Shown here: positions 1 through 64,000 of the stretch, one piece after another
Layout of the letters: each line of letters opens with the position of its first letter
How positions within the stretch are numbered: position 1 is the stretch's first letter
NCBI GenBank assembly: GCA_005116745.1
Contig: SWDS01000010.1
Span: forward strand, 120,474-184,473
DNA length: 64,000 nt
Source: Nitrospira sp.
Lineage (GTDB): Bacteria > Nitrospirota > Nitrospiria > Nitrospirales > Nitrospiraceae
Reading direction: 5' to 3'
Notes under the pieces: generated by a model
The model's input: the letters and a program-made list of their open reading frames with translations, nothing else
The model's database searches: none
Told to the model about the DNA's origin: nothing
Program-made: the position numbers and the translations under genes

Positions 1-231
1 CCATCAGAAAGCGCTATTCCCTAAAGGCTGCATACCCAACATTTGACATTATCTCTAGCAGGGCACGGAAAAGCTCTTGTGTTGTTCCGTTGTCTTGGGT
101 GGAGTAGAGGCGCGCTTGACCATTTACTCCGGGAGATTCAGAGAGGGCTCCGGAAATTCGGATAGCATGAGTAGGTTGTAGCCTGGATTCACCAGGGCCG
201 CCGGGCGATGGCGAACCAAAGGAGCGAGACG

Positions 232-393
232 ATGAAGCGAACGAGATGAAATCACGGAGCTATCTTCAAAGCCCAGGTGGCCTTGGCTGCGGTCAAAGGG
301 GACAAGACTGTGGCGGAATTGGGCCAACGTCAGCACTCCTGGACCACTGGGGTGCAAAGAAGTTGGAGTGCATAGCTGAAACATTCGAAGGAC
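232..393 (+). pseudogene. Decayed IS3-family OrfA transposase fragment
   Basis: Read from the ATG at 232, the sequence gives MKRTR, a stop, then NHGAIFKAQVALAAVKGD and KTVAELGQR. This is the N-terminal helix-turn-helix region typical of IS3-family OrfA proteins. The in-frame stop at the sixth codon, and loss of the family pattern after about residue 35 with stops in all continuations, show that it is dead. No OrfB remains downstream, because a glycosyltransferase begins at 500. It marks an old insertion at the edge of the polysaccharide cluster. Exact element ends were not found; bases 1-231 hold no recognisable gene. Confidence 0.7.
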
Positions 394-499
394 AAAACTC
401 GGACAGATCTTGTGCTACATAAATGGGACAACTTAACCTGATATCTACACGGTGGTAATGAAATAGAGATTCTCAATTTTGTGAATTAGAAAGCTACAC

Positions 500-1528
500 A
501 TGAAATCTCTTTTAATCTTGCAGAATGAAATAATGGAATATCGCAAACCTGTATACAATGGGCTTGCTGAACATTATGACGTTACGGTTTTTCATTCTGG
601 CTTACCAAGTGTCACGGTGAAGGATACATATTACGAGGTCATTGCGCCATACAAGAGGATCGGACCGTTTTTCATTCAGCCTCATTCGTCACTGCGTGAG
701 CGACTTGATCGCTCCGATGTTGTTATCGCAATGTTCGATTTACGCTGGCCGTCTTATTTGCTTCCGCTCCTCAGGGATCAGAGACCTAAGTATATCCTTT
801 GGGGGCAACGATACAGCAGGAACTCACTTGCTAATGCCGTCAGAGACCGACTTATTAACATGGCCGATCGGCTGCTAATGTATGGTGATGAGGAGGTTGA
901 GCAGATGATCACACGCGGAGTGGATCCTCACAAGTTCGTGCTGGCGCCGAATACCATCCATGTTGCAAATCATGCTGACTATAGTGACGCGCCCAAGAGC
1001 AGTCTTCTGTTTGTTGGCCGGCTACAGACGCGAAAGCGGGTTGACCTGCTCATCGAGACGTTTGCTCACTTGCTGGGCCGTATTGGTGAGGGGGTAAGGC
1101 TGGACATTGTTGGTGACGGGGAAATGCAGAATGACCTCAAGCAACTCGCGGCCAAGCACCACCTGTTGCATAAGGTCGTTTTCCATGGGCGCATCGACGA
1201 TCCAGAAATACTGGCCAGAATATTTTCCCAAGCTTATGCGTATGTTTCGCCGAGTCCTGTTGGACTTGGTGTGCTCCACAGTCTTGCGTATGGCGTTCCA
1301 GTAATTACACTCCGCAATGTGCGGCATGGGCCGGAGTTTCACAATCTGGTGGATGGCAAGAACGCGATCATTTGCGAAGACATGGATGAAATTGAGAAGG
1401 CAATGGAAAAAGTTTGCACAGACCAAACCTTCTCCACCGAACTTGGTCGCAACGCTTATCAACGCTATGTAGGCGAACGAACTTTGGTGAAGATGCTCGA
1501 AGGCTTTCGCAAGGCAATAGATGAATGA
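500..1528 (+). CDS. Glycosyltransferase, family 4-like (GT-B fold)
   Basis: Cytoplasmic glycosyltransferase of 342 residues, likely adding one sugar to a lipid-linked polysaccharide repeat unit. The C-terminal donor-binding half is recognisable from FVGRLQTRKRVD near residue 173 and the strand DIVGDGEM. The loop SPSPVGLGVLHSLAYG occupies the place where most GT4 enzymes carry the EX7E glutamate pair; here both glutamates are absent, as in a sub-group of cell-surface GT4 proteins with VGL..HSLAYG. It is followed without spacing by the methyltransferase at 1529, so the two are probably co-translated. The donor and acceptor sugars cannot be read from sequence. Base composition is AT-richer than the 18-60 kb part of the window, as usual for polysaccharide clusters. 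Confidence 0.85.
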   Translation: MKSLLILQNEIMEYRKPVYNGLAEHYDVTVFHSGLPSVTVKDTYYEVIAPYKRIGPFFIQPHSSLRERLDRSDVVIAMFDLRWPSYLLPLLRDQRPKYILWGQRYSRNSLANAVRDRLINMADRLLMYGDEEVEQMITRGVDPHKFVLAPNTIHVANHADYSDAPKSSLLFVGRLQTRKRVDLLIETFAHLLGRIGEGVRLDIVGDGEMQNDLKQLAAKHHLLHKVVFHGRIDDPEILARIFSQAYAYVSPSPVGLGVLHSLAYGVPVITLRNVRHGPEFHNLVDGKNAIICEDMDEIEKAMEKVCTDQTFSTELGRNAYQRYVGERTLVKMLEGFRKAIDE

Positions 1529-2440
1529 GTGAATATGCAGGAACTGGTGGGGCGATATTCGCGGTATTTGACAAGAACTGGCATCTGGGGCAAAAAGGGT
1601 GATCTTATGGATGTGGACATGAAAATGTATCTCTCTGGTGAAAAGCTGTATGGTGATGATTTTTCTCTGGAACAACTCAAGAAATGGGTTGAAGAAGAGG
1701 CTGAAGGATATAGTGGTCTTGTTAGAGAGGCGGAGGCAGCATACACCTATGTTTATCATGAGCTAAACAAGATGCACGGTTTTCAGTATGTTAAGTTGCC
1801 CCAAAAATGCATTGCGCTGGGTGTAGGATCAGCCAACTGCCAGGAATTCTATCCGATCCTGCCGTACTTGAGTCATATCACATCTTTGGAGCCGTCGAAC
1901 CATTTCAGCACAGACAAGGTGGGGGGGGTGCCGGTTTTGCATGTGAAGCCTTCCGTCGACGGAAAGATGCCGTTCCCTGACGATCATTTCGACGTCATCA
2001 CTTGCTTCGGCGTATTGCATCATATCGCTAATGTCACATTTACTATTGCGGAGTGTTTCCGTGTGCTAAAGCCTGGTGGTTTTATGTTTCTACGTGAACC
2101 TGTCGTTTCAATGGGAGACTGGCGAAGACCCAGAAAGGGCCTAACAAAGAATGAGCGTGGTATCCCTTATGCCTTGTTCATCAATATGGTCAAACGGCAT
2201 AACTATACGATTGTGAGGCTCACTCAATTCGATTTTGCTCCTCTGGGCCGACTGCTTAGTTACTTCGGAGTCAGCACATTTTCCCACAGATCGACAACCG
2301 TCCTTGATTATGCGCTCAGTCAGATCTTTGCATTCAATAAGAAATATCATAGGGTAACTAGGCTGGAAAAATTTGGACCGGCGTCCGTCTATATGTGTTT
2401 GCTGAAAAACCAGTTTTCTAGCGGTTCTAAATTTGCATGA
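1529..2440 (+). CDS. SAM-dependent methyltransferase (class I, type 11-like)
   Basis: A 303-residue class I methyltransferase. Motif I is the strand and glycine loop IALGVGSANCQEF near residue 94, a Glu at the end of the second strand (SLEPSNHF) would bind the ribose, and DHFDVITCFGVLHHI is the post-II region typical of Methyltransf_11 proteins. The start is the GTG directly after the preceding stop, with an ATG two codons later as an alternative; no good ribosome site separates them, consistent with translational coupling. It lies between two glycosyltransferases, so a sugar or glycan terminus is the likely substrate, for example O-methylation that caps or decorates the chain. The exact target is unknown. 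Confidence 0.82.
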   Translation: MNMQELVGRYSRYLTRTGIWGKKGDLMDVDMKMYLSGEKLYGDDFSLEQLKKWVEEEAEGYSGLVREAEAAYTYVYHELNKMHGFQYVKLPQKCIALGVGSANCQEFYPILPYLSHITSLEPSNHFSTDKVGGVPVLHVKPSVDGKMPFPDDHFDVITCFGVLHHIANVTFTIAECFRVLKPGGFMFLREPVVSMGDWRRPRKGLTKNERGIPYALFINMVKRHNYTIVRLTQFDFAPLGRLLSYFGVSTFSHRSTTVLDYALSQIFAFNKKYHRVTRLEKFGPASVYMCLLKNQFSSGSKFA

Positions 2441-3552
2441 AAACTATCGCCTTCAACGCGCTCAATTCCAATTCAGGAGGTGGCAAGAGTATTCGTGACA
2501 GCTTTCTGGAATTGCTCAACAACGAGGTTTTGGTCGATCGATATGTTGTTATCGCCGCCCAGGGTTCGGCTCTCGGTTTTGTCACCAATCCGAACATAGA
2601 AATTCTCAGGATGCCGGGCCTTTGTAGTTGGACTCTGGCTGCGCCAATTATCTACCGATTCGTCCTGGGACGAGTGCTCGACAGGGTCGGGGCTGACGTC
2701 GTTCTCAATATTGGCGACCTGATCATTCATACTACAGTGAAGCAGATTTACGTATTCGACTGGGCTTATGCGCTCGATGTGCACCCAAAGGTCTGGGCGG
2801 ATATGAAATCAATCGATTTGCTCATCAGGAAAGCCAAGCTGTGGCTGCTCAAGCGCTACTTCCACCGCCCTGACATCGTTATTGCCCAAACCCACTTCAT
2901 ACAGAACAGGCTTAAGGAGTTGTATAGCCTGAAAGATGTTCGGGTGATCAATAACGCTGTCACCATCAAGACTGCAAAGAAAGGTCTATCGCCCAATTTC
3001 GATCTGCCACCGGGCGTCAGGCTGGTGTGTCCTGCTGTCTACTACCCCCACAAGAACATCGAGGTTCTTCTTGATCTTGCGAGCCTCATCATGCACCAAA
3101 ATCTGGACTATCGCATCGTGACAACGGTTAACCCTGACACCGGTGCGGCACAGCGTTTTGTTGATGCGATTGTCGAGCGTCGGTTGCAATATGTTATAAA
3201 GAACATCGGGCAGGTGCCACTCGATCAAATGTACATTTTGTACGAACAGTGCGACGCACTATTAATGCCCACTTTGCTCGAGAGTTTTAGTATCGTGTAT
3301 TTGGAGTCAATGCATCACGGTCTCCCGATTTTCACCAGCAACATGTGGTTTGCCCGTTCGGTCTGCGGTGAGGCGGCGAAATATTTCGATCCCTTCAATG
3401 CGGAGGACATTCTTCGCTCACTCAATGAAGTGATGCCTAATGCCGACGCAAAAGAGGCATTGGTAGCTGTCGGGAGGCGGCAGTTGGCGTCGTTTCCCAC
3501 GTGGGAAGAGAACTTTGCTGCATATTGCGAATTCATCAACGAACTTTCATGA
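2437..3552 (+). CDS. Glycosyltransferase family 1/4
   Basis: A 371-residue GT-B glycosyltransferase whose ATG overlaps the methyltransferase stop by four bases (ATGA), indicating coupling. The N-terminus has the glycine-rich loop NSNSGGGKSIRDSF. The C-terminal half has the acceptor/donor loop MPTLLESFSIVYLESMHHG, which contains the intact EX7E pair that the first glycosyltransferase of this operon lacks. A conserved VCPAVYYPHKNIEVLL segment starts the nucleotide-sugar domain. It probably acts on undecaprenyl-linked intermediates at the inner membrane face. Sugar specificity is not predictable. The 211 bases after the gene (3553-3763) contain no gene that I recognise. Confidence 0.85.
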   Translation: MKTIAFNALNSNSGGGKSIRDSFLELLNNEVLVDRYVVIAAQGSALGFVTNPNIEILRMPGLCSWTLAAPIIYRFVLGRVLDRVGADVVLNIGDLIIHTTVKQIYVFDWAYALDVHPKVWADMKSIDLLIRKAKLWLLKRYFHRPDIVIAQTHFIQNRLKELYSLKDVRVINNAVTIKTAKKGLSPNFDLPPGVRLVCPAVYYPHKNIEVLLDLASLIMHQNLDYRIVTTVNPDTGAAQRFVDAIVERRLQYVIKNIGQVPLDQMYILYEQCDALLMPTLLESFSIVYLESMHHGLPIFTSNMWFARSVCGEAAKYFDPFNAEDILRSLNEVMPNADAKEALVAVGRRQLASFPTWEENFAAYCEFINELS

Positions 3553-3763
3553 AAGATTCGTACGGTCTCCAAGGTTCAACCATGTATGGCCGCTGCTCAG
3601 TCGAGACCTTCACGGATTAACTGATGGAAGAGACTCACTCTGAAATCAACGTGTTCCTGAATCCTATAGAAGCTGTGCTATTGGGTTAGGCGCTGGCCGA
3701 TGAACCGTTGATGTCGTTTCCCGCTGGAGGCGCCTTCTGAGACTATGAAACCGAAAGCCACTC

Positions 3764-4897
3764 ATGAATAGCTATCAGATCTGCACAAACTGTGTCATGG
3801 ACACCACAGACTCCATGATCGTCTTTGACGATAAGGGGGTCTGCGATCATTGCAACACCTTTTGGAAGCATACGTTGCCAAACTGGCATACGGACGACCG
3901 GGGACGGCAGGAATTGCAAACCCTCGTTGAAAAAATCAAACAAGTTGGGAAGGGAAAAGACTTCGACTGCATCATTGGTATGAGCGGTGGCATTGATAGT
4001 TCATTTTTGACGTATGTGGCTAAAGAGCAACTAGGGTTGCGTCCGTTGGTGTTTCATGTCGATGCAGGATGGAATTCTCAGGAAGCGGTTAACAATATTG
4101 AAAAGATGGTGGATGGTCTTGGACTGGATCTGTACACCGAAGTGATTGATTGGGAGGAGATGAAGGATCTCCAGTTGGCGTTTTTTAAATCGGGGGTACC
4201 ACATATCGATACTCCTCAGGACCACGCCTTTTTTGCGACCATGTACAAGTTCGCGGAACAGTACAAAGTAAATTACATTCTTACTGGTGCGAATCTTTCT
4301 ACGGAATGCGTTCGCAACCCAGTCGAGTGGATGTACTACCAGTCAGACTCCGTACAGCTTCAGGATATTCATGGGCAATTCGGAACCCGTCCGTTGGTCA
4401 ATTACCCGGTAACCTCGATTCTCTGGCATAAGGTCTACCTGCCCTATCTGAAGGGGATCAAGGTGGTTCGACCGTTGAACTACGTCTCCTATATCAAGCA
4501 GGATGCCATGAAGTTGCTAATCGATAAGTTCGGCTGGCAGCCCTACCTTCAGAAACACTTTGAGTCTCGGTTTACTCGCTTCTACGAAAGTTTCTGGCTG
4601 CCTAAGCGTTTCGGCTACGATGTACGGCGAGTTCAATATTCGAGCTTGATCCTCACAGGGCAGATGACGCGCGAGGAGGCCCTAGCCAAGCTGGAACAGT
4701 TGCCCTATGACGAGTTAACCATCAGCCATGACCTAGAATATGTGGCCAACAAGTTGGGAATCTCAGTGGATGAACTGAAGAGCTACATAGATCTGCCCAA
4801 GAGGACGTATCGGGATTACAGGTCGCAACGGAAGATTTATGACTGGGGAGCCACGGTGATGAAGGCATTGGGGGTAGAGGTGGGTGGCAAGCGATGA
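3764..4897 (+). CDS. wbpG: N-acetyl sugar amidotransferase (WbpG/PseA-like)
   Basis: The 377-residue synthetase component of an amidotransferase that turns an N-acetyl group on a nucleotide sugar into an acetamidino group, as known for WbpG in Pseudomonas aeruginosa O5 and PseA in Campylobacter. The PP-loop ATP pyrophosphatase motif is IIGMSGGIDSSF near residue 70. Cysteine pairs CTNC and CDHC at the N-terminus suggest a bound metal. It overlaps the glutaminase gene by four bases, and the cyclase-like partner follows two bases later, so the three make one complex: ammonia from HisH-like glutaminase, channelled through the HisF-like subunit. This predicts an amidino sugar, such as a 2,3-diamino-mannuronic acid or pseudaminic/legionaminic derivative, in the surface glycan. 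Confidence 0.9.
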   Translation: MNSYQICTNCVMDTTDSMIVFDDKGVCDHCNTFWKHTLPNWHTDDRGRQELQTLVEKIKQVGKGKDFDCIIGMSGGIDSSFLTYVAKEQLGLRPLVFHVDAGWNSQEAVNNIEKMVDGLGLDLYTEVIDWEEMKDLQLAFFKSGVPHIDTPQDHAFFATMYKFAEQYKVNYILTGANLSTECVRNPVEWMYYQSDSVQLQDIHGQFGTRPLVNYPVTSILWHKVYLPYLKGIKVVRPLNYVSYIKQDAMKLLIDKFGWQPYLQKHFESRFTRFYESFWLPKRFGYDVRRVQYSSLILTGQMTREEALAKLEQLPYDELTISHDLEYVANKLGISVDELKSYIDLPKRTYRDYRSQRKIYDWGATVMKALGVEVGGKR

Positions 4898-5544
4898 TCA
4901 CGTTGGTCAATTACGGACTAGGCAATATCCAAGCGTTCGCCAATATCTATAAACGTTTGAATATTCCGGTCGTCGTTGCCAACACAAGTGATGAGTTGGC
5001 CCGGGCAGAGAAGATCATTCTTCCCGGCGTAGGGGCATTCGATTGGGCCATGACCCGGCTGAGCGAGTCGGGAATGCGCGCGTGTCTGGACGATCTAGTA
5101 TTAGTGAAAAAATGTCCAATCCTCGGTGTCTGTGTGGGTATGCAGATGATGGCGAAGTGCAGTGACGAGGGGAAGCTACCTGGGCTCGGTTGGATTGATG
5201 CAGAGGTTCGTCATTTCGGGCAAGGCGTGGGGGGTGAGAAATTTGGAGTTGGGAATACAGTGCTAGGTATGAAGGGGTTGGCTCTGCCGCACATGGGATG
5301 GAATGATGTTGCTCCTCAAAAAGCAGAGTACCTTTTTAAGGGTATGCAGACAGGTGCCCGTTTTTATTTCCTGCACTCCTATTACTTTCTTTCGCAAAAT
5401 CCTGACACGGTGTTGGCTGTGACGGATTACAACGGCCCTTTTACCTCCGCGATCTGCTCTGGGAACATGGTGGGCACGCAGTTCCATCCTGAAAAGAGTC
5501 ATCAGTGGGGCATCCAACTGTTAAAGAATTTCGCTGAGCTCTAA
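4894..5544 (+). CDS. hisH: HisH-like glutamine amidotransferase for sugar amidation
   Basis: A class I glutaminase of 216 residues. The nucleophile elbow is ILGVCVGMQMM (Cys near residue 76) and the His-Glu pair is in GTQFHPEKSH near the C-terminus, so the catalytic triad looks complete. It is closest in shape to HisH, the glutaminase of imidazole glycerol phosphate synthase. The neighbours argue for the surface-sugar paralogue (HisH2 of the WbpG system): it overlaps the N-acetyl sugar amidotransferase by four bases and is followed by a HisF-like gene, with no other his genes nearby. It would release ammonia from glutamine. A role in histidine synthesis cannot be excluded from sequence alone. 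Confidence 0.88.
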   Translation: MITLVNYGLGNIQAFANIYKRLNIPVVVANTSDELARAEKIILPGVGAFDWAMTRLSESGMRACLDDLVLVKKCPILGVCVGMQMMAKCSDEGKLPGLGWIDAEVRHFGQGVGGEKFGVGNTVLGMKGLALPHMGWNDVAPQKAEYLFKGMQTGARFYFLHSYYFLSQNPDTVLAVTDYNGPFTSAICSGNMVGTQFHPEKSHQWGIQLLKNFAEL

Positions 5545-5546
5545 GT

Positions 5547-6329
5547 ATGTTACGTCCACGGATCATTCCCTGTTTGCTGGTAAAGAATGGCGGACTTGTC
5601 AAGACGGTGCAGTTCGACAAACCGAAGTATGTCGGGGATCCTATCAATGCTGTGCGAATCTTCAATGAGAAAGAGGTTGATGAGCTCATTGTTCTAGATA
5701 TTGATGCCACAGTGCAGAACCGAGAACCGAACTATACGATGATTGCCAATCTGGCGGCAGAATGCCGAATGCCGCTCTGTTATGGTGGTGGCGTCAGAAC
5801 GGCGGAGCAGGTTCAAAAAATCATCAGTCTAGGGGTTGAAAAGGTGGCGTTGAGTGCCTCCGCAGTGCAAACGTCTAGGCTGATTTCAGAAGCCGCTGAG
5901 CGGGTGGGCAGCCAAAGTGTCGTGGTCGTCATGGATGTGAAGAAGTCCGGCCTGCTTCAGCGCTACGAAGTATATACTCATAACGGTGGGCGAAAAACGG
6001 GCCTTGATCCAGCTGAATTTGCAAAGCAGGCAGAGGCCCTTGGAGCTGGCGAAATAGTGGTGAACTCGATTGATCGGGACGGTGTCATGAAAGGGTATGA
6101 CCTTGATCTGATATCACGAGTGCGAGATGCCACATCGTTACCGATGACCGTTCTTGGCGGTGCCGGGTCGTTGAATGACATTACCAACCTGATTCGCTCA
6201 TTCGGTGTTATTGGCGCTGCAGCGGGAAGTTTATTTGTGTTTAAGGGCGTTTACCGGGCCGTGTTGATCAATTACCCGAGTCGTGCCGACAAAGATGCCT
6301 TGATCATGCAGGCGTTTCAATCCGTATAG
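5547..6329 (+). CDS. hisF: HisF-like (beta/alpha)8 barrel subunit of sugar amidotransferase
   Basis: A 260-residue TIM barrel of the HisF type, starting with MLRPRIIPCLLVKNGGLVKT. The two phosphate-binding half-barrel segments LCYGGGVRT (near residue 78) and TVLGGAGS (near residue 200) are present. VLDID at the end of the second strand corresponds to the catalytic Asp11 region only loosely, and the family alanine in the typical IPCLDVK is replaced (IPCLLVK). Genuine HisF needs that Asp for cyclisation, so its loss supports a role as an ammonia channel and scaffold for the WbpG-type partner and not as a histidine enzyme. It is two bases downstream of the hisH-like gene. Confidence 0.87.
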   Translation: MLRPRIIPCLLVKNGGLVKTVQFDKPKYVGDPINAVRIFNEKEVDELIVLDIDATVQNREPNYTMIANLAAECRMPLCYGGGVRTAEQVQKIISLGVEKVALSASAVQTSRLISEAAERVGSQSVVVVMDVKKSGLLQRYEVYTHNGGRKTGLDPAEFAKQAEALGAGEIVVNSIDRDGVMKGYDLDLISRVRDATSLPMTVLGGAGSLNDITNLIRSFGVIGAAAGSLFVFKGVYRAVLINYPSRADKDALIMQAFQSV

Positions 6330-6363
6330 TTTTCGTGGTGCACTATCCGAGAAAGAGTCATTC

Positions 6364-8520
6364 ATGAAGCAAATCCTGCAAAACCTTTCAAATGGCCAAA
6401 CAGAACTGGCTGAAGTTCCATGCCCCCAAGTGAGATCCGGACAACTGCTCCTACGCACCCGTACCACACTTGTCTCGGTAGGCACGGAGCGGATGCTGGT
6501 CGAGTTTGGTAAAGCTAACCTGCTCGACAAGGCGCGCCAGCAACCGGACAAAGTTCGGATGGTGCTAGAGAAGGTCAAGACAGATGGGCTCTTGCCGACA
6601 CTGGAGGCGGTGCGCAACAAACTCGATCAGCCGTTGGCGCTTGGCTACTGCAACGCCGGCGTGGTGGTCGAGGTCGGCGCCGGAGTCGAGGGGGTTCATG
6701 TAGGCGACCGTGTGGTGTCCAACGGCAAACATGCGGAGATGGTCGCCGTCTCGAAGAATCTCTGTGCACGCATTCCGGACGGCGTCAGCGACGAGGCTGC
6801 GGCCTTTACCGTGATCGGTGCGATCGCGTTGCAGGGAATCCGCTTGATTGTACCAACATTGGGTGAGTCCATCGTCGTGACGGGATTAGGGTTGATTGGC
6901 CTCATTGCGGTTCAACTTCTACGGGCCCATGGTTGCCGGGTGCTCGGCATCGATTTCGATGCGGATAAACTGGAGCAGGCGCGGGAGTTTGGGGCCGAGG
7001 TTGTCAATCTTTCAAACGGAGGAGACCCTGTCTCGGCGGCGCTGGCGTTCTCGCGTGGGTGCGGCGTCGATGGGGTTCTGATTACAGCTTCTACCAAGAG
7101 CAATGAACCTATGCATCAGGCCGCCCTCATGTGCCGCAAGCGAGGCCGCATTGTACTGGTTGGTGTTACTGGGCTCGAATTATCACGTGCTGATTTTTAC
7201 GAGAAGGAACTGACGTTCCAGGTATCGTGTTCCTATGGGCCGGGCCGTTATGACCCGCTCTACGAGGAAAGTGGGCAGGATTATCCCTTGGGTTTTGTCC
7301 GATGGACCGAACAGCGAAATTTTGAGGCGATATTGGATATGCTGGCCGACGGACGACTGAACGTTGAACCGCTGATCTCGCACCGTTTTCCTTTCGAACA
7401 GGCCACTCAAGCTTATGAGTTGTTTGGCAGCGGTAAGAGAGTGCTCGGGATTGTCTTGCAATATCCGGATAGCACGAAGAATTCTGATACGAACCTTCTG
7501 CACCGGACTGTCAGGCTTGCTCAGACCGTACGCCGTGAAGATACGGTGAAAATTGGGATCATTGGTTCTGGGAATTATGCAACGCAGGTGTTGATCCCGG
7601 CTCTGAGCAAAACCGGTGCGGTGATGAAATCAGTGGCGTCTGCTACCGGGGTGAGCGGGGTGCATGCCGGGAAGAAGTATGGATTTGAGGAGGCCACGAC
7701 CGACAGCACTGCCCTCCTCAATGACCCGGACATCAACACGGTGGTGATTACCACGCGCCATGATAGCCATGCACGGCTTGTGTGCGAGGCGCTTAAGCGC
7801 GGCACGAATGTGTTTTGCGAAAAGCCGCTGGCGCTCACGCGCGATGAGCTTGACGAGATTGAACGGACATATCACGCGGCACATGAGATGTCCTCCTCGC
7901 CACCTATCGAGGGACCGCTGTTGATGGTGGGCTTTAACCGTCGTTTTTCGCCACAGGTCCAGAAGCTTAAATCCTTGCTCGCCAGTGTCCATGAATCCAA
8001 GAGTTTCATCATGACGGTGAATGCAGGAGCGATCCCTCCCGAACACTGGACGCAGGACAAGGCTGTAGGCGGTGGACGCATCATTGGAGAAGGATGCCAT
8101 TTTATTGACCTGCTTCGATTCCTGGCAGGTGCACCGATTGTTTCTGTGCAGGCCATCGGGATGGGACAGGCGCCGGGTATGGTCGTGCGTGATGACAAGG
8201 TGAGTATCAACCTCGGCTTTGCTGATGGATCTTTCGGGACGGTCCATTATTTCGCCAACGGCCACAAATCCTTTCCCAAGGAGCGACTGGAAGTTTTTTG
8301 CGAAGGTCGGATTGTGCAGTTGGACAACTTTAGGAAGATGAGAGCCTATGGGTGGCCAGGGTTTACCACGATGAACCTTTGGCGGCAGGACAAGGGGCAG
8401 GGCGCTTGCGCCGCCTCGTTTGTGAATGCCATTCGAAATGGTGGGCCCTCGCCTATTTCATTCGAGGAATTGATAGAGGTGACACGGGTTAGTTTTGAAG
8501 TGATGGAGCGAATGAGCTAA
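6364..8520 (+). CDS. Bi-domain oxidoreductase: zinc-type alcohol dehydrogenase plus Gfo/Idh/MocA
   Basis: A 718-residue fusion. Residues about 1-375 form a medium-chain dehydrogenase/reductase with the Rossmann loop VTGLGLIGLIAVQ near residue 180. Residues about 395-718 form a second Rossmann oxidoreductase of the Gfo/Idh/MocA type, with IGIIGSGNYATQVL and the catalytic-region motif NVFCEKPLAL. Such fusions are recurrent in polysaccharide clusters, usually beside a heparinase II/III-like gene as here, and are thought to act on nucleotide-linked or glycan sugars, but I know of no assigned reaction. The MDR half shows no clear structural zinc cysteine cluster. An ATG follows a weak purine stretch. 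Confidence 0.85.
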   Translation: MKQILQNLSNGQTELAEVPCPQVRSGQLLLRTRTTLVSVGTERMLVEFGKANLLDKARQQPDKVRMVLEKVKTDGLLPTLEAVRNKLDQPLALGYCNAGVVVEVGAGVEGVHVGDRVVSNGKHAEMVAVSKNLCARIPDGVSDEAAAFTVIGAIALQGIRLIVPTLGESIVVTGLGLIGLIAVQLLRAHGCRVLGIDFDADKLEQAREFGAEVVNLSNGGDPVSAALAFSRGCGVDGVLITASTKSNEPMHQAALMCRKRGRIVLVGVTGLELSRADFYEKELTFQVSCSYGPGRYDPLYEESGQDYPLGFVRWTEQRNFEAILDMLADGRLNVEPLISHRFPFEQATQAYELFGSGKRVLGIVLQYPDSTKNSDTNLLHRTVRLAQTVRREDTVKIGIIGSGNYATQVLIPALSKTGAVMKSVASATGVSGVHAGKKYGFEEATTDSTALLNDPDINTVVITTRHDSHARLVCEALKRGTNVFCEKPLALTRDELDEIERTYHAAHEMSSSPPIEGPLLMVGFNRRFSPQVQKLKSLLASVHESKSFIMTVNAGAIPPEHWTQDKAVGGGRIIGEGCHFIDLLRFLAGAPIVSVQAIGMGQAPGMVVRDDKVSINLGFADGSFGTVHYFANGHKSFPKERLEVFCEGRIVQLDNFRKMRAYGWPGFTTMNLWRQDKGQGACAASFVNAIRNGGPSPISFEELIEVTRVSFEVMERMS

Positions 8521-8649
8521 CCCAGGATCACAGTTAGATGTTGAGTATATATTCGAAATGCTAGCAGCGGGTCACTCTGTGGAAACCCAGTTAAAAGGTT
8601 GTGTCCAGCTAGAATATGTGGGTATCCAGACAGGCCTGGCGTACGCCAG

Positions 8650-10335
8650 ATGAATAACCGATCTGCAACAAATCGCCTGTGTCTTTACCTCCGGACTGCT
8701 TCCCACCTTAAGCCAACACAAGTTGCTTTTCAGATCTTACGCAGGGTTTTTCTTTCACGGCCTCCTCAACTTGGTAACGATGCCATCCCTCTTCGCAATG
8801 GGATGCACTTGCTGTGTGAGCCCATACCATCAAAGTTCTCCGGCTCCGATACAGCATTTTTGTTTCTCAACGCTACGAAGGCATTCTGTGCTGGGGGCAT
8901 CGACTGGAAAAGCGCTGAGATGCCCAAACTCTGGCGCTACAATCTACACTATTGCGACTATCTGCTCGATACCGACCGATCGCTTCAGAGTAAGCGCCAA
9001 CTGATAAGCCACTGGATTACCCATAATCCACCAGGGACTGCGGATGCTTGGGAGCCCTACACTGTTTCACTGCGCATCGTCAATTGGGTCAAGTTGTTCT
9101 TGCAAGAACCAGAAATTGTGGTGCCGGAATGGTTGAACGTTCTGTATCAACAGGCAGCCTGGCTTGAGAAGAATATTGAGTATCACATACTGGCCAACCA
9201 TTATCTCAAAAACGGCAAAGCGCTCTTTTTCGCCGGAAGTTTTTTCGCTGGCACGGATGCAGAACGATGGCTGCAGAAGGGTTTGAGGATATTAATCGAA
9301 GAAGCGGACGAGCAGTTCCTGGAGGATGGTGGGCATTACGAGCGGAGTCCAATGTATCATTCGATATGTCTCGAAGACTACCTAGATGTGTTGAACCTCA
9401 TGACTTCGAACCCTGGTCTCATAAGCCAGGAGGTGGTCGATCGGCTTACGGAAAAGTCAAACACGGCTCTGGATTTCTTAAATGATGTCTGCTTGCCCGA
9501 TGGGGAGATCCCACTCTTCAATGACTCGGCTTTGGGCATTGCACCTGCGCCCGCTTGTATTTTTGAGTATGCCCGGCGGATCACTGGTTATGAACGGCCA
9601 TCGCTGCCTACAAATCTGACGATTATTGAGAAGGCAGAAAGCGGCTACTTCGTAATACGCAATGACGGAGACATGATGATCGTTGACTGCGGACCCGTGG
9701 GACCCGATTACCAACCAGGGCACGCCCATTGCGATACTCTCAGCTATGAGCTCGCACTCGACGGCCAACGCGTCGTCGTAGATAGTGGTGTGTACGACTA
9801 TGAAGCGGGTGCACGTCGACGATACTCCCGCAGCACCAAGGGGCACAATACGATCTCAGTGGACGGAGAGGAACAGTCGGAGATCTGGGGGGTATTCCGG
9901 GTTGCTAGGCGTGCATATCCCATTGGTGCGACCATCGTGAAGTTGTCGGGAGATCGGGTACGGTTTGAGGGGATGCATGATGGATTTAGACGGTTGTCTG
10001 GGAAGGTTATGCACAAGAGGGCGATTGAATACGATGGGCGTGGCACATGGACTGTGCGGGATGAAGTGACCGGGACGGGCAAGCACGATGTCGAAAGCGC
10101 TATTCACCTCCATCCGGATTACTCCACAAAACAAGTCAACGATTGCATCAAGATTCTTAAGAAGGATGGGAAAGCAATTGTCCGGCTGGAGCTCGTTGGA
10201 AACGCGTTGATTCGTGTGGAACCAGGTCGCTACTTTCCAGAATTTGGAATCGAGCACAAAAATGAGGTTATCGTGCTGTCTTGTTCCGGCACACTACCTC
10301 TGGAAATTGGTTATCGAATCAGTAAGGAATGCTGA
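8650..10335 (+). CDS. Heparinase II/III family protein (polysaccharide lyase-like)
   Basis: A protein of about 561 residues with the N-terminal (alpha/alpha) toroid and C-terminal beta-sandwich typical of heparinase II/III and alginate-lyase-like families. Toroid markers are WEPYTVSLRIVNWVKLF, HILANHYLKNGKALF and GGHYERSPMYHSICLEDYL; the sandwich begins with QPGHAHCDTLSYELALDG. No signal peptide is visible at the N-terminus, so it may act on lipid-linked intermediates in the cytoplasm or need another route out. I prefer the ATG at 8650 (MNNRSATNRL) because upstream residues, reached only from a TTG at 8599, do not look like the family. It is three bases from the next glycosyltransferase gene. 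Substrate unknown. Confidence 0.83.
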   Translation: MNNRSATNRLCLYLRTASHLKPTQVAFQILRRVFLSRPPQLGNDAIPLRNGMHLLCEPIPSKFSGSDTAFLFLNATKAFCAGGIDWKSAEMPKLWRYNLHYCDYLLDTDRSLQSKRQLISHWITHNPPGTADAWEPYTVSLRIVNWVKLFLQEPEIVVPEWLNVLYQQAAWLEKNIEYHILANHYLKNGKALFFAGSFFAGTDAERWLQKGLRILIEEADEQFLEDGGHYERSPMYHSICLEDYLDVLNLMTSNPGLISQEVVDRLTEKSNTALDFLNDVCLPDGEIPLFNDSALGIAPAPACIFEYARRITGYERPSLPTNLTIIEKAESGYFVIRNDGDMMIVDCGPVGPDYQPGHAHCDTLSYELALDGQRVVVDSGVYDYEAGARRRYSRSTKGHNTISVDGEEQSEIWGVFRVARRAYPIGATIVKLSGDRVRFEGMHDGFRRLSGKVMHKRAIEYDGRGTWTVRDEVTGTGKHDVESAIHLHPDYSTKQVNDCIKILKKDGKAIVRLELVGNALIRVEPGRYFPEFGIEHKNEVIVLSCSGTLPLEIGYRISKEC

Positions 10336-10338
10336 AAC

Positions 10339-11610
10339 ATGCGGGTCCTGTTTCTTTCCCACTATTTTCCTCCTGAGGTGAATGCTCCAGCCTCGCGAAC
10401 GTATGAGCACTGTAAGCAATGGGTGAGGGATGGCCACGAGGTGACGGTCGTGACCTGTGCACCTAATCATCCGCGCGGCAAGGTGTATGAAGGGTATAGC
10501 AACCGTTTCTTTCAACGGGAGGAAAAGGACGAGATTCGAATCATTCGGGTTTGGACCTATGTGACGGCCAATGAGGGTTTCTTTAAACGGACGCTGAACT
10601 ATGTTTCATTTATGGTGTCGTCGATTGTGGCAGCGCTTTGGTTGCCACAATCAGATGTGGTCGTGACGACCTCTCCCCAGTTCTTCAATGGCCTTGCCGG
10701 GTATTTCGTCAGCCGATTAAAACGCATGCCGTGGGTGTTGGAAATCCGAGACCTCTGGCCGGAGTCGATTCTGGCCGTGGGAGCGATTAGGAATAAGGCA
10801 ATTATTCGCATGCTGGAGTGGGTCGAGCTGTTCGCCTACCGAAAGGCTGATCGTATCGTGCCTGTGACCGACGCATTTAAACGGTATATGGTCAAGAAGG
10901 GGATTCCAGCTGAGAAAATCGAGGTCATCAAGAATGGAGTTGATCTGTCCTTCTTCAAGGAAGTCACTGGTCTAAATCCGATTGCGATGGAGCTTGGATT
11001 ACACGGCAAGTTTGTTGCCGCTTACGTTGGAACGCATGGCATGGCGCACTGCCTTGAGACGATTCTGTATTCGGCGCGTGAGCTTAAAGAACGCGAAGAC
11101 ATTGTGATTCTTCTCGTCGGAGATGGAGCCGAACGTCAACGTTTACTGGGAATGCGGGATGAAATGGTGCTCCACAACGTCATCATGCTTGATCAACAAC
11201 CGAAGGAGAAGATGCCCTATCTCTGGGCGCTTTCTGACGTGAGTCTGGTCCTATTGAAGAAGTCCGAGCTGTTCACAACGGTGATCCCCTCCAAGATTTT
11301 CGAAAGCATGGCGATGAAAAAGCCGATCATCCTAGGCGTGGAAGGGGAGAGTGCTGGGATTATCAAAGCTGCTGAGGCCGGTTTCTGTATCGAACCGGAG
11401 AACAGCCACGCACTTGCTGAATGTGTTCTGGAACTCTACAGGAATCGAGATTTGGCAGCGAAGCTCGGTTCAAACGGACGTCGGCATGTTGCGGAGCATT
11501 ACGATCGTACAGTACTGGCAAGGCGATATGAATCTCTGCTGGCATCGCTCATTCTCTCCTCAAGACCCACCGCATCGCCGTTGGTAGATGGAGACCAGCA
11601 ATCACTATAA
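10339..11610 (+). CDS. wbuB: Glycosyltransferase family 4, WbuB-like
   Basis: A 423-residue GT4 enzyme similar in pattern to WbuB, an N-acetyl-L-fucosamine transferase of O-antigen clusters. The N-terminus MRVLFLSHYFPPEVNAPASR is characteristic, followed by EIRDLWPESI and the donor-side VIPSKIFESMAMKKPIILGV. It is the last gene of the polysaccharide operon. Its final 107 codons and the following intergenic DNA are present again at 14509-15049, separated by an IS, a toxin-antitoxin pair and a truncated gene. The central block LELYRNRDL through VLARRYE is identical in both copies while the stretch just upstream is diverged. The functional gene is this copy because only it is full length. Sugar specificity is a guess from family resemblance. 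Confidence 0.85.
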   Translation: MRVLFLSHYFPPEVNAPASRTYEHCKQWVRDGHEVTVVTCAPNHPRGKVYEGYSNRFFQREEKDEIRIIRVWTYVTANEGFFKRTLNYVSFMVSSIVAALWLPQSDVVVTTSPQFFNGLAGYFVSRLKRMPWVLEIRDLWPESILAVGAIRNKAIIRMLEWVELFAYRKADRIVPVTDAFKRYMVKKGIPAEKIEVIKNGVDLSFFKEVTGLNPIAMELGLHGKFVAAYVGTHGMAHCLETILYSARELKEREDIVILLVGDGAERQRLLGMRDEMVLHNVIMLDQQPKEKMPYLWALSDVSLVLLKKSELFTTVIPSKIFESMAMKKPIILGVEGESAGIIKAAEAGFCIEPENSHALAECVLELYRNRDLAAKLGSNGRRHVAEHYDRTVLARRYESLLASLILSSRPTASPLVDGDQQSL

Positions 11611-11719
11611 TAGCGCTGCCGGTAGTCTGCAGGGTCGTCTTCCTCCTATGCTTCAATGACCGTCTGTGCCTCGGCGAACTCGCGCACGCTCACGCACTCA
11701 TTTCAAAATAAGCAGGTAC

Positions 11720-12958
11720 TATCCTGCTCCCCTTGAAATTGAGACCACCTTCACGACATGGTCCTATACGGACTGGGAGGTGAACATGGCAGCAGAATCG
11801 GCAGATCCAGTTGAACGATGGACAGCCAAACGACGCGTGGTGTTGGTGATGAGCATCTTGAAGGGCGAGACTTCCGTGGCCGAGGCGGCTCGCAGACATG
11901 GCCTGACGGTGGCGGAGGTGGAGGACTGGCGGGAGAAGTTTCTGCTGGGCGCCGAGAATGCGCTCCGCACCCGCCCAAAAGACGAAGAGGCCGTCAAGGA
12001 CGAGCAGATCAAGAAGCTCAAGCAGAAGATCGGCGATCTGGTCCTCGATAACGATTATGTTACGGGAGGCCTTGAAACCGTACCCTTTGGACCGGAAGAC
12101 ATCCGACGCGTGAGAGCGACGCTGTTGGGTGTCTCTGAGCGACGGAGCTGCCAGGTGCTCGGTGTCAGCCGAGCCGGTTTGCACCGAGCCACAGGAGCGG
12201 GACGACGCCGAGGCCGCACGGAGCCTCCATGGCTGGAACGGCTGCGGTATTGGATTCAACAGTATCCGACGTTTGGCTATCGCCGGTTGTGGGTGCAGTT
12301 GCGATTCCGAGATGGCATCGTGGTCAATCGGAAGGTGGTCTACCGTGTCCTGAGCCAGAAAGGATGGTTCGTGCATCAACGCGTCTGCACCCCACGCCCT
12401 CGCGTGCAAGGCTGGACGAGTCGGGCGGATCGCAGCAACGAACGATGGGCCATGGATGTGACGCACATTCCCTGTGGGCAGGATGGCTGGGCGCATCTTG
12501 CGGCGGTGATCGATTGTCATGATCGGGAAGTGATCGGCTACGAGTTGGCGCTCCGTAGTCGAGCGAAGGAGGCGGAGCGGGCGGTCGAAGCGGCCTGTCT
12601 ACAGCGATTCGGGACGTTGCGTCCCATGGGCGCACCGGTTCTCCGCAGCGACAATGGGCTGATCTTTCAGAGCCGGCGCTTTCGGCAGGCGTGTCGGGAC
12701 TATCGGCTGCAGCAGGAATTTATCACGCCGTATACGCCGGAGCAGAATGGGATCATCGAACGGTTCTTTCGCAGTCTCAAAGAAGAGTGTATCTGGCAAC
12801 ATGTCTTTCAGACATTCGAGGAGGCGCGACGAGTTATTCGGCAATGGCTCCAGTGGTACAACCACGAACGGCCACATCAAGCGCTCGGGTACCGGAGTCC
12901 CGTCCAATTCCGCGCGCAACAGTCAACCCAGGTGGCTTGATTTTAGGGGAGCACTACA
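11720..12958 (+). mobile_element. IS3-like insertion sequence, about 1.24 kb
   Basis: The element carries one transposase gene and has imperfect inverted ends. The left end contains TGCTCCCCTTGAAATTGAG followed by ACCACCT; the reverse complement of the right end contains TGCTCCCCTAAAATCAAG followed by CCACCT. The right end begins with TG, usual for IS3 elements. It is inserted in the spacer just after the wbuB-like gene, and the same spacer is uninterrupted in the duplicate at 14830-15049, so the IS arrived after the duplication or was never in the second copy. Confidence 0.8.
11786..12940 (+). CDS. IS3-family transposase, single-frame OrfA-OrfB
   Basis: A 384-residue DDE transposase. The first 100 residues are an OrfA-like helix-turn-helix (AARRHGLTVAEVEDWREKFL) followed by a lysine-rich leucine-zipper-like segment. 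The remainder is OrfB with an rve integrase core: DDE residues lie in AMDVTHIPCG, VLRSDNGLIF and EQNGIIERFFRSLKEE. OrfA and OrfB are usually separate frames joined by ribosomal frameshifting; here they are continuous through LDNDYVTGGLETVPFG, so either a fused type or a natural in-frame fusion. The ATG at 11786 is preceded by GGGAGG. An upstream in-frame start at 11666 would extend outside the IS and is rejected. No inactivating change is visible. Confidence 0.88.
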   Translation: MAAESADPVERWTAKRRVVLVMSILKGETSVAEAARRHGLTVAEVEDWREKFLLGAENALRTRPKDEEAVKDEQIKKLKQKIGDLVLDNDYVTGGLETVPFGPEDIRRVRATLLGVSERRSCQVLGVSRAGLHRATGAGRRRGRTEPPWLERLRYWIQQYPTFGYRRLWVQLRFRDGIVVNRKVVYRVLSQKGWFVHQRVCTPRPRVQGWTSRADRSNERWAMDVTHIPCGQDGWAHLAAVIDCHDREVIGYELALRSRAKEAERAVEAACLQRFGTLRPMGAPVLRSDNGLIFQSRRFRQACRDYRLQQEFITPYTPEQNGIIERFFRSLKEECIWQHVFQTFEEARRVIRQWLQWYNHERPHQALGYRSPVQFRAQQSTQVA

Positions 12959-13021
12959 GTACCTGATTCGCTGACGGCGCTCTCCACTGGGTTGCTTAAC
13001 TGCCTCTTTGTTGTCTTCTTC

Positions 13022-13105
13022 TAACTGCCGCGTACGGAAGTGCCGGAAAGCGCTGTTGGAGGGTTGAGGGTGGAGGGAGGAAGAACGTTAGAGATTGGAG
13101 GCGAG
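13022..13105 (+). repeat. Direct repeat R1 upstream of phd-vapC (palindrome plus purine tract)
   Basis: First of two long direct repeats that flank the toxin-antitoxin pair; the second is at 13926-14016. It begins TAACTGCCGCGTACGGAAGT, folds as an imperfect hairpin up to GCGCTGTTGGA, then continues into a purine-rich tract (GGGTTGAGGGTGGAGGGAGG and GTTAGAGATTGGAGG). A shorter third copy of the palindrome part lies at 15017-15049. Confidence 0.75.
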
Positions 13106-13137
13106 AAGGAGAAGGGGTGACATACTCTGATTCACGC

Positions 13138-13163
13138 TGTTGACCATGGTCGTTGACCATGGT
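13138..13163 (+). promoter_or_regulatory. Probable operator of the phd-vapC module
   Basis: Two tandem copies of TTGACCATGGT, each centred on the palindrome ACCATGGT (13143-13150 and 13156-13163), lie directly before the antitoxin start at 13174. Phd-type antitoxins commonly autoregulate by binding tandem short palindromes overlapping their promoter, so this is the likely binding site. Inferred from position and symmetry. Confidence 0.6.
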
Positions 13164-13173
13164 ATGGTCTCGC

Positions 13174-13443
13174 ATGGGAAAAGAGCGCAAACTGTCTGAG
13201 ATCGAAGAAGTCTCGATTTCTCAGTTCAAGGCGACATGCTTGGCGATTCTTGCACGGGTCAAGCGAACGAAGAAGCCTATTCTGGTCCTTCGCAAGGGAG
13301 AGCCGATTGCGCAGGTCGTGCCACCGCCTCTTCCTTCCATCCCTCCCTCGTGGCTAGGTTCATTGTCGAGTTCCGGTGAGATCCTTGGTGATATTCTTGG
13401 CCCAGCCTCCGCTCCGGAGGAATGGGAAGCCTTTCGCGCGTGA
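13174..13443 (+). CDS. Phd/YefM-type antitoxin
   Basis: A protein of about 89 residues with the Phd/YefM DNA-binding fold pattern: EEVSISQFKATCLAILARV followed by KKPILVLRKGEPIAQVVP, which corresponds to the conserved strand-turn-strand after the dimerisation helices. The C-terminal tail, rich in Pro and Ser with ILGDILGP, would wrap the toxin. ATG at 13174 is chosen because it starts just before the fold; a GTG/ATG seven codons upstream lies within the operator repeats. Its stop overlaps the PIN toxin start. Together they form a type II toxin-antitoxin system that autoregulates through the palindromes upstream. Confidence 0.85.
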   Translation: MGKERKLSEIEEVSISQFKATCLAILARVKRTKKPILVLRKGEPIAQVVPPPLPSIPPSWLGSLSSSGEILGDILGPASAPEEWEAFRA

Positions 13444-13835
13444 AGCTTCTGCTCGATACCCACATCCTTCTCTGGAGCGTGCTTGAGCCGGACAAGCTTT
13501 CGACGGAAGTGAAAGCCGAGCTGGAACACGCGCATAATGAACTCTGGCTATCACCCATCACGCTCTGGGAAGTCCATCTACTGGCTGAACGGAAACGGCT
13601 TCAGCTCCGGCCTGATCCTGCAAGGTGGATTGAGCACCTCTTGGCGACGATCCCATTTCGGGAAGCCCCTTTGACGCATGCCGTTGCCCTGATGAGTCGA
13701 CGAATCGATCTTGCCCATCAAGATCCGGCCGATCGATTTCTTGCTGCAACGGTCGTTGTGTACGGCTTGACGTTGCTGACGGCCGATGAGCGCCTTCTTC
13801 AGTCGCATCAGTTCCCCACATTGTCGGCACGATAG
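13422..13835 (+). CDS. PIN-domain toxin, VapC-type ribonuclease
   Basis: A 137-residue PIN ribonuclease of the Sll0205/VapC type. The four acidic metal-ligand positions are visible: LLLDTHILLW near residue 10, TLWEVHLLAE near residue 47, HQDPADRFLAAT near residue 101 and LLTADERLL near residue 118. It is expected to cleave RNA, often tRNA or rRNA, when the partner antitoxin is degraded. ATG at 13422 overlaps the antitoxin end by 22 bases; GTG at 13440 is an alternative. The module is flanked by direct repeats and lies between the intact wbuB-like gene and the duplicated 3' fragment, so it came in as part of a rearrangement. Confidence 0.88.
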   Translation: MGSLSRVKLLLDTHILLWSVLEPDKLSTEVKAELEHAHNELWLSPITLWEVHLLAERKRLQLRPDPARWIEHLLATIPFREAPLTHAVALMSRRIDLAHQDPADRFLAATVVVYGLTLLTADERLLQSHQFPTLSAR

Positions 13836-13925
13836 TATGTGGGATCCTGCGTTCCGTCCTCACAAAGAAACCAGCCCTGGGAACCACTGCCTGCTTTGGT
13901 TTTTGTAATGGTCAGGCAGTACGTC

Positions 13926-14016
13926 CAACTGCCACTTACGGAAGTGCCCGAAATGGCTGTTGGAGGGTTGAGGTTTGAGGGGGGAGGGAGGAAGAATGTT
14001 AGAGGTTCGAGGTGAG
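13926..14016 (+). repeat. Direct repeat R2 downstream of phd-vapC
   Basis: Second copy of the repeat at 13022-13105, with six extra bases in the purine tract. It reads CAACTGCCACTTACGGAAGT, then a complementary right arm GAAATGGCTGTTGG, then GGTTGAGGTTTGAGG and GTTAGAGGTTCGAGG. The stem changes relative to R1 (GCCACTT versus GCCGCGT on the left, AAATGGC versus AAAGCGC on the right) keep much of the pairing. The rest of 13836-14162 has no gene. Confidence 0.75.
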
Positions 14017-14162
14017 TGCTGAAGGTAGATAGTAGAAAAAAGACGTGTGGAGGCGATCGAGAAAGGTTGAGGTTTCGAAGGAAACGGATCAGCGACCAAT
14101 CTCGTCTTGGCGGAGGAAATTGCCGTTGCATGTTTGTGTAGATCGGTCTAGACAAGCGACCT

Positions 14163-14508
14163 ATGAACGCCGAGCAGATGGAAGAGATCAAGCGTCATGT
14201 TGGCGTGGTGGCGGAAGCACTCAGGAGCGATATCCGCCGAATAGCGGAGGGGCACGCCGCTATTCGGCATGAGTTGCAAGAACACCGTGGGGAGATTCGT
14301 GACGAGTTCAAAGAAATGCGGGCCCTCCTGCGGCTCTCATTTTCTCAGCTCGACCAGCGCGTCCACACCCCCGAAACGGATCTTTCCGCCTTGAAAGCCC
14401 GTATGGACCGCCTCGAATCAAGCCGGGCCTACTTCCCGCCGACACCATTCAGTCAACTCACTGCCGAGATCGATCAGGACAGTACAATGTCCCTGATTTC
14501 TTCTTCCC
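14163..14508 (+). pseudogene. Truncated coiled-coil protein of unknown function
   Basis: From ATG 14163, about 115 residues look native. They are charged and helical with heptad-like spacing: MEEIKRHVGVVAEALRSDIR, then EGHAAIRHELQEHRGEIRDE and LDQRVHTPETDLSALKARMD. After residue 115 the frame runs into the duplicated glycosyltransferase DNA read out of frame and stops at 14639, so the original C-terminus is missing. Similar small coiled-coil proteins are frequent near toxin-antitoxin genes in related genomes, in my recollection, but I cannot name a function. It may still be translated as a chimera of 158 residues. Confidence 0.5.
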
Positions 14509-14829
14509 GCCAAACTCTTCGAGAGCATGGCCATGGAGAAACCGATTATCCTGGGAGTGGAAGGGGAGCGCGCCGAACTCGTGATGTCGTCTGGCGGGGG
14601 AGTCTGTATCGAACCGGAGAACAGCCACGAGCTTGCTGAACATCTTCTGGAACTCTACAGAAATCGAGATTTGGCAGCGAAGCTCGGTTCAAACGGACGT
14701 CGGCATGTTGCGGAGCATTACGATCGTACAGTACTGGCACGGCGATATGAATACCTGCTGGTATCGCTCATTCTTTCCTCAAAATCCGCTGCATCGCCAT
14801 TGGTAGATCGAGACCAATCATCACGATGA
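14509..14829 (+). pseudogene. Duplicated 3' fragment of the wbuB-like glycosyltransferase
   Basis: The frame AKLFESMAMEKPIILGVEGE and onward matches the last 107 codons of the gene ending at 11610. From about CIEPENSH to the end the two copies are nearly identical in DNA, including a 36-residue identical block, but the first 35 codons differ at many sites (AELVMSSGGG in place of AGIIKAAEAG). The fragment lacks the N-terminal domain and the first half of the donor domain, so it cannot be an active enzyme. The mosaic identity suggests that it came from a different allele and was then partly homogenised by recombination. The homology continues about 220 bases past its stop. Confidence 0.85.
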
Positions 14830-15049
14830 TGCGCTGTCATAGGGGACAGGTAGTCTGCAGGGTCGTCTTCTCGCTACGCTTCAATGACCGTCTGTGCCTC
14901 GGCGAATGAGGCGAACTCGTGCACGCTCACACACTCATTTCATAATCAGCAGTTATTATGATTCACTGATGGCGCTCGACACTGGGTTGCTCAGCTGCCT
15001 TGTTGTTTTCTTTCTCCAACTGCCACGTACCGAAGTGCCGGAAATGGCC
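14830..15049 (+). repeat. Second copy of the wbuB downstream spacer, with partial repeat R3
   Basis: The spacer matches 11611-11715 joined to 12963-13051. Shared stretches include GGTAGTCTGCAGGGTCGTCT, CAATGACCGTCTGTGCCTCG and ACTGGGTTGCT. It ends with the palindrome arm CAACTGCCACGTACCGAAGT at 15017-15049 but lacks the purine tract of R1 and R2. This is the uninterrupted form of the site that the IS entered in the first copy. The rest up to 15301 has no gene. Confidence 0.8.
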
Positions 15050-15230
15050 CCTCACATAGACAATCTGCTCATTGTAATGGCATTCCGATGGTGAGAAATG
15101 CTGGGAAAGTTTTTCCGCTCTGTACAAGGCTTATACAAAACTGAACACCGTTGCACAAAATTGAAGCTCGTCGCTGCTCGGCGTCACCATCCTCTTCCTT
15201 AGTTTTCAGTCAGATAGAAGCCTGCCTCGG

Positions 15231-15246
15231 TGGTCTGGGATTTGCT
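15231..15246 (+). promoter_or_regulatory. Possible sigma-54 (-24/-12) promoter
   Basis: TGGTCTGGGATTTGCT has GG and GC dinucleotides separated by exactly ten bases and a TTGCT -12 box, the spacing required by RpoN. The -24 box is TGGT and not the preferred TGGC. It lies about 56 bases before the first VPLPA-CTERM gene. A similar, better match precedes the second such gene. RpoN-dependent PEP-CTERM genes are known in floc-forming betaproteobacteria; here it is inference. Confidence 0.4.
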
Positions 15247-15301
15247 GAGAGTACCCTATCCATTCATATTTTTAGCAATCAATTCTAGGAGGAGCGGAGT
15301 T

Positions 15302-15982
15302 ATGCCGATGCTCAAGTCATTACTTTGGAGAAGGTTCATTCTGCCGGCTGCTGTGGTGTGTGCCCTTTCGGTTACGGTCACGGCAGCTCAAGCAGCTCTG
15401 GTGAACTATTCGTTCACCGGCAACATCGACGGGATCGCCCCGGTCTTGGCCCCGGTTTCCGGTTCATTTCAATTTGACAGCGACCCCACGAAGAGCGGTG
15501 GTGTCTATAACGGTGTCGTAACAGGGTTCACTCTCAAAATTGGAGGGGGCTTCAGCTATCAAACAACGTTTGCGCCTGGTGCCAATGCCGTCACGATTTC
15601 GCAGAATACCCCTATGGCTGGTGGCAGTGGTGATCGGTGGGCTCTGGTATCCGCAGCTACGGGACCTACCTTGACAGGGACTGATTACTCGCCATTCAGT
15701 TTTGATCTTCGTCTCGACCGTGTGGGTGGGGGATTATTTGGGAATACGAATTTACAGAATCCGCCTAGCTTCGCCGATTTTGCCACGTCGAATTTGACTG
15801 CGGCGAGATGGCGGCTTTTCTTCGAGGATGTGAATGGTAATCCAGCCGTGGTTCTTGGATCAATCAGTAGCCTAACCGCGGTGCCGTTGCCGGCAGGAGT
15901 TGTGTTGTTCGGTATCGGTCTCATTTCGCTGGTCGGGCTGGGTGCAGGGGGGTTGCGAAATCTGCGTGGATCCCAGGCCTAA
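15302..15982 (+). CDS. VPLPA-CTERM sorting-domain exported protein
   Basis: A secreted protein of 226 residues. It begins with a signal peptide (FILPAAVVCALSVTVTAAQA) and ends with the exosortase sorting signal VPLPAGVVLFGIGL, a hydrophobic stretch, then a basic tail LRNLRGSQA. The mature part is rich in Gly, Ser and Thr with beta-strand-like segments and no cysteines, resembling other PEP-CTERM matrix proteins of unknown function. The exosortase at 18204 would cleave the tail and transfer the protein to the cell surface or matrix. ATG at 15302 is chosen because GGAGGAGCGG lies just upstream; an earlier in-frame start would put 24 extra residues before the signal peptide. A perfect hairpin follows the gene. 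Confidence 0.9.
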   Translation: MPMLKSLLWRRFILPAAVVCALSVTVTAAQAALVNYSFTGNIDGIAPVLAPVSGSFQFDSDPTKSGGVYNGVVTGFTLKIGGGFSYQTTFAPGANAVTISQNTPMAGGSGDRWALVSAATGPTLTGTDYSPFSFDLRLDRVGGGLFGNTNLQNPPSFADFATSNLTAARWRLFFEDVNGNPAVVLGSISSLTAVPLPAGVVLFGIGLISLVGLGAGGLRNLRGSQA

Positions 15983-16001
15983 TTAAGAAAATTACTTTTG
16001 A

Positions 16002-16042
16002 GCAAAGGGCGTGATACCTCGTGGTGGTATCACGCCCTTTGC
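16002..16042 (+). terminator. Perfect 17-bp inverted repeat, likely terminator
   Basis: GCAAAGGGCGTGATACC (16002-16018) is repeated in inverse at 16026-16042 around a seven-base loop, 19 bases after the first VPLPA-CTERM gene. The right arm ends in TTTGC and there is no long T tract, so it may act as a processing or stabilising hairpin as well as a terminator. Confidence 0.65.
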
Positions 16043-16236
16043 TATCATCAGCAGGATATTGAAAAAGTCCTCCAACCTCATGGAAGCCAGGGTTGAGAAT
16101 AAGATTTCGCGCATTGAATCTCTACTCAACTCTAACCTCGACCTCAGCCAGTTACGCCGACCTCAGGTAAGGATTCTGTCGCTCTCCACGCCCATTGCGC
16201 ATTCCTCTATGGCTTGATCGTGTGACTTCCTGCCTG

Positions 16237-16362
16237 GCAGGCTGTTGACAAAGTCCGCCAGCAGCGTTCTCGCCTCACTCAGAGGCTCACCGTACGGCAG
16301 AGAGTACGATTCGCCTCTTCGCTTGCTGCGGCCTTGCTGGACAGCCTTTCTGAACAGCCTGC
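16237..16362 (+). repeat. Palindromic dispersed element, copy A (126 bp)
   Basis: Bounded by GCAGGCTGTT and AACAGCCTGC and built of two long complementary halves. The diagnostic internal block, on the reverse strand, is CCAGCAAGGCCGCAGCAAGC followed by GAAGAGGCG. Three more copies occur at 30605, 43934 and 58798. Copy B has exactly the same length in the opposite orientation. No coding capacity; it has the look of a MITE. Confidence 0.85.
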
Positions 16363-16834
16363 GAGACACACTTGTTCCGTCGGTGATCGTAGACCTGGCC
16401 GCATTTCTAACGTCGTCATATGGTTTGTCAACACACTGCTAGGGGAGCGAAACGAGTCCGCTACGTCACGCTCAAATTATGTACAGATCCATTCAGCTCC
16501 ATGTTTACGTGGGATCACTGTTGTGCCTAGAAGGGTTGGGGTTTCGCCCAGTTCAGATATATGTTTCCCTCCTTTATGGTGGGTTTTCCAAAATTAAATG
16601 GCGCAATGTGGATGGTGGCTGATGAGTGATATTGAGACTAACAGGATGTCATGTATCAACTTGAAACAGATTTATGTGAATGGTTATGACTTCAGAGTAT
16701 AGGGATATCAGTACGACTACTTTACGTAGGCATACTGTAGTGTGTAGGTCTTGAATGAAGGCTGATCCATACAGCTACGTTAGGGGAAGATTCGTATATC
16801 AATGAATTATAAGGAAGTGAACGTGATCATCGGT

Positions 16835-16850
16835 TGGCGTGAGAGTTGCT
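16835..16850 (+). promoter_or_regulatory. Probable sigma-54 promoter
   Basis: TGGCGTGAGAGTTGCT matches the RpoN consensus TGGC at -24 and TTGC at -12, with GG and GC ten bases apart. Transcription would start near 16862, giving a leader of about 330 bases before the VPLPA-CTERM gene at 17193. Together with the weaker site before the first VPLPA-CTERM gene it suggests shared RpoN control of sorted surface proteins. Confidence 0.5.
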
Positions 16851-17066
16851 TTTCAAGAACCGATAAGCAACCTCGAAGGCAATATAATTAGTTTCTGATC
16901 CTAATGAGTTGAAAAAGTCTTGACATAGGTATACGAACCTCGTAATAAGGTATCCATATGTATTTCGACTATGAGATAGATGTACGTACGAGCGATATAC
17001 CTATGAAATGAAGTACATAGGTATTTGTTGTCGGACGTGGTCAAGATTCTTTAGAGGAGGGTGTTT

Positions 17067-17111
17067 ATGACTCGCCGTACGTTAGTAGAAGGATCAGCTC
17101 CCGTGCCGTAG
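17067..17111 (+). CDS. Possible 14-residue leader peptide
   Basis: ATG at 17067 follows a strong ribosome site (GAGGAGGG) and encodes MTRRTLVEGSAPVP. Downstream DNA to 17155 has overlapping inverted segments (GGATCAGCT, GATCAGCAGATCCT, AGCTGAGATCC) that could form alternative hairpins before the main start at 17193. This resembles a translation-coupled leader, but coding was not demonstrated. Confidence 0.3.
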   Translation: MTRRTLVEGSAPVP

Positions 17112-17192
17112 ATCAGCAGATCCTCCAGATTCAAAAGCTGAGATCCATATAAAGCTAGTCAAACTAAGCCATTCTTTATACAAGGAGATCGC

Positions 17193-17894
17193 ATGAGTAG
17201 AATTGTACATATCTCAAGAAGTCTCGCGTTGTTGGCCGTGTTGGTGATGTTCGGAGGTGTAGCTGTGGCTCCGGCGATGGCTGCCATAATTACCTATAAT
17301 TTTTCTGGGACTGTGAATTTTGTTGGCAACAATTTGACCCCACCGACACCCGCACCTTTTAATACCGGTGCCTTAAATAATCTGACGGGTACGATGACCG
17401 TCGACAATTCGGATGGAACCTCCGGCGGGGTAATTGGAACGTATACCATTCAGAATATCAATCTCCAAATTGGTACCTACAGCGCGACATTCGGACCAGG
17501 TGGTGGCTTGGTTACCATTCGAAATGGGAACGGTGGTGGAGCTGGGGGGGATCGATTTCTCGTAACTGCGGATGTTGATGGTCCTAATGCTGGAAACCGT
17601 GCCCCTGGAGCGTTTACGATCAACTTGCGTGGGCCGGCGAGTGGGCCGGGGAATGTTTTTACCACCGATGCCTTGCCAAACCCCGCGCCAAGTGTGTCAT
17701 CCTTCACCAATAGAAATATATTTCGTTTGCAGTTTGGAAATGGGAATGGAGACAACAGAGCAGTTCAAGGATTCTTGACTTCGCTCACAGCTGTTCCCTT
17801 ACCGCCTGCCATGATTCTGTTTGGTGTAGGCCTTGTCGCACTGATTGGGCTTGGGGCTGGGGGACTGCGCAACCTCCGATTGCCTCAGGCATAG
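17193..17894 (+). CDS. VPLPA-CTERM sorting-domain exported protein
   Basis: A 233-residue secreted protein, clearly related in design to the one at 15302. It has a signal peptide (LALLAVLVMFGGVAVAPAMA), a Gly/Asn/Thr-rich mature region without cysteine, the sorting motif VPLPPAMILFGVGL and a basic tail LRNLRLPQA. The ends of both proteins share LGAGGLRNLR, so both are likely substrates of the same exosortase at 18204. ATG at 17193 follows CAAGGAGATCGC. The mature domain has repeated strand-rich segments and a GGAGGDRF stretch also seen as GGSGDRW in the first protein. Role: probably a matrix or cell-surface component exported together with the exopolysaccharide. A terminator follows. Confidence 0.9.
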   Translation: MSRIVHISRSLALLAVLVMFGGVAVAPAMAAIITYNFSGTVNFVGNNLTPPTPAPFNTGALNNLTGTMTVDNSDGTSGGVIGTYTIQNINLQIGTYSATFGPGGGLVTIRNGNGGGAGGDRFLVTADVDGPNAGNRAPGAFTINLRGPASGPGNVFTTDALPNPAPSVSSFTNRNIFRLQFGNGNGDNRAVQGFLTSLTAVPLPPAMILFGVGLVALIGLGAGGLRNLRLPQA

Positions 17895-17925
17895 TACCGT
17901 TAGCTCACTGTTGTGTCGTCGTGCA

Positions 17926-17960
17926 GGGGTTGATACCCCAGTTTCATGGGTATCAGCCCC
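17926..17960 (+). terminator. Hairpin terminator after VPLPA-CTERM gene
   Basis: GGGGTTGATACCC (17926-17938) pairs with GGGTATCAGCCCC (17948-17960), followed shortly by TTCATTTT. It lies 31 bases after the stop and separates this gene from the exosortase. The remainder of the 17895-18203 gap holds no gene. Confidence 0.7.
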
Positions 17961-18203
17961 GGTTCATTTTGATGGACCTATTCGATATAGATACCATTTC
18001 AAGACCGGCAACACATCGGCTGAGCTTATGGGGAGAGTAGTTGCCCGCATGGTCGGTACGTGCCCAACAGAATGACAAGCCTGATACACAAGCTATCCTT
18101 GTCGGTTATATAAAGTTTGTTTGCCTGACTGGTTTCCAGCGTTAAAGTGTTCATTGCAAGTTCCGCAGTTCCTCGTTACCCAATCGTTTTTAAAAAGGCC
18201 TCG

Positions 18204-19775
18204 ATGAGTCACAGGCTTCTTGTTAGCTTGAGTATGCTCGTCACTGCGGCCTTATTGGGCTACCTGTACAGTGACAGTCTCGTCTTTCTCTTCAACCGAT
18301 GGATCGGAAACGAAGACTATAGTCATGGAGTGCTTGTTCCGGTGGTCTCCCTGTTTTTAGCCTGGCAGGCCAGGCATCGGATTGCCGCAGCCGGCATTGA
18401 AAGCTCCTGGTGGGGATTGGCGGTGGTCTCGGTGGGACTCTTGCTGTATGGAGTGGGCGAACTGGCCACCTTGTTTGTTGTGCATCACATTTCCCTCTGG
18501 ATCGTGATCGTCGGACTAGTGATCGGCGCGATCGGTATTCGAGCGGCGCGAGAGATCATGTTTCCGCTGGGCTATCTGCTGATCGCTATACCACTGCCGA
18601 ATTTTCTCTATGCAGGCCTCTCCAGCAAGCTTCAGCTGTGGTCCTCAGCCTTAGGGGTCGGGTGTCTGCAGCTGATAGGGGTGACGGCATTTTTGGAAGG
18701 GAACGTCATCGACCTGGGGCCGGTGCAACTGCAAGTCGTCGAGGCTTGTAGCGGGATTCGCTATTTATTTCCCTTGAGCGCGTTGGCGCTGCTGTGTGCC
18801 TATCTGTTCAAAGACCGGATGTGGAAGCGGGTCGTCCTTGTGTTGTCTGCCATTCCGATCTCGATATTCGTCAATGGTTTCCGTATCGGCATGATCGGTG
18901 CTCTAGTCGAATGGACTGGGCAGGGGGCAGCAGAGGGATTTTCGCATCTCTTTGAGGGGGCAGTGTTGTTCATGGTGAGTCTAGGTTTGTTGGTTGTTGA
19001 GATGTGGCTGCTTGCAAAAATTCGCCCGGAGACCACGGGGGCGTTTGATGAAAGAGGCTTGAGGTGTGAGGCGAGTGTTAAGACTCTGGAGGGGGGAGGC
19101 CTCCAACCTCCAACCTCCAACAGATTGTTCCCCGGCTCCGCCTACTTCTGCAGCGTGGCGGTGCTGGTGCCGGTTGCCTTTGCGTCCACTCTCCTCGTAG
19201 AACGCGAGGAAATTGTACCCTCTCGCGCCATGTTTATCGATTTCCCAAAACAGATCGATGGGTGGGCGGGAACGTCGATGGCATTAGAAAAACAGTACAT
19301 CGATACGCTTCGGTTCGACGACTATCTGTTGGTCGAGTTTCGCTCCGACAAGGGACAGTCAGCTACGTTCTATGCGGCCTATTACCAGTCTCAACGAAAA
19401 GGCCAGTCGGTGCACTCGCCGCAAAGCTGTCTTCCCGGCGGCGGGTGGGAAATCCTTTCGATGACTGGTGTGGATGTCCCGGCGAGGAATGGGATGGGCC
19501 GGCCGCTGCACATCAACCGAGCCGTGATTCAGAAGGATCATCAAAAGCAAGTGGTGTGGTACTGGTTCAAACAGCGCGATCGGATCCTCAGTAATGAATA
19601 TTTGGTTAAATTCTATTTGTTGTGGGATGCCGTATCACGGGGACGAACCGATGGGGCGCTCATCCGCATGTCTTCAGTTGTCGGACCAGGAGATACTGAG
19701 ACAATGGTCGATCAACGGCTAGGACAGCTGGTGTCAGCCGTTGAACCGGAGTTGAATCGGTACGTGCCGGATTGA
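18204..19775 (+). CDS. xrtD: Exosortase fused to EpsI domain (XrtD-like, VPLPA-CTERM type)
   Basis: A 523-residue membrane protease/transpeptidase. The exosortase domain (about residues 1-280) has eight or so membrane segments and the three family residues: Cys in VVEACSGIRYLFPL, Arg in FVNGFRIGMIGAL and His in FSHLFEGAVLF. The C-terminal EpsI domain (DUF3485) has HSPQSCLPGGGWEI and ends near residue 523. Fusion to EpsI is the arrangement I recall for the exosortase that serves VPLPA-CTERM proteins, and two such proteins lie just upstream. ATG 18204 follows AAAAAGG; a GTG at 18147 would add 19 residues before the first membrane segment. The linker at residues 283-306 is encoded by a purine-rich dispersed repeat. 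Confidence 0.9.
   Translation: MSHRLLVSLSMLVTAALLGYLYSDSLVFLFNRWIGNEDYSHGVLVPVVSLFLAWQARHRIAAAGIESSWWGLAVVSVGLLLYGVGELATLFVVHHISLWIVIVGLVIGAIGIRAAREIMFPLGYLLIAIPLPNFLYAGLSSKLQLWSSALGVGCLQLIGVTAFLEGNVIDLGPVQLQVVEACSGIRYLFPLSALALLCAYLFKDRMWKRVVLVLSAIPISIFVNGFRIGMIGALVEWTGQGAAEGFSHLFEGAVLFMVSLGLLVVEMWLLAKIRPETTGAFDERGLRCEASVKTLEGGGLQPPTSNRLFPGSAYFCSVAVLVPVAFASTLLVEREEIVPSRAMFIDFPKQIDGWAGTSMALEKQYIDTLRFDDYLLVEFRSDKGQSATFYAAYYQSQRKGQSVHSPQSCLPGGGWEILSMTGVDVPARNGMGRPLHINRAVIQKDHQKQVVWYWFKQRDRILSNEYLVKFYLLWDAVSRGRTDGALIRMSSVVGPGDTETMVDQRLGQLVSAVEPELNRYVPD
19054..19122 (+). repeat. Purine-rich dispersed repeat inside the exosortase-EpsI linker
   Basis: GAGGCTTGAGGTGTGAGG, then GGAGGGGGGAGGCCTCCAAC and CTCCAACCTCC. 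The same vocabulary of GAGGTT/TTAGAGG/CCTCCAA words occurs in the spacer right after this gene (19780-19865), in repeats R1 and R2, and at 16068-16150. Here it is in frame and encodes a low-complexity linker with GLRCEASV and LEGGGLQPPTSN. Confidence 0.6.
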
Positions 19776-19778
19776 TGG

Positions 19779-19866
19779 GACATTGGAGGTTGGGCGTTAG
19801 AGGTTCACAGAAAAGTTGGGAGTGAGAGGCCGTTGTCTCAGGCCTCATGCCTCCAATCTCTAACGG
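19779..19866. repeat. Inverted purine-rich repeat in the xrtD downstream spacer
   Basis: TTGGAGGTTGGGCGTTAGAG near 19785 has a complementary counterpart CCTCCAATCTCTAACGG near 19850, with an inner GAGGCC...GGCCTC pair. It could fold into a long hairpin between the exosortase and the WecA-like gene. Related to the repeats at 13022, 13926 and 19054. Confidence 0.55.
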
Positions 19867-19896
19867 CCTTGCTGCCGCCTCGGGCTTTTCAAAACT

Positions 19897-21531
19897 ATGA
19901 GTACCGATCTCTATTTTAGCTGTCTGACGTCGCTCCTGATCAGTATGGCTCTGATTCCGCCCTTGCGTCTTTTCGCGGACCGCTACCGTTTCGTGGATTT
20001 GCCGGGAGGACGCAAAGTCCACCACCATGCCACTCCGAGTGTCGGGGGCATTGCCTTTGGGATCGGAGCCTTTACCAGCCTTCTTCTGTGGTGCCCCCAG
20101 AGCCAGATCAAGGTCGCGGTGCTTCTTGGCGGGTTGACCATTCTGGGATTCGGTGCGTGGGACGATCGTGTCGATCTCGGCTATAAGGTGAAACTGCTGG
20201 GCCAATTGGCTGCTGCGCTGATCATTGTCTTGATAGGGGGAATCCACTTCCAGAGTTTCCCCGGCCTATCCGACAGTAATCTGCCGTTGTGGATTGCCAC
20301 TCCGTTCACGGTGCTGTTCCTCATCGCGGTGTCGAATGCCGTGAATTTGACCGACGGTCTGGATGGGCTGGCCGGAGGACTTTCCTTTCTGACACTGTGC
20401 GGGATTGCCTATCTGGCCTTTCTCTCCCAGGACTCGATGGTCCTGTTTCTGACGGTTCCATTCATGGGAGGTGTGTTGGGATTCCTCCGCTACAATACCT
20501 ATCCGGCTCGGATATTCATGGGGGACGGAGGCAGTCAGCTTCTCGGACTCATTATGGGAGTGTTGACCATCCTCCTGACTGACTCGACCAGAGGACCCTT
20601 CAGCCCTGCCTTGGCGCTTTTTCTCTTGGGGTTGCCGTTTCTTGATACCCTTGGGGTGGCCGGGCAACGGCTGGCGGAAGGACGGTCGCCATTTGTCGGA
20701 GACCGCAGCCATATTCACCACAAGCTGATGAAGGTCGGCCTGTCCCACTACGAGGCGGTCACGGCCATTTATGTGGTGCAAATCGGGATGGTGGGCATCG
20801 CCTATTGGCTTCGCTGGCAGTCCGATCTGTTGATTCTTGCGCTCTATTTCGTGATTGCGGGATCGGTGTTGGCGGGTTTTATTGCAGCCGGACGAGGACT
20901 GTTCCCCGATCCTCCTTCAGAAGCTGACAGAGTGCGATCGAGTGTGACCGGTCGGCACTCTCTGGACGGTCGATGGCTCAGCCATATTCCCATGCAATGC
21001 CTTGGTGTGGCGATTCCCTTGTTTCTCATCGTCCAGGTCTTTCTTCCGTCCGATGTCCCCAGTGATGTGGGATATCTCTCTCTCGCTCTCTTCGGGGTGG
21101 TGTTACTCGGACTCAGCCTGTCGTCTCGGATCGTGCCCTACTTTGTGCGGGGCGGACTCTACGTGGGAACGACCTTTCTGCTCTATGTCTGTGAACCTTC
21201 TCGGATCGGGACCATGCCCGCTATCGCCATGGTTCACAACATATTCTTTATTTTGGTGGCCGTCATGGTATTGTTGAATCTTCGGTTCAACGAAGAGAAT
21301 CGCTTCCAGACCACGCCACTCGATTATCTCATGGTGTTCTTGGCCATTCTGTTCCCATTTCTTCCAGGGGTGAGCGTTGATATTTCGCATATGGGTGTCT
21401 TTGCTGCGAAGCTGATCGTCCTCTTTTTTTCGTTTGAGTTGCTGCTCCATGCCTTTTCAAACCGTGTACGGCAACTTGGGCTTGTGTCGCTCTGGATCTT
21501 GTTCGGTCTCGGCATTCGAACGTTGTTGTAG
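19897..21531 (+). CDS. WecA-like polyprenyl-phosphate sugar-1-phosphate transferase
   Basis: A polytopic membrane enzyme of 544 residues of the WecA/TagO/MraY family. It would start the exopolysaccharide repeat by moving a sugar-phosphate from a UDP-sugar to undecaprenyl phosphate on the cytoplasmic face. Family motifs in order: GGRKVHHHATPSVGGIAFG (residues about 37-55), GAWDDRVDLGYKVKL, NLTDGLDGLAGG, FMGDGGSQLLG and the HIHH histidines in DRSHIHHKLM. The first 340 residues make a complete enzyme; a further 200 residues add about six membrane segments of unknown role, longer than standard WecA. It follows the exosortase gene and precedes the prsT-like gene, the order usual in exosortase-linked EPS loci. 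Confidence 0.88.
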   Translation: MSTDLYFSCLTSLLISMALIPPLRLFADRYRFVDLPGGRKVHHHATPSVGGIAFGIGAFTSLLLWCPQSQIKVAVLLGGLTILGFGAWDDRVDLGYKVKLLGQLAAALIIVLIGGIHFQSFPGLSDSNLPLWIATPFTVLFLIAVSNAVNLTDGLDGLAGGLSFLTLCGIAYLAFLSQDSMVLFLTVPFMGGVLGFLRYNTYPARIFMGDGGSQLLGLIMGVLTILLTDSTRGPFSPALALFLLGLPFLDTLGVAGQRLAEGRSPFVGDRSHIHHKLMKVGLSHYEAVTAIYVVQIGMVGIAYWLRWQSDLLILALYFVIAGSVLAGFIAAGRGLFPDPPSEADRVRSSVTGRHSLDGRWLSHIPMQCLGVAIPLFLIVQVFLPSDVPSDVGYLSLALFGVVLLGLSLSSRIVPYFVRGGLYVGTTFLLYVCEPSRIGTMPAIAMVHNIFFILVAVMVLLNLRFNEENRFQTTPLDYLMVFLAILFPFLPGVSVDISHMGVFAAKLIVLFFSFELLLHAFSNRVRQLGLVSLWILFGLGIRTLL

Positions 21532-21604
21532 GTGGATCGCGTGAGATCGAACGTGGTTGACCTGTGTACCGTGTCACGATGATGGATAAAGGTTGGGTGA
21601 TATC

Positions 21605-23989
21605 ATGATCGTTCAGATTCTCCTGGTCGTGCTCTTGACGATCATCAGTACGGCGTGCGGTGGTCCTGAGGAGAGAAAAGCCAAATACTTTTCTCTGGCA
21701 CAGGAATATCTCGAGGCCGCCAACTATCCCAAAGCACGGGTGGCGCTGAGAAATGTGTTGAAAATCGATCCCAAAGATGCGGAGGCCTACTATCTCTTCG
21801 CGCGGGTCGAGGAAAAAGAAAAAAACTGGCGCAATGCCGTGCAACTCTATCAAGAAACCATCCGGCTCGCTCCCGATCATACCGGCGCTCTGGTCACCTT
21901 GGCGAAGTACTATCTCGAAGCCCATATGGTGGAGCAAGTGAGCGAAGTCGCGGACAAGGTTCTGACCCATCACTCGCAACATCCCCAGGCTCGTGCGTTG
22001 AAGCTTGCCGCACAAGCGGTGACTGAGGCGGAAATTCCTTCTGTTGTTCCAGCGGCCGAGGCGTTGGCGGCGCAATTTCCAGCCGAGCCTGATGTGGCTA
22101 TTTTACTAGCTACCCTCTATGGGCAGCAGCATCGGTACCGGGAAGCGGAGTCGACATTACGACGGGCGCTCGAAGCCCATCCGCGGGATATGGACCTGCT
22201 CAACAATTGGAGTCTGATCCTGACTCAAGCAAAGGATGTGGCGAGCGTTGAGGCCGTCATTCGCCGGATGATCGAGGCCGAGCCTAAGTCCATGGACCAC
22301 CGGTTGAGGCTTGCCCGCTTCTATATTGAGCAGGGTTCTTATTCGAAAGCAGAGGCGGTGTTACGCGATGCCGTCGCGTTGGCACCGGAGGACGAAGAGC
22401 GCCGAATGGTATTGGCCGAGTATTTTGTGCATCGAAAGGACAATGCGTCTGCGGAACGGGTCCTGCTCGATGCCATGACGCAGATGCCACATTCGAACAA
22501 AATTCAGCTTGGCCTGGCGACGTTCTACAGGAAGAGCGGTCAGGATGAAAAGGCTCGTGGTCGCTATACCGCACTGGTTGAAGCGCATCGCGATAAGCCG
22601 GTCGGGCTCGAAGCAAAGGTCAAGCTGGCGGAAATGGAATTTCTGGCGGGCAGACCGGCCGAGGCTGAGCGGCAGGTGGAGGAGGTGTTGAAGGCGAATC
22701 CCCGATCATCCGACGGGTTGATTCTCTCCGGACGCATGGCCTTAGCCAGACGAAATGGAAAAGATGCGGTGCAGGCCTTCCGTACCGTCTTACATGATCA
22801 ACCAGAACTGGCGACGGTTCACTACCTGCTCGGCCAAGCACATCAGTTGACCGGGGAGACCAACCTTGCGAAGGAAAGCTTTGAACGAGCCGTTGCGCTC
22901 TATCCCAACCAAGTGGATGCGAAACGGTCTCTTGCCGTGCTGGAAACCAGGAGCGGCCGGTACGGTCAGGCGCGTACGCGACTCGATGAGTTGCTGAAAC
23001 AGCGCCCCGATGATCTCGACGCCCTCGACATGCTCATGACGGTGGATCTGGTGACGAAGAACTGGTCGGGAGCAGAGCAGACTCTTCAGCGGCTGCAGGC
23101 TGCCGTTAGAGAACACCCTCTGACCTACATGGCGGAAGGCCGGCTCCATCAGGCACAGGGACGAGTTGAACGAGCAGTCGCCGCATACGAGCGCGCCACA
23201 GTTTTGGCCCCGAACGATCCGGACCCCCTCCTGACCCTCGTGAAGCTGGACGTGGATCAAGGCCGTCTGAAGCAAGCCAAAGCCAGACTGGAAACGCTCA
23301 TCGACAAGCACCCTGAGCACCTATATGCCCATGGACTGCTGGGGGAGGTCTACACGATCGCCGGCGATGTCTCTCGCGCTGATGCTCACTTTGAACAGGC
23401 GACAAAGTTGAATCCGAAGTGGCTGACGCCATGGCTGGATTGGGGGAGTCTGTGGCTTGGACAGAAACGGTTCGATCAGGCAGTCCAGGTTGTAAACAAT
23501 GGACTCGTGGTCAATACTGAAAGCGAAGAGCTGTATATGCTGTTGGCGTCCGTTCGTTCGACGCAACAGGAACTCGATGGGGCGATCAGCGCCTACGAGA
23601 GCGCGTTGCGGCTCAACCCCAAAAATGTGCTGGCCGCGAACAATTTGGCGGTTCTGCTGGTCGACCATAGGGGAGACCCGCAAAGTCTTCAGAAGGCGTT
23701 TGCGTTGAGCCGCGACTTCGAGAAAGAGACTCCTCACCCGCTGTTTCTTGACACGCTTGGCTGGGTACGGTTCAAGATGGGGCAGCAGGAAGATGCCATC
23801 CGTTTGCTGAAAGATGCCGCTGCCAAGGCGCCTGAAATTGCTGTGCTGAACTATCATCTTGGGATTGCCTTCTTTCAGTCCGGGAAACGAGCTGAGGCTC
23901 GCACCTATCTATCCAAGGCGCTCAAGAGCGCTGATTCATTCGACGGACGCCGAGAGGCGGAGCAGGTGCTCGCGCAACTAAGGGGGTAA
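21605..23989 (+). CDS. prsT: PrsT-like TPR-repeat lipoprotein of the exosortase/EPS system
   Basis: A lipoprotein of 794 residues: signal peptide with lipobox LTIISTACGG (lipidated Cys near residue 18), then tetratricopeptide repeats along nearly the whole chain. Typical units are KARVALRNVLKIDPKDAEAY, YREAESTLRRALEAHPRDMD and GAISAYESALRLNPKNVLAA. This size and placement fit the PEP-CTERM system TPR lipoprotein PrsT, thought to be a periplasmic scaffold in polymer assembly or export. ATG 21605 is chosen because it starts the signal peptide; an in-frame TTG four codons before is less likely. It ends nine bases before the export-protein gene. Confidence 0.88.
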   Translation: MIVQILLVVLLTIISTACGGPEERKAKYFSLAQEYLEAANYPKARVALRNVLKIDPKDAEAYYLFARVEEKEKNWRNAVQLYQETIRLAPDHTGALVTLAKYYLEAHMVEQVSEVADKVLTHHSQHPQARALKLAAQAVTEAEIPSVVPAAEALAAQFPAEPDVAILLATLYGQQHRYREAESTLRRALEAHPRDMDLLNNWSLILTQAKDVASVEAVIRRMIEAEPKSMDHRLRLARFYIEQGSYSKAEAVLRDAVALAPEDEERRMVLAEYFVHRKDNASAERVLLDAMTQMPHSNKIQLGLATFYRKSGQDEKARGRYTALVEAHRDKPVGLEAKVKLAEMEFLAGRPAEAERQVEEVLKANPRSSDGLILSGRMALARRNGKDAVQAFRTVLHDQPELATVHYLLGQAHQLTGETNLAKESFERAVALYPNQVDAKRSLAVLETRSGRYGQARTRLDELLKQRPDDLDALDMLMTVDLVTKNWSGAEQTLQRLQAAVREHPLTYMAEGRLHQAQGRVERAVAAYERATVLAPNDPDPLLTLVKLDVDQGRLKQAKARLETLIDKHPEHLYAHGLLGEVYTIAGDVSRADAHFEQATKLNPKWLTPWLDWGSLWLGQKRFDQAVQVVNNGLVVNTESEELYMLLASVRSTQQELDGAISAYESALRLNPKNVLAANNLAVLLVDHRGDPQSLQKAFALSRDFEKETPHPLFLDTLGWVRFKMGQQEDAIRLLKDAAAKAPEIAVLNYHLGIAFFQSGKRAEARTYLSKALKSADSFDGRREAEQVLAQLRG

Positions 23990-23998
23990 GGATAATCT

Positions 23999-24601
23999 AT
24001 GTCTCGTTCAGTGCGAGTATTGTTGGGCGGAGGTCTGATGGCTGCTGCCGTTACGATGACGGTGATGCCTGTGCATGCAGATGAGGTGTTGCCGGCTGCG
24101 CTGGTGTCGCAGGTTGATCCTGGATACCGACTTGGTGCGGAGGATGTCTTGCTGGTGTCGGTCTGGAAGGACGAACAGCTGACGCGAGAGGTGGTTGTTC
24201 GACCAGACGGCATGTTTTCGTTTCCACTCGTTGGCGATATTCAGGCAGAGGACCGAACGGTTGAAGCCATTCGAGACGAGCTTGTGAAGCGGTTGACGAA
24301 GTATATTCCGAATGCCAACGTCTCCGTCGCCGTGACGAAGATCGTCAGTTACAAGGTGTATGTCGTGGGACGAGTCAACAAACCGGGCGAGTACCTGGTC
24401 GGCCACTATACCGACGTCCTGCAAGCACTGAGCCTTGCCGGTGGGCTCACTCCCTTTGCTGTGGAAAACGATATTAAGGTTATGCGTCGCGTGAAGGGTA
24501 CGCAACAGTCGATTCCCTTTCGCTACGGAGATCTTCGGAAGGGGAAGGACTTGGAGCAGAACATCATTCTCCAGCGCGGTGACGTGGTCATGGTGCCGTA
24601 G
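23999..24601 (+). CDS. Polysaccharide export protein (Wza/EpsA-like, periplasmic)
   Basis: A 200-residue protein with a cleavable signal peptide (LMAAAVTMTVMPVHADEV) followed by a Poly_export domain (YRLGAEDVLLVSVWKDEQL, then VRPDGMFSFPLVGDI) and one SLBB beta-grasp domain (YKVYVVGRVNKPGEYLVG). It lacks the C-terminal membrane helix and, apparently, a lipobox, so it is a short export protein that would need the barrel protein encoded next to cross the outer membrane. It ends only five bases before the ATG of that barrel protein. RBS GGGGTAAGG is present. Confidence 0.9.
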   Translation: MSRSVRVLLGGGLMAAAVTMTVMPVHADEVLPAALVSQVDPGYRLGAEDVLLVSVWKDEQLTREVVVRPDGMFSFPLVGDIQAEDRTVEAIRDELVKRLTKYIPNANVSVAVTKIVSYKVYVVGRVNKPGEYLVGHYTDVLQALSLAGGLTPFAVENDIKVMRRVKGTQQSIPFRYGDLRKGKDLEQNIILQRGDVVMVP

Positions 24602-24605
24602 GACA

Positions 24606-25832
24606 ATGCGTTGTAGGCGAAGGGCTGGAGGCTACGATCGATCGCGGTGCTTGAGAGGCCTTGGGCAGTTCGTCTTGTGGGTCTGTCTCATGGAACCTGG
24701 CATGGCATTCCAAAGCGAAGCAGCAGAATGGTCACTCGCTCCCTCGCTCAGCGTGAAGGGAGTCTATAACAGCAATTTGCTCCTGACTCCGTTGCCGCAT
24801 AGTGAAAGCTATGGATATTGGGTTTCGCCGGCTACTGAGTTTGCCGGAAAGACAGAGCGTCTCGATGTCAGCGGCCGGATGGCTGCGGATTTCGTTGGAT
24901 ACTTCGGAGGAGAAGATAGACAATTCACGAATGTCTTTGCTCCTTTGTCAGTGAGTTATAGGACCGAAAAAGATAGCATTGGTCTTACCGGTGGTTTAAC
25001 CCGGGATAATACGCTGCTCGGTGAATTGCAGGCGACAGGAGTGGTTCTAGATTTTACACAGAGGAATCAGTGGACTGTGAATCCTACTTGGACGAGAAGC
25101 TTGACCGAAAAACTGTCCTTTCAATCGAACATACAGTTTTCCGACACCACGTATGAGAGTGCCCGATTGGTTGACTACCGATTGGTTGGCGGGTCTGGCG
25201 GATTGCTGTATCAACTGAGCGAGCAGGATCAAATCCAATTGTTGGGATCATATACTCATTTCCGTACGACAGATTCACCATTGGGGTTTCAAGCCAGTTT
25301 TCCTGGAATCAACATGAGTTTGACGCATGCCTTCTCCGAATCGCTCACAGGGACCCTTAACGGTGGTCCCAGATTCTTGTCTTCCACCTCACAGACTCCG
25401 TTTGGCGACATCACGGCACGCGATATGGTCTGGTTGGCAGGGGCGAGCATGAGCAAGAAGTTTGAAAGGGCCGCATTGCACGTGTCCTTCGCCCGTGATC
25501 TTACGCCCAGTGGATTCGGATTATTGATTCAAACCAATCGAGGCGAACTGACAGGTACGTACCGCATCTCAGAGACTCTTGATTTCACGCTGAGTATCCT
25601 CGGAGTCCTTGCGTCGGGAAAGACCAAAGCAGCTATCGGAGGGACATTTCCTGACAGTAGCTATGTTAGCCTCATGCCGAAACTGTCTTGGAGGTTTCTT
25701 GAGTGGTGGCAAACGGAGGTGTCTTATGCGTATCGATGGCGTGAGTTTGATACTGCTGCTGGATCAGCCCAATCCCATGCGACGATGTTCATGGTGACTT
25801 ATTCTCCACCCAAACTTTCATTTTCTCACTAG
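24606..25832 (+). CDS. Outer-membrane beta-barrel protein of the EPS locus
   Basis: A protein of 408 residues with a signal-peptide-like start (GLGQFVLWVCLMEPGMAFQS) and then alternating amphipathic beta strands, for example LAPSLSVKGVYNSNLLLTPL, ADFVGYFGGEDRQFTNVFAP and SWRFLEWWQTEVSYAYRWRE. This matches the outer-membrane barrel proteins found between export and Wzz genes in exosortase-linked EPS loci, presumed secretion pores. ATG 24606 is chosen over an upstream GTG that overlaps the previous gene. The last strand ends in aromatic and hydrophobic residues (PPKLSFSH), acceptable for BAM recognition. Four bases separate it from the Wzz gene. Confidence 0.8.
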   Translation: MRCRRRAGGYDRSRCLRGLGQFVLWVCLMEPGMAFQSEAAEWSLAPSLSVKGVYNSNLLLTPLPHSESYGYWVSPATEFAGKTERLDVSGRMAADFVGYFGGEDRQFTNVFAPLSVSYRTEKDSIGLTGGLTRDNTLLGELQATGVVLDFTQRNQWTVNPTWTRSLTEKLSFQSNIQFSDTTYESARLVDYRLVGGSGGLLYQLSEQDQIQLLGSYTHFRTTDSPLGFQASFPGINMSLTHAFSESLTGTLNGGPRFLSSTSQTPFGDITARDMVWLAGASMSKKFERAALHVSFARDLTPSGFGLLIQTNRGELTGTYRISETLDFTLSILGVLASGKTKAAIGGTFPDSSYVSLMPKLSWRFLEWWQTEVSYAYRWREFDTAAGSAQSHATMFMVTYSPPKLSFSH

Positions 25833-25835
25833 ACT

Positions 25836-27608
25836 ATGGCACAGACACACGTTTCGATACAGGCATCCGAGCGCATCATGAGCTTGAAGGACTATCTGGC
25901 AGCATTTCATCGACGCCGTAAGCTTATTATCCTGACCGGCTTGAGTCTCTTGACCCTGTCGCTGACAGTGGCATTTCTGTGGCCGCCGACCTATAAGTCG
26001 ACGGCTACCATCTTAATTGAGGAGCAGGAGATTCCATCTGATCTCGTGCGATCAACCATCACCAGTTATGCCGATCAACGGATTGAGACCATCAAACAAC
26101 AGGTGATGAGCCGCACGACCCTCTGGAAAGTGGTGGAACAATTCAATCTGTACCAAGAGCAACGGAAGAGCAGTCCCGCTGAAGAAGTCGTGAAGAGTTT
26201 TATCAAGGATATCGATGTAGAAGTGATCAGTGCCGATGTGGTGGACAAACGCACGCAACATGCGACCAAGGCGACCATTGCCTTTACCGTGACGTATCAA
26301 AACCGGACTCCAGAACTGGCTCAGAAGGTCGCGAATGAGCTCACCAGCTTGTTTCTGGGAGAGAACCTCAAGAGTCGTGAACGACAAGCGCAGGAAGCCA
26401 CTTCTTTTCTTCAGCAAGAAGCGGAGAATCTCGCCCGGCACATCGGCGAGATCGATGAGAAGATCGCGTCCTTTAAACACCGCGCCAAGGGGGCGTTGCC
26501 AGAGTTGATGCCGTTGAATCAGCAGATGATGAACCAGGCTGAACGTGAATTGATGGACGTGGATCAGCAGGTCAGAGGTTTGGAAGAGCGCAAAAGCTAT
26601 CTTGAGGGTGAATTGGCGACGATCAAGCCGAATACACCCATCTTATCGGTGACGGGTGAGCGCATCCTGGATTCGACGGAACGGCTTCGAGCGCGGCGAG
26701 CCGAATACGCGGGGGCCAGCGCGAATCTTTCTGCAGATCATCCCGATATCATCAAGATGAAACAGGAAATCGAGGCGTTGGAGAAGGAGACCGGTCAGCT
26801 TCCCGACACCGAGGAAGCTTCCAAACGACTCATCGATGCGCGGGCTGCTCTGGTAGCGGATTTGGAACGGTTGGGTCATGAGCATCCGGACATTCTGCAG
26901 GCCCGCAGAAAAATCTCCGCCCTGGAGCAGGAAGTGAATCGTCTCACAGCCGTGCCGCACAAGAATCCTATGCAACGGCCTGAAAATCCTGCCTATATCA
27001 ATCTGCAGGCTCAGCTGAATTCCGCAACCTCATCGTTGGAGGCGTTTCGTAAAACCCGTACGGACATCAAGCGTCGACTGGGAGAGTATGCAACAAGGCT
27101 TGAACGGGGGCCAGAGATTGAGCCTGAGTACCTGGTCCTGACTCGTGATCGCGATACATCGGGACACAAATATCAAGAGATTCGGTCAAGGTTATTGGAA
27201 GCGAAGGTGTCGGAAGGCTTGGAGGTTCAGCGAAAGGGCGAACGATTTGCCCTGATTGATCCACCCAGTCTCCCAGAAAAACCTTTCAAGCCGAATCGGT
27301 TGGCGATCGTGCTACTTGGTGTCCTTCTTGCCGTGGGCAGTGGGGTCGGCTCAGGAGCTCTCGCGGAATCGCTTGATCGTTCCATTCGTTCACCGGAGCA
27401 ACTCCTCTCGCTGACGCAGCAATTCCCCTTGGCGGTGGTTCCGTTTATGCCCAATGAAGGGGATTTTTGGAGGGCGAGTATGCGACGGCGCATGATCAAT
27501 ACTGCGGGTGTGAGCGCCTTGGCTGTCATGCTCGTGATCTTGCACGTCTTTGTCATTCCGTTGGATGTCTTGTGGTTTGCCGCGTTGAGGCGCTTCGGCA
27601 TAGAGTAG
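25836..27608 (+). CDS. Wzz-like polysaccharide chain-length determinant
   Basis: A 590-residue inner-membrane polysaccharide co-polymerase. A Wzz domain starts at residue 15 (MSLKDYLAAFHRRRKLIILT), with a first membrane helix at about 32-52 ending WPPTYKSTATILI, a long periplasmic coiled coil (EAENLARHIGEIDEKIASFK, AELEKETGQLP type), a GNVR-like segment RLLEAKVSEGLEVQRKGERF and a second membrane helix near 490, followed by a third hydrophobic stretch at the C-terminus. It has no kinase motifs; the kinase is encoded separately in the next gene. It would set chain length together with that kinase. In the exosortase systems this is the usual split form. Confidence 0.9.
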   Translation: MAQTHVSIQASERIMSLKDYLAAFHRRRKLIILTGLSLLTLSLTVAFLWPPTYKSTATILIEEQEIPSDLVRSTITSYADQRIETIKQQVMSRTTLWKVVEQFNLYQEQRKSSPAEEVVKSFIKDIDVEVISADVVDKRTQHATKATIAFTVTYQNRTPELAQKVANELTSLFLGENLKSRERQAQEATSFLQQEAENLARHIGEIDEKIASFKHRAKGALPELMPLNQQMMNQAERELMDVDQQVRGLEERKSYLEGELATIKPNTPILSVTGERILDSTERLRARRAEYAGASANLSADHPDIIKMKQEIEALEKETGQLPDTEEASKRLIDARAALVADLERLGHEHPDILQARRKISALEQEVNRLTAVPHKNPMQRPENPAYINLQAQLNSATSSLEAFRKTRTDIKRRLGEYATRLERGPEIEPEYLVLTRDRDTSGHKYQEIRSRLLEAKVSEGLEVQRKGERFALIDPPSLPEKPFKPNRLAIVLLGVLLAVGSGVGSGALAESLDRSIRSPEQLLSLTQQFPLAVVPFMPNEGDFWRASMRRRMINTAGVSALAVMLVILHVFVIPLDVLWFAALRRFGIE

Positions 27609-27622
27609 CCAGTAGGAGTATC

Positions 27623-28450
27623 ATGGATCGTATACGAACCGCACTTGAACTGTATAAAGAGACGGAGGGCGTCTCTTCTGATAGATCAGACTCGAAACGG
27701 ACTGCGGAACACTCGTTCCCCTCTGGGATCACCTACACACGAACCAAGTCGCTCACCGTTCCACTCCCTGTTCTGCGTGAGCATCGTATCATGGCCGGAT
27801 CTAAGTTCGGACCATTCACCGATGCGTACAAAATTCTTCGGACACAGGTGACGCAGCGGCTTCGGGAGAATGGCTGGAATACAGTAGGTGTGACCAGTCC
27901 AGGGTACGGAGAAGGGAAGACGTTGACAGCCGTCAATTTGGCTGTGAGTCTCGCGATGGAAACGACGCACACGGTGCTTCTGGTCGATTCGGATCTTCAA
28001 GACCCCACGGTGCATCACGTATTTGGTTTAAAGAACTGTCTTGGGCTTGTGGACTACTTGTTAGACGACCAGCCTGTCGAAGATCTCCTTATCCACCCAG
28101 GAATAGGACGATTCGTGTTGTTGCCGGGAGGGCGAGCCATATCGAACTCCACGGAGCTCTTGACCTCGCCAAAAATGTTAGCCTTAGTTGAAGAGTTGAA
28201 GCATCGGTACCCTTCTCGAGTTATCGTGTTCGACCTCCCCCCACTGCTTCACACGGCTGATGTCTTGGCGTTCTCTCCTTACACGGATGCACTCCTCATG
28301 GTGGTTGAGGAAGGGAAGACGACCGGCGATGAGCTGCAGCGGGCATTGGGGTTGGTCAAAAACTCTCGTCCTGTGCTTGGAACTGTGTTGAATAAGGCAG
28401 GGCGCTCGTCCCTCACGCTGGCCAAGATGAAGGCGATGTTGTCATCCTAG
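27623..28450 (+). CDS. CpsD/CapB-like BY-kinase domain ATPase
   Basis: A cytoplasmic ATPase of 275 residues of the bacterial tyrosine kinase family. Walker A is SPGYGEGKTLTAVNLA, Walker A' is VLLVDSDLQDP and Walker B is RVIVFDLPPLL. Unlike many CpsD/Wzc kinases, the C-terminus (KMKAMLSS) has no tyrosine cluster, so autophosphorylation would need other tyrosines or be absent. It pairs with the Wzz protein encoded 14 bases upstream to control polymer length. ATG 27623 follows TAGGAGTATC; an apparent longer frame starting at 27467 overlaps the wzz gene and is discarded. Confidence 0.88.
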   Translation: MDRIRTALELYKETEGVSSDRSDSKRTAEHSFPSGITYTRTKSLTVPLPVLREHRIMAGSKFGPFTDAYKILRTQVTQRLRENGWNTVGVTSPGYGEGKTLTAVNLAVSLAMETTHTVLLVDSDLQDPTVHHVFGLKNCLGLVDYLLDDQPVEDLLIHPGIGRFVLLPGGRAISNSTELLTSPKMLALVEELKHRYPSRVIVFDLPPLLHTADVLAFSPYTDALLMVVEEGKTTGDELQRALGLVKNSRPVLGTVLNKAGRSSLTLAKMKAMLSS

Positions 28451-28477
28451 TGGTGTCGAGGGCTGATTGGCACAACG

Positions 28478-29884
28478 ATGTATGAGTCATTCTACCACCT
28501 AAAGGCCAAACCATTCGCCCTTCTTCCGGACAGCAGTTTTCTGTACTCCGGTTCCGAACATCAAGCCGCATACAGTTTGCTGGAGTACGGTCTCCTCAGT
28601 CAGGCGCCGTTTATGGTTCTCACCGGCGAGCCTGGTCTTGGAAAGACATCCCTTCTTCAGAAGCTGGTTGCGGAGCACGGCACTCGACACACGATTGGCT
28701 TGGTCACCAACGCGCGTTACGACATCGAACATCTGTTACCCTGGATTTTGTTGTCTCTTGGATTGAGCACGAAGCGGCTTGATCCGATCGAGGCCTATCA
28801 CATGTTCTCCGAGTTTCTCGCTCAGGAGTCGAAAAGTCATCGACGCGTCATCCTGATCATCGACGAAGCCCAAAATCTGGGTGCCGAACTGCTCGAAGAA
28901 CTCCGCCTTCTCTCCAACTTGAACGATGGCAAGACCTTGAAGCTGCAGATGATCCTCTCCGGGCAACCGGATTTGTATATGTTATTGCAGCGTATGGACA
29001 TGACGCAGTTCGCCCAGCGGATCGTCGTCGATTATCATCTGAAACCACTGACGGACGTCGACACGGGACACTATATTCGTCATCGACTACGAGTCGCCGG
29101 TGGACCGGCGGCTCTTTTTACGAACAAGGCCTGTGCGTTGGTGCATCGCTTGAGCCAAGGCAATCCACGCCTGATCAATCAAGTGTCGGACAGAGCATTG
29201 ACCTACGGATATGCCGAACAGGCCAAAGTCATCACGTCAAAATTGGTGGCTCAAGCGGCGCTTGATCGCACGAAGGGAGGGATTCTTCCTCTGGCGGCTA
29301 AAGAGGAACTGGTTGCGCTGGCCGAGACTCCTGAGGATATGACCGAGGTTGATGACACACTCAGGAGTCTTGGGAAGGACCCTACCACCGAGGACTCGTT
29401 CGACGCTCGTCGCCCCGATTCTCCAGAGGAGGCGTACGCCCTTGGAGTGGCGCTCAAGAGCCACGGTCGGTTTAAAGAGGCTGTGGACATGTTTCATGTT
29501 GCCGCACAGGGCGAGTCGATGTGGCTGAAGTCTCATGCTCAGGTCGGTCTCTGTTATAGAAGGATGGGAGAACATCAAGCGGCTATCCAAGCATTTCGCA
29601 CGGCACTGGAGGATCCGTCTGCTCCGGCGAACGAGAGTATTGATGTTTTGTATTTCCTTGGGCACAGTCTCAAGTTTACCGGGCAGACCGAGGAAGCTCT
29701 TGCAATCTATAGTCGCATCAACCAGTTGAACCCAGGGTTTAAAGACGTTGCCGATCGAGTGATGGGGTTGCGGCAAGTCCTGAAACAGGCGGGCTCAGGC
29801 GGGGCGCCGGCTCTGCCGAATAACCCAGGGTCTCGAGGGCCGGTTGGGAAATTTTTGCATTTTTTATTCGGCCGCAAGAGCTAG
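28478..29884 (+). CDS. ExeA-like AAA ATPase of exosortase systems with C-terminal TPRs
   Basis: A 468-residue protein beginning MYESFYHLKAKPFALLPDSS, the signature start of the GspA/ExeA-like ATPase in PEP-CTERM loci. Walker A is TGEPGLGKTSLL near residue 47 and Walker B is VILIIDEAQNL near residue 128, with the conserved QPDLYMLLQ and FAQRIVVDYHL downstream. After an acidic linker, residues about 315-430 form TPR-like repeats (AVDMFHVAA, AIQAFRTAL, ALAIYSRI) that are not part of the usual ATPase. The same repeat block reappears as a separate small protein at 30100. It likely energises or regulates EPS secretion or sorting. Confidence 0.85.
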   Translation: MYESFYHLKAKPFALLPDSSFLYSGSEHQAAYSLLEYGLLSQAPFMVLTGEPGLGKTSLLQKLVAEHGTRHTIGLVTNARYDIEHLLPWILLSLGLSTKRLDPIEAYHMFSEFLAQESKSHRRVILIIDEAQNLGAELLEELRLLSNLNDGKTLKLQMILSGQPDLYMLLQRMDMTQFAQRIVVDYHLKPLTDVDTGHYIRHRLRVAGGPAALFTNKACALVHRLSQGNPRLINQVSDRALTYGYAEQAKVITSKLVAQAALDRTKGGILPLAAKEELVALAETPEDMTEVDDTLRSLGKDPTTEDSFDARRPDSPEEAYALGVALKSHGRFKEAVDMFHVAAQGESMWLKSHAQVGLCYRRMGEHQAAIQAFRTALEDPSAPANESIDVLYFLGHSLKFTGQTEEALAIYSRINQLNPGFKDVADRVMGLRQVLKQAGSGGAPALPNNPGSRGPVGKFLHFLFGRKS

Positions 29885-30099
29885 TGGTGTCCATCCCAAT
29901 AGCCTCCACAATCATATTGACGTGTTCGTCTTTTCGATGGTGTTCTTACATGCCTTCCAGTCAGCTCGTAAGGCTTTGATAAATAAACACAGGTTCTTTG
30001 AATCTCCTTGATCCAGTGTTAGCATGTTCTTGGAATCCACTGCATCCCTTCTGCTTTTCTTCACAGATCCTCTTGTTGGTTCAGGAGGACAATGAAATC

Positions 30100-30528
30100 A
30101 TGCCAGATTCGATGGTGAACTCGGCTGAGTTTGAGGTAGGTCCGGCGGAACGATACGAGCGGGGAATCGCGCTCAAAAAGGCCGGGCTGCATAAGGCCGC
30201 CATCGATCAGTTTGAGATGGCTGCCGTCGATACGTCATTGGCCGTGAAAGCTCATGCGCAGATTGGGCTTTGTTATAAATTATCAGGCTGCTATGAGGAG
30301 GCCATTCCGGCGTTTCAGAAGGCGCTCAAATCCACACCGGCCTCATCAAAGGAGACCGTTCAGATACTCTATGTCCTCGGTCGAACCCTGGAATCGTTGG
30401 GCCGGATTGCAGAAACACTCGAAGCCTATCGCTGGATCAGGCGGGAAGATCCAGCCTATCGGGATGTGGCTGAACGTATCGAGCAACTTAGCTCTCGCCG
30501 TCCGACAGTGGCCACAAAAAAGAGCTAG
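30100..30528 (+). CDS. Small TPR protein, paralogue of the ATPase C-terminus
   Basis: A protein of 142 residues composed of three TPR-like units: YERGIALKKAGLHKAAIDQF, AQIGLCYKLSGCYEEAIPAF and ILYVLGRTLESLGRIAETLE. It aligns over its length with residues about 315-430 of the ATPase just upstream (for example HAQIGLCYKLSG versus HAQVGLCYRRMG), so one is a duplicate of the other. No signal peptide or membrane segment. ATG 30100 follows AGGAGGAC with a spacing of about ten bases. It could act as a decoy or regulator of the interactions made by the ATPase TPR domain; this is inference. The 29885-30099 spacer shows no gene. Confidence 0.75.
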   Translation: MPDSMVNSAEFEVGPAERYERGIALKKAGLHKAAIDQFEMAAVDTSLAVKAHAQIGLCYKLSGCYEEAIPAFQKALKSTPASSKETVQILYVLGRTLESLGRIAETLEAYRWIRREDPAYRDVAERIEQLSSRRPTVATKKS

Positions 30529-30604
30529 CAGAATGTTGCCAAACCTATCTAACGATCCAGGGATAAAGATTCATTTATACGTACTGATGGAATCCGAACG
30601 TCCC

Positions 30605-30730
30605 GCAGGCTGTTCAGAAAGGTCGTTCAGCAAGGCCGCAGCAAATGAAGAGGCTCAACGTACTCTCTGCCGTACGTTGAGCCTCTGAGCGTCGCGAGAA
30701 TGCCGCTGGCGGACTTTGTCAACAGCCTGC
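30605..30730 (-). repeat. Palindromic dispersed element, copy B (126 bp)
   Basis: GCAGGCTGTT at 30605-30614 and AACAGCCTGC at 30721-30730 bound two complementary halves, with CAGCAAGGCCGCAGC inside and GCTGGCGGACTTTGTCAACA at the right end. It is the same length as copy A and inverted relative to it. It lies between convergent genes, at the end of the EPS operon, where it could form a terminator-like RNA hairpin. Confidence 0.85.
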
Positions 30731-30746
30731 TAGTTTGAGGCAGTAG

Positions 30747-30953
30747 CTACGTGGACAATGAGGGGACTCGCAATTCGTATCCGAACCCTTGCCGTCGCAG
30801 GCAGATGAGTTCTCGTCGACTGAGTTCATCCACGAGCGAGAACACCTGATTCCAGGTGAACTCTGGAAGATATGATATGAGTTCTTCAAGTTGGATTTGT
30901 CGCCGCTCGTGGACGATGGCTAATAGTTTCACTGCAGCCTGTTGAGTCATCAA
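30747..30953 (-). CDS. Small winged-helix-like protein of unknown function
   Basis: A 68-residue protein. The pattern AAVKLLAIVHERRQIQLEEL, then LPEFTWNQVFSLVDELSRRE and ICLRRQGFGYELRV fits a minimal winged helix (helix, helix-turn-helix, beta wing) as in MarR- or Rrf2-like DNA-binding proteins, but it is too short for confident assignment. Its ATG overlaps the stop of the psiE-like gene by four bases, so they are co-translated and it may regulate or assist the membrane protein. Confidence 0.6.
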   Translation of the reverse strand: MMTQQAAVKLLAIVHERRQIQLEELISYLPEFTWNQVFSLVDELSRRELICLRRQGFGYELRVPSLST

Positions 30954-31465
30954 GATCCTCCTTGGTTACACAGATCATGGTAAACGGAATCGTGAGGCTC
31001 TGCCCTCAAGGTCGGACTCCACCGAACGGCCATAACGCGAACGATTCCCAACACCAACACGATGCCGCAGAGCACCGTTAGCGCTTGCCAGTCTCCCCCT
31101 TTGAACCACTGGGAAATTACTTCCGTCAGCATGACGACCAGAATCGTATCAACAATGAACGTCACCTTGACGCGACCTTCCCGAAAATAGGTCACCGTGG
31201 TTTTGAATACTTCGACAATGGCCAGCAAGATGAGCGTATTGACGATGATCTGTCGCAACACAACTTCGACTGAGTGATCGAGGAGCAAGCGGATATCCCA
31301 AAACGTTTTGAGTGCGCCTCCGGTCAGAGCGGTCAGGAGCGTCAGAATCACGAGGCTGAGCACTCCCTTCATGGCCAAGCTCCACACCTCGAGAGGATTG
31401 AGATGAGCGGCCCGACGCCAGAGAACCCCGCTATCGAACAGACGAAGTGCTTCGAGTGCTGGCAT
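30950..31465 (-). CDS. psiE: PsiE-family phosphate-starvation-inducible membrane protein
   Basis: A 171-residue protein with four predicted membrane helices (KGVLSLVILTLLTALTGG, IIVNTLILLAIVEVF, VTFIVDTILVVMLTEVIS and ALTVLCGIVLVLGIVRVMAV) and the family pattern of PsiE, including a conserved EVFKTTVTYFREGRVKV loop. PsiE is induced under phosphate starvation in E. coli but its biochemical function is unknown. The neighbours (SixA, kinase-like proteins, Ppx/GppA) are also concerned with phosphate chemistry. It is divergent from the SixA gene at 31599 across a 133-base spacer that must contain both promoters. Confidence 0.75.
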   Translation of the reverse strand: MPALEALRLFDSGVLWRRAAHLNPLEVWSLAMKGVLSLVILTLLTALTGGALKTFWDIRLLLDHSVEVVLRQIIVNTLILLAIVEVFKTTVTYFREGRVKVTFIVDTILVVMLTEVISQWFKGGDWQALTVLCGIVLVLGIVRVMAVRWSPTLRAEPHDSVYHDLCNQGGS

Positions 31466-31598
31466 AGTCTTCTTCCTTTCCGTTGTATCTGTGTAGGAGA
31501 ATATCCGGCCATTGTTCCAGGATGGTCACGAAGAGGTAAAACTTGTGTTAACTGCCTAGTTGCGGTGTGGTAGGCTCATACCCCATTAGGGAGGTCGT

Positions 31599-32132
31599 AT
31601 GGACTGTATTCTGATTCGCCATGGCATTGCGGTAGAACCCGACGAGTGGGAAGGAGCAGAAGAAAATCGTCCGCTTACGGAGAAGGGCAAAAAGCGTGTC
31701 AAGCAGGCCGCTGTAGGGCTCGCTGCACTTGACTGTAAGCCGACCCATCTGCTTACGAGCCCGTTCGTGCGGGCCTACGATACGGCGAGGATTCTGCGTA
31801 CGGTCGTCTGTCCGGTTCTAAAGGTCGAGACACGGGAAGAGTTGGCCGTCGGAGCGAAGCCGGAGCAGCTTGTCGCACTTCTCAACACGCTTCCCTCGGA
31901 CTCGGTGGTGATCTGTGTGGGACATGAGCCTCAGCTTGGTGAAGTGGTGAGTCTGTTGCTTTGTGGAAAAATCCTTCCCAACTTTCCTTTCAAGAAGTCT
32001 GGCGCTGCATGCATTGAGGCAGAGGGTATCATCAAGCCGAATCAGGGGCGGTTGCGCTGGTGGTTGCCACCGCTGCAGCTGCGGGTCTTGGGCAAGCGAA
32101 CGCGGAGAGAGAATCAGGATGAATCGTCTTAG
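31599..32132 (+). CDS. sixA: SixA-like phosphohistidine phosphatase
   Basis: A 177-residue histidine phosphatase of the phosphoglycerate-mutase superfamily. The catalytic RHG is at residues 7-9 (CILIRHGIAVEP), the second Arg is in TSPFVRAYDTARIL, and the second catalytic His is in VICVGHEPQLGEVV. SixA removes phosphate from phosphohistidine in histidine-containing phosphotransfer or PTS domains in E. coli. Here it is convergent with the kinase-like gene on the other strand, overlapping by four bases at 32129-32132. The tail (LGKRTRRENQDESS) extends past the common domain end. Confidence 0.85.
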   Translation: MDCILIRHGIAVEPDEWEGAEENRPLTEKGKKRVKQAAVGLAALDCKPTHLLTSPFVRAYDTARILRTVVCPVLKVETREELAVGAKPEQLVALLNTLPSDSVVICVGHEPQLGEVVSLLLCGKILPNFPFKKSGAACIEAEGIIKPNQGRLRWWLPPLQLRVLGKRTRRENQDESS

Positions 32133-32851
32133 GACGGGACTGCTTTCGTACCGCTGGGAAGCTTGTGGTTTTGTAATACCGGGAGAATATACCCTCGAAG
32201 CTCGTTCTGGATCTCTTCGGGAGACTTTCGCGCGTCGACGACGTTGAAGTGAAATTCCAGGGCCATCTTGTCGAACTCTCCGATCAGCAGCGATTGGTAT
32301 TTCTTGAAACTATCATACAGGTCCACTCCAAGACGGAGATCCATGCCAGATTCCCAGTAGTTCATTCCAGTGGTTTCGATGACTCGAAGCGCCAGAGTCT
32401 CGACGTCAATACGGAGGTAACACACGAGGTCGGGAATCAACGCAAACCCAAGCACATCTCGGATCCATGTGCGGTCGGCGCCACGCACAAAATCGCGGGC
32501 GAACGCTGTATAGATATAGCGATCCGCCAGGACGACGAACCCTGATCGAAGAGCCGGAATGATCTGATGTTCGAGGCGATCAGCAAAATCCGTCGCATAG
32601 AGGAGACTGAGTGACCAACGGTCAAGAATATTGCCGGCCTTCGCTACTTCGATCGTCTTAGACATGAGGTTGGAGCGGGTCCAACCGGTCGTCATCACCC
32701 CGTACCCCTGGATCTCCAGCCATTCCTGCAACATTTCAAGGTGCGTCGTTCGCCCCACTCCGTCCGTCCCCTCGATGGCGATCAACTTGCCTTTCAGGTC
32801 ACTCGGATCTAGGTATTTCAAACCGTCGCCAAAAAAGCGTGCGTCGGCCAT
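32129..32851 (-). CDS. Thymidylate-kinase-like protein with altered P-loop (Lys to Arg)
   Basis: A protein of 240 residues, second of a tandem pair. The N-terminal loop reads IEGTDGVGRTTHLEML where Walker A should have GKS/T: the invariant lysine is arginine. The base-phosphate acceptor region of true dTMP kinases (a REPGGT-like motif) is absent, replaced by TTGWTRSNLM. VVLADRYIYTAFARD keeps the DRY motif and lid-side arginines. It may be catalytically weak or a regulatory partner for the intact paralogue that its gene overlaps by 53 bases. ATG 32851 is preferred over an upstream start inside the neighbour, because the family N-terminus begins about 20 residues before the P-loop. Confidence 0.75.
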   Translation of the reverse strand: MADARFFGDGLKYLDPSDLKGKLIAIEGTDGVGRTTHLEMLQEWLEIQGYGVMTTGWTRSNLMSKTIEVAKAGNILDRWSLSLLYATDFADRLEHQIIPALRSGFVVLADRYIYTAFARDFVRGADRTWIRDVLGFALIPDLVCYLRIDVETLALRVIETTGMNYWESGMDLRLGVDLYDSFKKYQSLLIGEFDKMALEFHFNVVDARKSPEEIQNELRGYILPVLQNHKLPSGTKAVPS

Positions 32852-33548
32852 AGGTGCCTCGTCTTGGTTTATAGCCACGGAGCGCCTCTTCCACGAGCGC
32901 CCGCATCTGTTCCTGTTGCGTTTCGATATCTTGAGTCGCATCCATCGTCAAAAGACCAAATTCGCCAACGATCTTGTCATACTCTGCGAGGATCCGCGAT
33001 TGAAAGAGTCGGAAGCTTTCAGTCACGTCAGGGCTCAGGTCCATGTCCATGCCGGCTTCATAGTATTTGAACTGGCCGCGAGTGCCTCGCAAGAGTCGTG
33101 AAATGGCGACTTCAATGGGGACGTTGAAGTAAAACGCCATGTCGGGCTTGATCGCAAACGCGTAGAGTTTCCGAACCCACTCGTTGGCCACGCCACGCAC
33201 AACGTCGCGTGCAAATGCCGTGTAGATATAGCGATCGGCGAGGACGATCATGCCAGCTTTCAAGGGAGGGAGTATTTGATGATACAGGCGGCTGGCAAAG
33301 TCTGTGGCATGCAAGAGGCTGAACGTCGTCGGGGTGAGGCTTTTCGACTTTTTTCCTCGTTTCGTGGTCTCCTTCACAAGTTCCGAGGAATTCCACTCGG
33401 TAAAGAACACCTTGTGGCCTTTGGACTCAAGCCACTTATGCAGCAGTTGTAGTTGGGTGCTTTTGCCCGACCCATCAATGCCTTCGACGATGATCAGCTT
33501 TCCTGGATGAGGATGAGAGGCTGTCGTGAGTAGGTGGGATTCGATCAT
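32799..33548 (-). CDS. Thymidylate-kinase-like nucleotide kinase
   Basis: A 249-residue P-loop kinase with intact Walker A (VEGIDGSGKSTQLQLL near residue 22) and the DRY region MIVLADRYIYTAFARDVVRG. As in its tandem paralogue, the REPGGT-like substrate loop of dTMP kinase is missing (FTEWNSSELVKET instead) and the chain is longer than Tmk (about 210). The real substrate may not be dTMP. Its start overlaps the end of the Ppx/GppA gene by four bases (ATGA), so Ppx/GppA and the two kinases form one translational unit, suggesting a joint role in phosphate or nucleotide metabolism. Confidence 0.78.
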   Translation of the reverse strand: MIESHLLTTASHPHPGKLIIVEGIDGSGKSTQLQLLHKWLESKGHKVFFTEWNSSELVKETTKRGKKSKSLTPTTFSLLHATDFASRLYHQILPPLKAGMIVLADRYIYTAFARDVVRGVANEWVRKLYAFAIKPDMAFYFNVPIEVAISRLLRGTRGQFKYYEAGMDMDLSPDVTESFRLFQSRILAEYDKIVGEFGLLTMDATQDIETQQEQMRALVEEALRGYKPRRGTYGRRTLFWRRFEIPRSE

Positions 33549-35098
33549 GATTGTCTGGTTTTTAGCGGCATTCCTGAAAACTGCACCCGTCGGCGGAATA
33601 CTTGTTCGAAAAGATCAGCTCTACTCTTCGCGGCCCACAACTCCATCTCCGCATCCCCGGTCAGATGAACTTGGATCGTGATTTGCTTCCCCGACTTGAC
33701 GTGCACGGCCTGAACCAGAGAGAAATGCGTTCGATCGAGTCCGTCGGCGATCCGTAACAACGAGGCAAGGATCTTGACCACACGTTGCAAGCGCGGTGTC
33801 AGACGGGTGAATTCTTCATGTTTTAGTGCCGGTACGGATCGCCGGTGGTAGCGGGCGACGGTGGCGACCACATCAATGTCCTCGGCCGTCAATCCTCCTA
33901 CGTCGCCATGCTTGATCAAGTAGTACGCATGTTTGTGATGCTGCCTCGGGTTGATGAGGTACCCCACATCATGCAAGATGGCGGCATATTCCAGCCAGGT
34001 GCGTTCTTGATGGCCTAAATGATGTTCCCTCTTCGTTTGATCGAACAAACTCAGTGCCAAGTTGGCCACATGCAGTGAATGAATTTCTGGTGCCTGGCAG
34101 CGTCGAGCAAGGCTGATCACGTTGCGACGACGAACATCGGGAATATCTTGTTCGGCTTTTAGCCCCTCTCGGTGCCGTGCGATAAAATCGTAGATCACAC
34201 CCTCACGAATAGCCTTGTCGCACAGCGTGAGTGCGTGAAGGCCCGACAGTTCCAACAGACATCGCAGGACTACGGTCGCCGGCAAGAGTGTGTCGATCCG
34301 CTTGGGGTCCAGGCCGGGAATGGCCAGGCGAGCCTTCACTGATGATCGAGACAACTCCGCTTCGAGGCTGCGGATATCCTTTAATGACACGGTTGCAAGA
34401 TTCAGCTGAGGCAAGGGTCTGCCGGTATGACGGAGATGGATGATCTCACCGGCACTTCCTGCCATACCGGAGGTGGCGACCAAGGAGTGGAACTTTTTCA
34501 TCTTGAAGCATCCAAGCGCATCCCGTAGCTCTGTGATGACGACCTGCTTGAGGGTGCGCATCATCGATTCCGACGGAGGTGTCTTGGGAAGGCATTGTTC
34601 CGCTAAGCGGATTGCTCCCAGCTTCAGACTCTTCCCGTGGATCAGGCCATCTCGATTCCCCACGATCAATTCGACGGAACCGCCACCGATGTCAACGACA
34701 AGTGTCGGTCCGTCCGGAAGGGCGATACTGTGCTTGACTCCCAGGAAAATGAGCCGGGCTTCTTCCTCCCCACTGATGACCTTGACCCTCAGTCCCATCT
34801 GCTCCATGAGCAAGGAGACGAAATCACCGCCGTTTTGAGCTTCACGCACGGCACTGGTTGCGATGGCGACGATCCGGTCGAAGCCTTTGTTCCGGGCCAA
34901 CGTGACCAACGTTTTGAGGACGTCCAGGGCTCTGGACATGGCTTCATCCGAGAGCCGCTTGGTGGCAAAGACGCCGTTGCCCAGCCGCGTCATATCCTTA
35001 AATCGATCGAGTATCTTAAAACTGGCATCGGGGAGAACTTCAGCCAGCACCATATGAATCGAGTTGGTCCCAATATCGATGACGGCGAGCTTAGACAC
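33545..35098 (-). CDS. ppx: Ppx/GppA phosphatase with C-terminal HD domain
   Basis: A 517-residue member of the exopolyphosphatase/guanosine pentaphosphatase family, hydrolysing polyphosphate ends or pppGpp. The ASKHA-fold phosphate loops are IDIGTNSIHMVLAE at the N-terminus and VVDIGGGSVELIVG near residue 142, with the catalytic Glu region ATSAVREAQNG near residue 115. The C-terminal part (about 320-500) has an HD-type helical domain with ILHDVGYLINPRQHHKHAYY. Which substrate is preferred cannot be read. It heads the operon with the two kinase-like genes. The start ATG at 35098 is 126 bases from the next gene end. Confidence 0.88.
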   Translation of the reverse strand: MSKLAVIDIGTNSIHMVLAEVLPDASFKILDRFKDMTRLGNGVFATKRLSDEAMSRALDVLKTLVTLARNKGFDRIVAIATSAVREAQNGGDFVSLLMEQMGLRVKVISGEEEARLIFLGVKHSIALPDGPTLVVDIGGGSVELIVGNRDGLIHGKSLKLGAIRLAEQCLPKTPPSESMMRTLKQVVITELRDALGCFKMKKFHSLVATSGMAGSAGEIIHLRHTGRPLPQLNLATVSLKDIRSLEAELSRSSVKARLAIPGLDPKRIDTLLPATVVLRCLLELSGLHALTLCDKAIREGVIYDFIARHREGLKAEQDIPDVRRRNVISLARRCQAPEIHSLHVANLALSLFDQTKREHHLGHQERTWLEYAAILHDVGYLINPRQHHKHAYYLIKHGDVGGLTAEDIDVVATVARYHRRSVPALKHEEFTRLTPRLQRVVKILASLLRIADGLDRTHFSLVQAVHVKSGKQITIQVHLTGDAEMELWAAKSRADLFEQVFRRRVQFSGMPLKTRQS

Positions 35099-35224
35099 AG
35101 AAGGTTCCTACGGTGGAAGAATCATTGGACCTTAATAAAAGCGCAGGCGCCTGTCAACAATCAGCGTGTAAACTGTGTGTGACAAGCACAGGCCAGAAGG
35201 AGCGCATGGCGGAGTGGGATATGC

Positions 35225-35800
35225 CTATTCGTTGACGACGAAATGGACACTCCTGTTTTTCTGCCTGCAATCGTCGGAATACTCAAAGCATAGCGGACGA
35301 TCTTTTCCGTAACTTGTTGTCGTCACATCGATGGAGAGCCCCAGTTCTCGAAGGTAGGACTGTACATTTCGTGCTCGGCGTTCACCCAGCACGAGATTAT
35401 ACGCCGACGTGCCAAAGTCATCGCCGCGCCCTTCCAACAGGAGGCGGGTCGCTCGGTCGTGTTGCAGGTGTTTGGCGTCAGCGTCCAAGGCACGTATCGC
35501 CTCCATCCTGAGTGTGTCTTGATCAAAATCGAATAGGACGTCACTAAAGGTCTCGTGGGCCAGGCCGGTCGCATTTCGAGAGAACAGCTCAGACTGCATG
35601 GCCGGGCTGGTTCGGGAGCCGGTCAGGTGCCTGTCGTCAGGAGGTATCTCTTTGATCACGGGCTCCTTGATCAGTTCTGCTTGAGCCTGCCCCTCTTGCC
35701 CCGATTCGGATCCCCACCACCATTTTGCTGCGCACCCTTGGAGTAGGAGCATGACGAGGAGGAACGTGCTTGATGCCATGACACCGCGAACCTGTCTCAT
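35225..35800 (-). CDS. Pal/OmpA-like peptidoglycan-associated lipoprotein
   Basis: A 191-residue lipoprotein with lipobox LLLQGCAAK (Cys near residue 23) and a C-terminal OmpA domain: DVLFDFDQDTLRMEA begins the domain and LLEGRGDDFGTSAYNLVLGE, then RRARNVQSYL gives the peptidoglycan-binding helix region. The usual EGHTD motif is EGRGDD, but the NLVLGERRA part is well kept. It would anchor the outer membrane to the cell wall. A Cys pair near the end (LCFEYSDDCRQ) could form a disulfide. It is downstream of the large DUF255/AKR gene by 33 bases and may share its transcript. Confidence 0.85.
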   Translation of the reverse strand: MRQVRGVMASSTFLLVMLLLQGCAAKWWWGSESGQEGQAQAELIKEPVIKEIPPDDRHLTGSRTSPAMQSELFSRNATGLAHETFSDVLFDFDQDTLRMEAIRALDADAKHLQHDRATRLLLEGRGDDFGTSAYNLVLGERRARNVQSYLRELGLSIDVTTTSYGKDRPLCFEYSDDCRQKNRSVHFVVNE

Positions 35801-35833
35801 AGATCCTCCTCCTCAGGAAGGATGAGCCGATTG

Positions 35834-39514
<3,681 letters not shown>

Positions 39515-39654
39515 GGGGGGCACCCTAGCATCGTGGCGAGAACAGCGTCAACGGATTGAGGGGTGACGCGTGGGTGAGTGAGTGAGTACTGATGGGGTCT
39601 TACCGCTCGTGCCCTGCGTGGAGGTTATGATACGCTAGGCAACGGAGGCATTCA

Positions 39655-41121
39655 ATGAGAGACATTGGCCCCTATTCGAACTACCGCTTGACGGTTCGCC
39701 TCGAACTCGCGAACAAGCCCGGCATCTTTGCCAGAGTGGCGGCGCTCTTGGCGGAAGAACAGGCCAATCTCGGCGCCGTCGATCTTGTGTCGGCGACCAA
39801 GACCCGCATGGTTCGAGATATGACCTTCGACGTGCAGAACGAGGAGCATGGCGAAAAAGTCGTCGCCCGGCTGGGCGAGCTGCCCGACGTGACCGTGCTG
39901 TCGGCGTCCGATCGTATTTTCTTGCTGCATCTCGGGGGGAAGATTCGAGTTGAGGGGAAATATCCCATCCGTACCCGGAATGTCCTGTCGATGGTGTATA
40001 CCCCGGGTGTCGGTCGTGTCTCCCGGGCAATCGCACAAGACAAGTCCAAAGTGTATACCTTTACGTGTAAGAGCAACAGTGTCGCGGTTGTCTCGGATGG
40101 GTCTGCGGTGTTGGGATTAGGCAACCTTGGTCCAGAGGCGGCTCTCCCGGTCATGGAAGGCAAGGTGATGCTCTTTAAAGAGCTGGCCGGTATCGATGCC
40201 TGGCCCATCTGTGTGAATACGCAGGACCCAGATGAGATTGTGCGTATCGTGCAAGGAATTTCGCCAGGCTTTGGCGGCATCAATTTGGAAGACATCAGTG
40301 CTCCGCGGTGCTTTGAGATTGAACAGAAGCTAAAACAATCGCTCGACATTCCGGTGATGCATGATGATCAGCATGGCACGGCCGTGGTGCTCCTGGCCGC
40401 GTTGACGAATGCGCTCCGGGTCACGGGCAAACAACTCGATCAGGTTCGCATTGTCGTCAATGGCCTTGGCGCCGCAGGAACGGCGTGCTGTCGAATGTTG
40501 TTGGCCGCTGGTGCGGCACATGTGCTGGGATGCGACAAGGAGGGCATCATCTTGTGTGGGGAGGCTGAGCAACTACGGGCTTGCCGAACTGATCTTCGTG
40601 CCTGTTTGACGCGCGACAGTCCCAAAGGCACATTGCGTGATGCGCTGAAAGGCGCCGATGTGTTTATCGGTCTGTCCGTCGGCAATGTGGTGACTGCTGC
40701 TGATCTCGATCTGATGGCTCCGAGTCGAATCGTCTTTGCGCTGGCAAATCCGGATCCGGAGGTTGCGCCGGAGTTAGGGGTCACGCACGCCGCGATTTTC
40801 GCGACCGGCCGATCGGATTATCCGAACCAGATCAACAATGCGCTTGCATTTCCCGGGATCTTTCGGGGCGCACTCGATGTTCAGGCCAGCGAGATCAATG
40901 AGGCCATGAAGTTGGCTGCCGCACAGGCCATCGCCCACGTGATTCCAGAGAATACGTTGAGCGAAGACTACATTATTCCCAGCGTGTTTGATAAAGCAGT
41001 CGTTCCTTGTGTTGCGCGGGCCGTCGCCGCCGCGGCGCGAGCCAGCGGGGTTGCCAGAAGACGGGCAAAAGCGGACGATTCCCCCATCGTTGATGCTCCC
41101 CCCTATAGCGACGGAGAGTAG
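39655..41121 (+). CDS. NAD(P)-dependent malic enzyme with N-terminal ACT domain
   Basis: A 488-residue enzyme converting malate to pyruvate and CO2. Residues about 10-85 form an ACT regulatory domain (LTVRLELANKPGIFARVAAL). The malic-enzyme core follows, with YTPGVGRVSRAIA, SNSVAVVSDGSAVLGLGNLG, MHDDQHGTAVVLLAAL and the NAD-binding loop VVNGLGAAGTACCRMLLAAG. The ACT domain probably senses an amino acid; this is inferred. It would link the C4 pool (fumarase and carboxylase are in the same window) to pyruvate. ATG 39655 follows ACGGAGG. The 131-base spacer to the divergent DUF255/AKR gene must hold two promoters. Confidence 0.9.
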   Translation: MRDIGPYSNYRLTVRLELANKPGIFARVAALLAEEQANLGAVDLVSATKTRMVRDMTFDVQNEEHGEKVVARLGELPDVTVLSASDRIFLLHLGGKIRVEGKYPIRTRNVLSMVYTPGVGRVSRAIAQDKSKVYTFTCKSNSVAVVSDGSAVLGLGNLGPEAALPVMEGKVMLFKELAGIDAWPICVNTQDPDEIVRIVQGISPGFGGINLEDISAPRCFEIEQKLKQSLDIPVMHDDQHGTAVVLLAALTNALRVTGKQLDQVRIVVNGLGAAGTACCRMLLAAGAAHVLGCDKEGIILCGEAEQLRACRTDLRACLTRDSPKGTLRDALKGADVFIGLSVGNVVTAADLDLMAPSRIVFALANPDPEVAPELGVTHAAIFATGRSDYPNQINNALAFPGIFRGALDVQASEINEAMKLAAAQAIAHVIPENTLSEDYIIPSVFDKAVVPCVARAVAAAARASGVARRRAKADDSPIVDAPPYSDGE

Positions 41122-41196
41122 CCAACCCTCGACGAGAGCCTTCAGGCTGGGGATCTGGCTGTGGTACAATGCGCCTTCTTTGAAGGTTGGGGGGCC

Positions 41197-41826
41197 ATGC
41201 CGTTCTCGACTGCAAAATTTCTGAAGTTCCGAAGCGGCATGCAAAAACGCATCGGTTCACTCCGTTCAAAGACGGAAGACAGCTTGGAACTCGCCGTTGA
41301 TACGATGATGGAAGAGCGAGTGGATGGGTTCTTCCAGGTCGAACAGGGGCTTGAGGAAGTCATCAAGTCCCTCATCGAGATCGAAGAAGAATTGGAGGCG
41401 ATCCGAGATCTGAGCGGAGCCGTGCGCCTCGAGTCCAGACTGGAGTTTGTCGAAGACCGGTGGGATGAATTCGACAGCGAAATTCGTGAACGCCCTCGAC
41501 GGCGTCGTAAGCGGGTTAGTCTCGCCGATATGCTCAAGGCTGCAAGCGGATCCGGACAGTTGTCGGAGAGTCCACATGCGGTGACGAACGCCGTGGATGC
41601 CTATGCGATCATGGGGGTGGAGTTCGGCAGTTCACTCGCCGATGTCACGGCCGCCTTTCGAATTAAGGCGAAACAGTTACACCCGGATGCGAACAACGGT
41701 GATCGCACCTCAGAACCGGAACTTCGCCGCATGTTGGAAGCCTATCAGTTTCTCAAGGAATATCTCAGCCTCAGCAATACGGAACCGATGTCGCCCCCGA
41801 ATCGTTCCTACAGCCCGTCTGAGTGA
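41197..41826 (+). CDS. J-domain (DnaJ-like) protein
   Basis: A 209-residue protein. The first 120 residues are helical and acidic with a basic stretch ERPRRRRKRVS; the C-terminal J-domain has DAYAIMGVEFGSSLADVTAA and the essential HPD tripeptide in AKQLHPDANNGDRTSEPE. It is likely a co-chaperone that recruits DnaK to a specific client bound by the N-terminal part; the client is unknown. ATG 41197 is chosen over an earlier in-frame GTG at 41161. It precedes RNase D by 12 bases, so an operon is likely. Confidence 0.8.
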   Translation: MPFSTAKFLKFRSGMQKRIGSLRSKTEDSLELAVDTMMEERVDGFFQVEQGLEEVIKSLIEIEEELEAIRDLSGAVRLESRLEFVEDRWDEFDSEIRERPRRRRKRVSLADMLKAASGSGQLSESPHAVTNAVDAYAIMGVEFGSSLADVTAAFRIKAKQLHPDANNGDRTSEPELRRMLEAYQFLKEYLSLSNTEPMSPPNRSYSPSE

Positions 41827-41838
41827 GGCACGTGTACG

Positions 41839-43044
41839 ATGACCACCCCACAGCACTACATCACAAGCGCCCCTGCACTCAATGAATTGTGCGAGCAATT
41901 GCGCGACAGCCCTCGCCTGGCGCTCGATACGGAATTTGTGGGTGAAGAGACGTTTGTGCCGAAGCTGGAACTGATTCAAGTTGCGACCGAACACACCGCC
42001 GCCATCATCGACTTTCCAGCCGTTTTCTCTGGGGGCGCTCTCGATCAGTTCTGGGAGATTGTCTGCGATGCGCGCGTTCAGAAGGTCGTGCATGCCGGGC
42101 GGCAAGACCTGGATCTCTTTGCCGTCCATGCCGGACAAATCCCCAAACCGTTCTTTGACACTCAGATTGCCGCAGCGATGGTTGGCTTCGGGCCTCAAGT
42201 CGCCTATGCCAATCTGGTCCAACGGGTGCATGGAAAGAGGCTGGACAAAGCCCATACCTTTACGAATTGGAGCGCTCGCCCGCTGTCCCACGATCAACTG
42301 GCCTATGCACTGGAGGATGTGACGTTTTTATTGGCCATCTATGACCATTTGCACAGCCGACTGTCGAAACTTGGACGCCTCCAGTGGGTGGATGAAGAGT
42401 TCTCTCGTCTTGAAGGGGCCGTCGGCGAGACTCGTCGTGAACCGCAAGAACGCTACCAACGCATACGAGGTTGGGATCAGCTCAAGCCGAAATCCGCCGT
42501 GGTGCTTCGGGAACTTGCCACGTGGCGCGAAGGGGAAGCGAAACGGAGAAATGTGCCACGCAGTCGGGTCGTCCGGGATGAAGTGCTGCTTCAGCTGGCG
42601 CGACAGCCACCACGACATCAGGATGAGTTGCGCAACGTGAGAGGTCTCCATCCGTCAGAAGTCGATCGCAATGGAGAGTCGATACTCGCAGCGATTTGCG
42701 CGGCGCTTGCACTTCCACCCTCGGCGTGGCCGGTGCTCACCAAGGAGCGAAAGCCTGAGCCTGAAGCGAACGGGTTTGTCGAGCTGCTGCAGGCGATCGT
42801 CAAAGCGCGTGCGCTGGAAGAAGAGATTGCGCCGACCTTGCTGGCCACCACGGCCGACCTTCAGGAGTTAGTCGAGGCCAAGACGAATCGATCGGCTCTG
42901 GATCTCCCACTCCTGAGGGGGTGGAGACGAATCTTGGTAGGCGAGCTGCTACTGGACGCGCTGGACGGAAAGGTCGCCTTCACCGTTGATCAAGGCACAC
43001 GGACGCTCCGGTGGTCGCCCTCAGAGCCTGTCTCCGATCGCTGA
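41839..43044 (+). CDS. rnd: Ribonuclease D (3'-5' exoribonuclease)
   Basis: A 401-residue enzyme trimming 3' ends of tRNA and other small RNAs. The DEDDy exonuclease residues are in LALDTEFVGEETF (Asp and Glu), VVHAGRQDLDLF (Asp) and YALEDVTFLLAIYDHL (the final Asp, with the nearby Tyr position). Two HRDC-like RNA-binding regions follow (ELATWREGEAKRRNVPRSRV and the C-terminal segment beginning FVELLQAIVKARALEEEIAP). Length is slightly above E. coli RNase D (375). It is preceded by the J-domain gene and convergent with the ArsC-like gene. Confidence 0.9.
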   Translation: MTTPQHYITSAPALNELCEQLRDSPRLALDTEFVGEETFVPKLELIQVATEHTAAIIDFPAVFSGGALDQFWEIVCDARVQKVVHAGRQDLDLFAVHAGQIPKPFFDTQIAAAMVGFGPQVAYANLVQRVHGKRLDKAHTFTNWSARPLSHDQLAYALEDVTFLLAIYDHLHSRLSKLGRLQWVDEEFSRLEGAVGETRREPQERYQRIRGWDQLKPKSAVVLRELATWREGEAKRRNVPRSRVVRDEVLLQLARQPPRHQDELRNVRGLHPSEVDRNGESILAAICAALALPPSAWPVLTKERKPEPEANGFVELLQAIVKARALEEEIAPTLLATTADLQELVEAKTNRSALDLPLLRGWRRILVGELLLDALDGKVAFTVDQGTRTLRWSPSEPVSDR

Positions 43045-43107
43045 GTGATCCCGCTTGCGTGGAACTCCGTCTCCGATCGCACGTCATTGAGGTTCGGAGT
43101 CCAGAAC

Positions 43108-43458
43108 CTACAAGAGCTTTTTAATCGAGTCCGCCGGTCTTGCCAGCACTGCCTGGTCGCCTTTCTCCACGATCGGCCGTTGAATCAGATCTGGGTGTTT
43201 CACCATCAGGTCAAGGAGCTCATCATCGGAGAGCTGTTTCTTTGCCAGGCCCAGTTCTTGATAGATATCTTCTTTGGTTCGCAGCACCTCTTTAGGGGAG
43301 AGGCCAGCCTTCTTCAAGATGGCTTTTAACTGTGCTTTGGTAAACGATTGCTCGTAGTAGTTGATGGCCTTGAAGGGTTTGCCGCTGTCCTTGAGCATCT
43401 GTACGGCTTGTCGGCACGTCGTGCAGGTCGGTTTGTGATAAATCGTGATATCTGCCAT
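43108..43458 (-). CDS. ArsC/Spx-family thioredoxin-fold protein
   Basis: A 116-residue protein with the arsenate-reductase/Spx fold. It starts MADITIYHKPTCTTCRQAVQ, with active Cys pair CTTC, and later PDLIQRPIVEKGDQAVL, where the Arg corresponds to the oxyanion-binding Arg of ArsC. It may reduce arsenate using glutathione or another thiol, or act as a regulator; the Arg favours a reductase-like role. ATG 43458 has AAGGAG upstream; a start two codons earlier is less likely. Confidence 0.82.
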   Translation of the reverse strand: MADITIYHKPTCTTCRQAVQMLKDSGKPFKAINYYEQSFTKAQLKAILKKAGLSPKEVLRTKEDIYQELGLAKKQLSDDELLDLMVKHPDLIQRPIVEKGDQAVLARPADSIKKLL

Positions 43459-43549
43459 AGTCACTCCTTGGTGAGAAGACGCGTCTTGACGAGTTTTTTC
43501 AGCCTATGATTAGATCCCAGTCGGTGGTGTTCTTGCAACAAGGTCGCGT

Positions 43550-43918
43550 ATGCCGTGGGTCGGAACCAGCTCTGCCGGTCAGTTCGCGTGTGCCACTGCC
43601 TCCCAGCGAACACTCAAGGATCTCCGCATCAAGCGTAAAGGTCAGCCGGTCTTTGTCCTTGGGCATATGCTTGCTCGCAAAGGACAGGAAGCGACGTTCG
43701 AATCCTTCAACGACCGACTTGCCGTGGTCAAGTTTAGTGACGAGGGGCTGGTTGGGTATGACCCACAAGAGCTCCTCCTTCCGACTGAACTCGATGAGCA
43801 CGGCGTTCCCTATTTTGAGATCCGATCCTGCCTATCCTGTGGGATGCTCTTCCCCCTCACGCTAGAGGAACGCGAGTCAGATCAGGAACCGGAGCAGTGC
43901 CCAGACTGTACCATCTGA
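43550..43918 (+). CDS. Hypothetical protein with C-terminal zinc-ribbon-like cysteines
   Basis: A 122-residue protein that I do not recognise. The middle part is KRKGQPVFVLGHMLARKGQE and FESFNDRLAVVKFSDEGLVG, resembling a small beta domain. The end has two Cys pairs, SCLSCGMLF and QCPDCTI, spaced 22 residues apart, consistent with a zinc ribbon. The N-terminal 25 residues are poorly supported, and the start could be further in. It is monocistronic as far as seen, followed by a palindromic repeat copy. Confidence 0.55.
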   Translation: MPWVGTSSAGQFACATASQRTLKDLRIKRKGQPVFVLGHMLARKGQEATFESFNDRLAVVKFSDEGLVGYDPQELLLPTELDEHGVPYFEIRSCLSCGMLFPLTLEERESDQEPEQCPDCTI

Positions 43919-43933
43919 CGATCAGCATTACCC

Positions 43934-44056
43934 ACAGGATGTTCAAAAGACCTTCCAGCAAGGCCGCAGCAAGCGAAGAGGCGAGGCGTACGCTGCGGTA
44001 CGTTGAGGCTCTGAGCGACGCGAGAACGACGCTGGAGGAATTTTTCAACATCCTGT
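43934..44056 (+). repeat. Palindromic dispersed element, copy C (123 bp)
   Basis: Bounded by ACAGGATGTT and AACATCCTGT. Contains CCAGCAAGGCCGCAGCAAGC and GAAGAGGCG on the left and GCGACGCGAGAACGACGCTG on the right. Terminal bases differ from copies A and B (GGATGTT versus GGCTGTT) at both ends, so the inverted pairing is retained. It lies between convergent genes. Confidence 0.85.
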
Positions 44057-44062
44057 CAGATG

Positions 44063-44455
44063 TTAATCGACAAAGGGGGCCACTTCCAATGCCTTTTTGA
44101 GTAGGCAATCTCCCGCATAGCCCTGTAACACCATCGGCAGCATGGCCCCGTCAATGGCGCGCAGGGAGTGGATCCGGAATCCCTCGGAAGACTTCTGGCC
44201 TTCGAGTTTGAGCGCATGGCAGATTTCCAATTGTTTCCAGGCTAAGTTTGACAGGATGTGATCGGATGCCAGCAGCTTCATGTCGGTGACCGATCCTTCG
44301 ATTGCGACTTTCGCTGGAACCCGTGTCTTATCTTTGGGAAGCTCGCTGACAACGGCGAACGCGATCACATCCTCTTCTGTTCCGGCGGAGACCGTGTGCG
44401 CGACGCCGACCAGCACGATGAGAATGCTGCAGAGAAGGAAGGCTGGGTATCTCAT
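44063..44455 (-). CDS. Exported hypothetical protein
   Basis: A 130-residue protein with a clear signal peptide (FLLCSILIVLVGVAHTVSA) and a mature domain of about 105 residues: VIAFAVVSELPKDKTRVPAK, EGSVTDMKLLASDHILSN and CHALKLEGQKSSEGFRIHSL. Two cysteines in the mature part could pair. I recognise no family. Likely periplasmic. It is divergent from citrate synthase. Confidence 0.65.
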   Translation of the reverse strand: MRYPAFLLCSILIVLVGVAHTVSAGTEEDVIAFAVVSELPKDKTRVPAKVAIEGSVTDMKLLASDHILSNLAWKQLEICHALKLEGQKSSEGFRIHSLRAIDGAMLPMVLQGYAGDCLLKKALEVAPFVD

Positions 44456-44608
44456 TCACGTCCCTAGGTCATTACCTCGTCTGGCCCTGGTTGTGGATGC
44501 GCTCTGAATTCAGTATGCCAAGCAGAATTTTCCATTGCAAGAATGACGTACGGTCATGCTAGGGTAAAAAGAAGCACTACAAGAATTCTTTTCATGTGAG
44601 GATACATC

Positions 44609-45742
44609 ATGCCCCATGATTTCATGCCAGGCTTGGCTGGTGTTCCTGCGGCGACCTCATCCATCAGCGATGTCGATGGTCAACGCGGCATACTGGAATA
44701 CCGCGGTATCCGAGTTGAGACCCTGTGCGCCGAGTCATCGTACCTGGAAACCGCCTATCTCTTGCTGTTCGGGCATCTTCCATCAGCGGCTGAATTCCAA
44801 CAGTGGACCACGGACGTGACCCATCATCGGCGCATCAAGTTCCGTATCATTGATTTGCTGAAGTGCCTTCCCGAACAGGGCCATCCCATGGATGCGCTTC
44901 AGGCGGCGGTGGCGGCACTCGGCATGTTTTATCCAGGCCGCCACGTCAAGGACGTCGAGAATAACTATTGGAGCGCGGTGCGACTGGTCGCCAAGCTACC
45001 GACGATCGTTGCAGCCTGGGCAAGACTGCGCCACGGTGATGATCCGATCCCGCCGCGGGATGATCTCGGATTCAGCGAGAACTTCTTATACATGCTCACT
45101 GAGTCAGTTGCTCCATCCGTGTGGGCGGATATCTTTGATGACTGTTTAATTCTTCATGCCGAACACACCATGAACGCATCCACGTTTACGGGACTGGTCA
45201 CGGCTTCGACGCTGGCTGATCCCTATACGGTTGTGGCTTCGTCGATCGGCGCGCTGAAAGGCCCCCTGCACGGGGGCGCAAACGAAGAAGTGGTGGTGAT
45301 GCTCCAGGAGATCGGTACGGCGGAGAAGGCGAGACCGTACGTTGAACGTGCCTTGCAGAATAAGAAAAAACTGATGGGCTTCGGCCATCGTGTCTACACG
45401 GTCAAGGACCCTCGTGCCACGGTCCTACAGGAACTTTGTCGGCGCTTGTTTAAGGAATGCGGCAGCTCGCCTCTCTATGAAATTGCCTTGGAAGTGGAGA
45501 CGACGGCTGGAACAATGCTGAACAGCAAGGGCATCTACCCGAACGTCGATTTCTACTCCGGCATCATTTACGACAAGATGAGGATTGATGTCGATCTCTT
45601 TACTCCACTGTTTGCCATGTCGCGGGTGTCGGGTTGGTTGGCCCATTGGCTGGAGCAGTTGCGGGAAAACAAGCTGTTTCGGCCTGATCAAATCTATTCC
45701 GGCGAGCATAACCGTCCCTACGTGCCTATTGATCAGCGATAA
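44609..45742 (+). CDS. gltA: Citrate synthase
   Basis: A 377-residue type I-like short citrate synthase condensing oxaloacetate and acetyl-CoA. Active-site segments are LILHAEHTMNASTFTG (first His), GPLHGGANEEVVVML and MGFGHRVYTVKDPRA (second catalytic His), and NVDFYSGIIYDKM (catalytic Asp). In Nitrospira-type autotrophs with a reductive TCA cycle this enzyme accompanies ATP-citrate lyase; no lyase gene is in this window. 2-Methylcitrate synthase is an alternative within the family. The ATG follows GTGAGGATAC. Confidence 0.9.
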   Translation: MPHDFMPGLAGVPAATSSISDVDGQRGILEYRGIRVETLCAESSYLETAYLLLFGHLPSAAEFQQWTTDVTHHRRIKFRIIDLLKCLPEQGHPMDALQAAVAALGMFYPGRHVKDVENNYWSAVRLVAKLPTIVAAWARLRHGDDPIPPRDDLGFSENFLYMLTESVAPSVWADIFDDCLILHAEHTMNASTFTGLVTASTLADPYTVVASSIGALKGPLHGGANEEVVVMLQEIGTAEKARPYVERALQNKKKLMGFGHRVYTVKDPRATVLQELCRRLFKECGSSPLYEIALEVETTAGTMLNSKGIYPNVDFYSGIIYDKMRIDVDLFTPLFAMSRVSGWLAHWLEQLRENKLFRPDQIYSGEHNRPYVPIDQR

Positions 45743-45771
45743 TCCATGTATTTGCGATGCAGTGCAGGCTC

Positions 45772-45799
45772 TTGACTTTCCCATCGGTCGAGTTATCTG
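45772..45799 (+). promoter_or_regulatory. Possible sigma-70 promoter of hsp20
   Basis: TTGACT (45772-45777) and TATCTG (45794-45799) are separated by 16 bases and lie 77 bases before the Hsp20 start. No CIRCE or ROSE-like heat-shock element was seen by eye in the leader. Weak evidence. Confidence 0.35.
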
Positions 45800-45876
45800 T
45801 CAGGTAGGCAGTTGAATCGACGCGGCGCCAGCGACGATAACCTGACAACCAAATACGAATCCAAGAGGAGGTTGCT

Positions 45877-46326
45877 ATGGCACTCGTACGATGGGATCCG
45901 TTCCGTGAATTGGAAGAAGTTTCAGACCGGTTGAATCGGATGTTTGCGCGCCCCGCTGAGTCGCGAACCAACGGGAAAGAGACCATGATCGTGGCGGATT
46001 GGACGCCGTCGGTGGACATCAGTGAAACAGAACAGGAGTATCAGATCAAAGCGGAAATTCCCGATGTGAAGAAAGAAGACGTCAAGGTGACGGTGGAAGA
46101 CGGCGTGCTCACGATTCAGGGCGAGCGAAAACACGAGAAGGAAGAAAAAGGAAAGAAGTACCATCGGATCGAGCGGTCCTATGGCAGCTTCGTCCGGACC
46201 TTCTCGTTGCCTGATGTGATTGAAGAGGAAAAGGTGAAAGCCGAGTTCAAGGATGGGGTGCTTAACCTCCATCTGCCGAAGTCGGAGAAGGCGAAGCCGA
46301 AGGCTATCGAAGTGAAGGTGGCGTAA
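45877..46326 (+). CDS. Hsp20 small heat-shock protein
   Basis: A 149-residue chaperone of the alpha-crystallin family, forming oligomers that hold unfolding proteins. The N-terminus is MALVRWDPFRELEEVSDRLN; the alpha-crystallin domain runs from about VDISETEQEYQIKAEIPD to FKDGVLNLHLPKSEKAKPK; the C-terminal AIEVKVA holds the IxV-type anchor that docks a neighbouring dimer. ATG 45877 follows AAGAGGAGG. A strong hairpin terminator lies 28 bases after the stop, so it is a single-gene transcript. Confidence 0.92.
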   Translation: MALVRWDPFRELEEVSDRLNRMFARPAESRTNGKETMIVADWTPSVDISETEQEYQIKAEIPDVKKEDVKVTVEDGVLTIQGERKHEKEEKGKKYHRIERSYGSFVRTFSLPDVIEEEKVKAEFKDGVLNLHLPKSEKAKPKAIEVKVA

Positions 46327-46353
46327 GCTGCCTTGATTAAGGTTCCTGAGAAC

Positions 46354-46381
46354 AAAGGCCCGCCTCATCAGGCGGGCCTTT
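46354..46381 (+). terminator. Rho-independent terminator after hsp20
   Basis: AAAGGCCCGCCT (46354-46365), loop CATC, then AGGCGGGCCTTT (46370-46381), followed by GTCTTT. Perfect 12-bp stem. Confidence 0.9.
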
Positions 46382-46806
46382 GTCTTTGAGGTTTCCCCAC
46401 CTGGGCACTGGTTCCCGTGATCGCTCATCGGGTCATTTGGTGCATCGAAGGCTAGGGCCCTATCGGATCTACTCATAGGGTCATCTTTGCGTATTGTGTA
46501 TTTGATGAAACCGAGTAGAGTGCGCAGCACTATCCTCAGTGTCATCGGCATGCGCAAGGGCTGACGCCTATGGTAATGCCAGCCGCTTCACACGGATCCA
46601 ATCAGTCAGGCAGATCGTTGCCATAATCTCTCCTGATACGAGACAGGAGGCGAACGTCATCGCGATTTTAATGGTAATCAGGCAGGAAATAGATAAATTA
46701 TGATGGAGGTCTTGATCGGTATTCTGTACACATGAAAAAAGGCGTGTCGGCCGTTGGCTCAGCTGTCGACCCTATTCAAACACCTGACCTGTTTGAGGAG
46801 GCCAAG
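46382..46806. other. Gene-free spacer
   Basis: About 425 bases between the hsp20 terminator and the small membrane protein. I see no gene on either strand. The last 120 bases are AT-richer (ATAGATAAATTATGATGG) and probably contain the promoter of the next gene. Confidence 0.5.
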
Positions 46807-47070
46807 ATGAAAACTCTCAGCTATTCGCTGGTGATAGTCGGAATGGTGCTGGCACTCGGGGGTGTGGTGGCCGTCTTTGACTTCGACCAGCCTTCGGATG
46901 TGTTTTCGTTAGCCTGGTGGATGATCGTCGGTGGATGGGGCCTTGCATTGATAGGCATGGGGATCGATATCGTGCATGTATTCAGGATTGCTAAATGCGA
47001 ACCAGCGTACGTATTCCAGCCGAAGACGAATAGAGCTGACGGAGTCGAGGGAGAAATCGCTCGTATGTGA
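46807..47070 (+). CDS. Small membrane protein, two helices
   Basis: An 87-residue protein with two membrane helices: YSLVIVGMVLALGGVVAVFD and WWMIVGGWGLALIGMGIDIV, followed by a hydrophilic tail. ATG 46807 follows GAGGAGGCC; an in-frame ATG at 46732 would add 25 residues before the first helix with no ribosome site. No family recognised. A terminator hairpin lies downstream at 47154. Confidence 0.6.
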   Translation: MKTLSYSLVIVGMVLALGGVVAVFDFDQPSDVFSLAWWMIVGGWGLALIGMGIDIVHVFRIAKCEPAYVFQPKTNRADGVEGEIARM

Positions 47071-47153
47071 TGATCTGATAGGAGCCCATCACGCTGGGCC
47101 GCTCGCCTAGGATGAGCGATCGGAATGGATCGTTGGATTCACTGATTGTCGCA

Positions 47154-47178
47154 AAGGCCACCTTCTCAGGTGGGCCTT
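47154..47178 (+). terminator. Hairpin terminator
   Basis: AAGGCCACCT (47154-47163), four-base loop, AGGTGGGCCTT (47168-47178) with one bulged base, then CTTATTT. It lies 84 bases after the small membrane protein. The rest of 47071-47424 shows no gene. Confidence 0.75.
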
Positions 47179-47424
47179 CTTATTTGTCGGTACACCGCTC
47201 CTAGCTCACTCATTCCAAACTGATTCATCGAGTGAGACCTCAAGACATACTGCCTGCCATTGTTGGCGTGGGTTCGAAAACGCTAGAGATCTCCGCGTGG
47301 CGACAGCCGAGAATTTCAGGCCATGTCAGGGGGAGTCATGCTGTCTGCTCTTGTGAAAGTGAGCGGGCTAAGTTTATCATGACGCCCGCAAGGAGTTGGA
47401 ACCTCTTACCCTGGAGCACTGTGC

Positions 47425-48861
47425 ATGAAACAGGATCAGAACAAGCCGTCAGCATCGACTCGAATGGAACGAGACACCATGGGGGAACTGGCTGTTCCCG
47501 TTGAGGCCTATTACGGAGTACAGACCGCACGCGCGATCGAGAATTTTCCGATCAGTTCGCTGCGCATGCCGCGAGCAGTCATCCGAGCCATGGGGATGAT
47601 CAAGCGGGCTGCCGCGACGGTGAATCACTCCTTTGGATTGTTGGATAAAAAACCTGCTGAGGCGATCAACCTGGCGGCGACTGAAGTGGTCGATGGCAAG
47701 CTGGATGCCGAGTTCCCGGTCGACATTTTTCAGACGGGGTCCGGTACGTCCACCAATATGAATACGAACGAGGTGATCTCTAACCGCGCGACGGAGTTGC
47801 TGGGTGGCGCGCGTGGCAGCAAGCTGGTGCATCCGAACGACCATGTGAATTTAGGCCAATCGAGCAATGATGTGATTCCAACCGCTATTCACATTGCTGC
47901 GTCGGAAATGATGCAGCAGCAGCTGCTGCCAGCGCTGACTCGATTGCATAAGGCGTTGAAGCGTAAGGCGAAGGAGTTTGATCAGATTGTGAAAATTGGG
48001 CGTACGCATCTACAAGATGCGACGCCGGTTCGCCTTGGGCAGGAATTCGGTGGCTACGCTCGCCAGATCGAGCTCGGTATTCAGCGGGTCAAGCAAGCCC
48101 AAGCCGCCTTGATCGAAGTCGCATTGGGTGGAACCGCAGTGGGCACAGGGTTGAACTGCCATCCGCAATTTTCGAAAAAAGTCATGGCCATTATTTCCAA
48201 AGAGACTGGCTGTTCGTTTAAGGAAGCCAAGAATCATTTTGAGGCTCAATCGGCACAAGACTCCCTTGTGGAGGCGAGCGGGTGTCTGCGCACCGTGGCC
48301 GTGAGTCTCATGAAGATTGCCAATGATATTCGATGGCTTGGTTCAGGGCCTCGGTGCGGACTTGGCGAAATCAATGTGCCCGAGACGCAGCCTGGTTCTT
48401 CGATCATGCCGGGGAAGGTCAATCCGGTGATCGCCGAGTCTGTCACGATGGTCTGCGCGCAAGTGATCGGGAACGATGTGACGGTGACCATCGGTGGGCA
48501 GGCAGCGAACTTCGAGCTCATCGTCATGATGCCGGTGATGGCGTACAATCTTCTTCAGTCCATTGAGCTGTTAGCCACCGCCTCCAACAATTTCTCGGTC
48601 AAGTGTATTGAAGGGATCAAGGCGAACGAAGAGCGATGCAAGAGCCTCATTGAAGAAAGCCTGGCAATGTGTACTGCGTTGGCGCCGGAGATCGGCTACG
48701 AAGCTGCGGCCAAACTGGCGAAGGACGCCTACAAGTCAGGCAAGACGGTCAGACAGATGGCAAAAGACCAAAAGGTCTTGCCGGATAAACGTCTCGCGCA
48801 GCTCCTCGATCCTTGGCGTATGACCGAACCGGGTGGACCGGTGGGGAGCGCGGGAGGGTAG
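47425..48861 (+). CDS. fumC: Class II fumarate hydratase
   Basis: A 478-residue oxygen-stable fumarase interconverting fumarate and malate, in both oxidative and reductive TCA directions. The superfamily signature GSSIMPGKVNPVIAE near residue 327 holds the catalytic Ser loop; other conserved blocks are GSGTSTNMNTNEVISNRA and KIGRTHLQDATPVRLGQEF. The start region MERDTMGELAVPVEAYYG is standard; the first 13 residues are an extra. It is upstream of the NlpC/P60 gene but separated by 51 bases. Confidence 0.93.
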   Translation: MKQDQNKPSASTRMERDTMGELAVPVEAYYGVQTARAIENFPISSLRMPRAVIRAMGMIKRAAATVNHSFGLLDKKPAEAINLAATEVVDGKLDAEFPVDIFQTGSGTSTNMNTNEVISNRATELLGGARGSKLVHPNDHVNLGQSSNDVIPTAIHIAASEMMQQQLLPALTRLHKALKRKAKEFDQIVKIGRTHLQDATPVRLGQEFGGYARQIELGIQRVKQAQAALIEVALGGTAVGTGLNCHPQFSKKVMAIISKETGCSFKEAKNHFEAQSAQDSLVEASGCLRTVAVSLMKIANDIRWLGSGPRCGLGEINVPETQPGSSIMPGKVNPVIAESVTMVCAQVIGNDVTVTIGGQAANFELIVMMPVMAYNLLQSIELLATASNNFSVKCIEGIKANEERCKSLIEESLAMCTALAPEIGYEAAAKLAKDAYKSGKTVRQMAKDQKVLPDKRLAQLLDPWRMTEPGGPVGSAGG

Positions 48862-48912
48862 CTGAACCGCATGCGGGGATTGTCTTACGCGAGCTGGTCG
48901 GTATACTGAAGC

Positions 48913-49626
48913 ATGATGAGGTCAGTCGGCGACAGGCATTTCTTCAGGCTCGGTCTCGTGGTTGTGCTCGTTGCAGGCACGCTCGGCGGGTGTGCCGCAA
49001 CCGTGCGTCAGCCTGTACCGGATCAGAGGAGTATGATTCCTACGATGGGCACACGGGGAGCTCATTGCTGTGCCATGGTACAGGGCGTTCCACGGCAGAT
49101 GGCGCTGGCGAAGACAGCGGTGAGATTTGTCGGACAGTCCCGCATTCAGGTGGATGGACGGAACTATACTCCAGATTGCTCAGGCTTTGTTCGAGGCGTC
49201 TACGCCTCGCAGCTGGTGGACTTGTACGGTGGGCTCGGCGAACTTGATGGCGGTAACGGCGTCGGGCGTATCTTTACCCATATGGTAGAACATGGGCGAA
49301 TTCACTATGGACCCACTGTCCATCCTGGAGATCTGGTATTTTTCCACAACACCTGGGATTTCAACCGAGATGGATTGCCGAACGACCCGCTCACGCATGT
49401 CGGTGTCGTTGAGAAGGTGGACCTCGATGGGACCGTGGTGTTCGTCAGTTCGGTGTCAGCAGGGATTGAACGGTATCGCATGAATCTCAAGCATCCGGAC
49501 ACACGCAAAGCCCCGGATGGGCGAGTGCTCAACGATTTCCTCCGACGCAAGCACGTGGGCGACGCCCGTGGGACCTATTACCTTGCGGGGCGACTATTTG
49601 CCGCGTTTGGAACCCTTGCTCATTAA
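48913..49626 (+). CDS. NlpC/P60-type lipoprotein hydrolase
   Basis: A 237-residue lipoprotein with lipobox LVAGTLGGCAATV (Cys near residue 27). The catalytic cysteine lies in NYTPDCSGFVRGVYASQ near residue 96, and the catalytic His is in PLTHVGVVEKVDLDG near residue 170, the order of NlpC/P60 cysteine peptidases that cut peptidoglycan stem peptides. The domain is longer than Spr-like enzymes because of an insert around LYGGLGELDGGNGVGRIF. Likely acts on the cell wall from the outer membrane. The 49627-49832 spacer shows no gene. Confidence 0.8.
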   Translation: MMRSVGDRHFFRLGLVVVLVAGTLGGCAATVRQPVPDQRSMIPTMGTRGAHCCAMVQGVPRQMALAKTAVRFVGQSRIQVDGRNYTPDCSGFVRGVYASQLVDLYGGLGELDGGNGVGRIFTHMVEHGRIHYGPTVHPGDLVFFHNTWDFNRDGLPNDPLTHVGVVEKVDLDGTVVFVSSVSAGIERYRMNLKHPDTRKAPDGRVLNDFLRRKHVGDARGTYYLAGRLFAAFGTLAH

Positions 49627-49832
49627 CTCGTGTGCCGAATTCCTGTCATGTCCTCCTGAATTCGACGTATCCCTTTGATCACCATGTTTCTTCTTCTACC
49701 GAACTCCGGGAGAACTTGATTGATGCCAACCATATGGCTGGAATGTTCTGTACAATGCGAATGTCCAGAATAACCGCATCCTGCTCACTCTTAGAGAGCG
49801 CGGACCGCTGACGCGTTCGGAAACATAGGCTC

Positions 49833-52241
49833 ATGAGACCGATGACAACTGAAACGACTCAAATTTCCCCTGATGTGGTGCAGGTCAAGATTGTTCCGAT
49901 CATTGCCAAGGAGCTCAGCGTTGGGGCCCATCAAGTTGCAGCAGCGATCACGCTGCTCGACGAAGGGGCCACGGTGCCCTTCATTGCGCGCTATCGGAAA
50001 GAGGCGACTGGTAACCTGGACGATACACACCTGCGCACGCTGGAGGAACGGTTGCTCTATCTGCGCGAATTGGAGGAGCGCCGCACTGCTGTCTTGGTTT
50101 CGATCGAGGAACAGGGGAAGCTCACGGATGCATTGCGGGCGAGCATTGAGGCCGCGGCCACCAAGCAGGCTGTCGAAGATCTGTACCTCCCCTTCAAACC
50201 GAAGCGACGCACACGCGCGCAGATTGCCCGCGAAGCTGGGTTGGAACCGTTGGCCGATAGTCTCTTGGCTGATCCGAGGTTGGATCCCGAGCAAGAAGCG
50301 CTCAAGTACATACGCGTTGTGCCGGCTGCCGAAGGGGTGGAGGCGATCAATGTGCCTGATGCCAAGACTGCGCTGGAAGGGGCACGGGACATTCTGATGG
50401 AGCGGTTTGCGGAAACGGCCGATCTCTTAGCCGTGTTGCGGACTCGGCTGTGGGATCAGGGTGTCCTCACGTCGACGGTGATGAAAGACAAGGAAACGGC
50501 GGAAGAGGAGAAGTTTCGTGACTACTATGCGTATGCGGAGTCGATCAAGACTATACCGTCGCATCGGGCTCTTGCATTATTCCGAGGTCGTTCGCTGGGA
50601 GTCTTGAAACTTGAATTGGGTTTAGGTGAGGCGCTGGACAAGGTCGTTCCCCATCCCTGCGTATCAACGATTGCGGCTCACGCGGGCATCGAAGATCGAG
50701 GGCGATCTGCGGACAAGTGGCTAGCCGGTGTGTGCGAATGGACGTGGCGTGTCAAGATGCATCTCCAGATCAGTACCGAACTCTTGGTGCAGTTGCGCGA
50801 AGCCGCCGAGGCCGAGGCGATCAAGATTTTTGCCAGGAATCTGCATGAATTGTTATTGGCGTCACCGGCTGGGCCAAAAGTGATCCTCGGTTTGGATCCA
50901 GGTATTCGCACCGGATGCAAAGTGGCGGTGGTCGATGCCACAGGGAAATTATTGGCGACCGAAACCATCTATCCGCATCAGCCTCGCAATGATTGGCAGG
51001 GGTCGTTGCAGGCACTTGTTCGTCTCGTCGTTCAACATGGCGTGGAATTGCTGTCCATTGGGAATGGAACGGCTAGTCGTGAGACGGATAAGTTGGCGGG
51101 TGAGGTGATCAAGCTGGTCGCCACGCAACGACCAGAACACAATGTTATGAAACTCGTGGTGAGTGAGGCAGGGGCGTCGGTCTATTCGGCCTCGGCCTTT
51201 GCCGCGGCCGAGTTCCCAGAGTTGGATGTCAGTGTGCGAGGCGCGGTGTCGATTGCTCGGCGCGTACAGGATCCGTTGGCCGAGCTGGTGAAGATTGAGC
51301 CGAAGGCGATCGGAGTGGGACAGTATCAGCATGATGTTGATCAGCGGGCCTTGGCTCGGTCGCTGGATGCTACGGTTGAAGATTGCGTCAACGCCGTCGG
51401 CGTGAACGTCAACACGGCTTCGGTGCCTTTATTGGAACGGGTCTCGGGCCTCAATAAGGCATTGGCCAGGAATATTGTGGACTATCGCAACGCAAACGGG
51501 CCGTTTCTAAATCGGTCGGCGATTCGCAAGGTTCCGCGTCTTGGTGAAAAAACATTCGAACAGGCGGCAGGCTTTCTGCGCATCCCCGATGGCGACAATC
51601 CCTTGGATCGGTCCGCGGTGCACCCAGAGGCCTATCCGGTGGTTGAGCGCATTCTGACGCGACTGGGAGCCGGGATTACCGACGTGATGCGTCAGCCGGC
51701 GGTCTTGAAGGGCTTGGCGCCGGCTGATTTTACCGATGAGCAATTCGGGGTGCCGACGGTACGGGATATTTTTGTCGAGCTGGAAAAGCCAGGCCGAGAT
51801 CCTCGTCCAGAATTCAAAACGGCAAGTTTCCGGGAGGGGGTTGAATCTCTGAGCGATCTGCAGGCCGGCATGGTGTTGGAGGGAGTGGTCACGAATGTGG
51901 CGGCCTTCGGGGCCTTCGTGGATATCGGCGTGCATCAGGATGGGCTTGTGCATGTGTCGGCGCTGGCCAATAAATTTATCAAAGATCCACACGAGGTGGT
52001 CAAACCGGGTCAGATCGTCAAGGTGAAGGTCATCGACGTTGATCTGAAGCGTCAGCGGATTGCACTGACGATGCGTCTGGAGGATGCGGCCAGCCGTCCA
52101 TCTGGTCAGGCACAGCCTGGGAGCCAGGCAACACGTGACTCGCGTGGGCGTGGGCCGTCGGTGTCTAGCCAGACGGCGCGAGCGCCTCAGCCGATCAGCG
52201 CGATGGCGTTGGCATTGGCAAAGGCGAGACAGAAGTCATAA
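49833..52241 (+). CDS. tex: Tex-family S1 RNA-binding transcription accessory protein
   Basis: An 802-residue cytosolic protein with the Tex domain order: helical N-terminus, YqgF/RNaseH-like fold ([20 protein letters not shown] near residue 350), helix-hairpin-helix repeats ([20 protein letters not shown] and [18 protein letters not shown]), and a C-terminal S1 domain ([20 protein letters not shown]). Tex binds nucleic acid and affects transcription; exact role unclear. The last 84 codons are repeated at 52928-53179 after a toxin-antitoxin pair, with eight residue differences and no indels. Homology of the two copies extends about 25 bases past the stop. Confidence 0.92.
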
Positions 52242-52371
52242 TAAACATCCAATCGAACAGGCGTTAGGGAAAGCGATGGGTTATCCCTCTACTAGACCCT
52301 CAATCCTAACCCTGCTCAGTTGACGCATGAAGGAAAGTGTCCTAAAGTGATGTTCTGCGAGGTGATCGGCC

Positions 52372-52554
52372 ATGGCTACCGATACGATGAAACAAAAGAT
52401 TCTGCAGGTCGTCCAGGGGCTTCCTGACACGGCCACATTTGAGGACGCGATCGAACGGCTCTGTTTCCTCGCAAAGGTCGAAGAGGGCATACGCCAATCT
52501 GATGCCGGTGAAACGGTGCCTCATGCCGAAGCCGTTCGTCAGCTCCTCACATGA
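52372..52554 (+). CDS. Putative antitoxin partner of the ParE-like toxin
   Basis: A 60-residue protein, MATDTMKQKILQVVQGLPDT then FEDAIERLCFLAKVEEGIRQ, with two helices and a short tail. Its stop overlaps the toxin start by four bases, the usual arrangement of relBE/parDE antitoxin-toxin pairs. No classical ribbon-helix-helix is evident, but the pattern (DTATFEDAIERL) is shared with small antitoxin-like proteins that precede ParE toxins. Assignment rests mainly on context. Confidence 0.75.
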   Translation: MATDTMKQKILQVVQGLPDTATFEDAIERLCFLAKVEEGIRQSDAGETVPHAEAVRQLLT

Positions 52555-52841
52555 CTCCGCTGATCTGGACTCGTCGAGCCATAGAAGATGTTCGCTCCAT
52601 CAGGCAGTTCATTGCCCAAGACTCTCCTCACTACGCTGAACTTGTCAGGCAACAACTGATTGCAGCAGTCGAGCGATTGCCTACCTTCCCTCAATCCGGA
52701 CGTGTCGTCCCGGAAGCCAATAATCCAGCGATTCGGGAGGTGATCCAAGGCTCCTACCGAATCGTCTATCGGCTCATTCATGGCGAGATCCATATTCTCA
52801 CCGTTCACCACGCCGCCCGCCTCCTCCATTTGGAGTCGTGA
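52551..52841 (+). CDS. RelE/ParE-family toxin
   Basis: A 96-residue toxin of the RelE/ParE superfamily. The family layout is intact: [20 protein letters not shown] (N-terminal helices), [19 protein letters not shown], then [20 protein letters not shown] and the final [11 protein letters not shown] strand. ParE types poison gyrase, RelE types cleave mRNA; residues RSYRIVYR-like favour the ParE side but do not decide. Located between the intact tex gene and a duplicate of its 3' end. Confidence 0.87.
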
Positions 52842-52927
52842 TTTCGTGTACTTTTGGGTGGTATTGCAGCACAGCATTCAATGCACATGCCCGGCCCCAA
52901 CCTGATCCTCAATTTCTTGAAGACCAG

Positions 52928-53179
52928 CACGAGGTGGTCAAACCGGGGCAGATCGTTAAGGCGAAGGTGATCGATGTCGATCTGAAGCATCAGCGGATTG
53001 CGCTGACGATGCGACTTGAAGATGCCGCGAGCCGCCCATCTGCTCAGGCACAGCCTGGGAGCCAATCCGCGCGTGACTCGCGCGGGCGTGGGCCGTCGGT
53101 GTCGAGCCAGGCGGCGCGAGTGCCTCAGCCGATCGGGGCGATGGCGTTGGCATTGGCGAAGGCCAGGCAAAAGTCATAA
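52928..53179 (+). pseudogene. Duplicated 3' end of tex
   Basis: Eighty-three codons that align without gaps to the tex C-terminus (from [11 protein letters not shown] to AKARQKS), with eight residue differences. It preserves part of the S1 domain and the low-complexity tail, and cannot function alone. Homology begins sharply at about 52921 and continues about 25 bases past the stop. The level of divergence suggests it came from a related strain and is not a fresh local duplication. Confidence 0.88.
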
Positions 53180-53218
53180 GGAACGTCCTATCGTAAGGGG
53201 AGGTACACAGAGCAATAG

Positions 53219-54556
53219 TCAATGACTCATCTCAAGTTGCGTATATGCTTTCTCAAGGTCGGCAGAAGTGGCTCTGGGGATGGTTGTTTCAATTGCTGAG
53301 AAGAAATCTATACCTGCAAGAAGGGCAAGTCTGGTCAAGGTACAAACTTTCAACCGGATAGCTGAAAGTTCTTTGCTCGAAGGCGATATAGAGCCGTGCA
53401 TCAGTTTAGAGCGGTAATCGTATATTTTCTTTGCTAGGATGTGACTTTCGCTGTATTGGTCCTGGTTCCCAACAGAACTGAGTAGCGCAGCTCTTCGTGT
53501 GAGTATATTGGTGATGGTTGAAGATTTCTTTGTTATTGTCATTCGTTCAAGGGCTGCAACGTACTTCACAATTGCAGAAGCCGAATTCAACTCCCTCACC
53601 CCTTGCCCATACCAATTCAGGCTATCGAGGAATCTTTGCGTCAGATGAGAAGTTTTTTGTGGATCTTGTAGACCTGTAAGGGCATTTCCAACGAGGGCGA
53701 GGTACCATCCTCCTTGTTGGTTTAACCTTTCAAACCATCCATCTGGTGCATGCCTATCTTGCCATTCGCGATTAATCGAGAACCCAATCCGACCTGAGTT
53801 GTCTTGTCTAAGGGAGGCACTCTCAGAAAGAGCAACAGGGGTGTGTGCCTGCCGGAATCTTGCCGTATAGGAGTTGCCAATGAGCAGGCGTAAAGCGTCA
53901 AGGGCTCCTTCGACGGTTGCACTGGCTCTGAGAGCAGATGTTGGTTCATCACATTGAGGCACTGTTGTCTGAGCGACCCAAGGAAAGCGTGAGTAATAGG
54001 GGATTACATCTCGTCTCACTAACTCAGGGTCTCGTGAGGTAATCATTTCTGAATTGTCTTTTAAGAAGTCCTTCATCCAAATGAATCTTACGGGTCCAAT
54101 CTCAAATTGATCAGGAATCTTATCTAAGAAAACGACGCAGGGTACAAAGTGGGTAAGGTCATAGATCCGTTTCTTGACCGTTTTAATTGCAGCTGCGAGC
54201 ATTCTAGCGACTTGTCTTTCATTCACCTGTCTCTCTTCTTTGAGAAATCTACTGAGTAGTTCTTTGGTCACAGCTTTACGGAACCTATCTTGGTCAATGC
54301 GTTGGTCCAGATCGCCTTGTGTTACGAGATAGCGCTTTGATATTTCTCCAATCTTGAAGTAGGCCTCTTTCCCACAGGGGAGTAATCCACTCTCTTCAGG
54401 GTGTGGGATATGATAGCCCCAATTCTGGTCTCGTCGCATAAATGTGCGCAGGTCATGTGCCGACATGGCTGACAACCGGTGAACCTCAGAGACAACGAAT
54501 GTGATATCTCTGATATTCTGTTGGGCTATAGTCATCTGTGGTTCGTTAATAGCCAT
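53219..54556 (-). CDS. HEPN-domain protein (ApeA-like C-terminus)
   Basis: A 445-residue protein of unknown exact role. Residues about 320-440 carry a HEPN-like helical domain with the RX4H motif in YDYRSKLMHGSISPS (Arg 382, His 387) preceded by SAIVKYVAALERMTITKKSS. HEPN domains with this motif are often ribonucleases in defence and toxin systems; ApeA is an antiphage example of similar length. The N-terminal 300 residues (DITFVVSEVHRLSAMSAHDL onward) show no family I know and could sense the trigger. The gene is visibly AT-richer than its neighbours and lies right after the tex toxin-antitoxin insertion, pointing to horizontal gain. Start ATG 54556. Confidence 0.6.
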   Translation of the reverse strand: MAINEPQMTIAQQNIRDITFVVSEVHRLSAMSAHDLRTFMRRDQNWGYHIPHPEESGLLPCGKEAYFKIGEISKRYLVTQGDLDQRIDQDRFRKAVTKELLSRFLKEERQVNERQVARMLAAAIKTVKKRIYDLTHFVPCVVFLDKIPDQFEIGPVRFIWMKDFLKDNSEMITSRDPELVRRDVIPYYSRFPWVAQTTVPQCDEPTSALRASATVEGALDALRLLIGNSYTARFRQAHTPVALSESASLRQDNSGRIGFSINREWQDRHAPDGWFERLNQQGGWYLALVGNALTGLQDPQKTSHLTQRFLDSLNWYGQGVRELNSASAIVKYVAALERMTITKKSSTITNILTRRAALLSSVGNQDQYSESHILAKKIYDYRSKLMHGSISPSSKELSAIRLKVCTLTRLALLAGIDFFSAIETTIPRATSADLEKAYTQLEMSH

Positions 54557-54667
54557 GTCAGATTATGATTTGGCTTAGCCTGACTCGCCGTAATAGTTGT
54601 TGGATAACTCCCGAAACACTCCTCGTCTTGCTGAGGAATTGTTTGCTGCCTTTGGCCTTCGCTTGTG

Positions 54668-54922
54668 CTACCCGTATTTGATTTTGAGCGAGACGATGCC
54701 AAGCTGGAGAAGAAGGGTCACTGCATTGGCCAGAATCACGGGCAAGGAATCGATCCAGATTCCGTAGATCAGCCATAGCAGCACGCCGATCGTGAACGTC
54801 AGCACCATCCCCCAGGATAGATCGCCAGTCGATTTTGATTTGAAGGCCTTTGCGAGTTGAGGAATAAAGGCAACCGTGGTCAAGGTCCCGGCCGTTATCC
54901 CCAGGATCATGGCTCCGTCCAT
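54668..54922 (-). CDS. SemiSWEET-type small transporter
   Basis: An 84-residue protein with three membrane helices and the PQ-loop signature: ILGITAGTLTTVAFIPQLAK (PQ in helix 1), LSWGMVLTFTIGVLLWLIYG and LPVILANAVTLLLQLGIV. SemiSWEETs dimerise to carry sugars or small solutes. The gene ends close to the TenA gene (three-base spacing), so both may be cotranscribed. Confidence 0.85.
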   Translation of the reverse strand: MDGAMILGITAGTLTTVAFIPQLAKAFKSKSTGDLSWGMVLTFTIGVLLWLIYGIWIDSLPVILANAVTLLLQLGIVSLKIKYG

Positions 54923-54925
54923 TGC

Positions 54926-55594
54926 CTATACCGGCCATTTTTCTTCGCGCCACGCCATGTCCCAGAACATCCACTCATAGCGTGAACTGACGATGAAAGA
55001 GTCTTCCATGCGCCGGAGTTCTTCTTTGCCGGCGGTCTTGGCCCACTGATCGACTTTCTTTCGCATCCACAGCTGGACTTGGGCAAACTCCGGCGACGCA
55101 TACAGCATGAGCCAGTCGCGGTAGGGATGATTCTTGGGCGGCGCACCTTTCTTCAGAAGGTGTTGTCCCACAACGCAATAGACCCAGGCGCAGGGGAGCG
55201 TGACGACGGTGATCTCTGCCGCGGTGCCTGAGGCGGCGACGGCCAGCATATGTCTGGTGTAGGCATAGTTCGTTGGCGCCATCGGCACAGAGGTCATCTG
55301 CTTCGCCGTCAGTGCCCATTTCTTTCCGTAGCTCTCGTGCAGGCTCCGCTCGACGATGATGGTCTCTTCTGCCAGCTTATTGAACCGCAAGGCCGATTCC
55401 GAATCAGGGGCTTTCAGCGCGGCGGCGGAAAACACACGTGCCAGATCGCCGAGAAATCTAGCGTCTTGCAGAATGTAATATTTGAATTTCTGCTCAGGCA
55501 ATGTGCCGTTGCCGAGGGCCACAACGAAAGGATGGCTCAGCTGGGCATCCCAGATGGATGTGGCGAGCTTGCGCAGGTGGTTTGAAAATGACAT
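54926..55594 (-). CDS. tenA: TenA-family thiaminase II-like protein
   Basis: A 222-residue all-helical protein of the TenA family, salvaging or hydrolysing thiamin pyrimidine compounds. Family features: LSHPFVVALGNGTLPEQKFK near residue 20, YYILQDARFLGDL, the Cys region ITVVTLPCAWVYCVVG (active Cys near 137), and a late acidic residue in SSRYEWMFWDMAW. Some TenA-like proteins have other roles. No TPP riboswitch was seen upstream. It is next to the SemiSWEET gene. Confidence 0.85.
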   Translation of the reverse strand: MSFSNHLRKLATSIWDAQLSHPFVVALGNGTLPEQKFKYYILQDARFLGDLARVFSAAALKAPDSESALRFNKLAEETIIVERSLHESYGKKWALTAKQMTSVPMAPTNYAYTRHMLAVAASGTAAEITVVTLPCAWVYCVVGQHLLKKGAPPKNHPYRDWLMLYASPEFAQVQLWMRKKVDQWAKTAGKEELRRMEDSFIVSSRYEWMFWDMAWREEKWPV

Positions 55595-55663
55595 AGGCTA
55601 CTCCTTTTGGTATGTGTTGAGGCTCTCACGCACGAGAGGCATCTCACGCCATATACTGTACTG

Positions 55664-57067
55664 TCAGATGTAGGAAACCCAGGGTCCTGACATACGATTC
55701 ATGCCGTCTAGGGCTGCGACTTTGTAACATTCAGCCAGGGTCGGATAATTGAAAACCGTGTCGATAAAATAATTGATCTTGCCGTGAAAGGCCATAACGG
55801 CCTGGCCGATGTGGATGAGCTCAGTCGCGCCCTCGCCGATAACATGAACGCCCAGTAGATGTTTGGTGTCTCGGTGGAACAGCAGCTTGAGCATGCCGGT
55901 GTCGTCGCCGATGAGCTGTCCGCGGGCAATCTCCCTGTAACGGGCGATGCCAACACCAAAGGGGATGGCTGCCTGGGTAAGTTCTTCCTCGTTTCGTCCC
56001 ACCATTGAGATTTCAGGAATGGCGTAGATGCCATATGGGAGGAGCGAGGTGTCCGTGCGATCCGAGTGTCCAAACGCATGGCAAGCCGCGTGGCGGCCCT
56101 GTTGCATCGACGTCGAGGCCAGTGCCGGAAAACCGATGACATCACCGGCTGCATAGATGTGAGGAATCGAGGTTTGGAGGTGTTCATTCACGGTCACCCG
56201 TCCTCGGGTATCCGGGTGCAATCCGATGGCTTCCAGATTGAGCGTCCGTGTCGCCCCGACGCGACCGATCGCGTACATGAGTGTCGACGTCTGGATCGGC
56301 CGGTTGTTCCGCAAGGACACGTGAATAGAGTTGTTCTGCTCTCGCGTGATCGCGAGGACTTCTTCATCGTGATACAGCGTCACACCGAGATTTTTCATGC
56401 ATTGTTGGAGCGTGTCAATGATCTCAGCGTCCACGAATTCCAACAACCGCGGTCGTTTGTCGATAAGGGTGACGGGGATTCCTAAGGCAGCGAGCATCGA
56501 GGCGTATTCCGTTCCGATCACGCCGCCTCCGACAATGACGATGGTGTCGGGGATGTGTTTCAGGGTCAGGAGGCCGTCTGTATCGATGACCGCATGGTCG
56601 TCGAACGGAATGTGGGACGGCCGAGCCGGTTCTGTCCCCACGGCGATGACAATATAGTCCGCCGTCAGCTCAAGCGCGCCATGATCTCGTTGAATGCGAA
56701 GACGATGGGGATCGAGAAAGCTGGCGGAACCAAACACCATATCAACCTGATTCCGGGCCATCTGATTCTGCACGATTTCGATCTCGTGTTTGATGATATG
56801 ATTCGCGCGGAAGGCCAAGTCTTCGATCGTGATCTTCTTCTTGACGCGGTAGTCATCTCCGTAGATATTCCGCTGTCGAAAACCGGAGAGGTAGAGTACC
56901 GCTTCGCGGAGGGATTTGCTTGGGATGGTGCCGGTATTGATGCAGACTCCACCAACAACGGCCTTTCGCTCGATGATCCCGACCTTCCTGTTGAGCTTGG
57001 CTGCCTGAATGGCAGCCTTTTGGCCGGCAGGTCCCGTGCCGATGACGAGCAAATCGTAATGAGCCAT
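55664..57067 (-). CDS. sthA: Soluble pyridine nucleotide transhydrogenase (Si-specific)
   Basis: A 467-residue flavoprotein of the pyridine nucleotide-disulfide oxidoreductase family. FAD loop: LLVIGTGPAGQKAAIQAA. The usual redox-active pair CxxxxC is represented by GGVCINTGTIPSKSLREAV, with the second Cys replaced by Thr, as in SthA and unlike lipoamide dehydrogenase. NAD(P) loop: IVIVGGGVIGTEYASMLA. It exchanges hydride between NADPH and NAD. The C-terminal dimerisation domain with FNYPTLAECYKVAALDG lacks the His-Glu pair of disulfide reductases. Start ATG 57067. Confidence 0.9.
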   Translation of the reverse strand: MAHYDLLVIGTGPAGQKAAIQAAKLNRKVGIIERKAVVGGVCINTGTIPSKSLREAVLYLSGFRQRNIYGDDYRVKKKITIEDLAFRANHIIKHEIEIVQNQMARNQVDMVFGSASFLDPHRLRIQRDHGALELTADYIVIAVGTEPARPSHIPFDDHAVIDTDGLLTLKHIPDTIVIVGGGVIGTEYASMLAALGIPVTLIDKRPRLLEFVDAEIIDTLQQCMKNLGVTLYHDEEVLAITREQNNSIHVSLRNNRPIQTSTLMYAIGRVGATRTLNLEAIGLHPDTRGRVTVNEHLQTSIPHIYAAGDVIGFPALASTSMQQGRHAACHAFGHSDRTDTSLLPYGIYAIPEISMVGRNEEELTQAAIPFGVGIARYREIARGQLIGDDTGMLKLLFHRDTKHLLGVHVIGEGATELIHIGQAVMAFHGKINYFIDTVFNYPTLAECYKVAALDGMNRMSGPWVSYI

Positions 57068-57148
57068 GAGAGTGTTGGGAAGGTAAGGAGGTACCTGAGA
57101 GAGCGACTCAACGCTCCCCCAGGATCTCAGCTTCGAGCGATCTTCTGG

Positions 57149-57814
57149 CTAACTCTCCGTCACCAATCGACGAGCAAATTGCAAGGCTTCTTCCATATCC
57201 GGGAGTTGAGTGAGCTCCGGGGTAACTTGAAGATAACGAATGGTGTTCGTCTTATCGACGACCAGGACCGCTCTCGTCAAAATGTGCGGCCCTTCCAAAA
57301 AGAGACCATGCGTCTTGCCAAACTCGGCACCTCGGTAGTCGGACAGGAAGGTGACGTTGGCGATTTTCGCTTCTGCCGCAAACCGTTTTTGGGCGAAGGG
57401 CGTATCGACGCTCACGGTGATGAGTTCGACCATCTTATCAAGGCCTTTATTGCGCTCGCTCAGAAGATGCGTCTGTTGTTCGCAGACCGGGGTGTCGAGC
57501 GAAGGGACCACACTGATGATACGGACTTTTCCCGCGCCTTTGGTCTGCGCGATGTTCACGAGGGACAAGTCGTTCTGCGCGACCTTCACATCGCGGAGCG
57601 CATCTCCGACTTTGACTCCGTTACCGGCGAGCGTTAACGGGTCGCCCTTGAAGAGGACCTTGTTGCCTTCCCCGGCAACAGCAGTTCCATTTGCCACCGG
57701 CATATTCTTGTAGGAAAAGCCAGCGCCACTTGACCCTCCTATCGTTTGACATCCAACAAGGCCAAGCGAAAGGCACAGCGTGGTGCCAATGAAACCAGCA
57801 TATCTCGTCTGCAT
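57149..57814 (-). CDS. tpx: Lipoprotein thiol peroxidase (Tpx), one-Cys type
   Basis: A protein of 221 residues: lipobox LCLSLGLVGCQTI (Cys near residue 22) then a Tpx peroxiredoxin domain. The peroxidatic Cys is in SLDTPVCEQQTHLL. In E. coli Tpx the resolving Cys lies in a QSRFC motif; here the corresponding stretch is FAQKRFAAEAKI, so the resolving Cys is alanine. It would therefore need an external thiol or work as a one-Cys peroxiredoxin, on the periplasmic side of a membrane because of the lipid anchor. ATG 57814 is chosen because of AAGGAG seven bases upstream and the lipobox that follows. Confidence 0.87.
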   Translation of the reverse strand: MQTRYAGFIGTTLCLSLGLVGCQTIGGSSGAGFSYKNMPVANGTAVAGEGNKVLFKGDPLTLAGNGVKVGDALRDVKVAQNDLSLVNIAQTKGAGKVRIISVVPSLDTPVCEQQTHLLSERNKGLDKMVELITVSVDTPFAQKRFAAEAKIANVTFLSDYRGAEFGKTHGLFLEGPHILTRAVLVVDKTNTIRYLQVTPELTQLPDMEEALQFARRLVTES

Positions 57815-57866
57815 CGTAGGCTCCTTTTTGAAGATAACGAGTGGGGATCCCACTCGACCCCTCTGT

Positions 57867-58964
57867 TCAGGGTGACGGTTGAATATACGCGATCATCGAT
57901 CGGTTGACCAGGTCCGGCCGTTCCCATTGCGGCATGTGACCGGCCTTGGGAATTCTGACGAACGTGGATCTGCGAATGCGGTCGTGGAGCTCTTCACCCA
58001 CAGCCAGAGGGAACACCCGATCGTGTTCACCCCAGATGATCATGGTTGGGTGCGTAATGCTGCTGAGGTGTGGGGCGAAATCGGTTTCCCAGGAAGGGAG
58101 GGCATTCCTGACGGCCATGATGGGCTTGATGATACCGGGGCGTCGGCGGTTCTGGTTGGTCCGTTCGATGACGGCCGGGGTGAGGAGGGTGTGGTCGTGG
58201 ACGATTTCTTTCAGGACGGAATCGGTGACCAGCCCACCGAACAGCCAGTTGCCGAAGGAGACGAGCCAGGAAGGGGCTCGAGATTCCAGAGCTTGCTTGA
58301 ACGACCGGCTGGTGAGCTTGGCCATGACCTGAGACGGGAGTCCGCTGATGAGCACGAGCTTATCGACACGGGTGGGGTGGGTCAAGGTCATGCCAATGGC
58401 CAACCCTGCGCCCATGGAATTGCCGACTAGCGTGGCGTGAGGAATCTGCAGGGCGTCCATGAATCCGATACAGAAGTCCAACATCTGATCCGGCAGGTAC
58501 TCAATGTCCGGTTTATCGGACAACCCAGAGCCGGGAAGGTCGAGCGTCAGAGTGCGAAAATGTTGAGACAAGGCATGTTGCTGATGTTCCCATTGCCACA
58601 TGGATCCGCCAAAGCCGTGGATGAGGATGACTGGCGGGCCAGTACCGACATCGAGATAGGCTATTCGTTGACCATGGACGAGAACGGTGTTGATGGGGAT
58701 GCGTTCTATCGGGGTGCGTTCCAACGTTTCAAAATAGGGCGGGATCTGTGAGGGTGGAGCACAGGCGGTCATGAGCGACGATACAAGACAGAGGACAAGG
58801 ATGTTGCAAAAGCCTGCCAGCGTCGTTCTCGCATCACTCAAGGCCTCAACGTACCAAACGCGTACGCTTCGGCCTTTCGCTCGCTGCGGCCTTGCTGGAC
58901 GAGCTTGTTCATCATGCTCTAAGAGTCTGCGATGAGCCTTTAGCTTCGTGCAATGGATGTGCAA
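57867..58964 (-). CDS. Lipoprotein alpha/beta hydrolase
   Basis: A hydrolase of the alpha/beta fold. The nucleophile elbow is LVGNSMGAGLAIG, the acid is in IIWGEHDRVFPL and the His is in PKAGHMPQWERP; oxyanion region VILIHGFGGSMWQW. A lipobox-like LVSSLMTACAPPS implies export and lipidation. The start is unclear: the open frame to ATG 58964 runs through palindromic repeat copy D, so its first residues (up to DARTTLAGF) are encoded by the repeat. A TTG at 58841 inside the repeat would give a plausible lipoprotein signal MSDARTTLAGFCNILVLCLV. Substrate unknown; haloperoxidase or esterase-like. Confidence 0.78.
   Translation of the reverse strand: MHIHCTKLKAHRRLLEHDEQARPARPQRAKGRSVRVWYVEALSDARTTLAGFCNILVLCLVSSLMTACAPPSQIPPYFETLERTPIERIPINTVLVHGQRIAYLDVGTGPPVILIHGFGGSMWQWEHQQHALSQHFRTLTLDLPGSGLSDKPDIEYLPDQMLDFCIGFMDALQIPHATLVGNSMGAGLAIGMTLTHPTRVDKLVLISGLPSQVMAKLTSRSFKQALESRAPSWLVSFGNWLFGGLVTDSVLKEIVHDHTLLTPAVIERTNQNRRRPGIIKPIMAVRNALPSWETDFAPHLSSITHPTMIIWGEHDRVFPLAVGEELHDRIRRSTFVRIPKAGHMPQWERPDLVNRSMIAYIQPSP
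58798..58919 (-). repeat. Palindromic dispersed element, copy D (122 bp), inside a coding frame
   Basis: From AGGATGTT at 58798 to about 58919, with GCTGCGGCCTTGCTGGAC on the right and GCCAGCGTCGTTCTCGC on the left. Reverse-complemented it matches copy C, including the reading VEALSDARTTL. Ends are less well kept than in the other copies. It covers the N-terminal coding region of the hydrolase at 57867-58964. Confidence 0.8.
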
Positions 58965-59055
58965 TGCTCTCCATTGATAGTTTTGTCATAGCCTCTCGAT
59001 ATGCAGCACAAGCCCCCCAGGCTTGCGGTGGCATGAGGTCGAGCCGGTGGTGGGA

Positions 59056-61011
59056 TTACTCCAGTTGGATGACGGTTTCATCCGTCTTCACATTGTCGCC
59101 CTCGGCAGTCAGGATCGCAACGACTTTCCCATCGATTGGCGCCGGCACCCGGCTTTCCATCTTCATCGCTTCAATGATCAACAGAGGATCGCCAGTCTTG
59201 ACGTGATCATCAACGGCTACCAACACCTTGACGACCCGACCGGGCATCGGTGGAGCCACATCGCCTGGCTTCGACGGCCTCGGCCGTTTTGGCTTTCCTC
59301 CTGATCCTGTTTCCTGGGACTCAGGGACACCGGCGAGCACTTCCTGGATGGGTTCGAGCGACACTTCTTCGAGCTTATCGTTGACACGGATATAGTAGGG
59401 CTTGCGTCCATCGATCTTTCGACCGGAACCTGAGACCTTGACGTGATAGGTTTCGCCATGCACCGTGACGTTGAATTCGACGGGAGCCAAGTGCAGTTCG
59501 TGAGCGGTCGTTGGGCCTTTGGCTGATCCCAATTCGAGCGGCTCGGGTGTGAGCTCGCCTTTCTCGCGGGCTTCGAAAAAGTCTTGAGCGATTGCAGGAA
59601 ACAGCACGAACGACAGCTGGTCCTCGATGGTCTGAGCCGAGTCTGGAAGCTCTTTTTTCGCCTCATCTAATTCCGGCTCCAGGCGATCAGCCGGCCTGGT
59701 TTTGATTGGCGTTTCATCGCCGGTGGCGCGTGCCATCACGTCGAGATCGACCTGTCCAGGAGCACGGCCATATAATCCCAAGAAATAGTTTTTCGTTTCG
59801 GTGGTGATGACTTTATATCGATCACCGGTCAACACATTGAGTGTCGCCTGCGTGCCGACGATTTGGCTGGTTGGGGTGACGAGTGGGGGATAGCCCATTT
59901 CCTTTCGCACACGCGGGACTTCGTCGAGGACTTCTTTCATCCGGTCCAGTGCGTTCTGCGCAGTGAGCTGTGCCGCCAGATTCGACAGCATCCCTCCTGG
60001 AATTTGTGACGTGAGAATCTCCGCATCGACACCAGTGAAGTCGCTTTCAAACTGGCGGTACTTGCGGCGAACCGTTCTGAAGTGTTCGGTGATCGGCTGG
60101 AACGATGCGAGCTCCAGTCCCGTGTCGTAGGGGGTATTCTGGAGCGATGCGACGACGGTTTCCGTTGCTGGGTGGGAGGTTCCCCCTGCCAGCGGAGAGA
60201 TCGAGGTATCGAGCATGTCGAGGCCTCCGAGGATCGCCATCAACGAGGTCATGGACGCCATACCGGAGGTGTAATGCGAGTGAAGATGAAGGGGGACCTT
60301 GACGGCAGCCTTCAGCCGACGCACCAGATGGTAGGCGTCGAGAGGGGCCAAGAGTCCGGCCATGTCCTTGATACAAATCGTATCCGTCCCCAGATCTTCC
60401 AACTTCCTGGCCAGATCCACAAACCGGTTGATGCTATGGACCGGGCTGACCGTGTAACAGATGGTGGCTTCCGCATGTTTGCCGCAGGCTTTCACTTCGC
60501 TGACGGCCCGATCGAGATTCCGCACGTCGTTCAGGGCGTCGAAGATGCGGAAGACATCGATACCGTTCGTGGCCGACCGTTCGATGAACCGCTCCACCAC
60601 GTCGTCGGCGTAATGGCGATAGCCGACCAGGTTTTGCCCGCGCAACAGCATTTGGAGCTTGGTGTTGGGCATCGCGGCCCGCAGGGCCCGGAGCCGTTCC
60701 CAGGGATCTTCTTTGAGGAAACGCAAGCAGGTGTCGAACGTGGCGCCGCCCCAGACTTCCAGCGACCAATAGCCGACCCCATCAAGTTTTTGTGCGATGG
60801 GCAGCATGTCTTCCGTGCGCATGCGCGTCGCTAGCAACGACTGATGGCCGTCCCGCAGCGCGACATCCGTGATCAGGACCGGTTTGCCGGCGGCCGGTGT
60901 GATCGTGAACTCGCTGGGGTGGGACGCGACGCTTTTTGAGGTCTTGATCGCCGGAGCGGACGATCTGGTCTTTTTCTTCGGTTTCTTCGTTGGTGGTCGT
61001 CTTTTCGCCAT
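59056..61011 (-). CDS. pycB: Biotin-dependent carboxylase, carboxyltransferase plus biotin carrier subunit (PycB-like)
   Basis: A 651-residue subunit. After a lysine-rich N-terminus (MAKRRPPTKKPKKKTRSS) is a DRE-TIM-like barrel: LITDVALRDGHQSLLATRMR, with Asp and His of the metal site in DVALRDGHQ and LHLHSHYTSGMA. At the C-terminus is the biotin carrier: IEAMKMESRVPAPI, with biotinylated Lys at about 617. Together with the biotin carboxylase gene 43 bases upstream it forms pyruvate carboxylase, or possibly 2-oxoglutarate carboxylase; oxaloacetate decarboxylase alpha is a close relative. Start ATG 61011 is chosen since the extra upstream frame does not resemble the family. Confidence 0.85.
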   Translation of the reverse strand: MAKRRPPTKKPKKKTRSSAPAIKTSKSVASHPSEFTITPAAGKPVLITDVALRDGHQSLLATRMRTEDMLPIAQKLDGVGYWSLEVWGGATFDTCLRFLKEDPWERLRALRAAMPNTKLQMLLRGQNLVGYRHYADDVVERFIERSATNGIDVFRIFDALNDVRNLDRAVSEVKACGKHAEATICYTVSPVHSINRFVDLARKLEDLGTDTICIKDMAGLLAPLDAYHLVRRLKAAVKVPLHLHSHYTSGMASMTSLMAILGGLDMLDTSISPLAGGTSHPATETVVASLQNTPYDTGLELASFQPITEHFRTVRRKYRQFESDFTGVDAEILTSQIPGGMLSNLAAQLTAQNALDRMKEVLDEVPRVRKEMGYPPLVTPTSQIVGTQATLNVLTGDRYKVITTETKNYFLGLYGRAPGQVDLDVMARATGDETPIKTRPADRLEPELDEAKKELPDSAQTIEDQLSFVLFPAIAQDFFEAREKGELTPEPLELGSAKGPTTAHELHLAPVEFNVTVHGETYHVKVSGSGRKIDGRKPYYIRVNDKLEEVSLEPIQEVLAGVPESQETGSGGKPKRPRPSKPGDVAPPMPGRVVKVLVAVDDHVKTGDPLLIIEAMKMESRVPAPIDGKVVAILTAEGDNVKTDETVIQLE

Positions 61012-61054
61012 GATGGTTAATGCATCTCTTTGGGAAGCAGAGGGTTTGTTCGAA

Positions 61055-62473
61055 TTAGAGTCCTTCGTAGGCGGCGATCGCGGCAGACAGCGCCAGTACC
61101 AGATCCTCCGGCTGCTCAAACTCGTGATACGAGTACAACTCAGGATGGGTGTCCAGATACGACGTGTCGAAACGACCCGCAATAAAGTCCGGTTCCTGCA
61201 TAATCGCTTCCATGAAGGGAATCGTAGTTTTCACTCCACGGAGCACGTACTCTTCAAGGGACCGGCGCATACGGCTGACGGTTTCTTCCCAGGTGCGGCC
61301 CCGAACCGTCAACTTGGCCAGCAGCGCATCATAGTAGGGCGGGATCGTGTAATCCTTGTACACGGCGCCGTCGATGCGCACACCGATTCCACCGGGAGAG
61401 AGGTAGGCCGTGACCGTGCCCGTGCAGGGCAGGAAATTGTTTTTCGGGTCTTCCGCATTGATCCGGCACTGGATTGCGTGGCCCTGGAGGATCACGTCCT
61501 TTTGCTGGATGCTGAGCGGCAGGCCTGCCGCGCTCTTAATCTGATTCCGCACGATATCGATGGCTGTGATTTGCTCGGTCACCGTGTGCTCGACTTGAAG
61601 GCGCGGATTCATCTCAATAAAGTAGAATTTGCCCTCTTGATCGAGCAGAAACTCTACGGTGCCTGCGTTGTCGTAGTTCACCGCGCGCGCAATGGCGATG
61701 GCGGCGTTGCCCATCTCTTCCCTGAGTTCCTGGGTCAGAATCAACGAGGGGGCGATCTCAATCAGCTTTTGGTGTCGTCGCTGGATCGAACAGTCTCGTT
61801 CTCCAAGATGGATGATGTTTCCGTGCTTATCGCCCAGTATTTGGAACTCGATATGGTGCGGCCGCTCGATATACTTTTCGATGAAGACGCTGCCGTCGCC
61901 GAAGGAGGCCTGGGCCTCGCGTGCTGCAACCTCCATGTTCTCTCGCAGCTCATCGTCGGACCGGACCACGCGAAGCCCGCGACCGCCGCCGCCGGCGCTC
62001 GCCTTGATCATGACCGGATAGCCCGCCTTTTTTGTGAAGGCCAGGGCTTCTTTGACGGTGGTAATCGCCCCATCTGTACCTGGCACGATCGGCACGCCGG
62101 TGGATTCGGCCAGCTCGCGCGCCTTGACCTTGCTGCCCATTAGAGTAATGGCATGGGTAGAGGGGCCGATGAATGTGATGCCGGAGGCCTGGCAGAGTTC
62201 AGCGAACTCCGCATTTTCAGACAGAAACCCGTACCCAGGATGGACGGCATCGGCGCCGATCCGTCGGGCCAGGTCGACGATCTGCTTACTATCCAGAAAT
62301 CCCTTCACCGGACCTGGGCCGACCAGGTAGGATTCGTCCGCCTTCTTGACGTAAATCCCGGTCGAATCTGCTTCGGAATAGATGGCAGCGGTGGCGATAT
62401 TCAATTCGCGGCACGCGCGGATGATCCGCATGGCAATTTCACCGCGATTGGCGATTAAGATTTTCTTGAACAT
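61055..62473 (-). CDS. pycA: Biotin carboxylase subunit (PycA/AccC-like)
   Basis: A 472-residue ATP-grasp enzyme that carboxylates the biotin on its partner. MFKKILIANRGEIAMRIIRA is the family start; ATP loop is MIKASAGGGGRGLRVVRSD; other conserved blocks are HIEFQILGDKHGNIIHLGER and FIEMNPRLQVEHTVTEQITA. It heads the operon with the carboxyltransferase/biotin carrier gene, so it belongs to pyruvate (or 2-oxoglutarate) carboxylase and not to acetyl-CoA carboxylase. In an autotroph with a reductive TCA cycle it would replenish C4 or C6 intermediates. Start ATG 62473. Confidence 0.9.
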   Translation of the reverse strand: MFKKILIANRGEIAMRIIRACRELNIATAAIYSEADSTGIYVKKADESYLVGPGPVKGFLDSKQIVDLARRIGADAVHPGYGFLSENAEFAELCQASGITFIGPSTHAITLMGSKVKARELAESTGVPIVPGTDGAITTVKEALAFTKKAGYPVMIKASAGGGGRGLRVVRSDDELRENMEVAAREAQASFGDGSVFIEKYIERPHHIEFQILGDKHGNIIHLGERDCSIQRRHQKLIEIAPSLILTQELREEMGNAAIAIARAVNYDNAGTVEFLLDQEGKFYFIEMNPRLQVEHTVTEQITAIDIVRNQIKSAAGLPLSIQQKDVILQGHAIQCRINAEDPKNNFLPCTGTVTAYLSPGGIGVRIDGAVYKDYTIPPYYDALLAKLTVRGRTWEETVSRMRRSLEEYVLRGVKTTIPFMEAIMQEPDFIAGRFDTSYLDTHPELYSYHEFEQPEDLVLALSAAIAAYEGL

Positions 62474-62773
62474 GTCTGAGCCTGTCAGCTCTCGCGTGGA
62501 AAGGAATGAGTTATAGAAAAACGAGTTCGTAAGCTAGCATAGGATTGAGAAGCCTGTCGAGAGACGCAGTGACAAATCAGTGAGTCTGAGTCATTCAGGC
62601 GAAGGGTTGATCGTTGTCGTCGTCGATAATTTACCGTAACTAATTTAGTCGCCAGCTTCGTCTGTGTCGTGTAGAATTCGCCCGTTTCCGGCATTCCAAT
62701 ATGCTGGGTGTGATCCTTCATATGACTGGTCGGAACCAGGCTAGATATCTGTAATGAAAGGTGGTCTCTGCCA
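62474..62773. other. Divergent spacer between pycA and the outer-membrane protein gene
   Basis: Three hundred bases with no convincing gene. It must carry promoters for both directions. I noticed GTGACAAATCAGTGAGTCTG and other loose repeats but no clear palindrome. Confidence 0.4.
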
Positions 62774-63802
62774 ATGAAGCGAGAGTTGTTATTAAGGTTG
62801 ACAGCATGGTCTTGGCGACGAAGCGCGACGCAGATGAGTGGTGTGCTGCTGCTTATCGGAATCATCTCCACTCCGGCCTGGAGTGAAAACCCTGCCCCTT
62901 CAGTGCATTGGGGAAGTGCGGCATTCCCGGATCAGTATTCGACGTTGACGGGAGGACTGACCCTCAATCGGTTTACTCCGGTCGATGGGTTAGGCAACAA
63001 GTACGATTCTACGGTAGGCAACACACTCGGCTTCAACTTGATTACACTTAGCTGGACGCAACACTGGGGCGGGATCTTCCAAGGGTGGAGTACGAACCTC
63101 ACGGCCGGGATCAGCCCGACTGCCGATGAGCCGAGCCAATACTTCCAGAATAAAGTCGTGCATCAACTTCGCCAACTCCCGTCGGTTCCGACCGTGGACG
63201 CTCGGAAAGAGACCGATGTGATGATCGATGGGTCGGTGACGCGGTGGTTCCCCCTCTTTCGTCCTAAAGTGATTTTTGCGGGTGCCGGGTTTTCAGTCGG
63301 CACGATTTATCAGCAAGGGTTTCTTCGCGCCGGGATTAGGCGGATGCCGATTACGCCAACCCTGTATCATAGTGACACGTGGGGCGATGTGAGCTTGCGG
63401 GCTTCCGTGCTGGGACGAATCAGCTATCAGGACAACGGGGCCGTGCTTCATGCCGTGAGAAGCACCGCAGGGTTGGTGCAGCCGGCCATCGCATTCGGTC
63501 AGTACCGGACAACCGAGTCGGGTGAAACCATTCCTACGTGGGAAATTGAGCTGGCGCTCATGTGGGACTCCGGGATTTTCGTGAATACCACGGGGCAAAG
63601 CCAGAAGCAGTTCGCCTGGTCGTTAGCCGCGTCCGCCGGGCCCGTGCGCTTCGAAACCTGGAATGACAGCATGGGCCATCTCTCAGAGCGAGACTATGGC
63701 CCCTCCTATGGCGTAGCCCTGACCCTTGATGTCCTGCGAGTCTGGAACATTATGCAAAACTTTCGAGCAAAGCCCGTTACGGACCCGCCAGTGGTGTCAT
63801 AA
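62774..63802 (+). CDS. Exported outer-membrane-like protein of unknown function
   Basis: A 342-residue protein with an N-terminal signal segment (MSGVLLLIGIISTPAWSENP) and a mature chain of alternating hydrophobic residues: WGSAAFPDQYSTLTGGLTL, TLGFNLITLSWTQHWGGIF, IPTWEIELALMWDSGIFVNT and GPSYGVALTLDVLRVWNIM. This suggests a beta barrel. Motifs such as FETWNDSMGHLSERDYGPS recall LpxR-type lipid A 3'-O-deacylases, but I cannot show active residues. Start ATG 62774; the signal segment begins after a 20-residue Arg-rich stretch, so an internal start near residue 21 is possible. Confidence 0.55.
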   Translation: MKRELLLRLTAWSWRRSATQMSGVLLLIGIISTPAWSENPAPSVHWGSAAFPDQYSTLTGGLTLNRFTPVDGLGNKYDSTVGNTLGFNLITLSWTQHWGGIFQGWSTNLTAGISPTADEPSQYFQNKVVHQLRQLPSVPTVDARKETDVMIDGSVTRWFPLFRPKVIFAGAGFSVGTIYQQGFLRAGIRRMPITPTLYHSDTWGDVSLRASVLGRISYQDNGAVLHAVRSTAGLVQPAIAFGQYRTTESGETIPTWEIELALMWDSGIFVNTTGQSQKQFAWSLAASAGPVRFETWNDSMGHLSERDYGPSYGVALTLDVLRVWNIMQNFRAKPVTDPPVVS

Positions 63803-63828
63803 ACGAGTTCCTTAACGAAAAGATGGGG

Positions 63829-64000
63829 TCAGTTCTTGACGTTGCACGTGGCGAAGAGTTGAGTCTGCTGCGGGGAACGTGGTGCGGTTTCGATCGCCTT
63901 CTGAATGTTGGAGATGCGCGAAGGGGAGATGCGAAAGCGCCGCGCGACTGTCTGCCGTGGTTCATTCGCCGCGCGCCTCATCCAGTAGACGGCAGTCTGG
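63829..64000 (-). CDS. C-terminal end of a RAYT-like transposase (partial, runs off window)
   Basis: The reverse strand from the window end encodes AVYWMRRAANEPRQTVARRF then RISPSRISNIQKAIE and a short tail ending at a stop at 63829. This is the C-terminal DNA-binding tail seen in REP-associated Y1 (IS200/IS605-like) transposases. Only 56 residues are inside the window. The catalytic HUH domain would lie beyond 64000. The DNA after the stop, GGGGTCAGTTCTTGAC in complement, is a motif I often associate with these genes. Confidence 0.6.
   Translation of the reverse strand, partial: QTAVYWMRRAANEPRQTVARRFRISPSRISNIQKAIETAPRSPQQTQLFATCNVKN

Follow-up and report, generated by a model that had tools for sequence, protein, structure and literature searches.

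Displaced gene ends beside toxin-antitoxin pairs in Nitrospira point to a transposase-free spread

In the Nitrospira genome analysed here, toxin-antitoxin (TA) genes repeatedly stand between an intact chromosomal gene and a displaced second copy of that gene's 3' end, and the recurrence of this layout points to a transposase-free spread of TA pairs through gene ends. The same sites are empty in relatives, and displaced ends carry foreign alleles. It has long been unclear by what means chromosomal TA pairs move without a mobile element to carry them. At these loci movement has left its traces in displaced gene ends tagged by their alleles, frequently more than one at a locus, so that sequence can reveal donors and recipients, the order in which cassettes arrived, and their loss.

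Anatomy of the wbuB locus

Within the window, i.e., the whole 64-kb stretch of DNA analysed, the wbuB locus comprises the following features.

10339–11610, +, intact wbuB-like glycosyltransferase gene, 423 aa, with glycosyltransferase family 4 and group 1 domains
11611–13105, +, spacer copy A, 3' of wbuB, split by an insertion sequence (IS)
about 11716–12968, +, IS in spacer A with a DDE (rve) transposase (PF13683, PF00665, HTH_21)
13174–13443, +, Phd/YefM-like antitoxin gene (PF02604, E=1.2e-5, just below the gathering score)
13440–13835, +, VapC-like PIN toxin gene (PF01850, E=2.9e-15, above the cut-off)
13922–14016, +, spacer copy B, the end of the wbuB spacer, 3' of phd-vapC (85% to 13020–13081, 87% to 13059–13105)
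14163–14429, +, coiled-coil gene, 89 aa (81% at the amino acid level to a homologue on contig C20 of genome G051, about 65–80% elsewhere)
14504–14622, +, head of the displaced wbuB 3' end, foreign-type allele (90–92% to the type of G051, G026 and G030)
14605–14829, +, remainder of the displaced wbuB 3' end, own-type allele (79/80 in the central block)
14830–15044, +, spacer copy C, about 215 nt, running into the host PEP-CTERM flank (84–93% to spacer A)
15302–15982, +, PEP-CTERM-type gene, directly 3' of wbuB in relatives with an empty site

This order, with a second 107-codon end (14504/14506–14829) followed by its stretch of spacer, is the one originally predicted. Taking the sequences at face value, the two overlapping genes would form a type II TA pair of the Phd-VapC kind, a Phd/YefM gene overlapping a PIN gene, here by 4 nt. 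The same pair occurs at the same site in G010 with 90% nucleotide identity, and VapC homologues were found in G051, G042, G043 and G052. The coiled-coil gene had been taken for a truncated one; it proves to be complete to its last codons, and its stop codon is lost, so that it reads on out of frame to 14639. Its relatives are 89 aa long and end in ...LETHRA. This gene was also considered as a TA component and rejected, since elsewhere it belongs to the ordinary accessory genes and often lies near ankyrin-repeat genes, with neighbours that are not TA genes. The insert is composite: besides the TA pair it holds a coiled-coil gene unrelated to it. The IS, with imperfect inverted ends (arms 11710–11733 and 12945–12968), is a later insertion into spacer A.

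The spacer is present in three copies rather than two, marked by the motif CTGCCNCNTACNGAAGTGCC at 13025, 13929 and 15020. Consequently, phd-vapC has its own flanking repeat pair, nested within a larger one, and the locus must have been built in at least two nested steps, since the spacer copies flank phd-vapC separately. The motif itself was examined as a possible mobile-element end and rejected: a search of the whole genome returned exact copies at these three sites only, and matches in the genus resemble background.

The second wbuB end was recovered in the genome search with E=3.5e-124 (81% over ~455 bp), which excludes chance. Its similarity to the first copy (11287–11610, within the intact gene) is uneven, as had been anticipated, and amounts from 5' to 3' to 47/60, 21/41, 58/64, 79/80 in the central block and 65/80; a uniform recent tandem duplication is rejected by this profile. 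Along the ~100 bp at its 5' end, the second copy agrees at 39/41 sites with the wbuB of another Nitrospira clade vs 21/41 with the local gene. The switch from foreign to local type falls inside a stretch of ~20 nt (14602–14623) common to both alleles. Beyond it, the second copy and the first are equidistant from G034 and differ with a neutral-like share of non-synonymous changes (11:5), as after plain local duplication, so that the wbuB repeat may in part have arisen by true target duplication. The proposal that the second end came from another allele therefore holds for its 5' ~100 bp and fails for the rest: as judged from allele agreement, only the head is foreign and the remainder is of local type.

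Relatives and recurrence

Orthologues of wbuB are present in many Nitrospira genomes. In 16 relatives wbuB and the PEP-CTERM gene follow one another uninterrupted, 300–480 bp apart, as expected if the module is an insert, and the flank of the present locus matches that of G034 at 77% from 15135 on. Other genomes are occupied differently at this site. In G051 there are three wbuB ends; a coiled-coil gene lies between two of them and DUF4160/DUF2442 with a PIN toxin between the others, and MNT-HepT follows the last end. G034 carries a MazF-type pair and a DUF433-DUF5615 pair, and G035 a 958-bp repeat (wbuB end plus PEP-CTERM start) around IS110 and kinase genes. The WbuB of the closest relative compared is only 86% identical, and no junction was observed forming.

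The window contains a second instance of the layout, tex-parDE-tex3' (49833–53193).

49833–52241, +, intact tex gene with Tex/HHH/S1 domains
52372–52554, +, short antitoxin-like gene before parE, a 60-aa ORF overlapping parE by 4 nt
52551–52841, +, ParE toxin gene (PF05016, E=7.6e-17)
52911–53193, +, displaced tex 3' end, 86% identical to 51973–52255

The whole arrangement is present in G007 at 94%; G039 and G077, with tex ends at 95% identity, have an empty site. G064, G028 and G023 have a second tex end at about the same distance without parDE; in G054 and G004 a TA pair is found at tex and a second 3' end was not detected. The amidohydrolase site behaves similarly, with a single copy and no insert in G019 and G054 (95–97% identity) and a TA pair lacking a detected second end in G063, G028 and G003. 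The occurrence of TA pairs without a second end at these two sites indicates that the duplication was lost later or is not obligatory.

After removal of a 17-copy dispersed repeat (C10:27626), of repetitive proteins and of repeat pairs between paralogous genes, a repeat scan of 1.64 of the 3.86 Mb of the genome gave about eleven loci at which a small cargo lies between a gene and a displaced copy of its 3' end or spacer. TA genes are present in ten of them. Further loci include wecB-DUF4160-ParE-DUF6883, amidohydrolase-TacAT, hydrolase-HipA, DUF1810-Gp49/CopG and PIN-DUF433/DUF5615. The repeats vary in length; at eight or more loci they measure 118–455 bp. None of the loci read has tandem 3' ends with nothing in between, an arrangement that would have spoken against an insertion. 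The wbuB event is not peculiar to wbuB and belongs to a genome-wide and genus-wide class.

Codon comparisons bear on the origin of the displaced ends. Against an expectation of about 24% synonymous differences under neutral decay, the synonymous to non-synonymous ratio is 19:8 for the tex copies, 13:4 for wecB, 34:5 for a HEAT gene and 25:6 for the wbuB copies of G051; the DCC1-like copies were left out because an indel makes the ungapped comparison invalid. Such differences, mainly at synonymous sites in several pairs, indicate that the displaced end had been a functional allele elsewhere and is not a local duplicate in decay. Furthermore, the third wecB copy is closer to the wecB of G022 (83%) than to its own (77%), and the wecB cassettes are in swapped order in G070.

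Route of entry and rival readings

It is probable that TA genes enter behind chromosomal genes by recombination in which the gene's 3' end and spacer serve as the homology arm. TA genes, sometimes with a bystander gene, would arrive just 3' of a chromosomal gene on DNA from another Nitrospira lineage that holds the cargo together with part of that lineage's version of the gene end. One crossover, within the common gene end, would join the incoming DNA on one side, the other junction lying in the spacer or being illegitimate. The resident gene would stay whole, with a second 3' end left on the far side of the cargo. In the case of wbuB, the right-hand crossover may have used the shared ~20 nt at the allele switch, and phd-vapC with its own spacer copy would be a separate nested step. 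Repeated events at the same ends could then build up arrays in which gene ends alternate with TA cassettes. Against this route stand the neutral-like part of the second wbuB end, the TA pairs with no detected second end at tex and the amidohydrolase, and the 5/12 toxins that lack flanking repeats. The original prediction had proposed that a foreign segment carrying phd-vapC was integrated through the 3' end of the gene; the foreign head and the empty sites are in line with this, and its single step and simple segment are not. We infer that TA addiction prevents resolution of the unstable repeats, which is directly testable, as repeats that recombination should collapse are still present where a TA pair stands between them. 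A bolder extension, conceivable but tentative, is that of integrase-free cassettes: recombination between gene ends would free a circle of a TA pair and one gene end, which host recombination would re-insert at the same gene end in another cell or species, with the toxin punishing loss and gene ends acting as attachment sites.

Strict insertion with long target duplication, in which the TA module inserts, the host gene's end is copied in place and the copies drift, is unlikely, although its anatomy would be the same, with a transposase-free addiction module and long variable repeats, and the local-type part of the second wbuB end has the neutral-like pattern it predicts. Its precedent is the insertion with long target duplication proposed for Helicobacter restriction-modification systems (Nobusato et al. 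2000, Gene 259:99, and Furuta et al. 2010, as quoted in PMC3874152, PMC3031569 and PMC1643837). In both cases an addiction module is inserted without a transposase, the target is copied in direct repeats that vary in length from about 100 bp upwards, and siblings without the insert have a single copy (here at wbuB, tex and amidohydrolase). They differ in that the Nitrospira cargo consists of type II TA pairs, that events are stacked into arrays, and that the extra copy is often another lineage's functional allele instead of a copy of the resident target. Only the local-type part of the second wbuB end fits a duplicate of the resident target; the head of that end is another clade's allele, the third wecB copy fits another genome better than its own, and the synonymous excess at tex, wecB, HEAT and the wbuB of G051, unexpected of a non-functional local copy, already weakens this reading. 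The preferred gene-end recombination instead resembles homology-facilitated illegitimate recombination, a laboratory outcome of DNA uptake (PMC3240628), in that the ends seen here could be explained by one homologous junction and one illegitimate one, although that process is not known as a recurrent route for TA pairs.

Site-specific recombination, with gene ends as the recombination sites of an unlinked integron-like recombinase, is hardly probable. The loci do resemble superintegron arrays carrying TA modules, with a series of short cargoes, many of them TA genes, one repeated element per cassette and an order that varies, as in G070. However, what repeats here is an ordinary gene's end, specific to each locus, repeat edges differ from gene to gene with no common, attC-like motif evident by eye, the exact CTGCCNCNTACNGAAGTGCC is confined to the wbuB locus, and no integrase or other recombinase was seen in the loci read. 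Chance build-up of TA genes and local repeats in gene-poor spacers is very improbable: 5/12 profile-detected toxins lack flanking repeats and some repeat pairs, few as they are, enclose no TA gene, but 7/12 lie between local direct repeats vs 2.9% of random positions, a 20-fold enrichment. The repeats, moreover, start inside coding sequence and include the gene's end, and the same genes are affected in several genomes. That an adjacent IS carried the TA pair and left the repeats as by-products is scarcely credible. It could appeal to the IS in spacer A, the IS110-type gene in the G035 insert and the IS630-like gene adjoining phd-vapC in G010; yet the wbuB IS is single, has its own ends inside the spacer and brackets neither phd-vapC nor anything else, as a composite transposon would require, no IS is evident at tex, wecB, amidohydrolase or hydrolase, and no transposase or integrase belonging to a cassette was seen at these four loci.

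A literature search returned no description of TA modules inserted with long gene-end duplications. Rhs and other polymorphic toxins leave orphan C-terminal tips, i.e., displaced gene 3' ends lying 3' of new cargo. The displaced ends beyond new cargo in Nitrospira are alike in position, but their host genes are metabolic or housekeeping genes and the ends are not toxic.

Layout of the wbuB locus and origin of the second end

Between a Hep gene and a PEP-CTERM gene, the locus is arranged as follows (window positions; TA, toxin-antitoxin; A to C, copies of the wbuB downstream spacer).

10339-11610, wbuB-like gene, intact
about 11716-12968, IS (a DDE-transposase element) interrupting spacer A
13174-13835, phd-vapC TA pair
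13922-14016, spacer copy B
14163-14429, 89-aa coiled-coil gene, stop lost
14504-15044, second wbuB 3′ end and spacer C
15302, start of the PEP-CTERM gene

PEP-CTERM paralogues stand in tandem downstream of wbuB (15302-17894), their number varying among relatives. The TA module followed by a second, diverged wbuB 3′ end, as described in the original prediction, is confirmed by a genome search, in which the second end is matched far from chance (E=3.5e-124). The spacer motif CTGCCNCNTACNGAAGTGCC has three exact occurrences in the 3.86 Mb genome, one each in spacers A, B and C, which indicates that phd-vapC possesses its own local flanking repeats, nested within the larger pair.

The second end was compared by alignment with wbuB of related Nitrospira genomes (G-numbers). 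At sites equivalent to 11346-11386, its head agrees with G051, G030 and G026 at 39/41, 38/41 and 37/41 positions, vs only 21/41 for the resident wbuB, and its sequence clearly points to a foreign-clade allele. Past the shared run TCTGTATCGAACCGGAGAAC, it is of the local type (79/80 in the central block, then 65/80), and the local-type 3′ parts of both copies are equidistant from the nearest relative, G034. Since a foreign head and a local-type remainder meet at TCTGTATCGAACCGGAGAAC, the second end is a recombinant whose crossover is located to about 20 nt. The non-uniform similarity noted earlier is thus supported, as is the proposed other-allele origin for the head of the second end; integration by recombination within the gene's 3′ end, also proposed, holds for the most part at the right-hand junction.

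Gene-end cassettes across the genome

A scan for local direct repeats over 1.64 Mb (43% of the genome), with paralogues, repetitive proteins and one dispersed repeat set aside, revealed about eleven loci consisting of a gene, small cargo genes and a copy of the gene's end or spacer, with TA genes in ten.

tex with ParDE, window 49833-53193: intact tex, short antitoxin-like gene, parE, displaced tex 3′ end (86% identity)
wecB with DUF4160, broken ParE and DUF6883, up to three extra ends, 13858-18042 of segment L216 (G000:C10:100001-120000; G000, genome under study; C, contig)
amidohydrolase with TacAT
hydrolase with HipA
DUF1810 with Gp49-type and CopG genes, 2610-8584 of segment L235 (G000:C6:440001-460000)
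PIN gene with DUF433-DUF5615, 5244-8076 of segment L204 (G000:C8:120001-140000)
spacer array with MNT-HepT and DUF433-DUF5615
hypC spacer with YefM-YoeB
DCC1-like gene with HTH_37 and BrnA-type genes
wbuB with phd-vapC, of the same class
HEAT-repeat gene with DUF2130, no TA pair inside

The wbuB locus belongs to a class of Nitrospira loci in which TA cassettes lie between 3′ ends of genes. No IS was found at the tex locus. The wecB array reads wecB, DUF4160, wecB end, ParE broken by TAG, third wecB end, DUF6883 and a weak fourth end; the DUF1810 gene occurs as several pieces, with Gp49/HigB-like, CopG-type and further small genes between them; and the PIN gene has an in-frame stop, its 3′ end being repeated twice at 94-95% around the DUF433-DUF5615 pair. 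A few additional spacer repeat pairs contained no TA gene.

Profile searches for every PIN, ParE and DUF433 match in the genome placed 12 toxins within the scanned part. Seven of the 12 lie between non-dispersed direct repeats, vs 2.9% of random 300-nt positions (binomial about 1e-8); with clusters counted once, the figure is 5/10 (about 5e-6). Because some of these families had already turned up at repeats before they were picked, the test was not entirely blind; PIN and ParE toxins are common anyway.

Two dispersed repeats were also observed. A ~96-bp repeat inside the wecB array (G000:C10:115052-115147), with two more copies in G000:C8, recurs in many Nitrospira genomes (identity about 77-98%) and is missing from the G007 wecB array; it resembles a small non-coding mobile repeat. 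A 128-bp repeat (G000:C10:27626-27753 and 29697-29824) recurs 17 more times within the scanned part of the genome.

Mechanism and precedents

A 3′ fragment without its gene is expected to show mostly non-synonymous change (about 76%). Synonymous to non-synonymous differences are 19 to 8 between the tex copies, 13 to 4 for wecB, 34 to 5 for the HEAT gene, 25 to 6 for G051 wbuB, and 12:11 and 18:13 for DUF1810; moreover, the third wecB end is closer to G022 wecB (83%) than to its own wecB (77%). These patterns indicate that displaced ends are more often foreign alleles than local duplicates. The exception is the local-type part of the second wbuB end, with 5 synonymous vs 11 non-synonymous differences, as expected if a resident end had been left behind.

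The foreign heads and the synonymous divergence favour recombination of incoming homologous DNA over copying of a resident target, and the repeat boundaries, with no evident motif in common, argue against a site-specific enzyme. The layout would result from a homologous junction on one side and an illegitimate one on the other, the outcome of homology-facilitated illegitimate recombination (PMC3240628); a circle entering by a single crossover would produce it equally well. TA addiction may then keep the otherwise unstable repeats.

Restriction-modification systems, likewise addiction modules, are reported to insert with long target duplications, variable in length and around 100 bp in size (PMC3874152, PMC3031569, PMC1643837). 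Among the papers searched, none showed such insertion for TA pairs, and the gene-end cassettes, on a scan of 43% of the genome, appear to be a new form of this known insertion type. In a published table comparing five Nitrospira genomes, each has 4 to 50 TA systems (PMC7522533).

Occurrence in related genomes

In the search of relatives for wbuB lacking the module, suggested in the original prediction, the wbuB and PEP-CTERM matches are only 301-476 bp apart in 16 relatives, vs 3.7 kb in the genome under study. In G051, wbuB is followed by two further wbuB ends, 94-95% identical to one another, and the cargo comprises a coiled-coil gene, DUF4160/DUF2442, a PIN toxin and MNT-HepT. On a G035 scaffold with N runs, a stretch made up of the wbuB end and the start of PEP-CTERM is present twice (958 bp, 80%), enclosing two thymidylate-kinase-like genes together with an IS110-type transposase (segment L093, 10365-13094), and G026 has an orphan wbuB end, then DUF6883-DUF4926, at a contig start. 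The G034 gap holds a MazF-type and a DUF433-DUF5615 pair without extra wbuB ends. In G010 (segment L024, 5913-6347), a phd-vapC 90% identical in nucleotides to that of the window, its vapC carrying an internal deletion, immediately precedes the same PEP-CTERM gene; an IS630-like gene lies upstream, and wbuB was not found at this site.

The complete tex-parDE-tex3′ arrangement occurs in G007 at 94% identity. The tex end is 95% identical in G039 and G077, the remainder being without match. In G064, G028 and G023 a second tex end is present at a similar spacing, with no match to parDE. Some occupied sites have no second end, so the repeat may disappear over time; a TA pair would then stand there without a trace of its arrival. 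Several extra wecB ends and cassettes are found in many genomes, with similar arrays in G026, G054, G039, G003, G068 and G070, the last with two cassettes in reversed order. TacAT lies behind the amidohydrolase in G000, G063 (99%), G028 and G003, and the corresponding sites of G019 and G054 (95-97%) are unoccupied.
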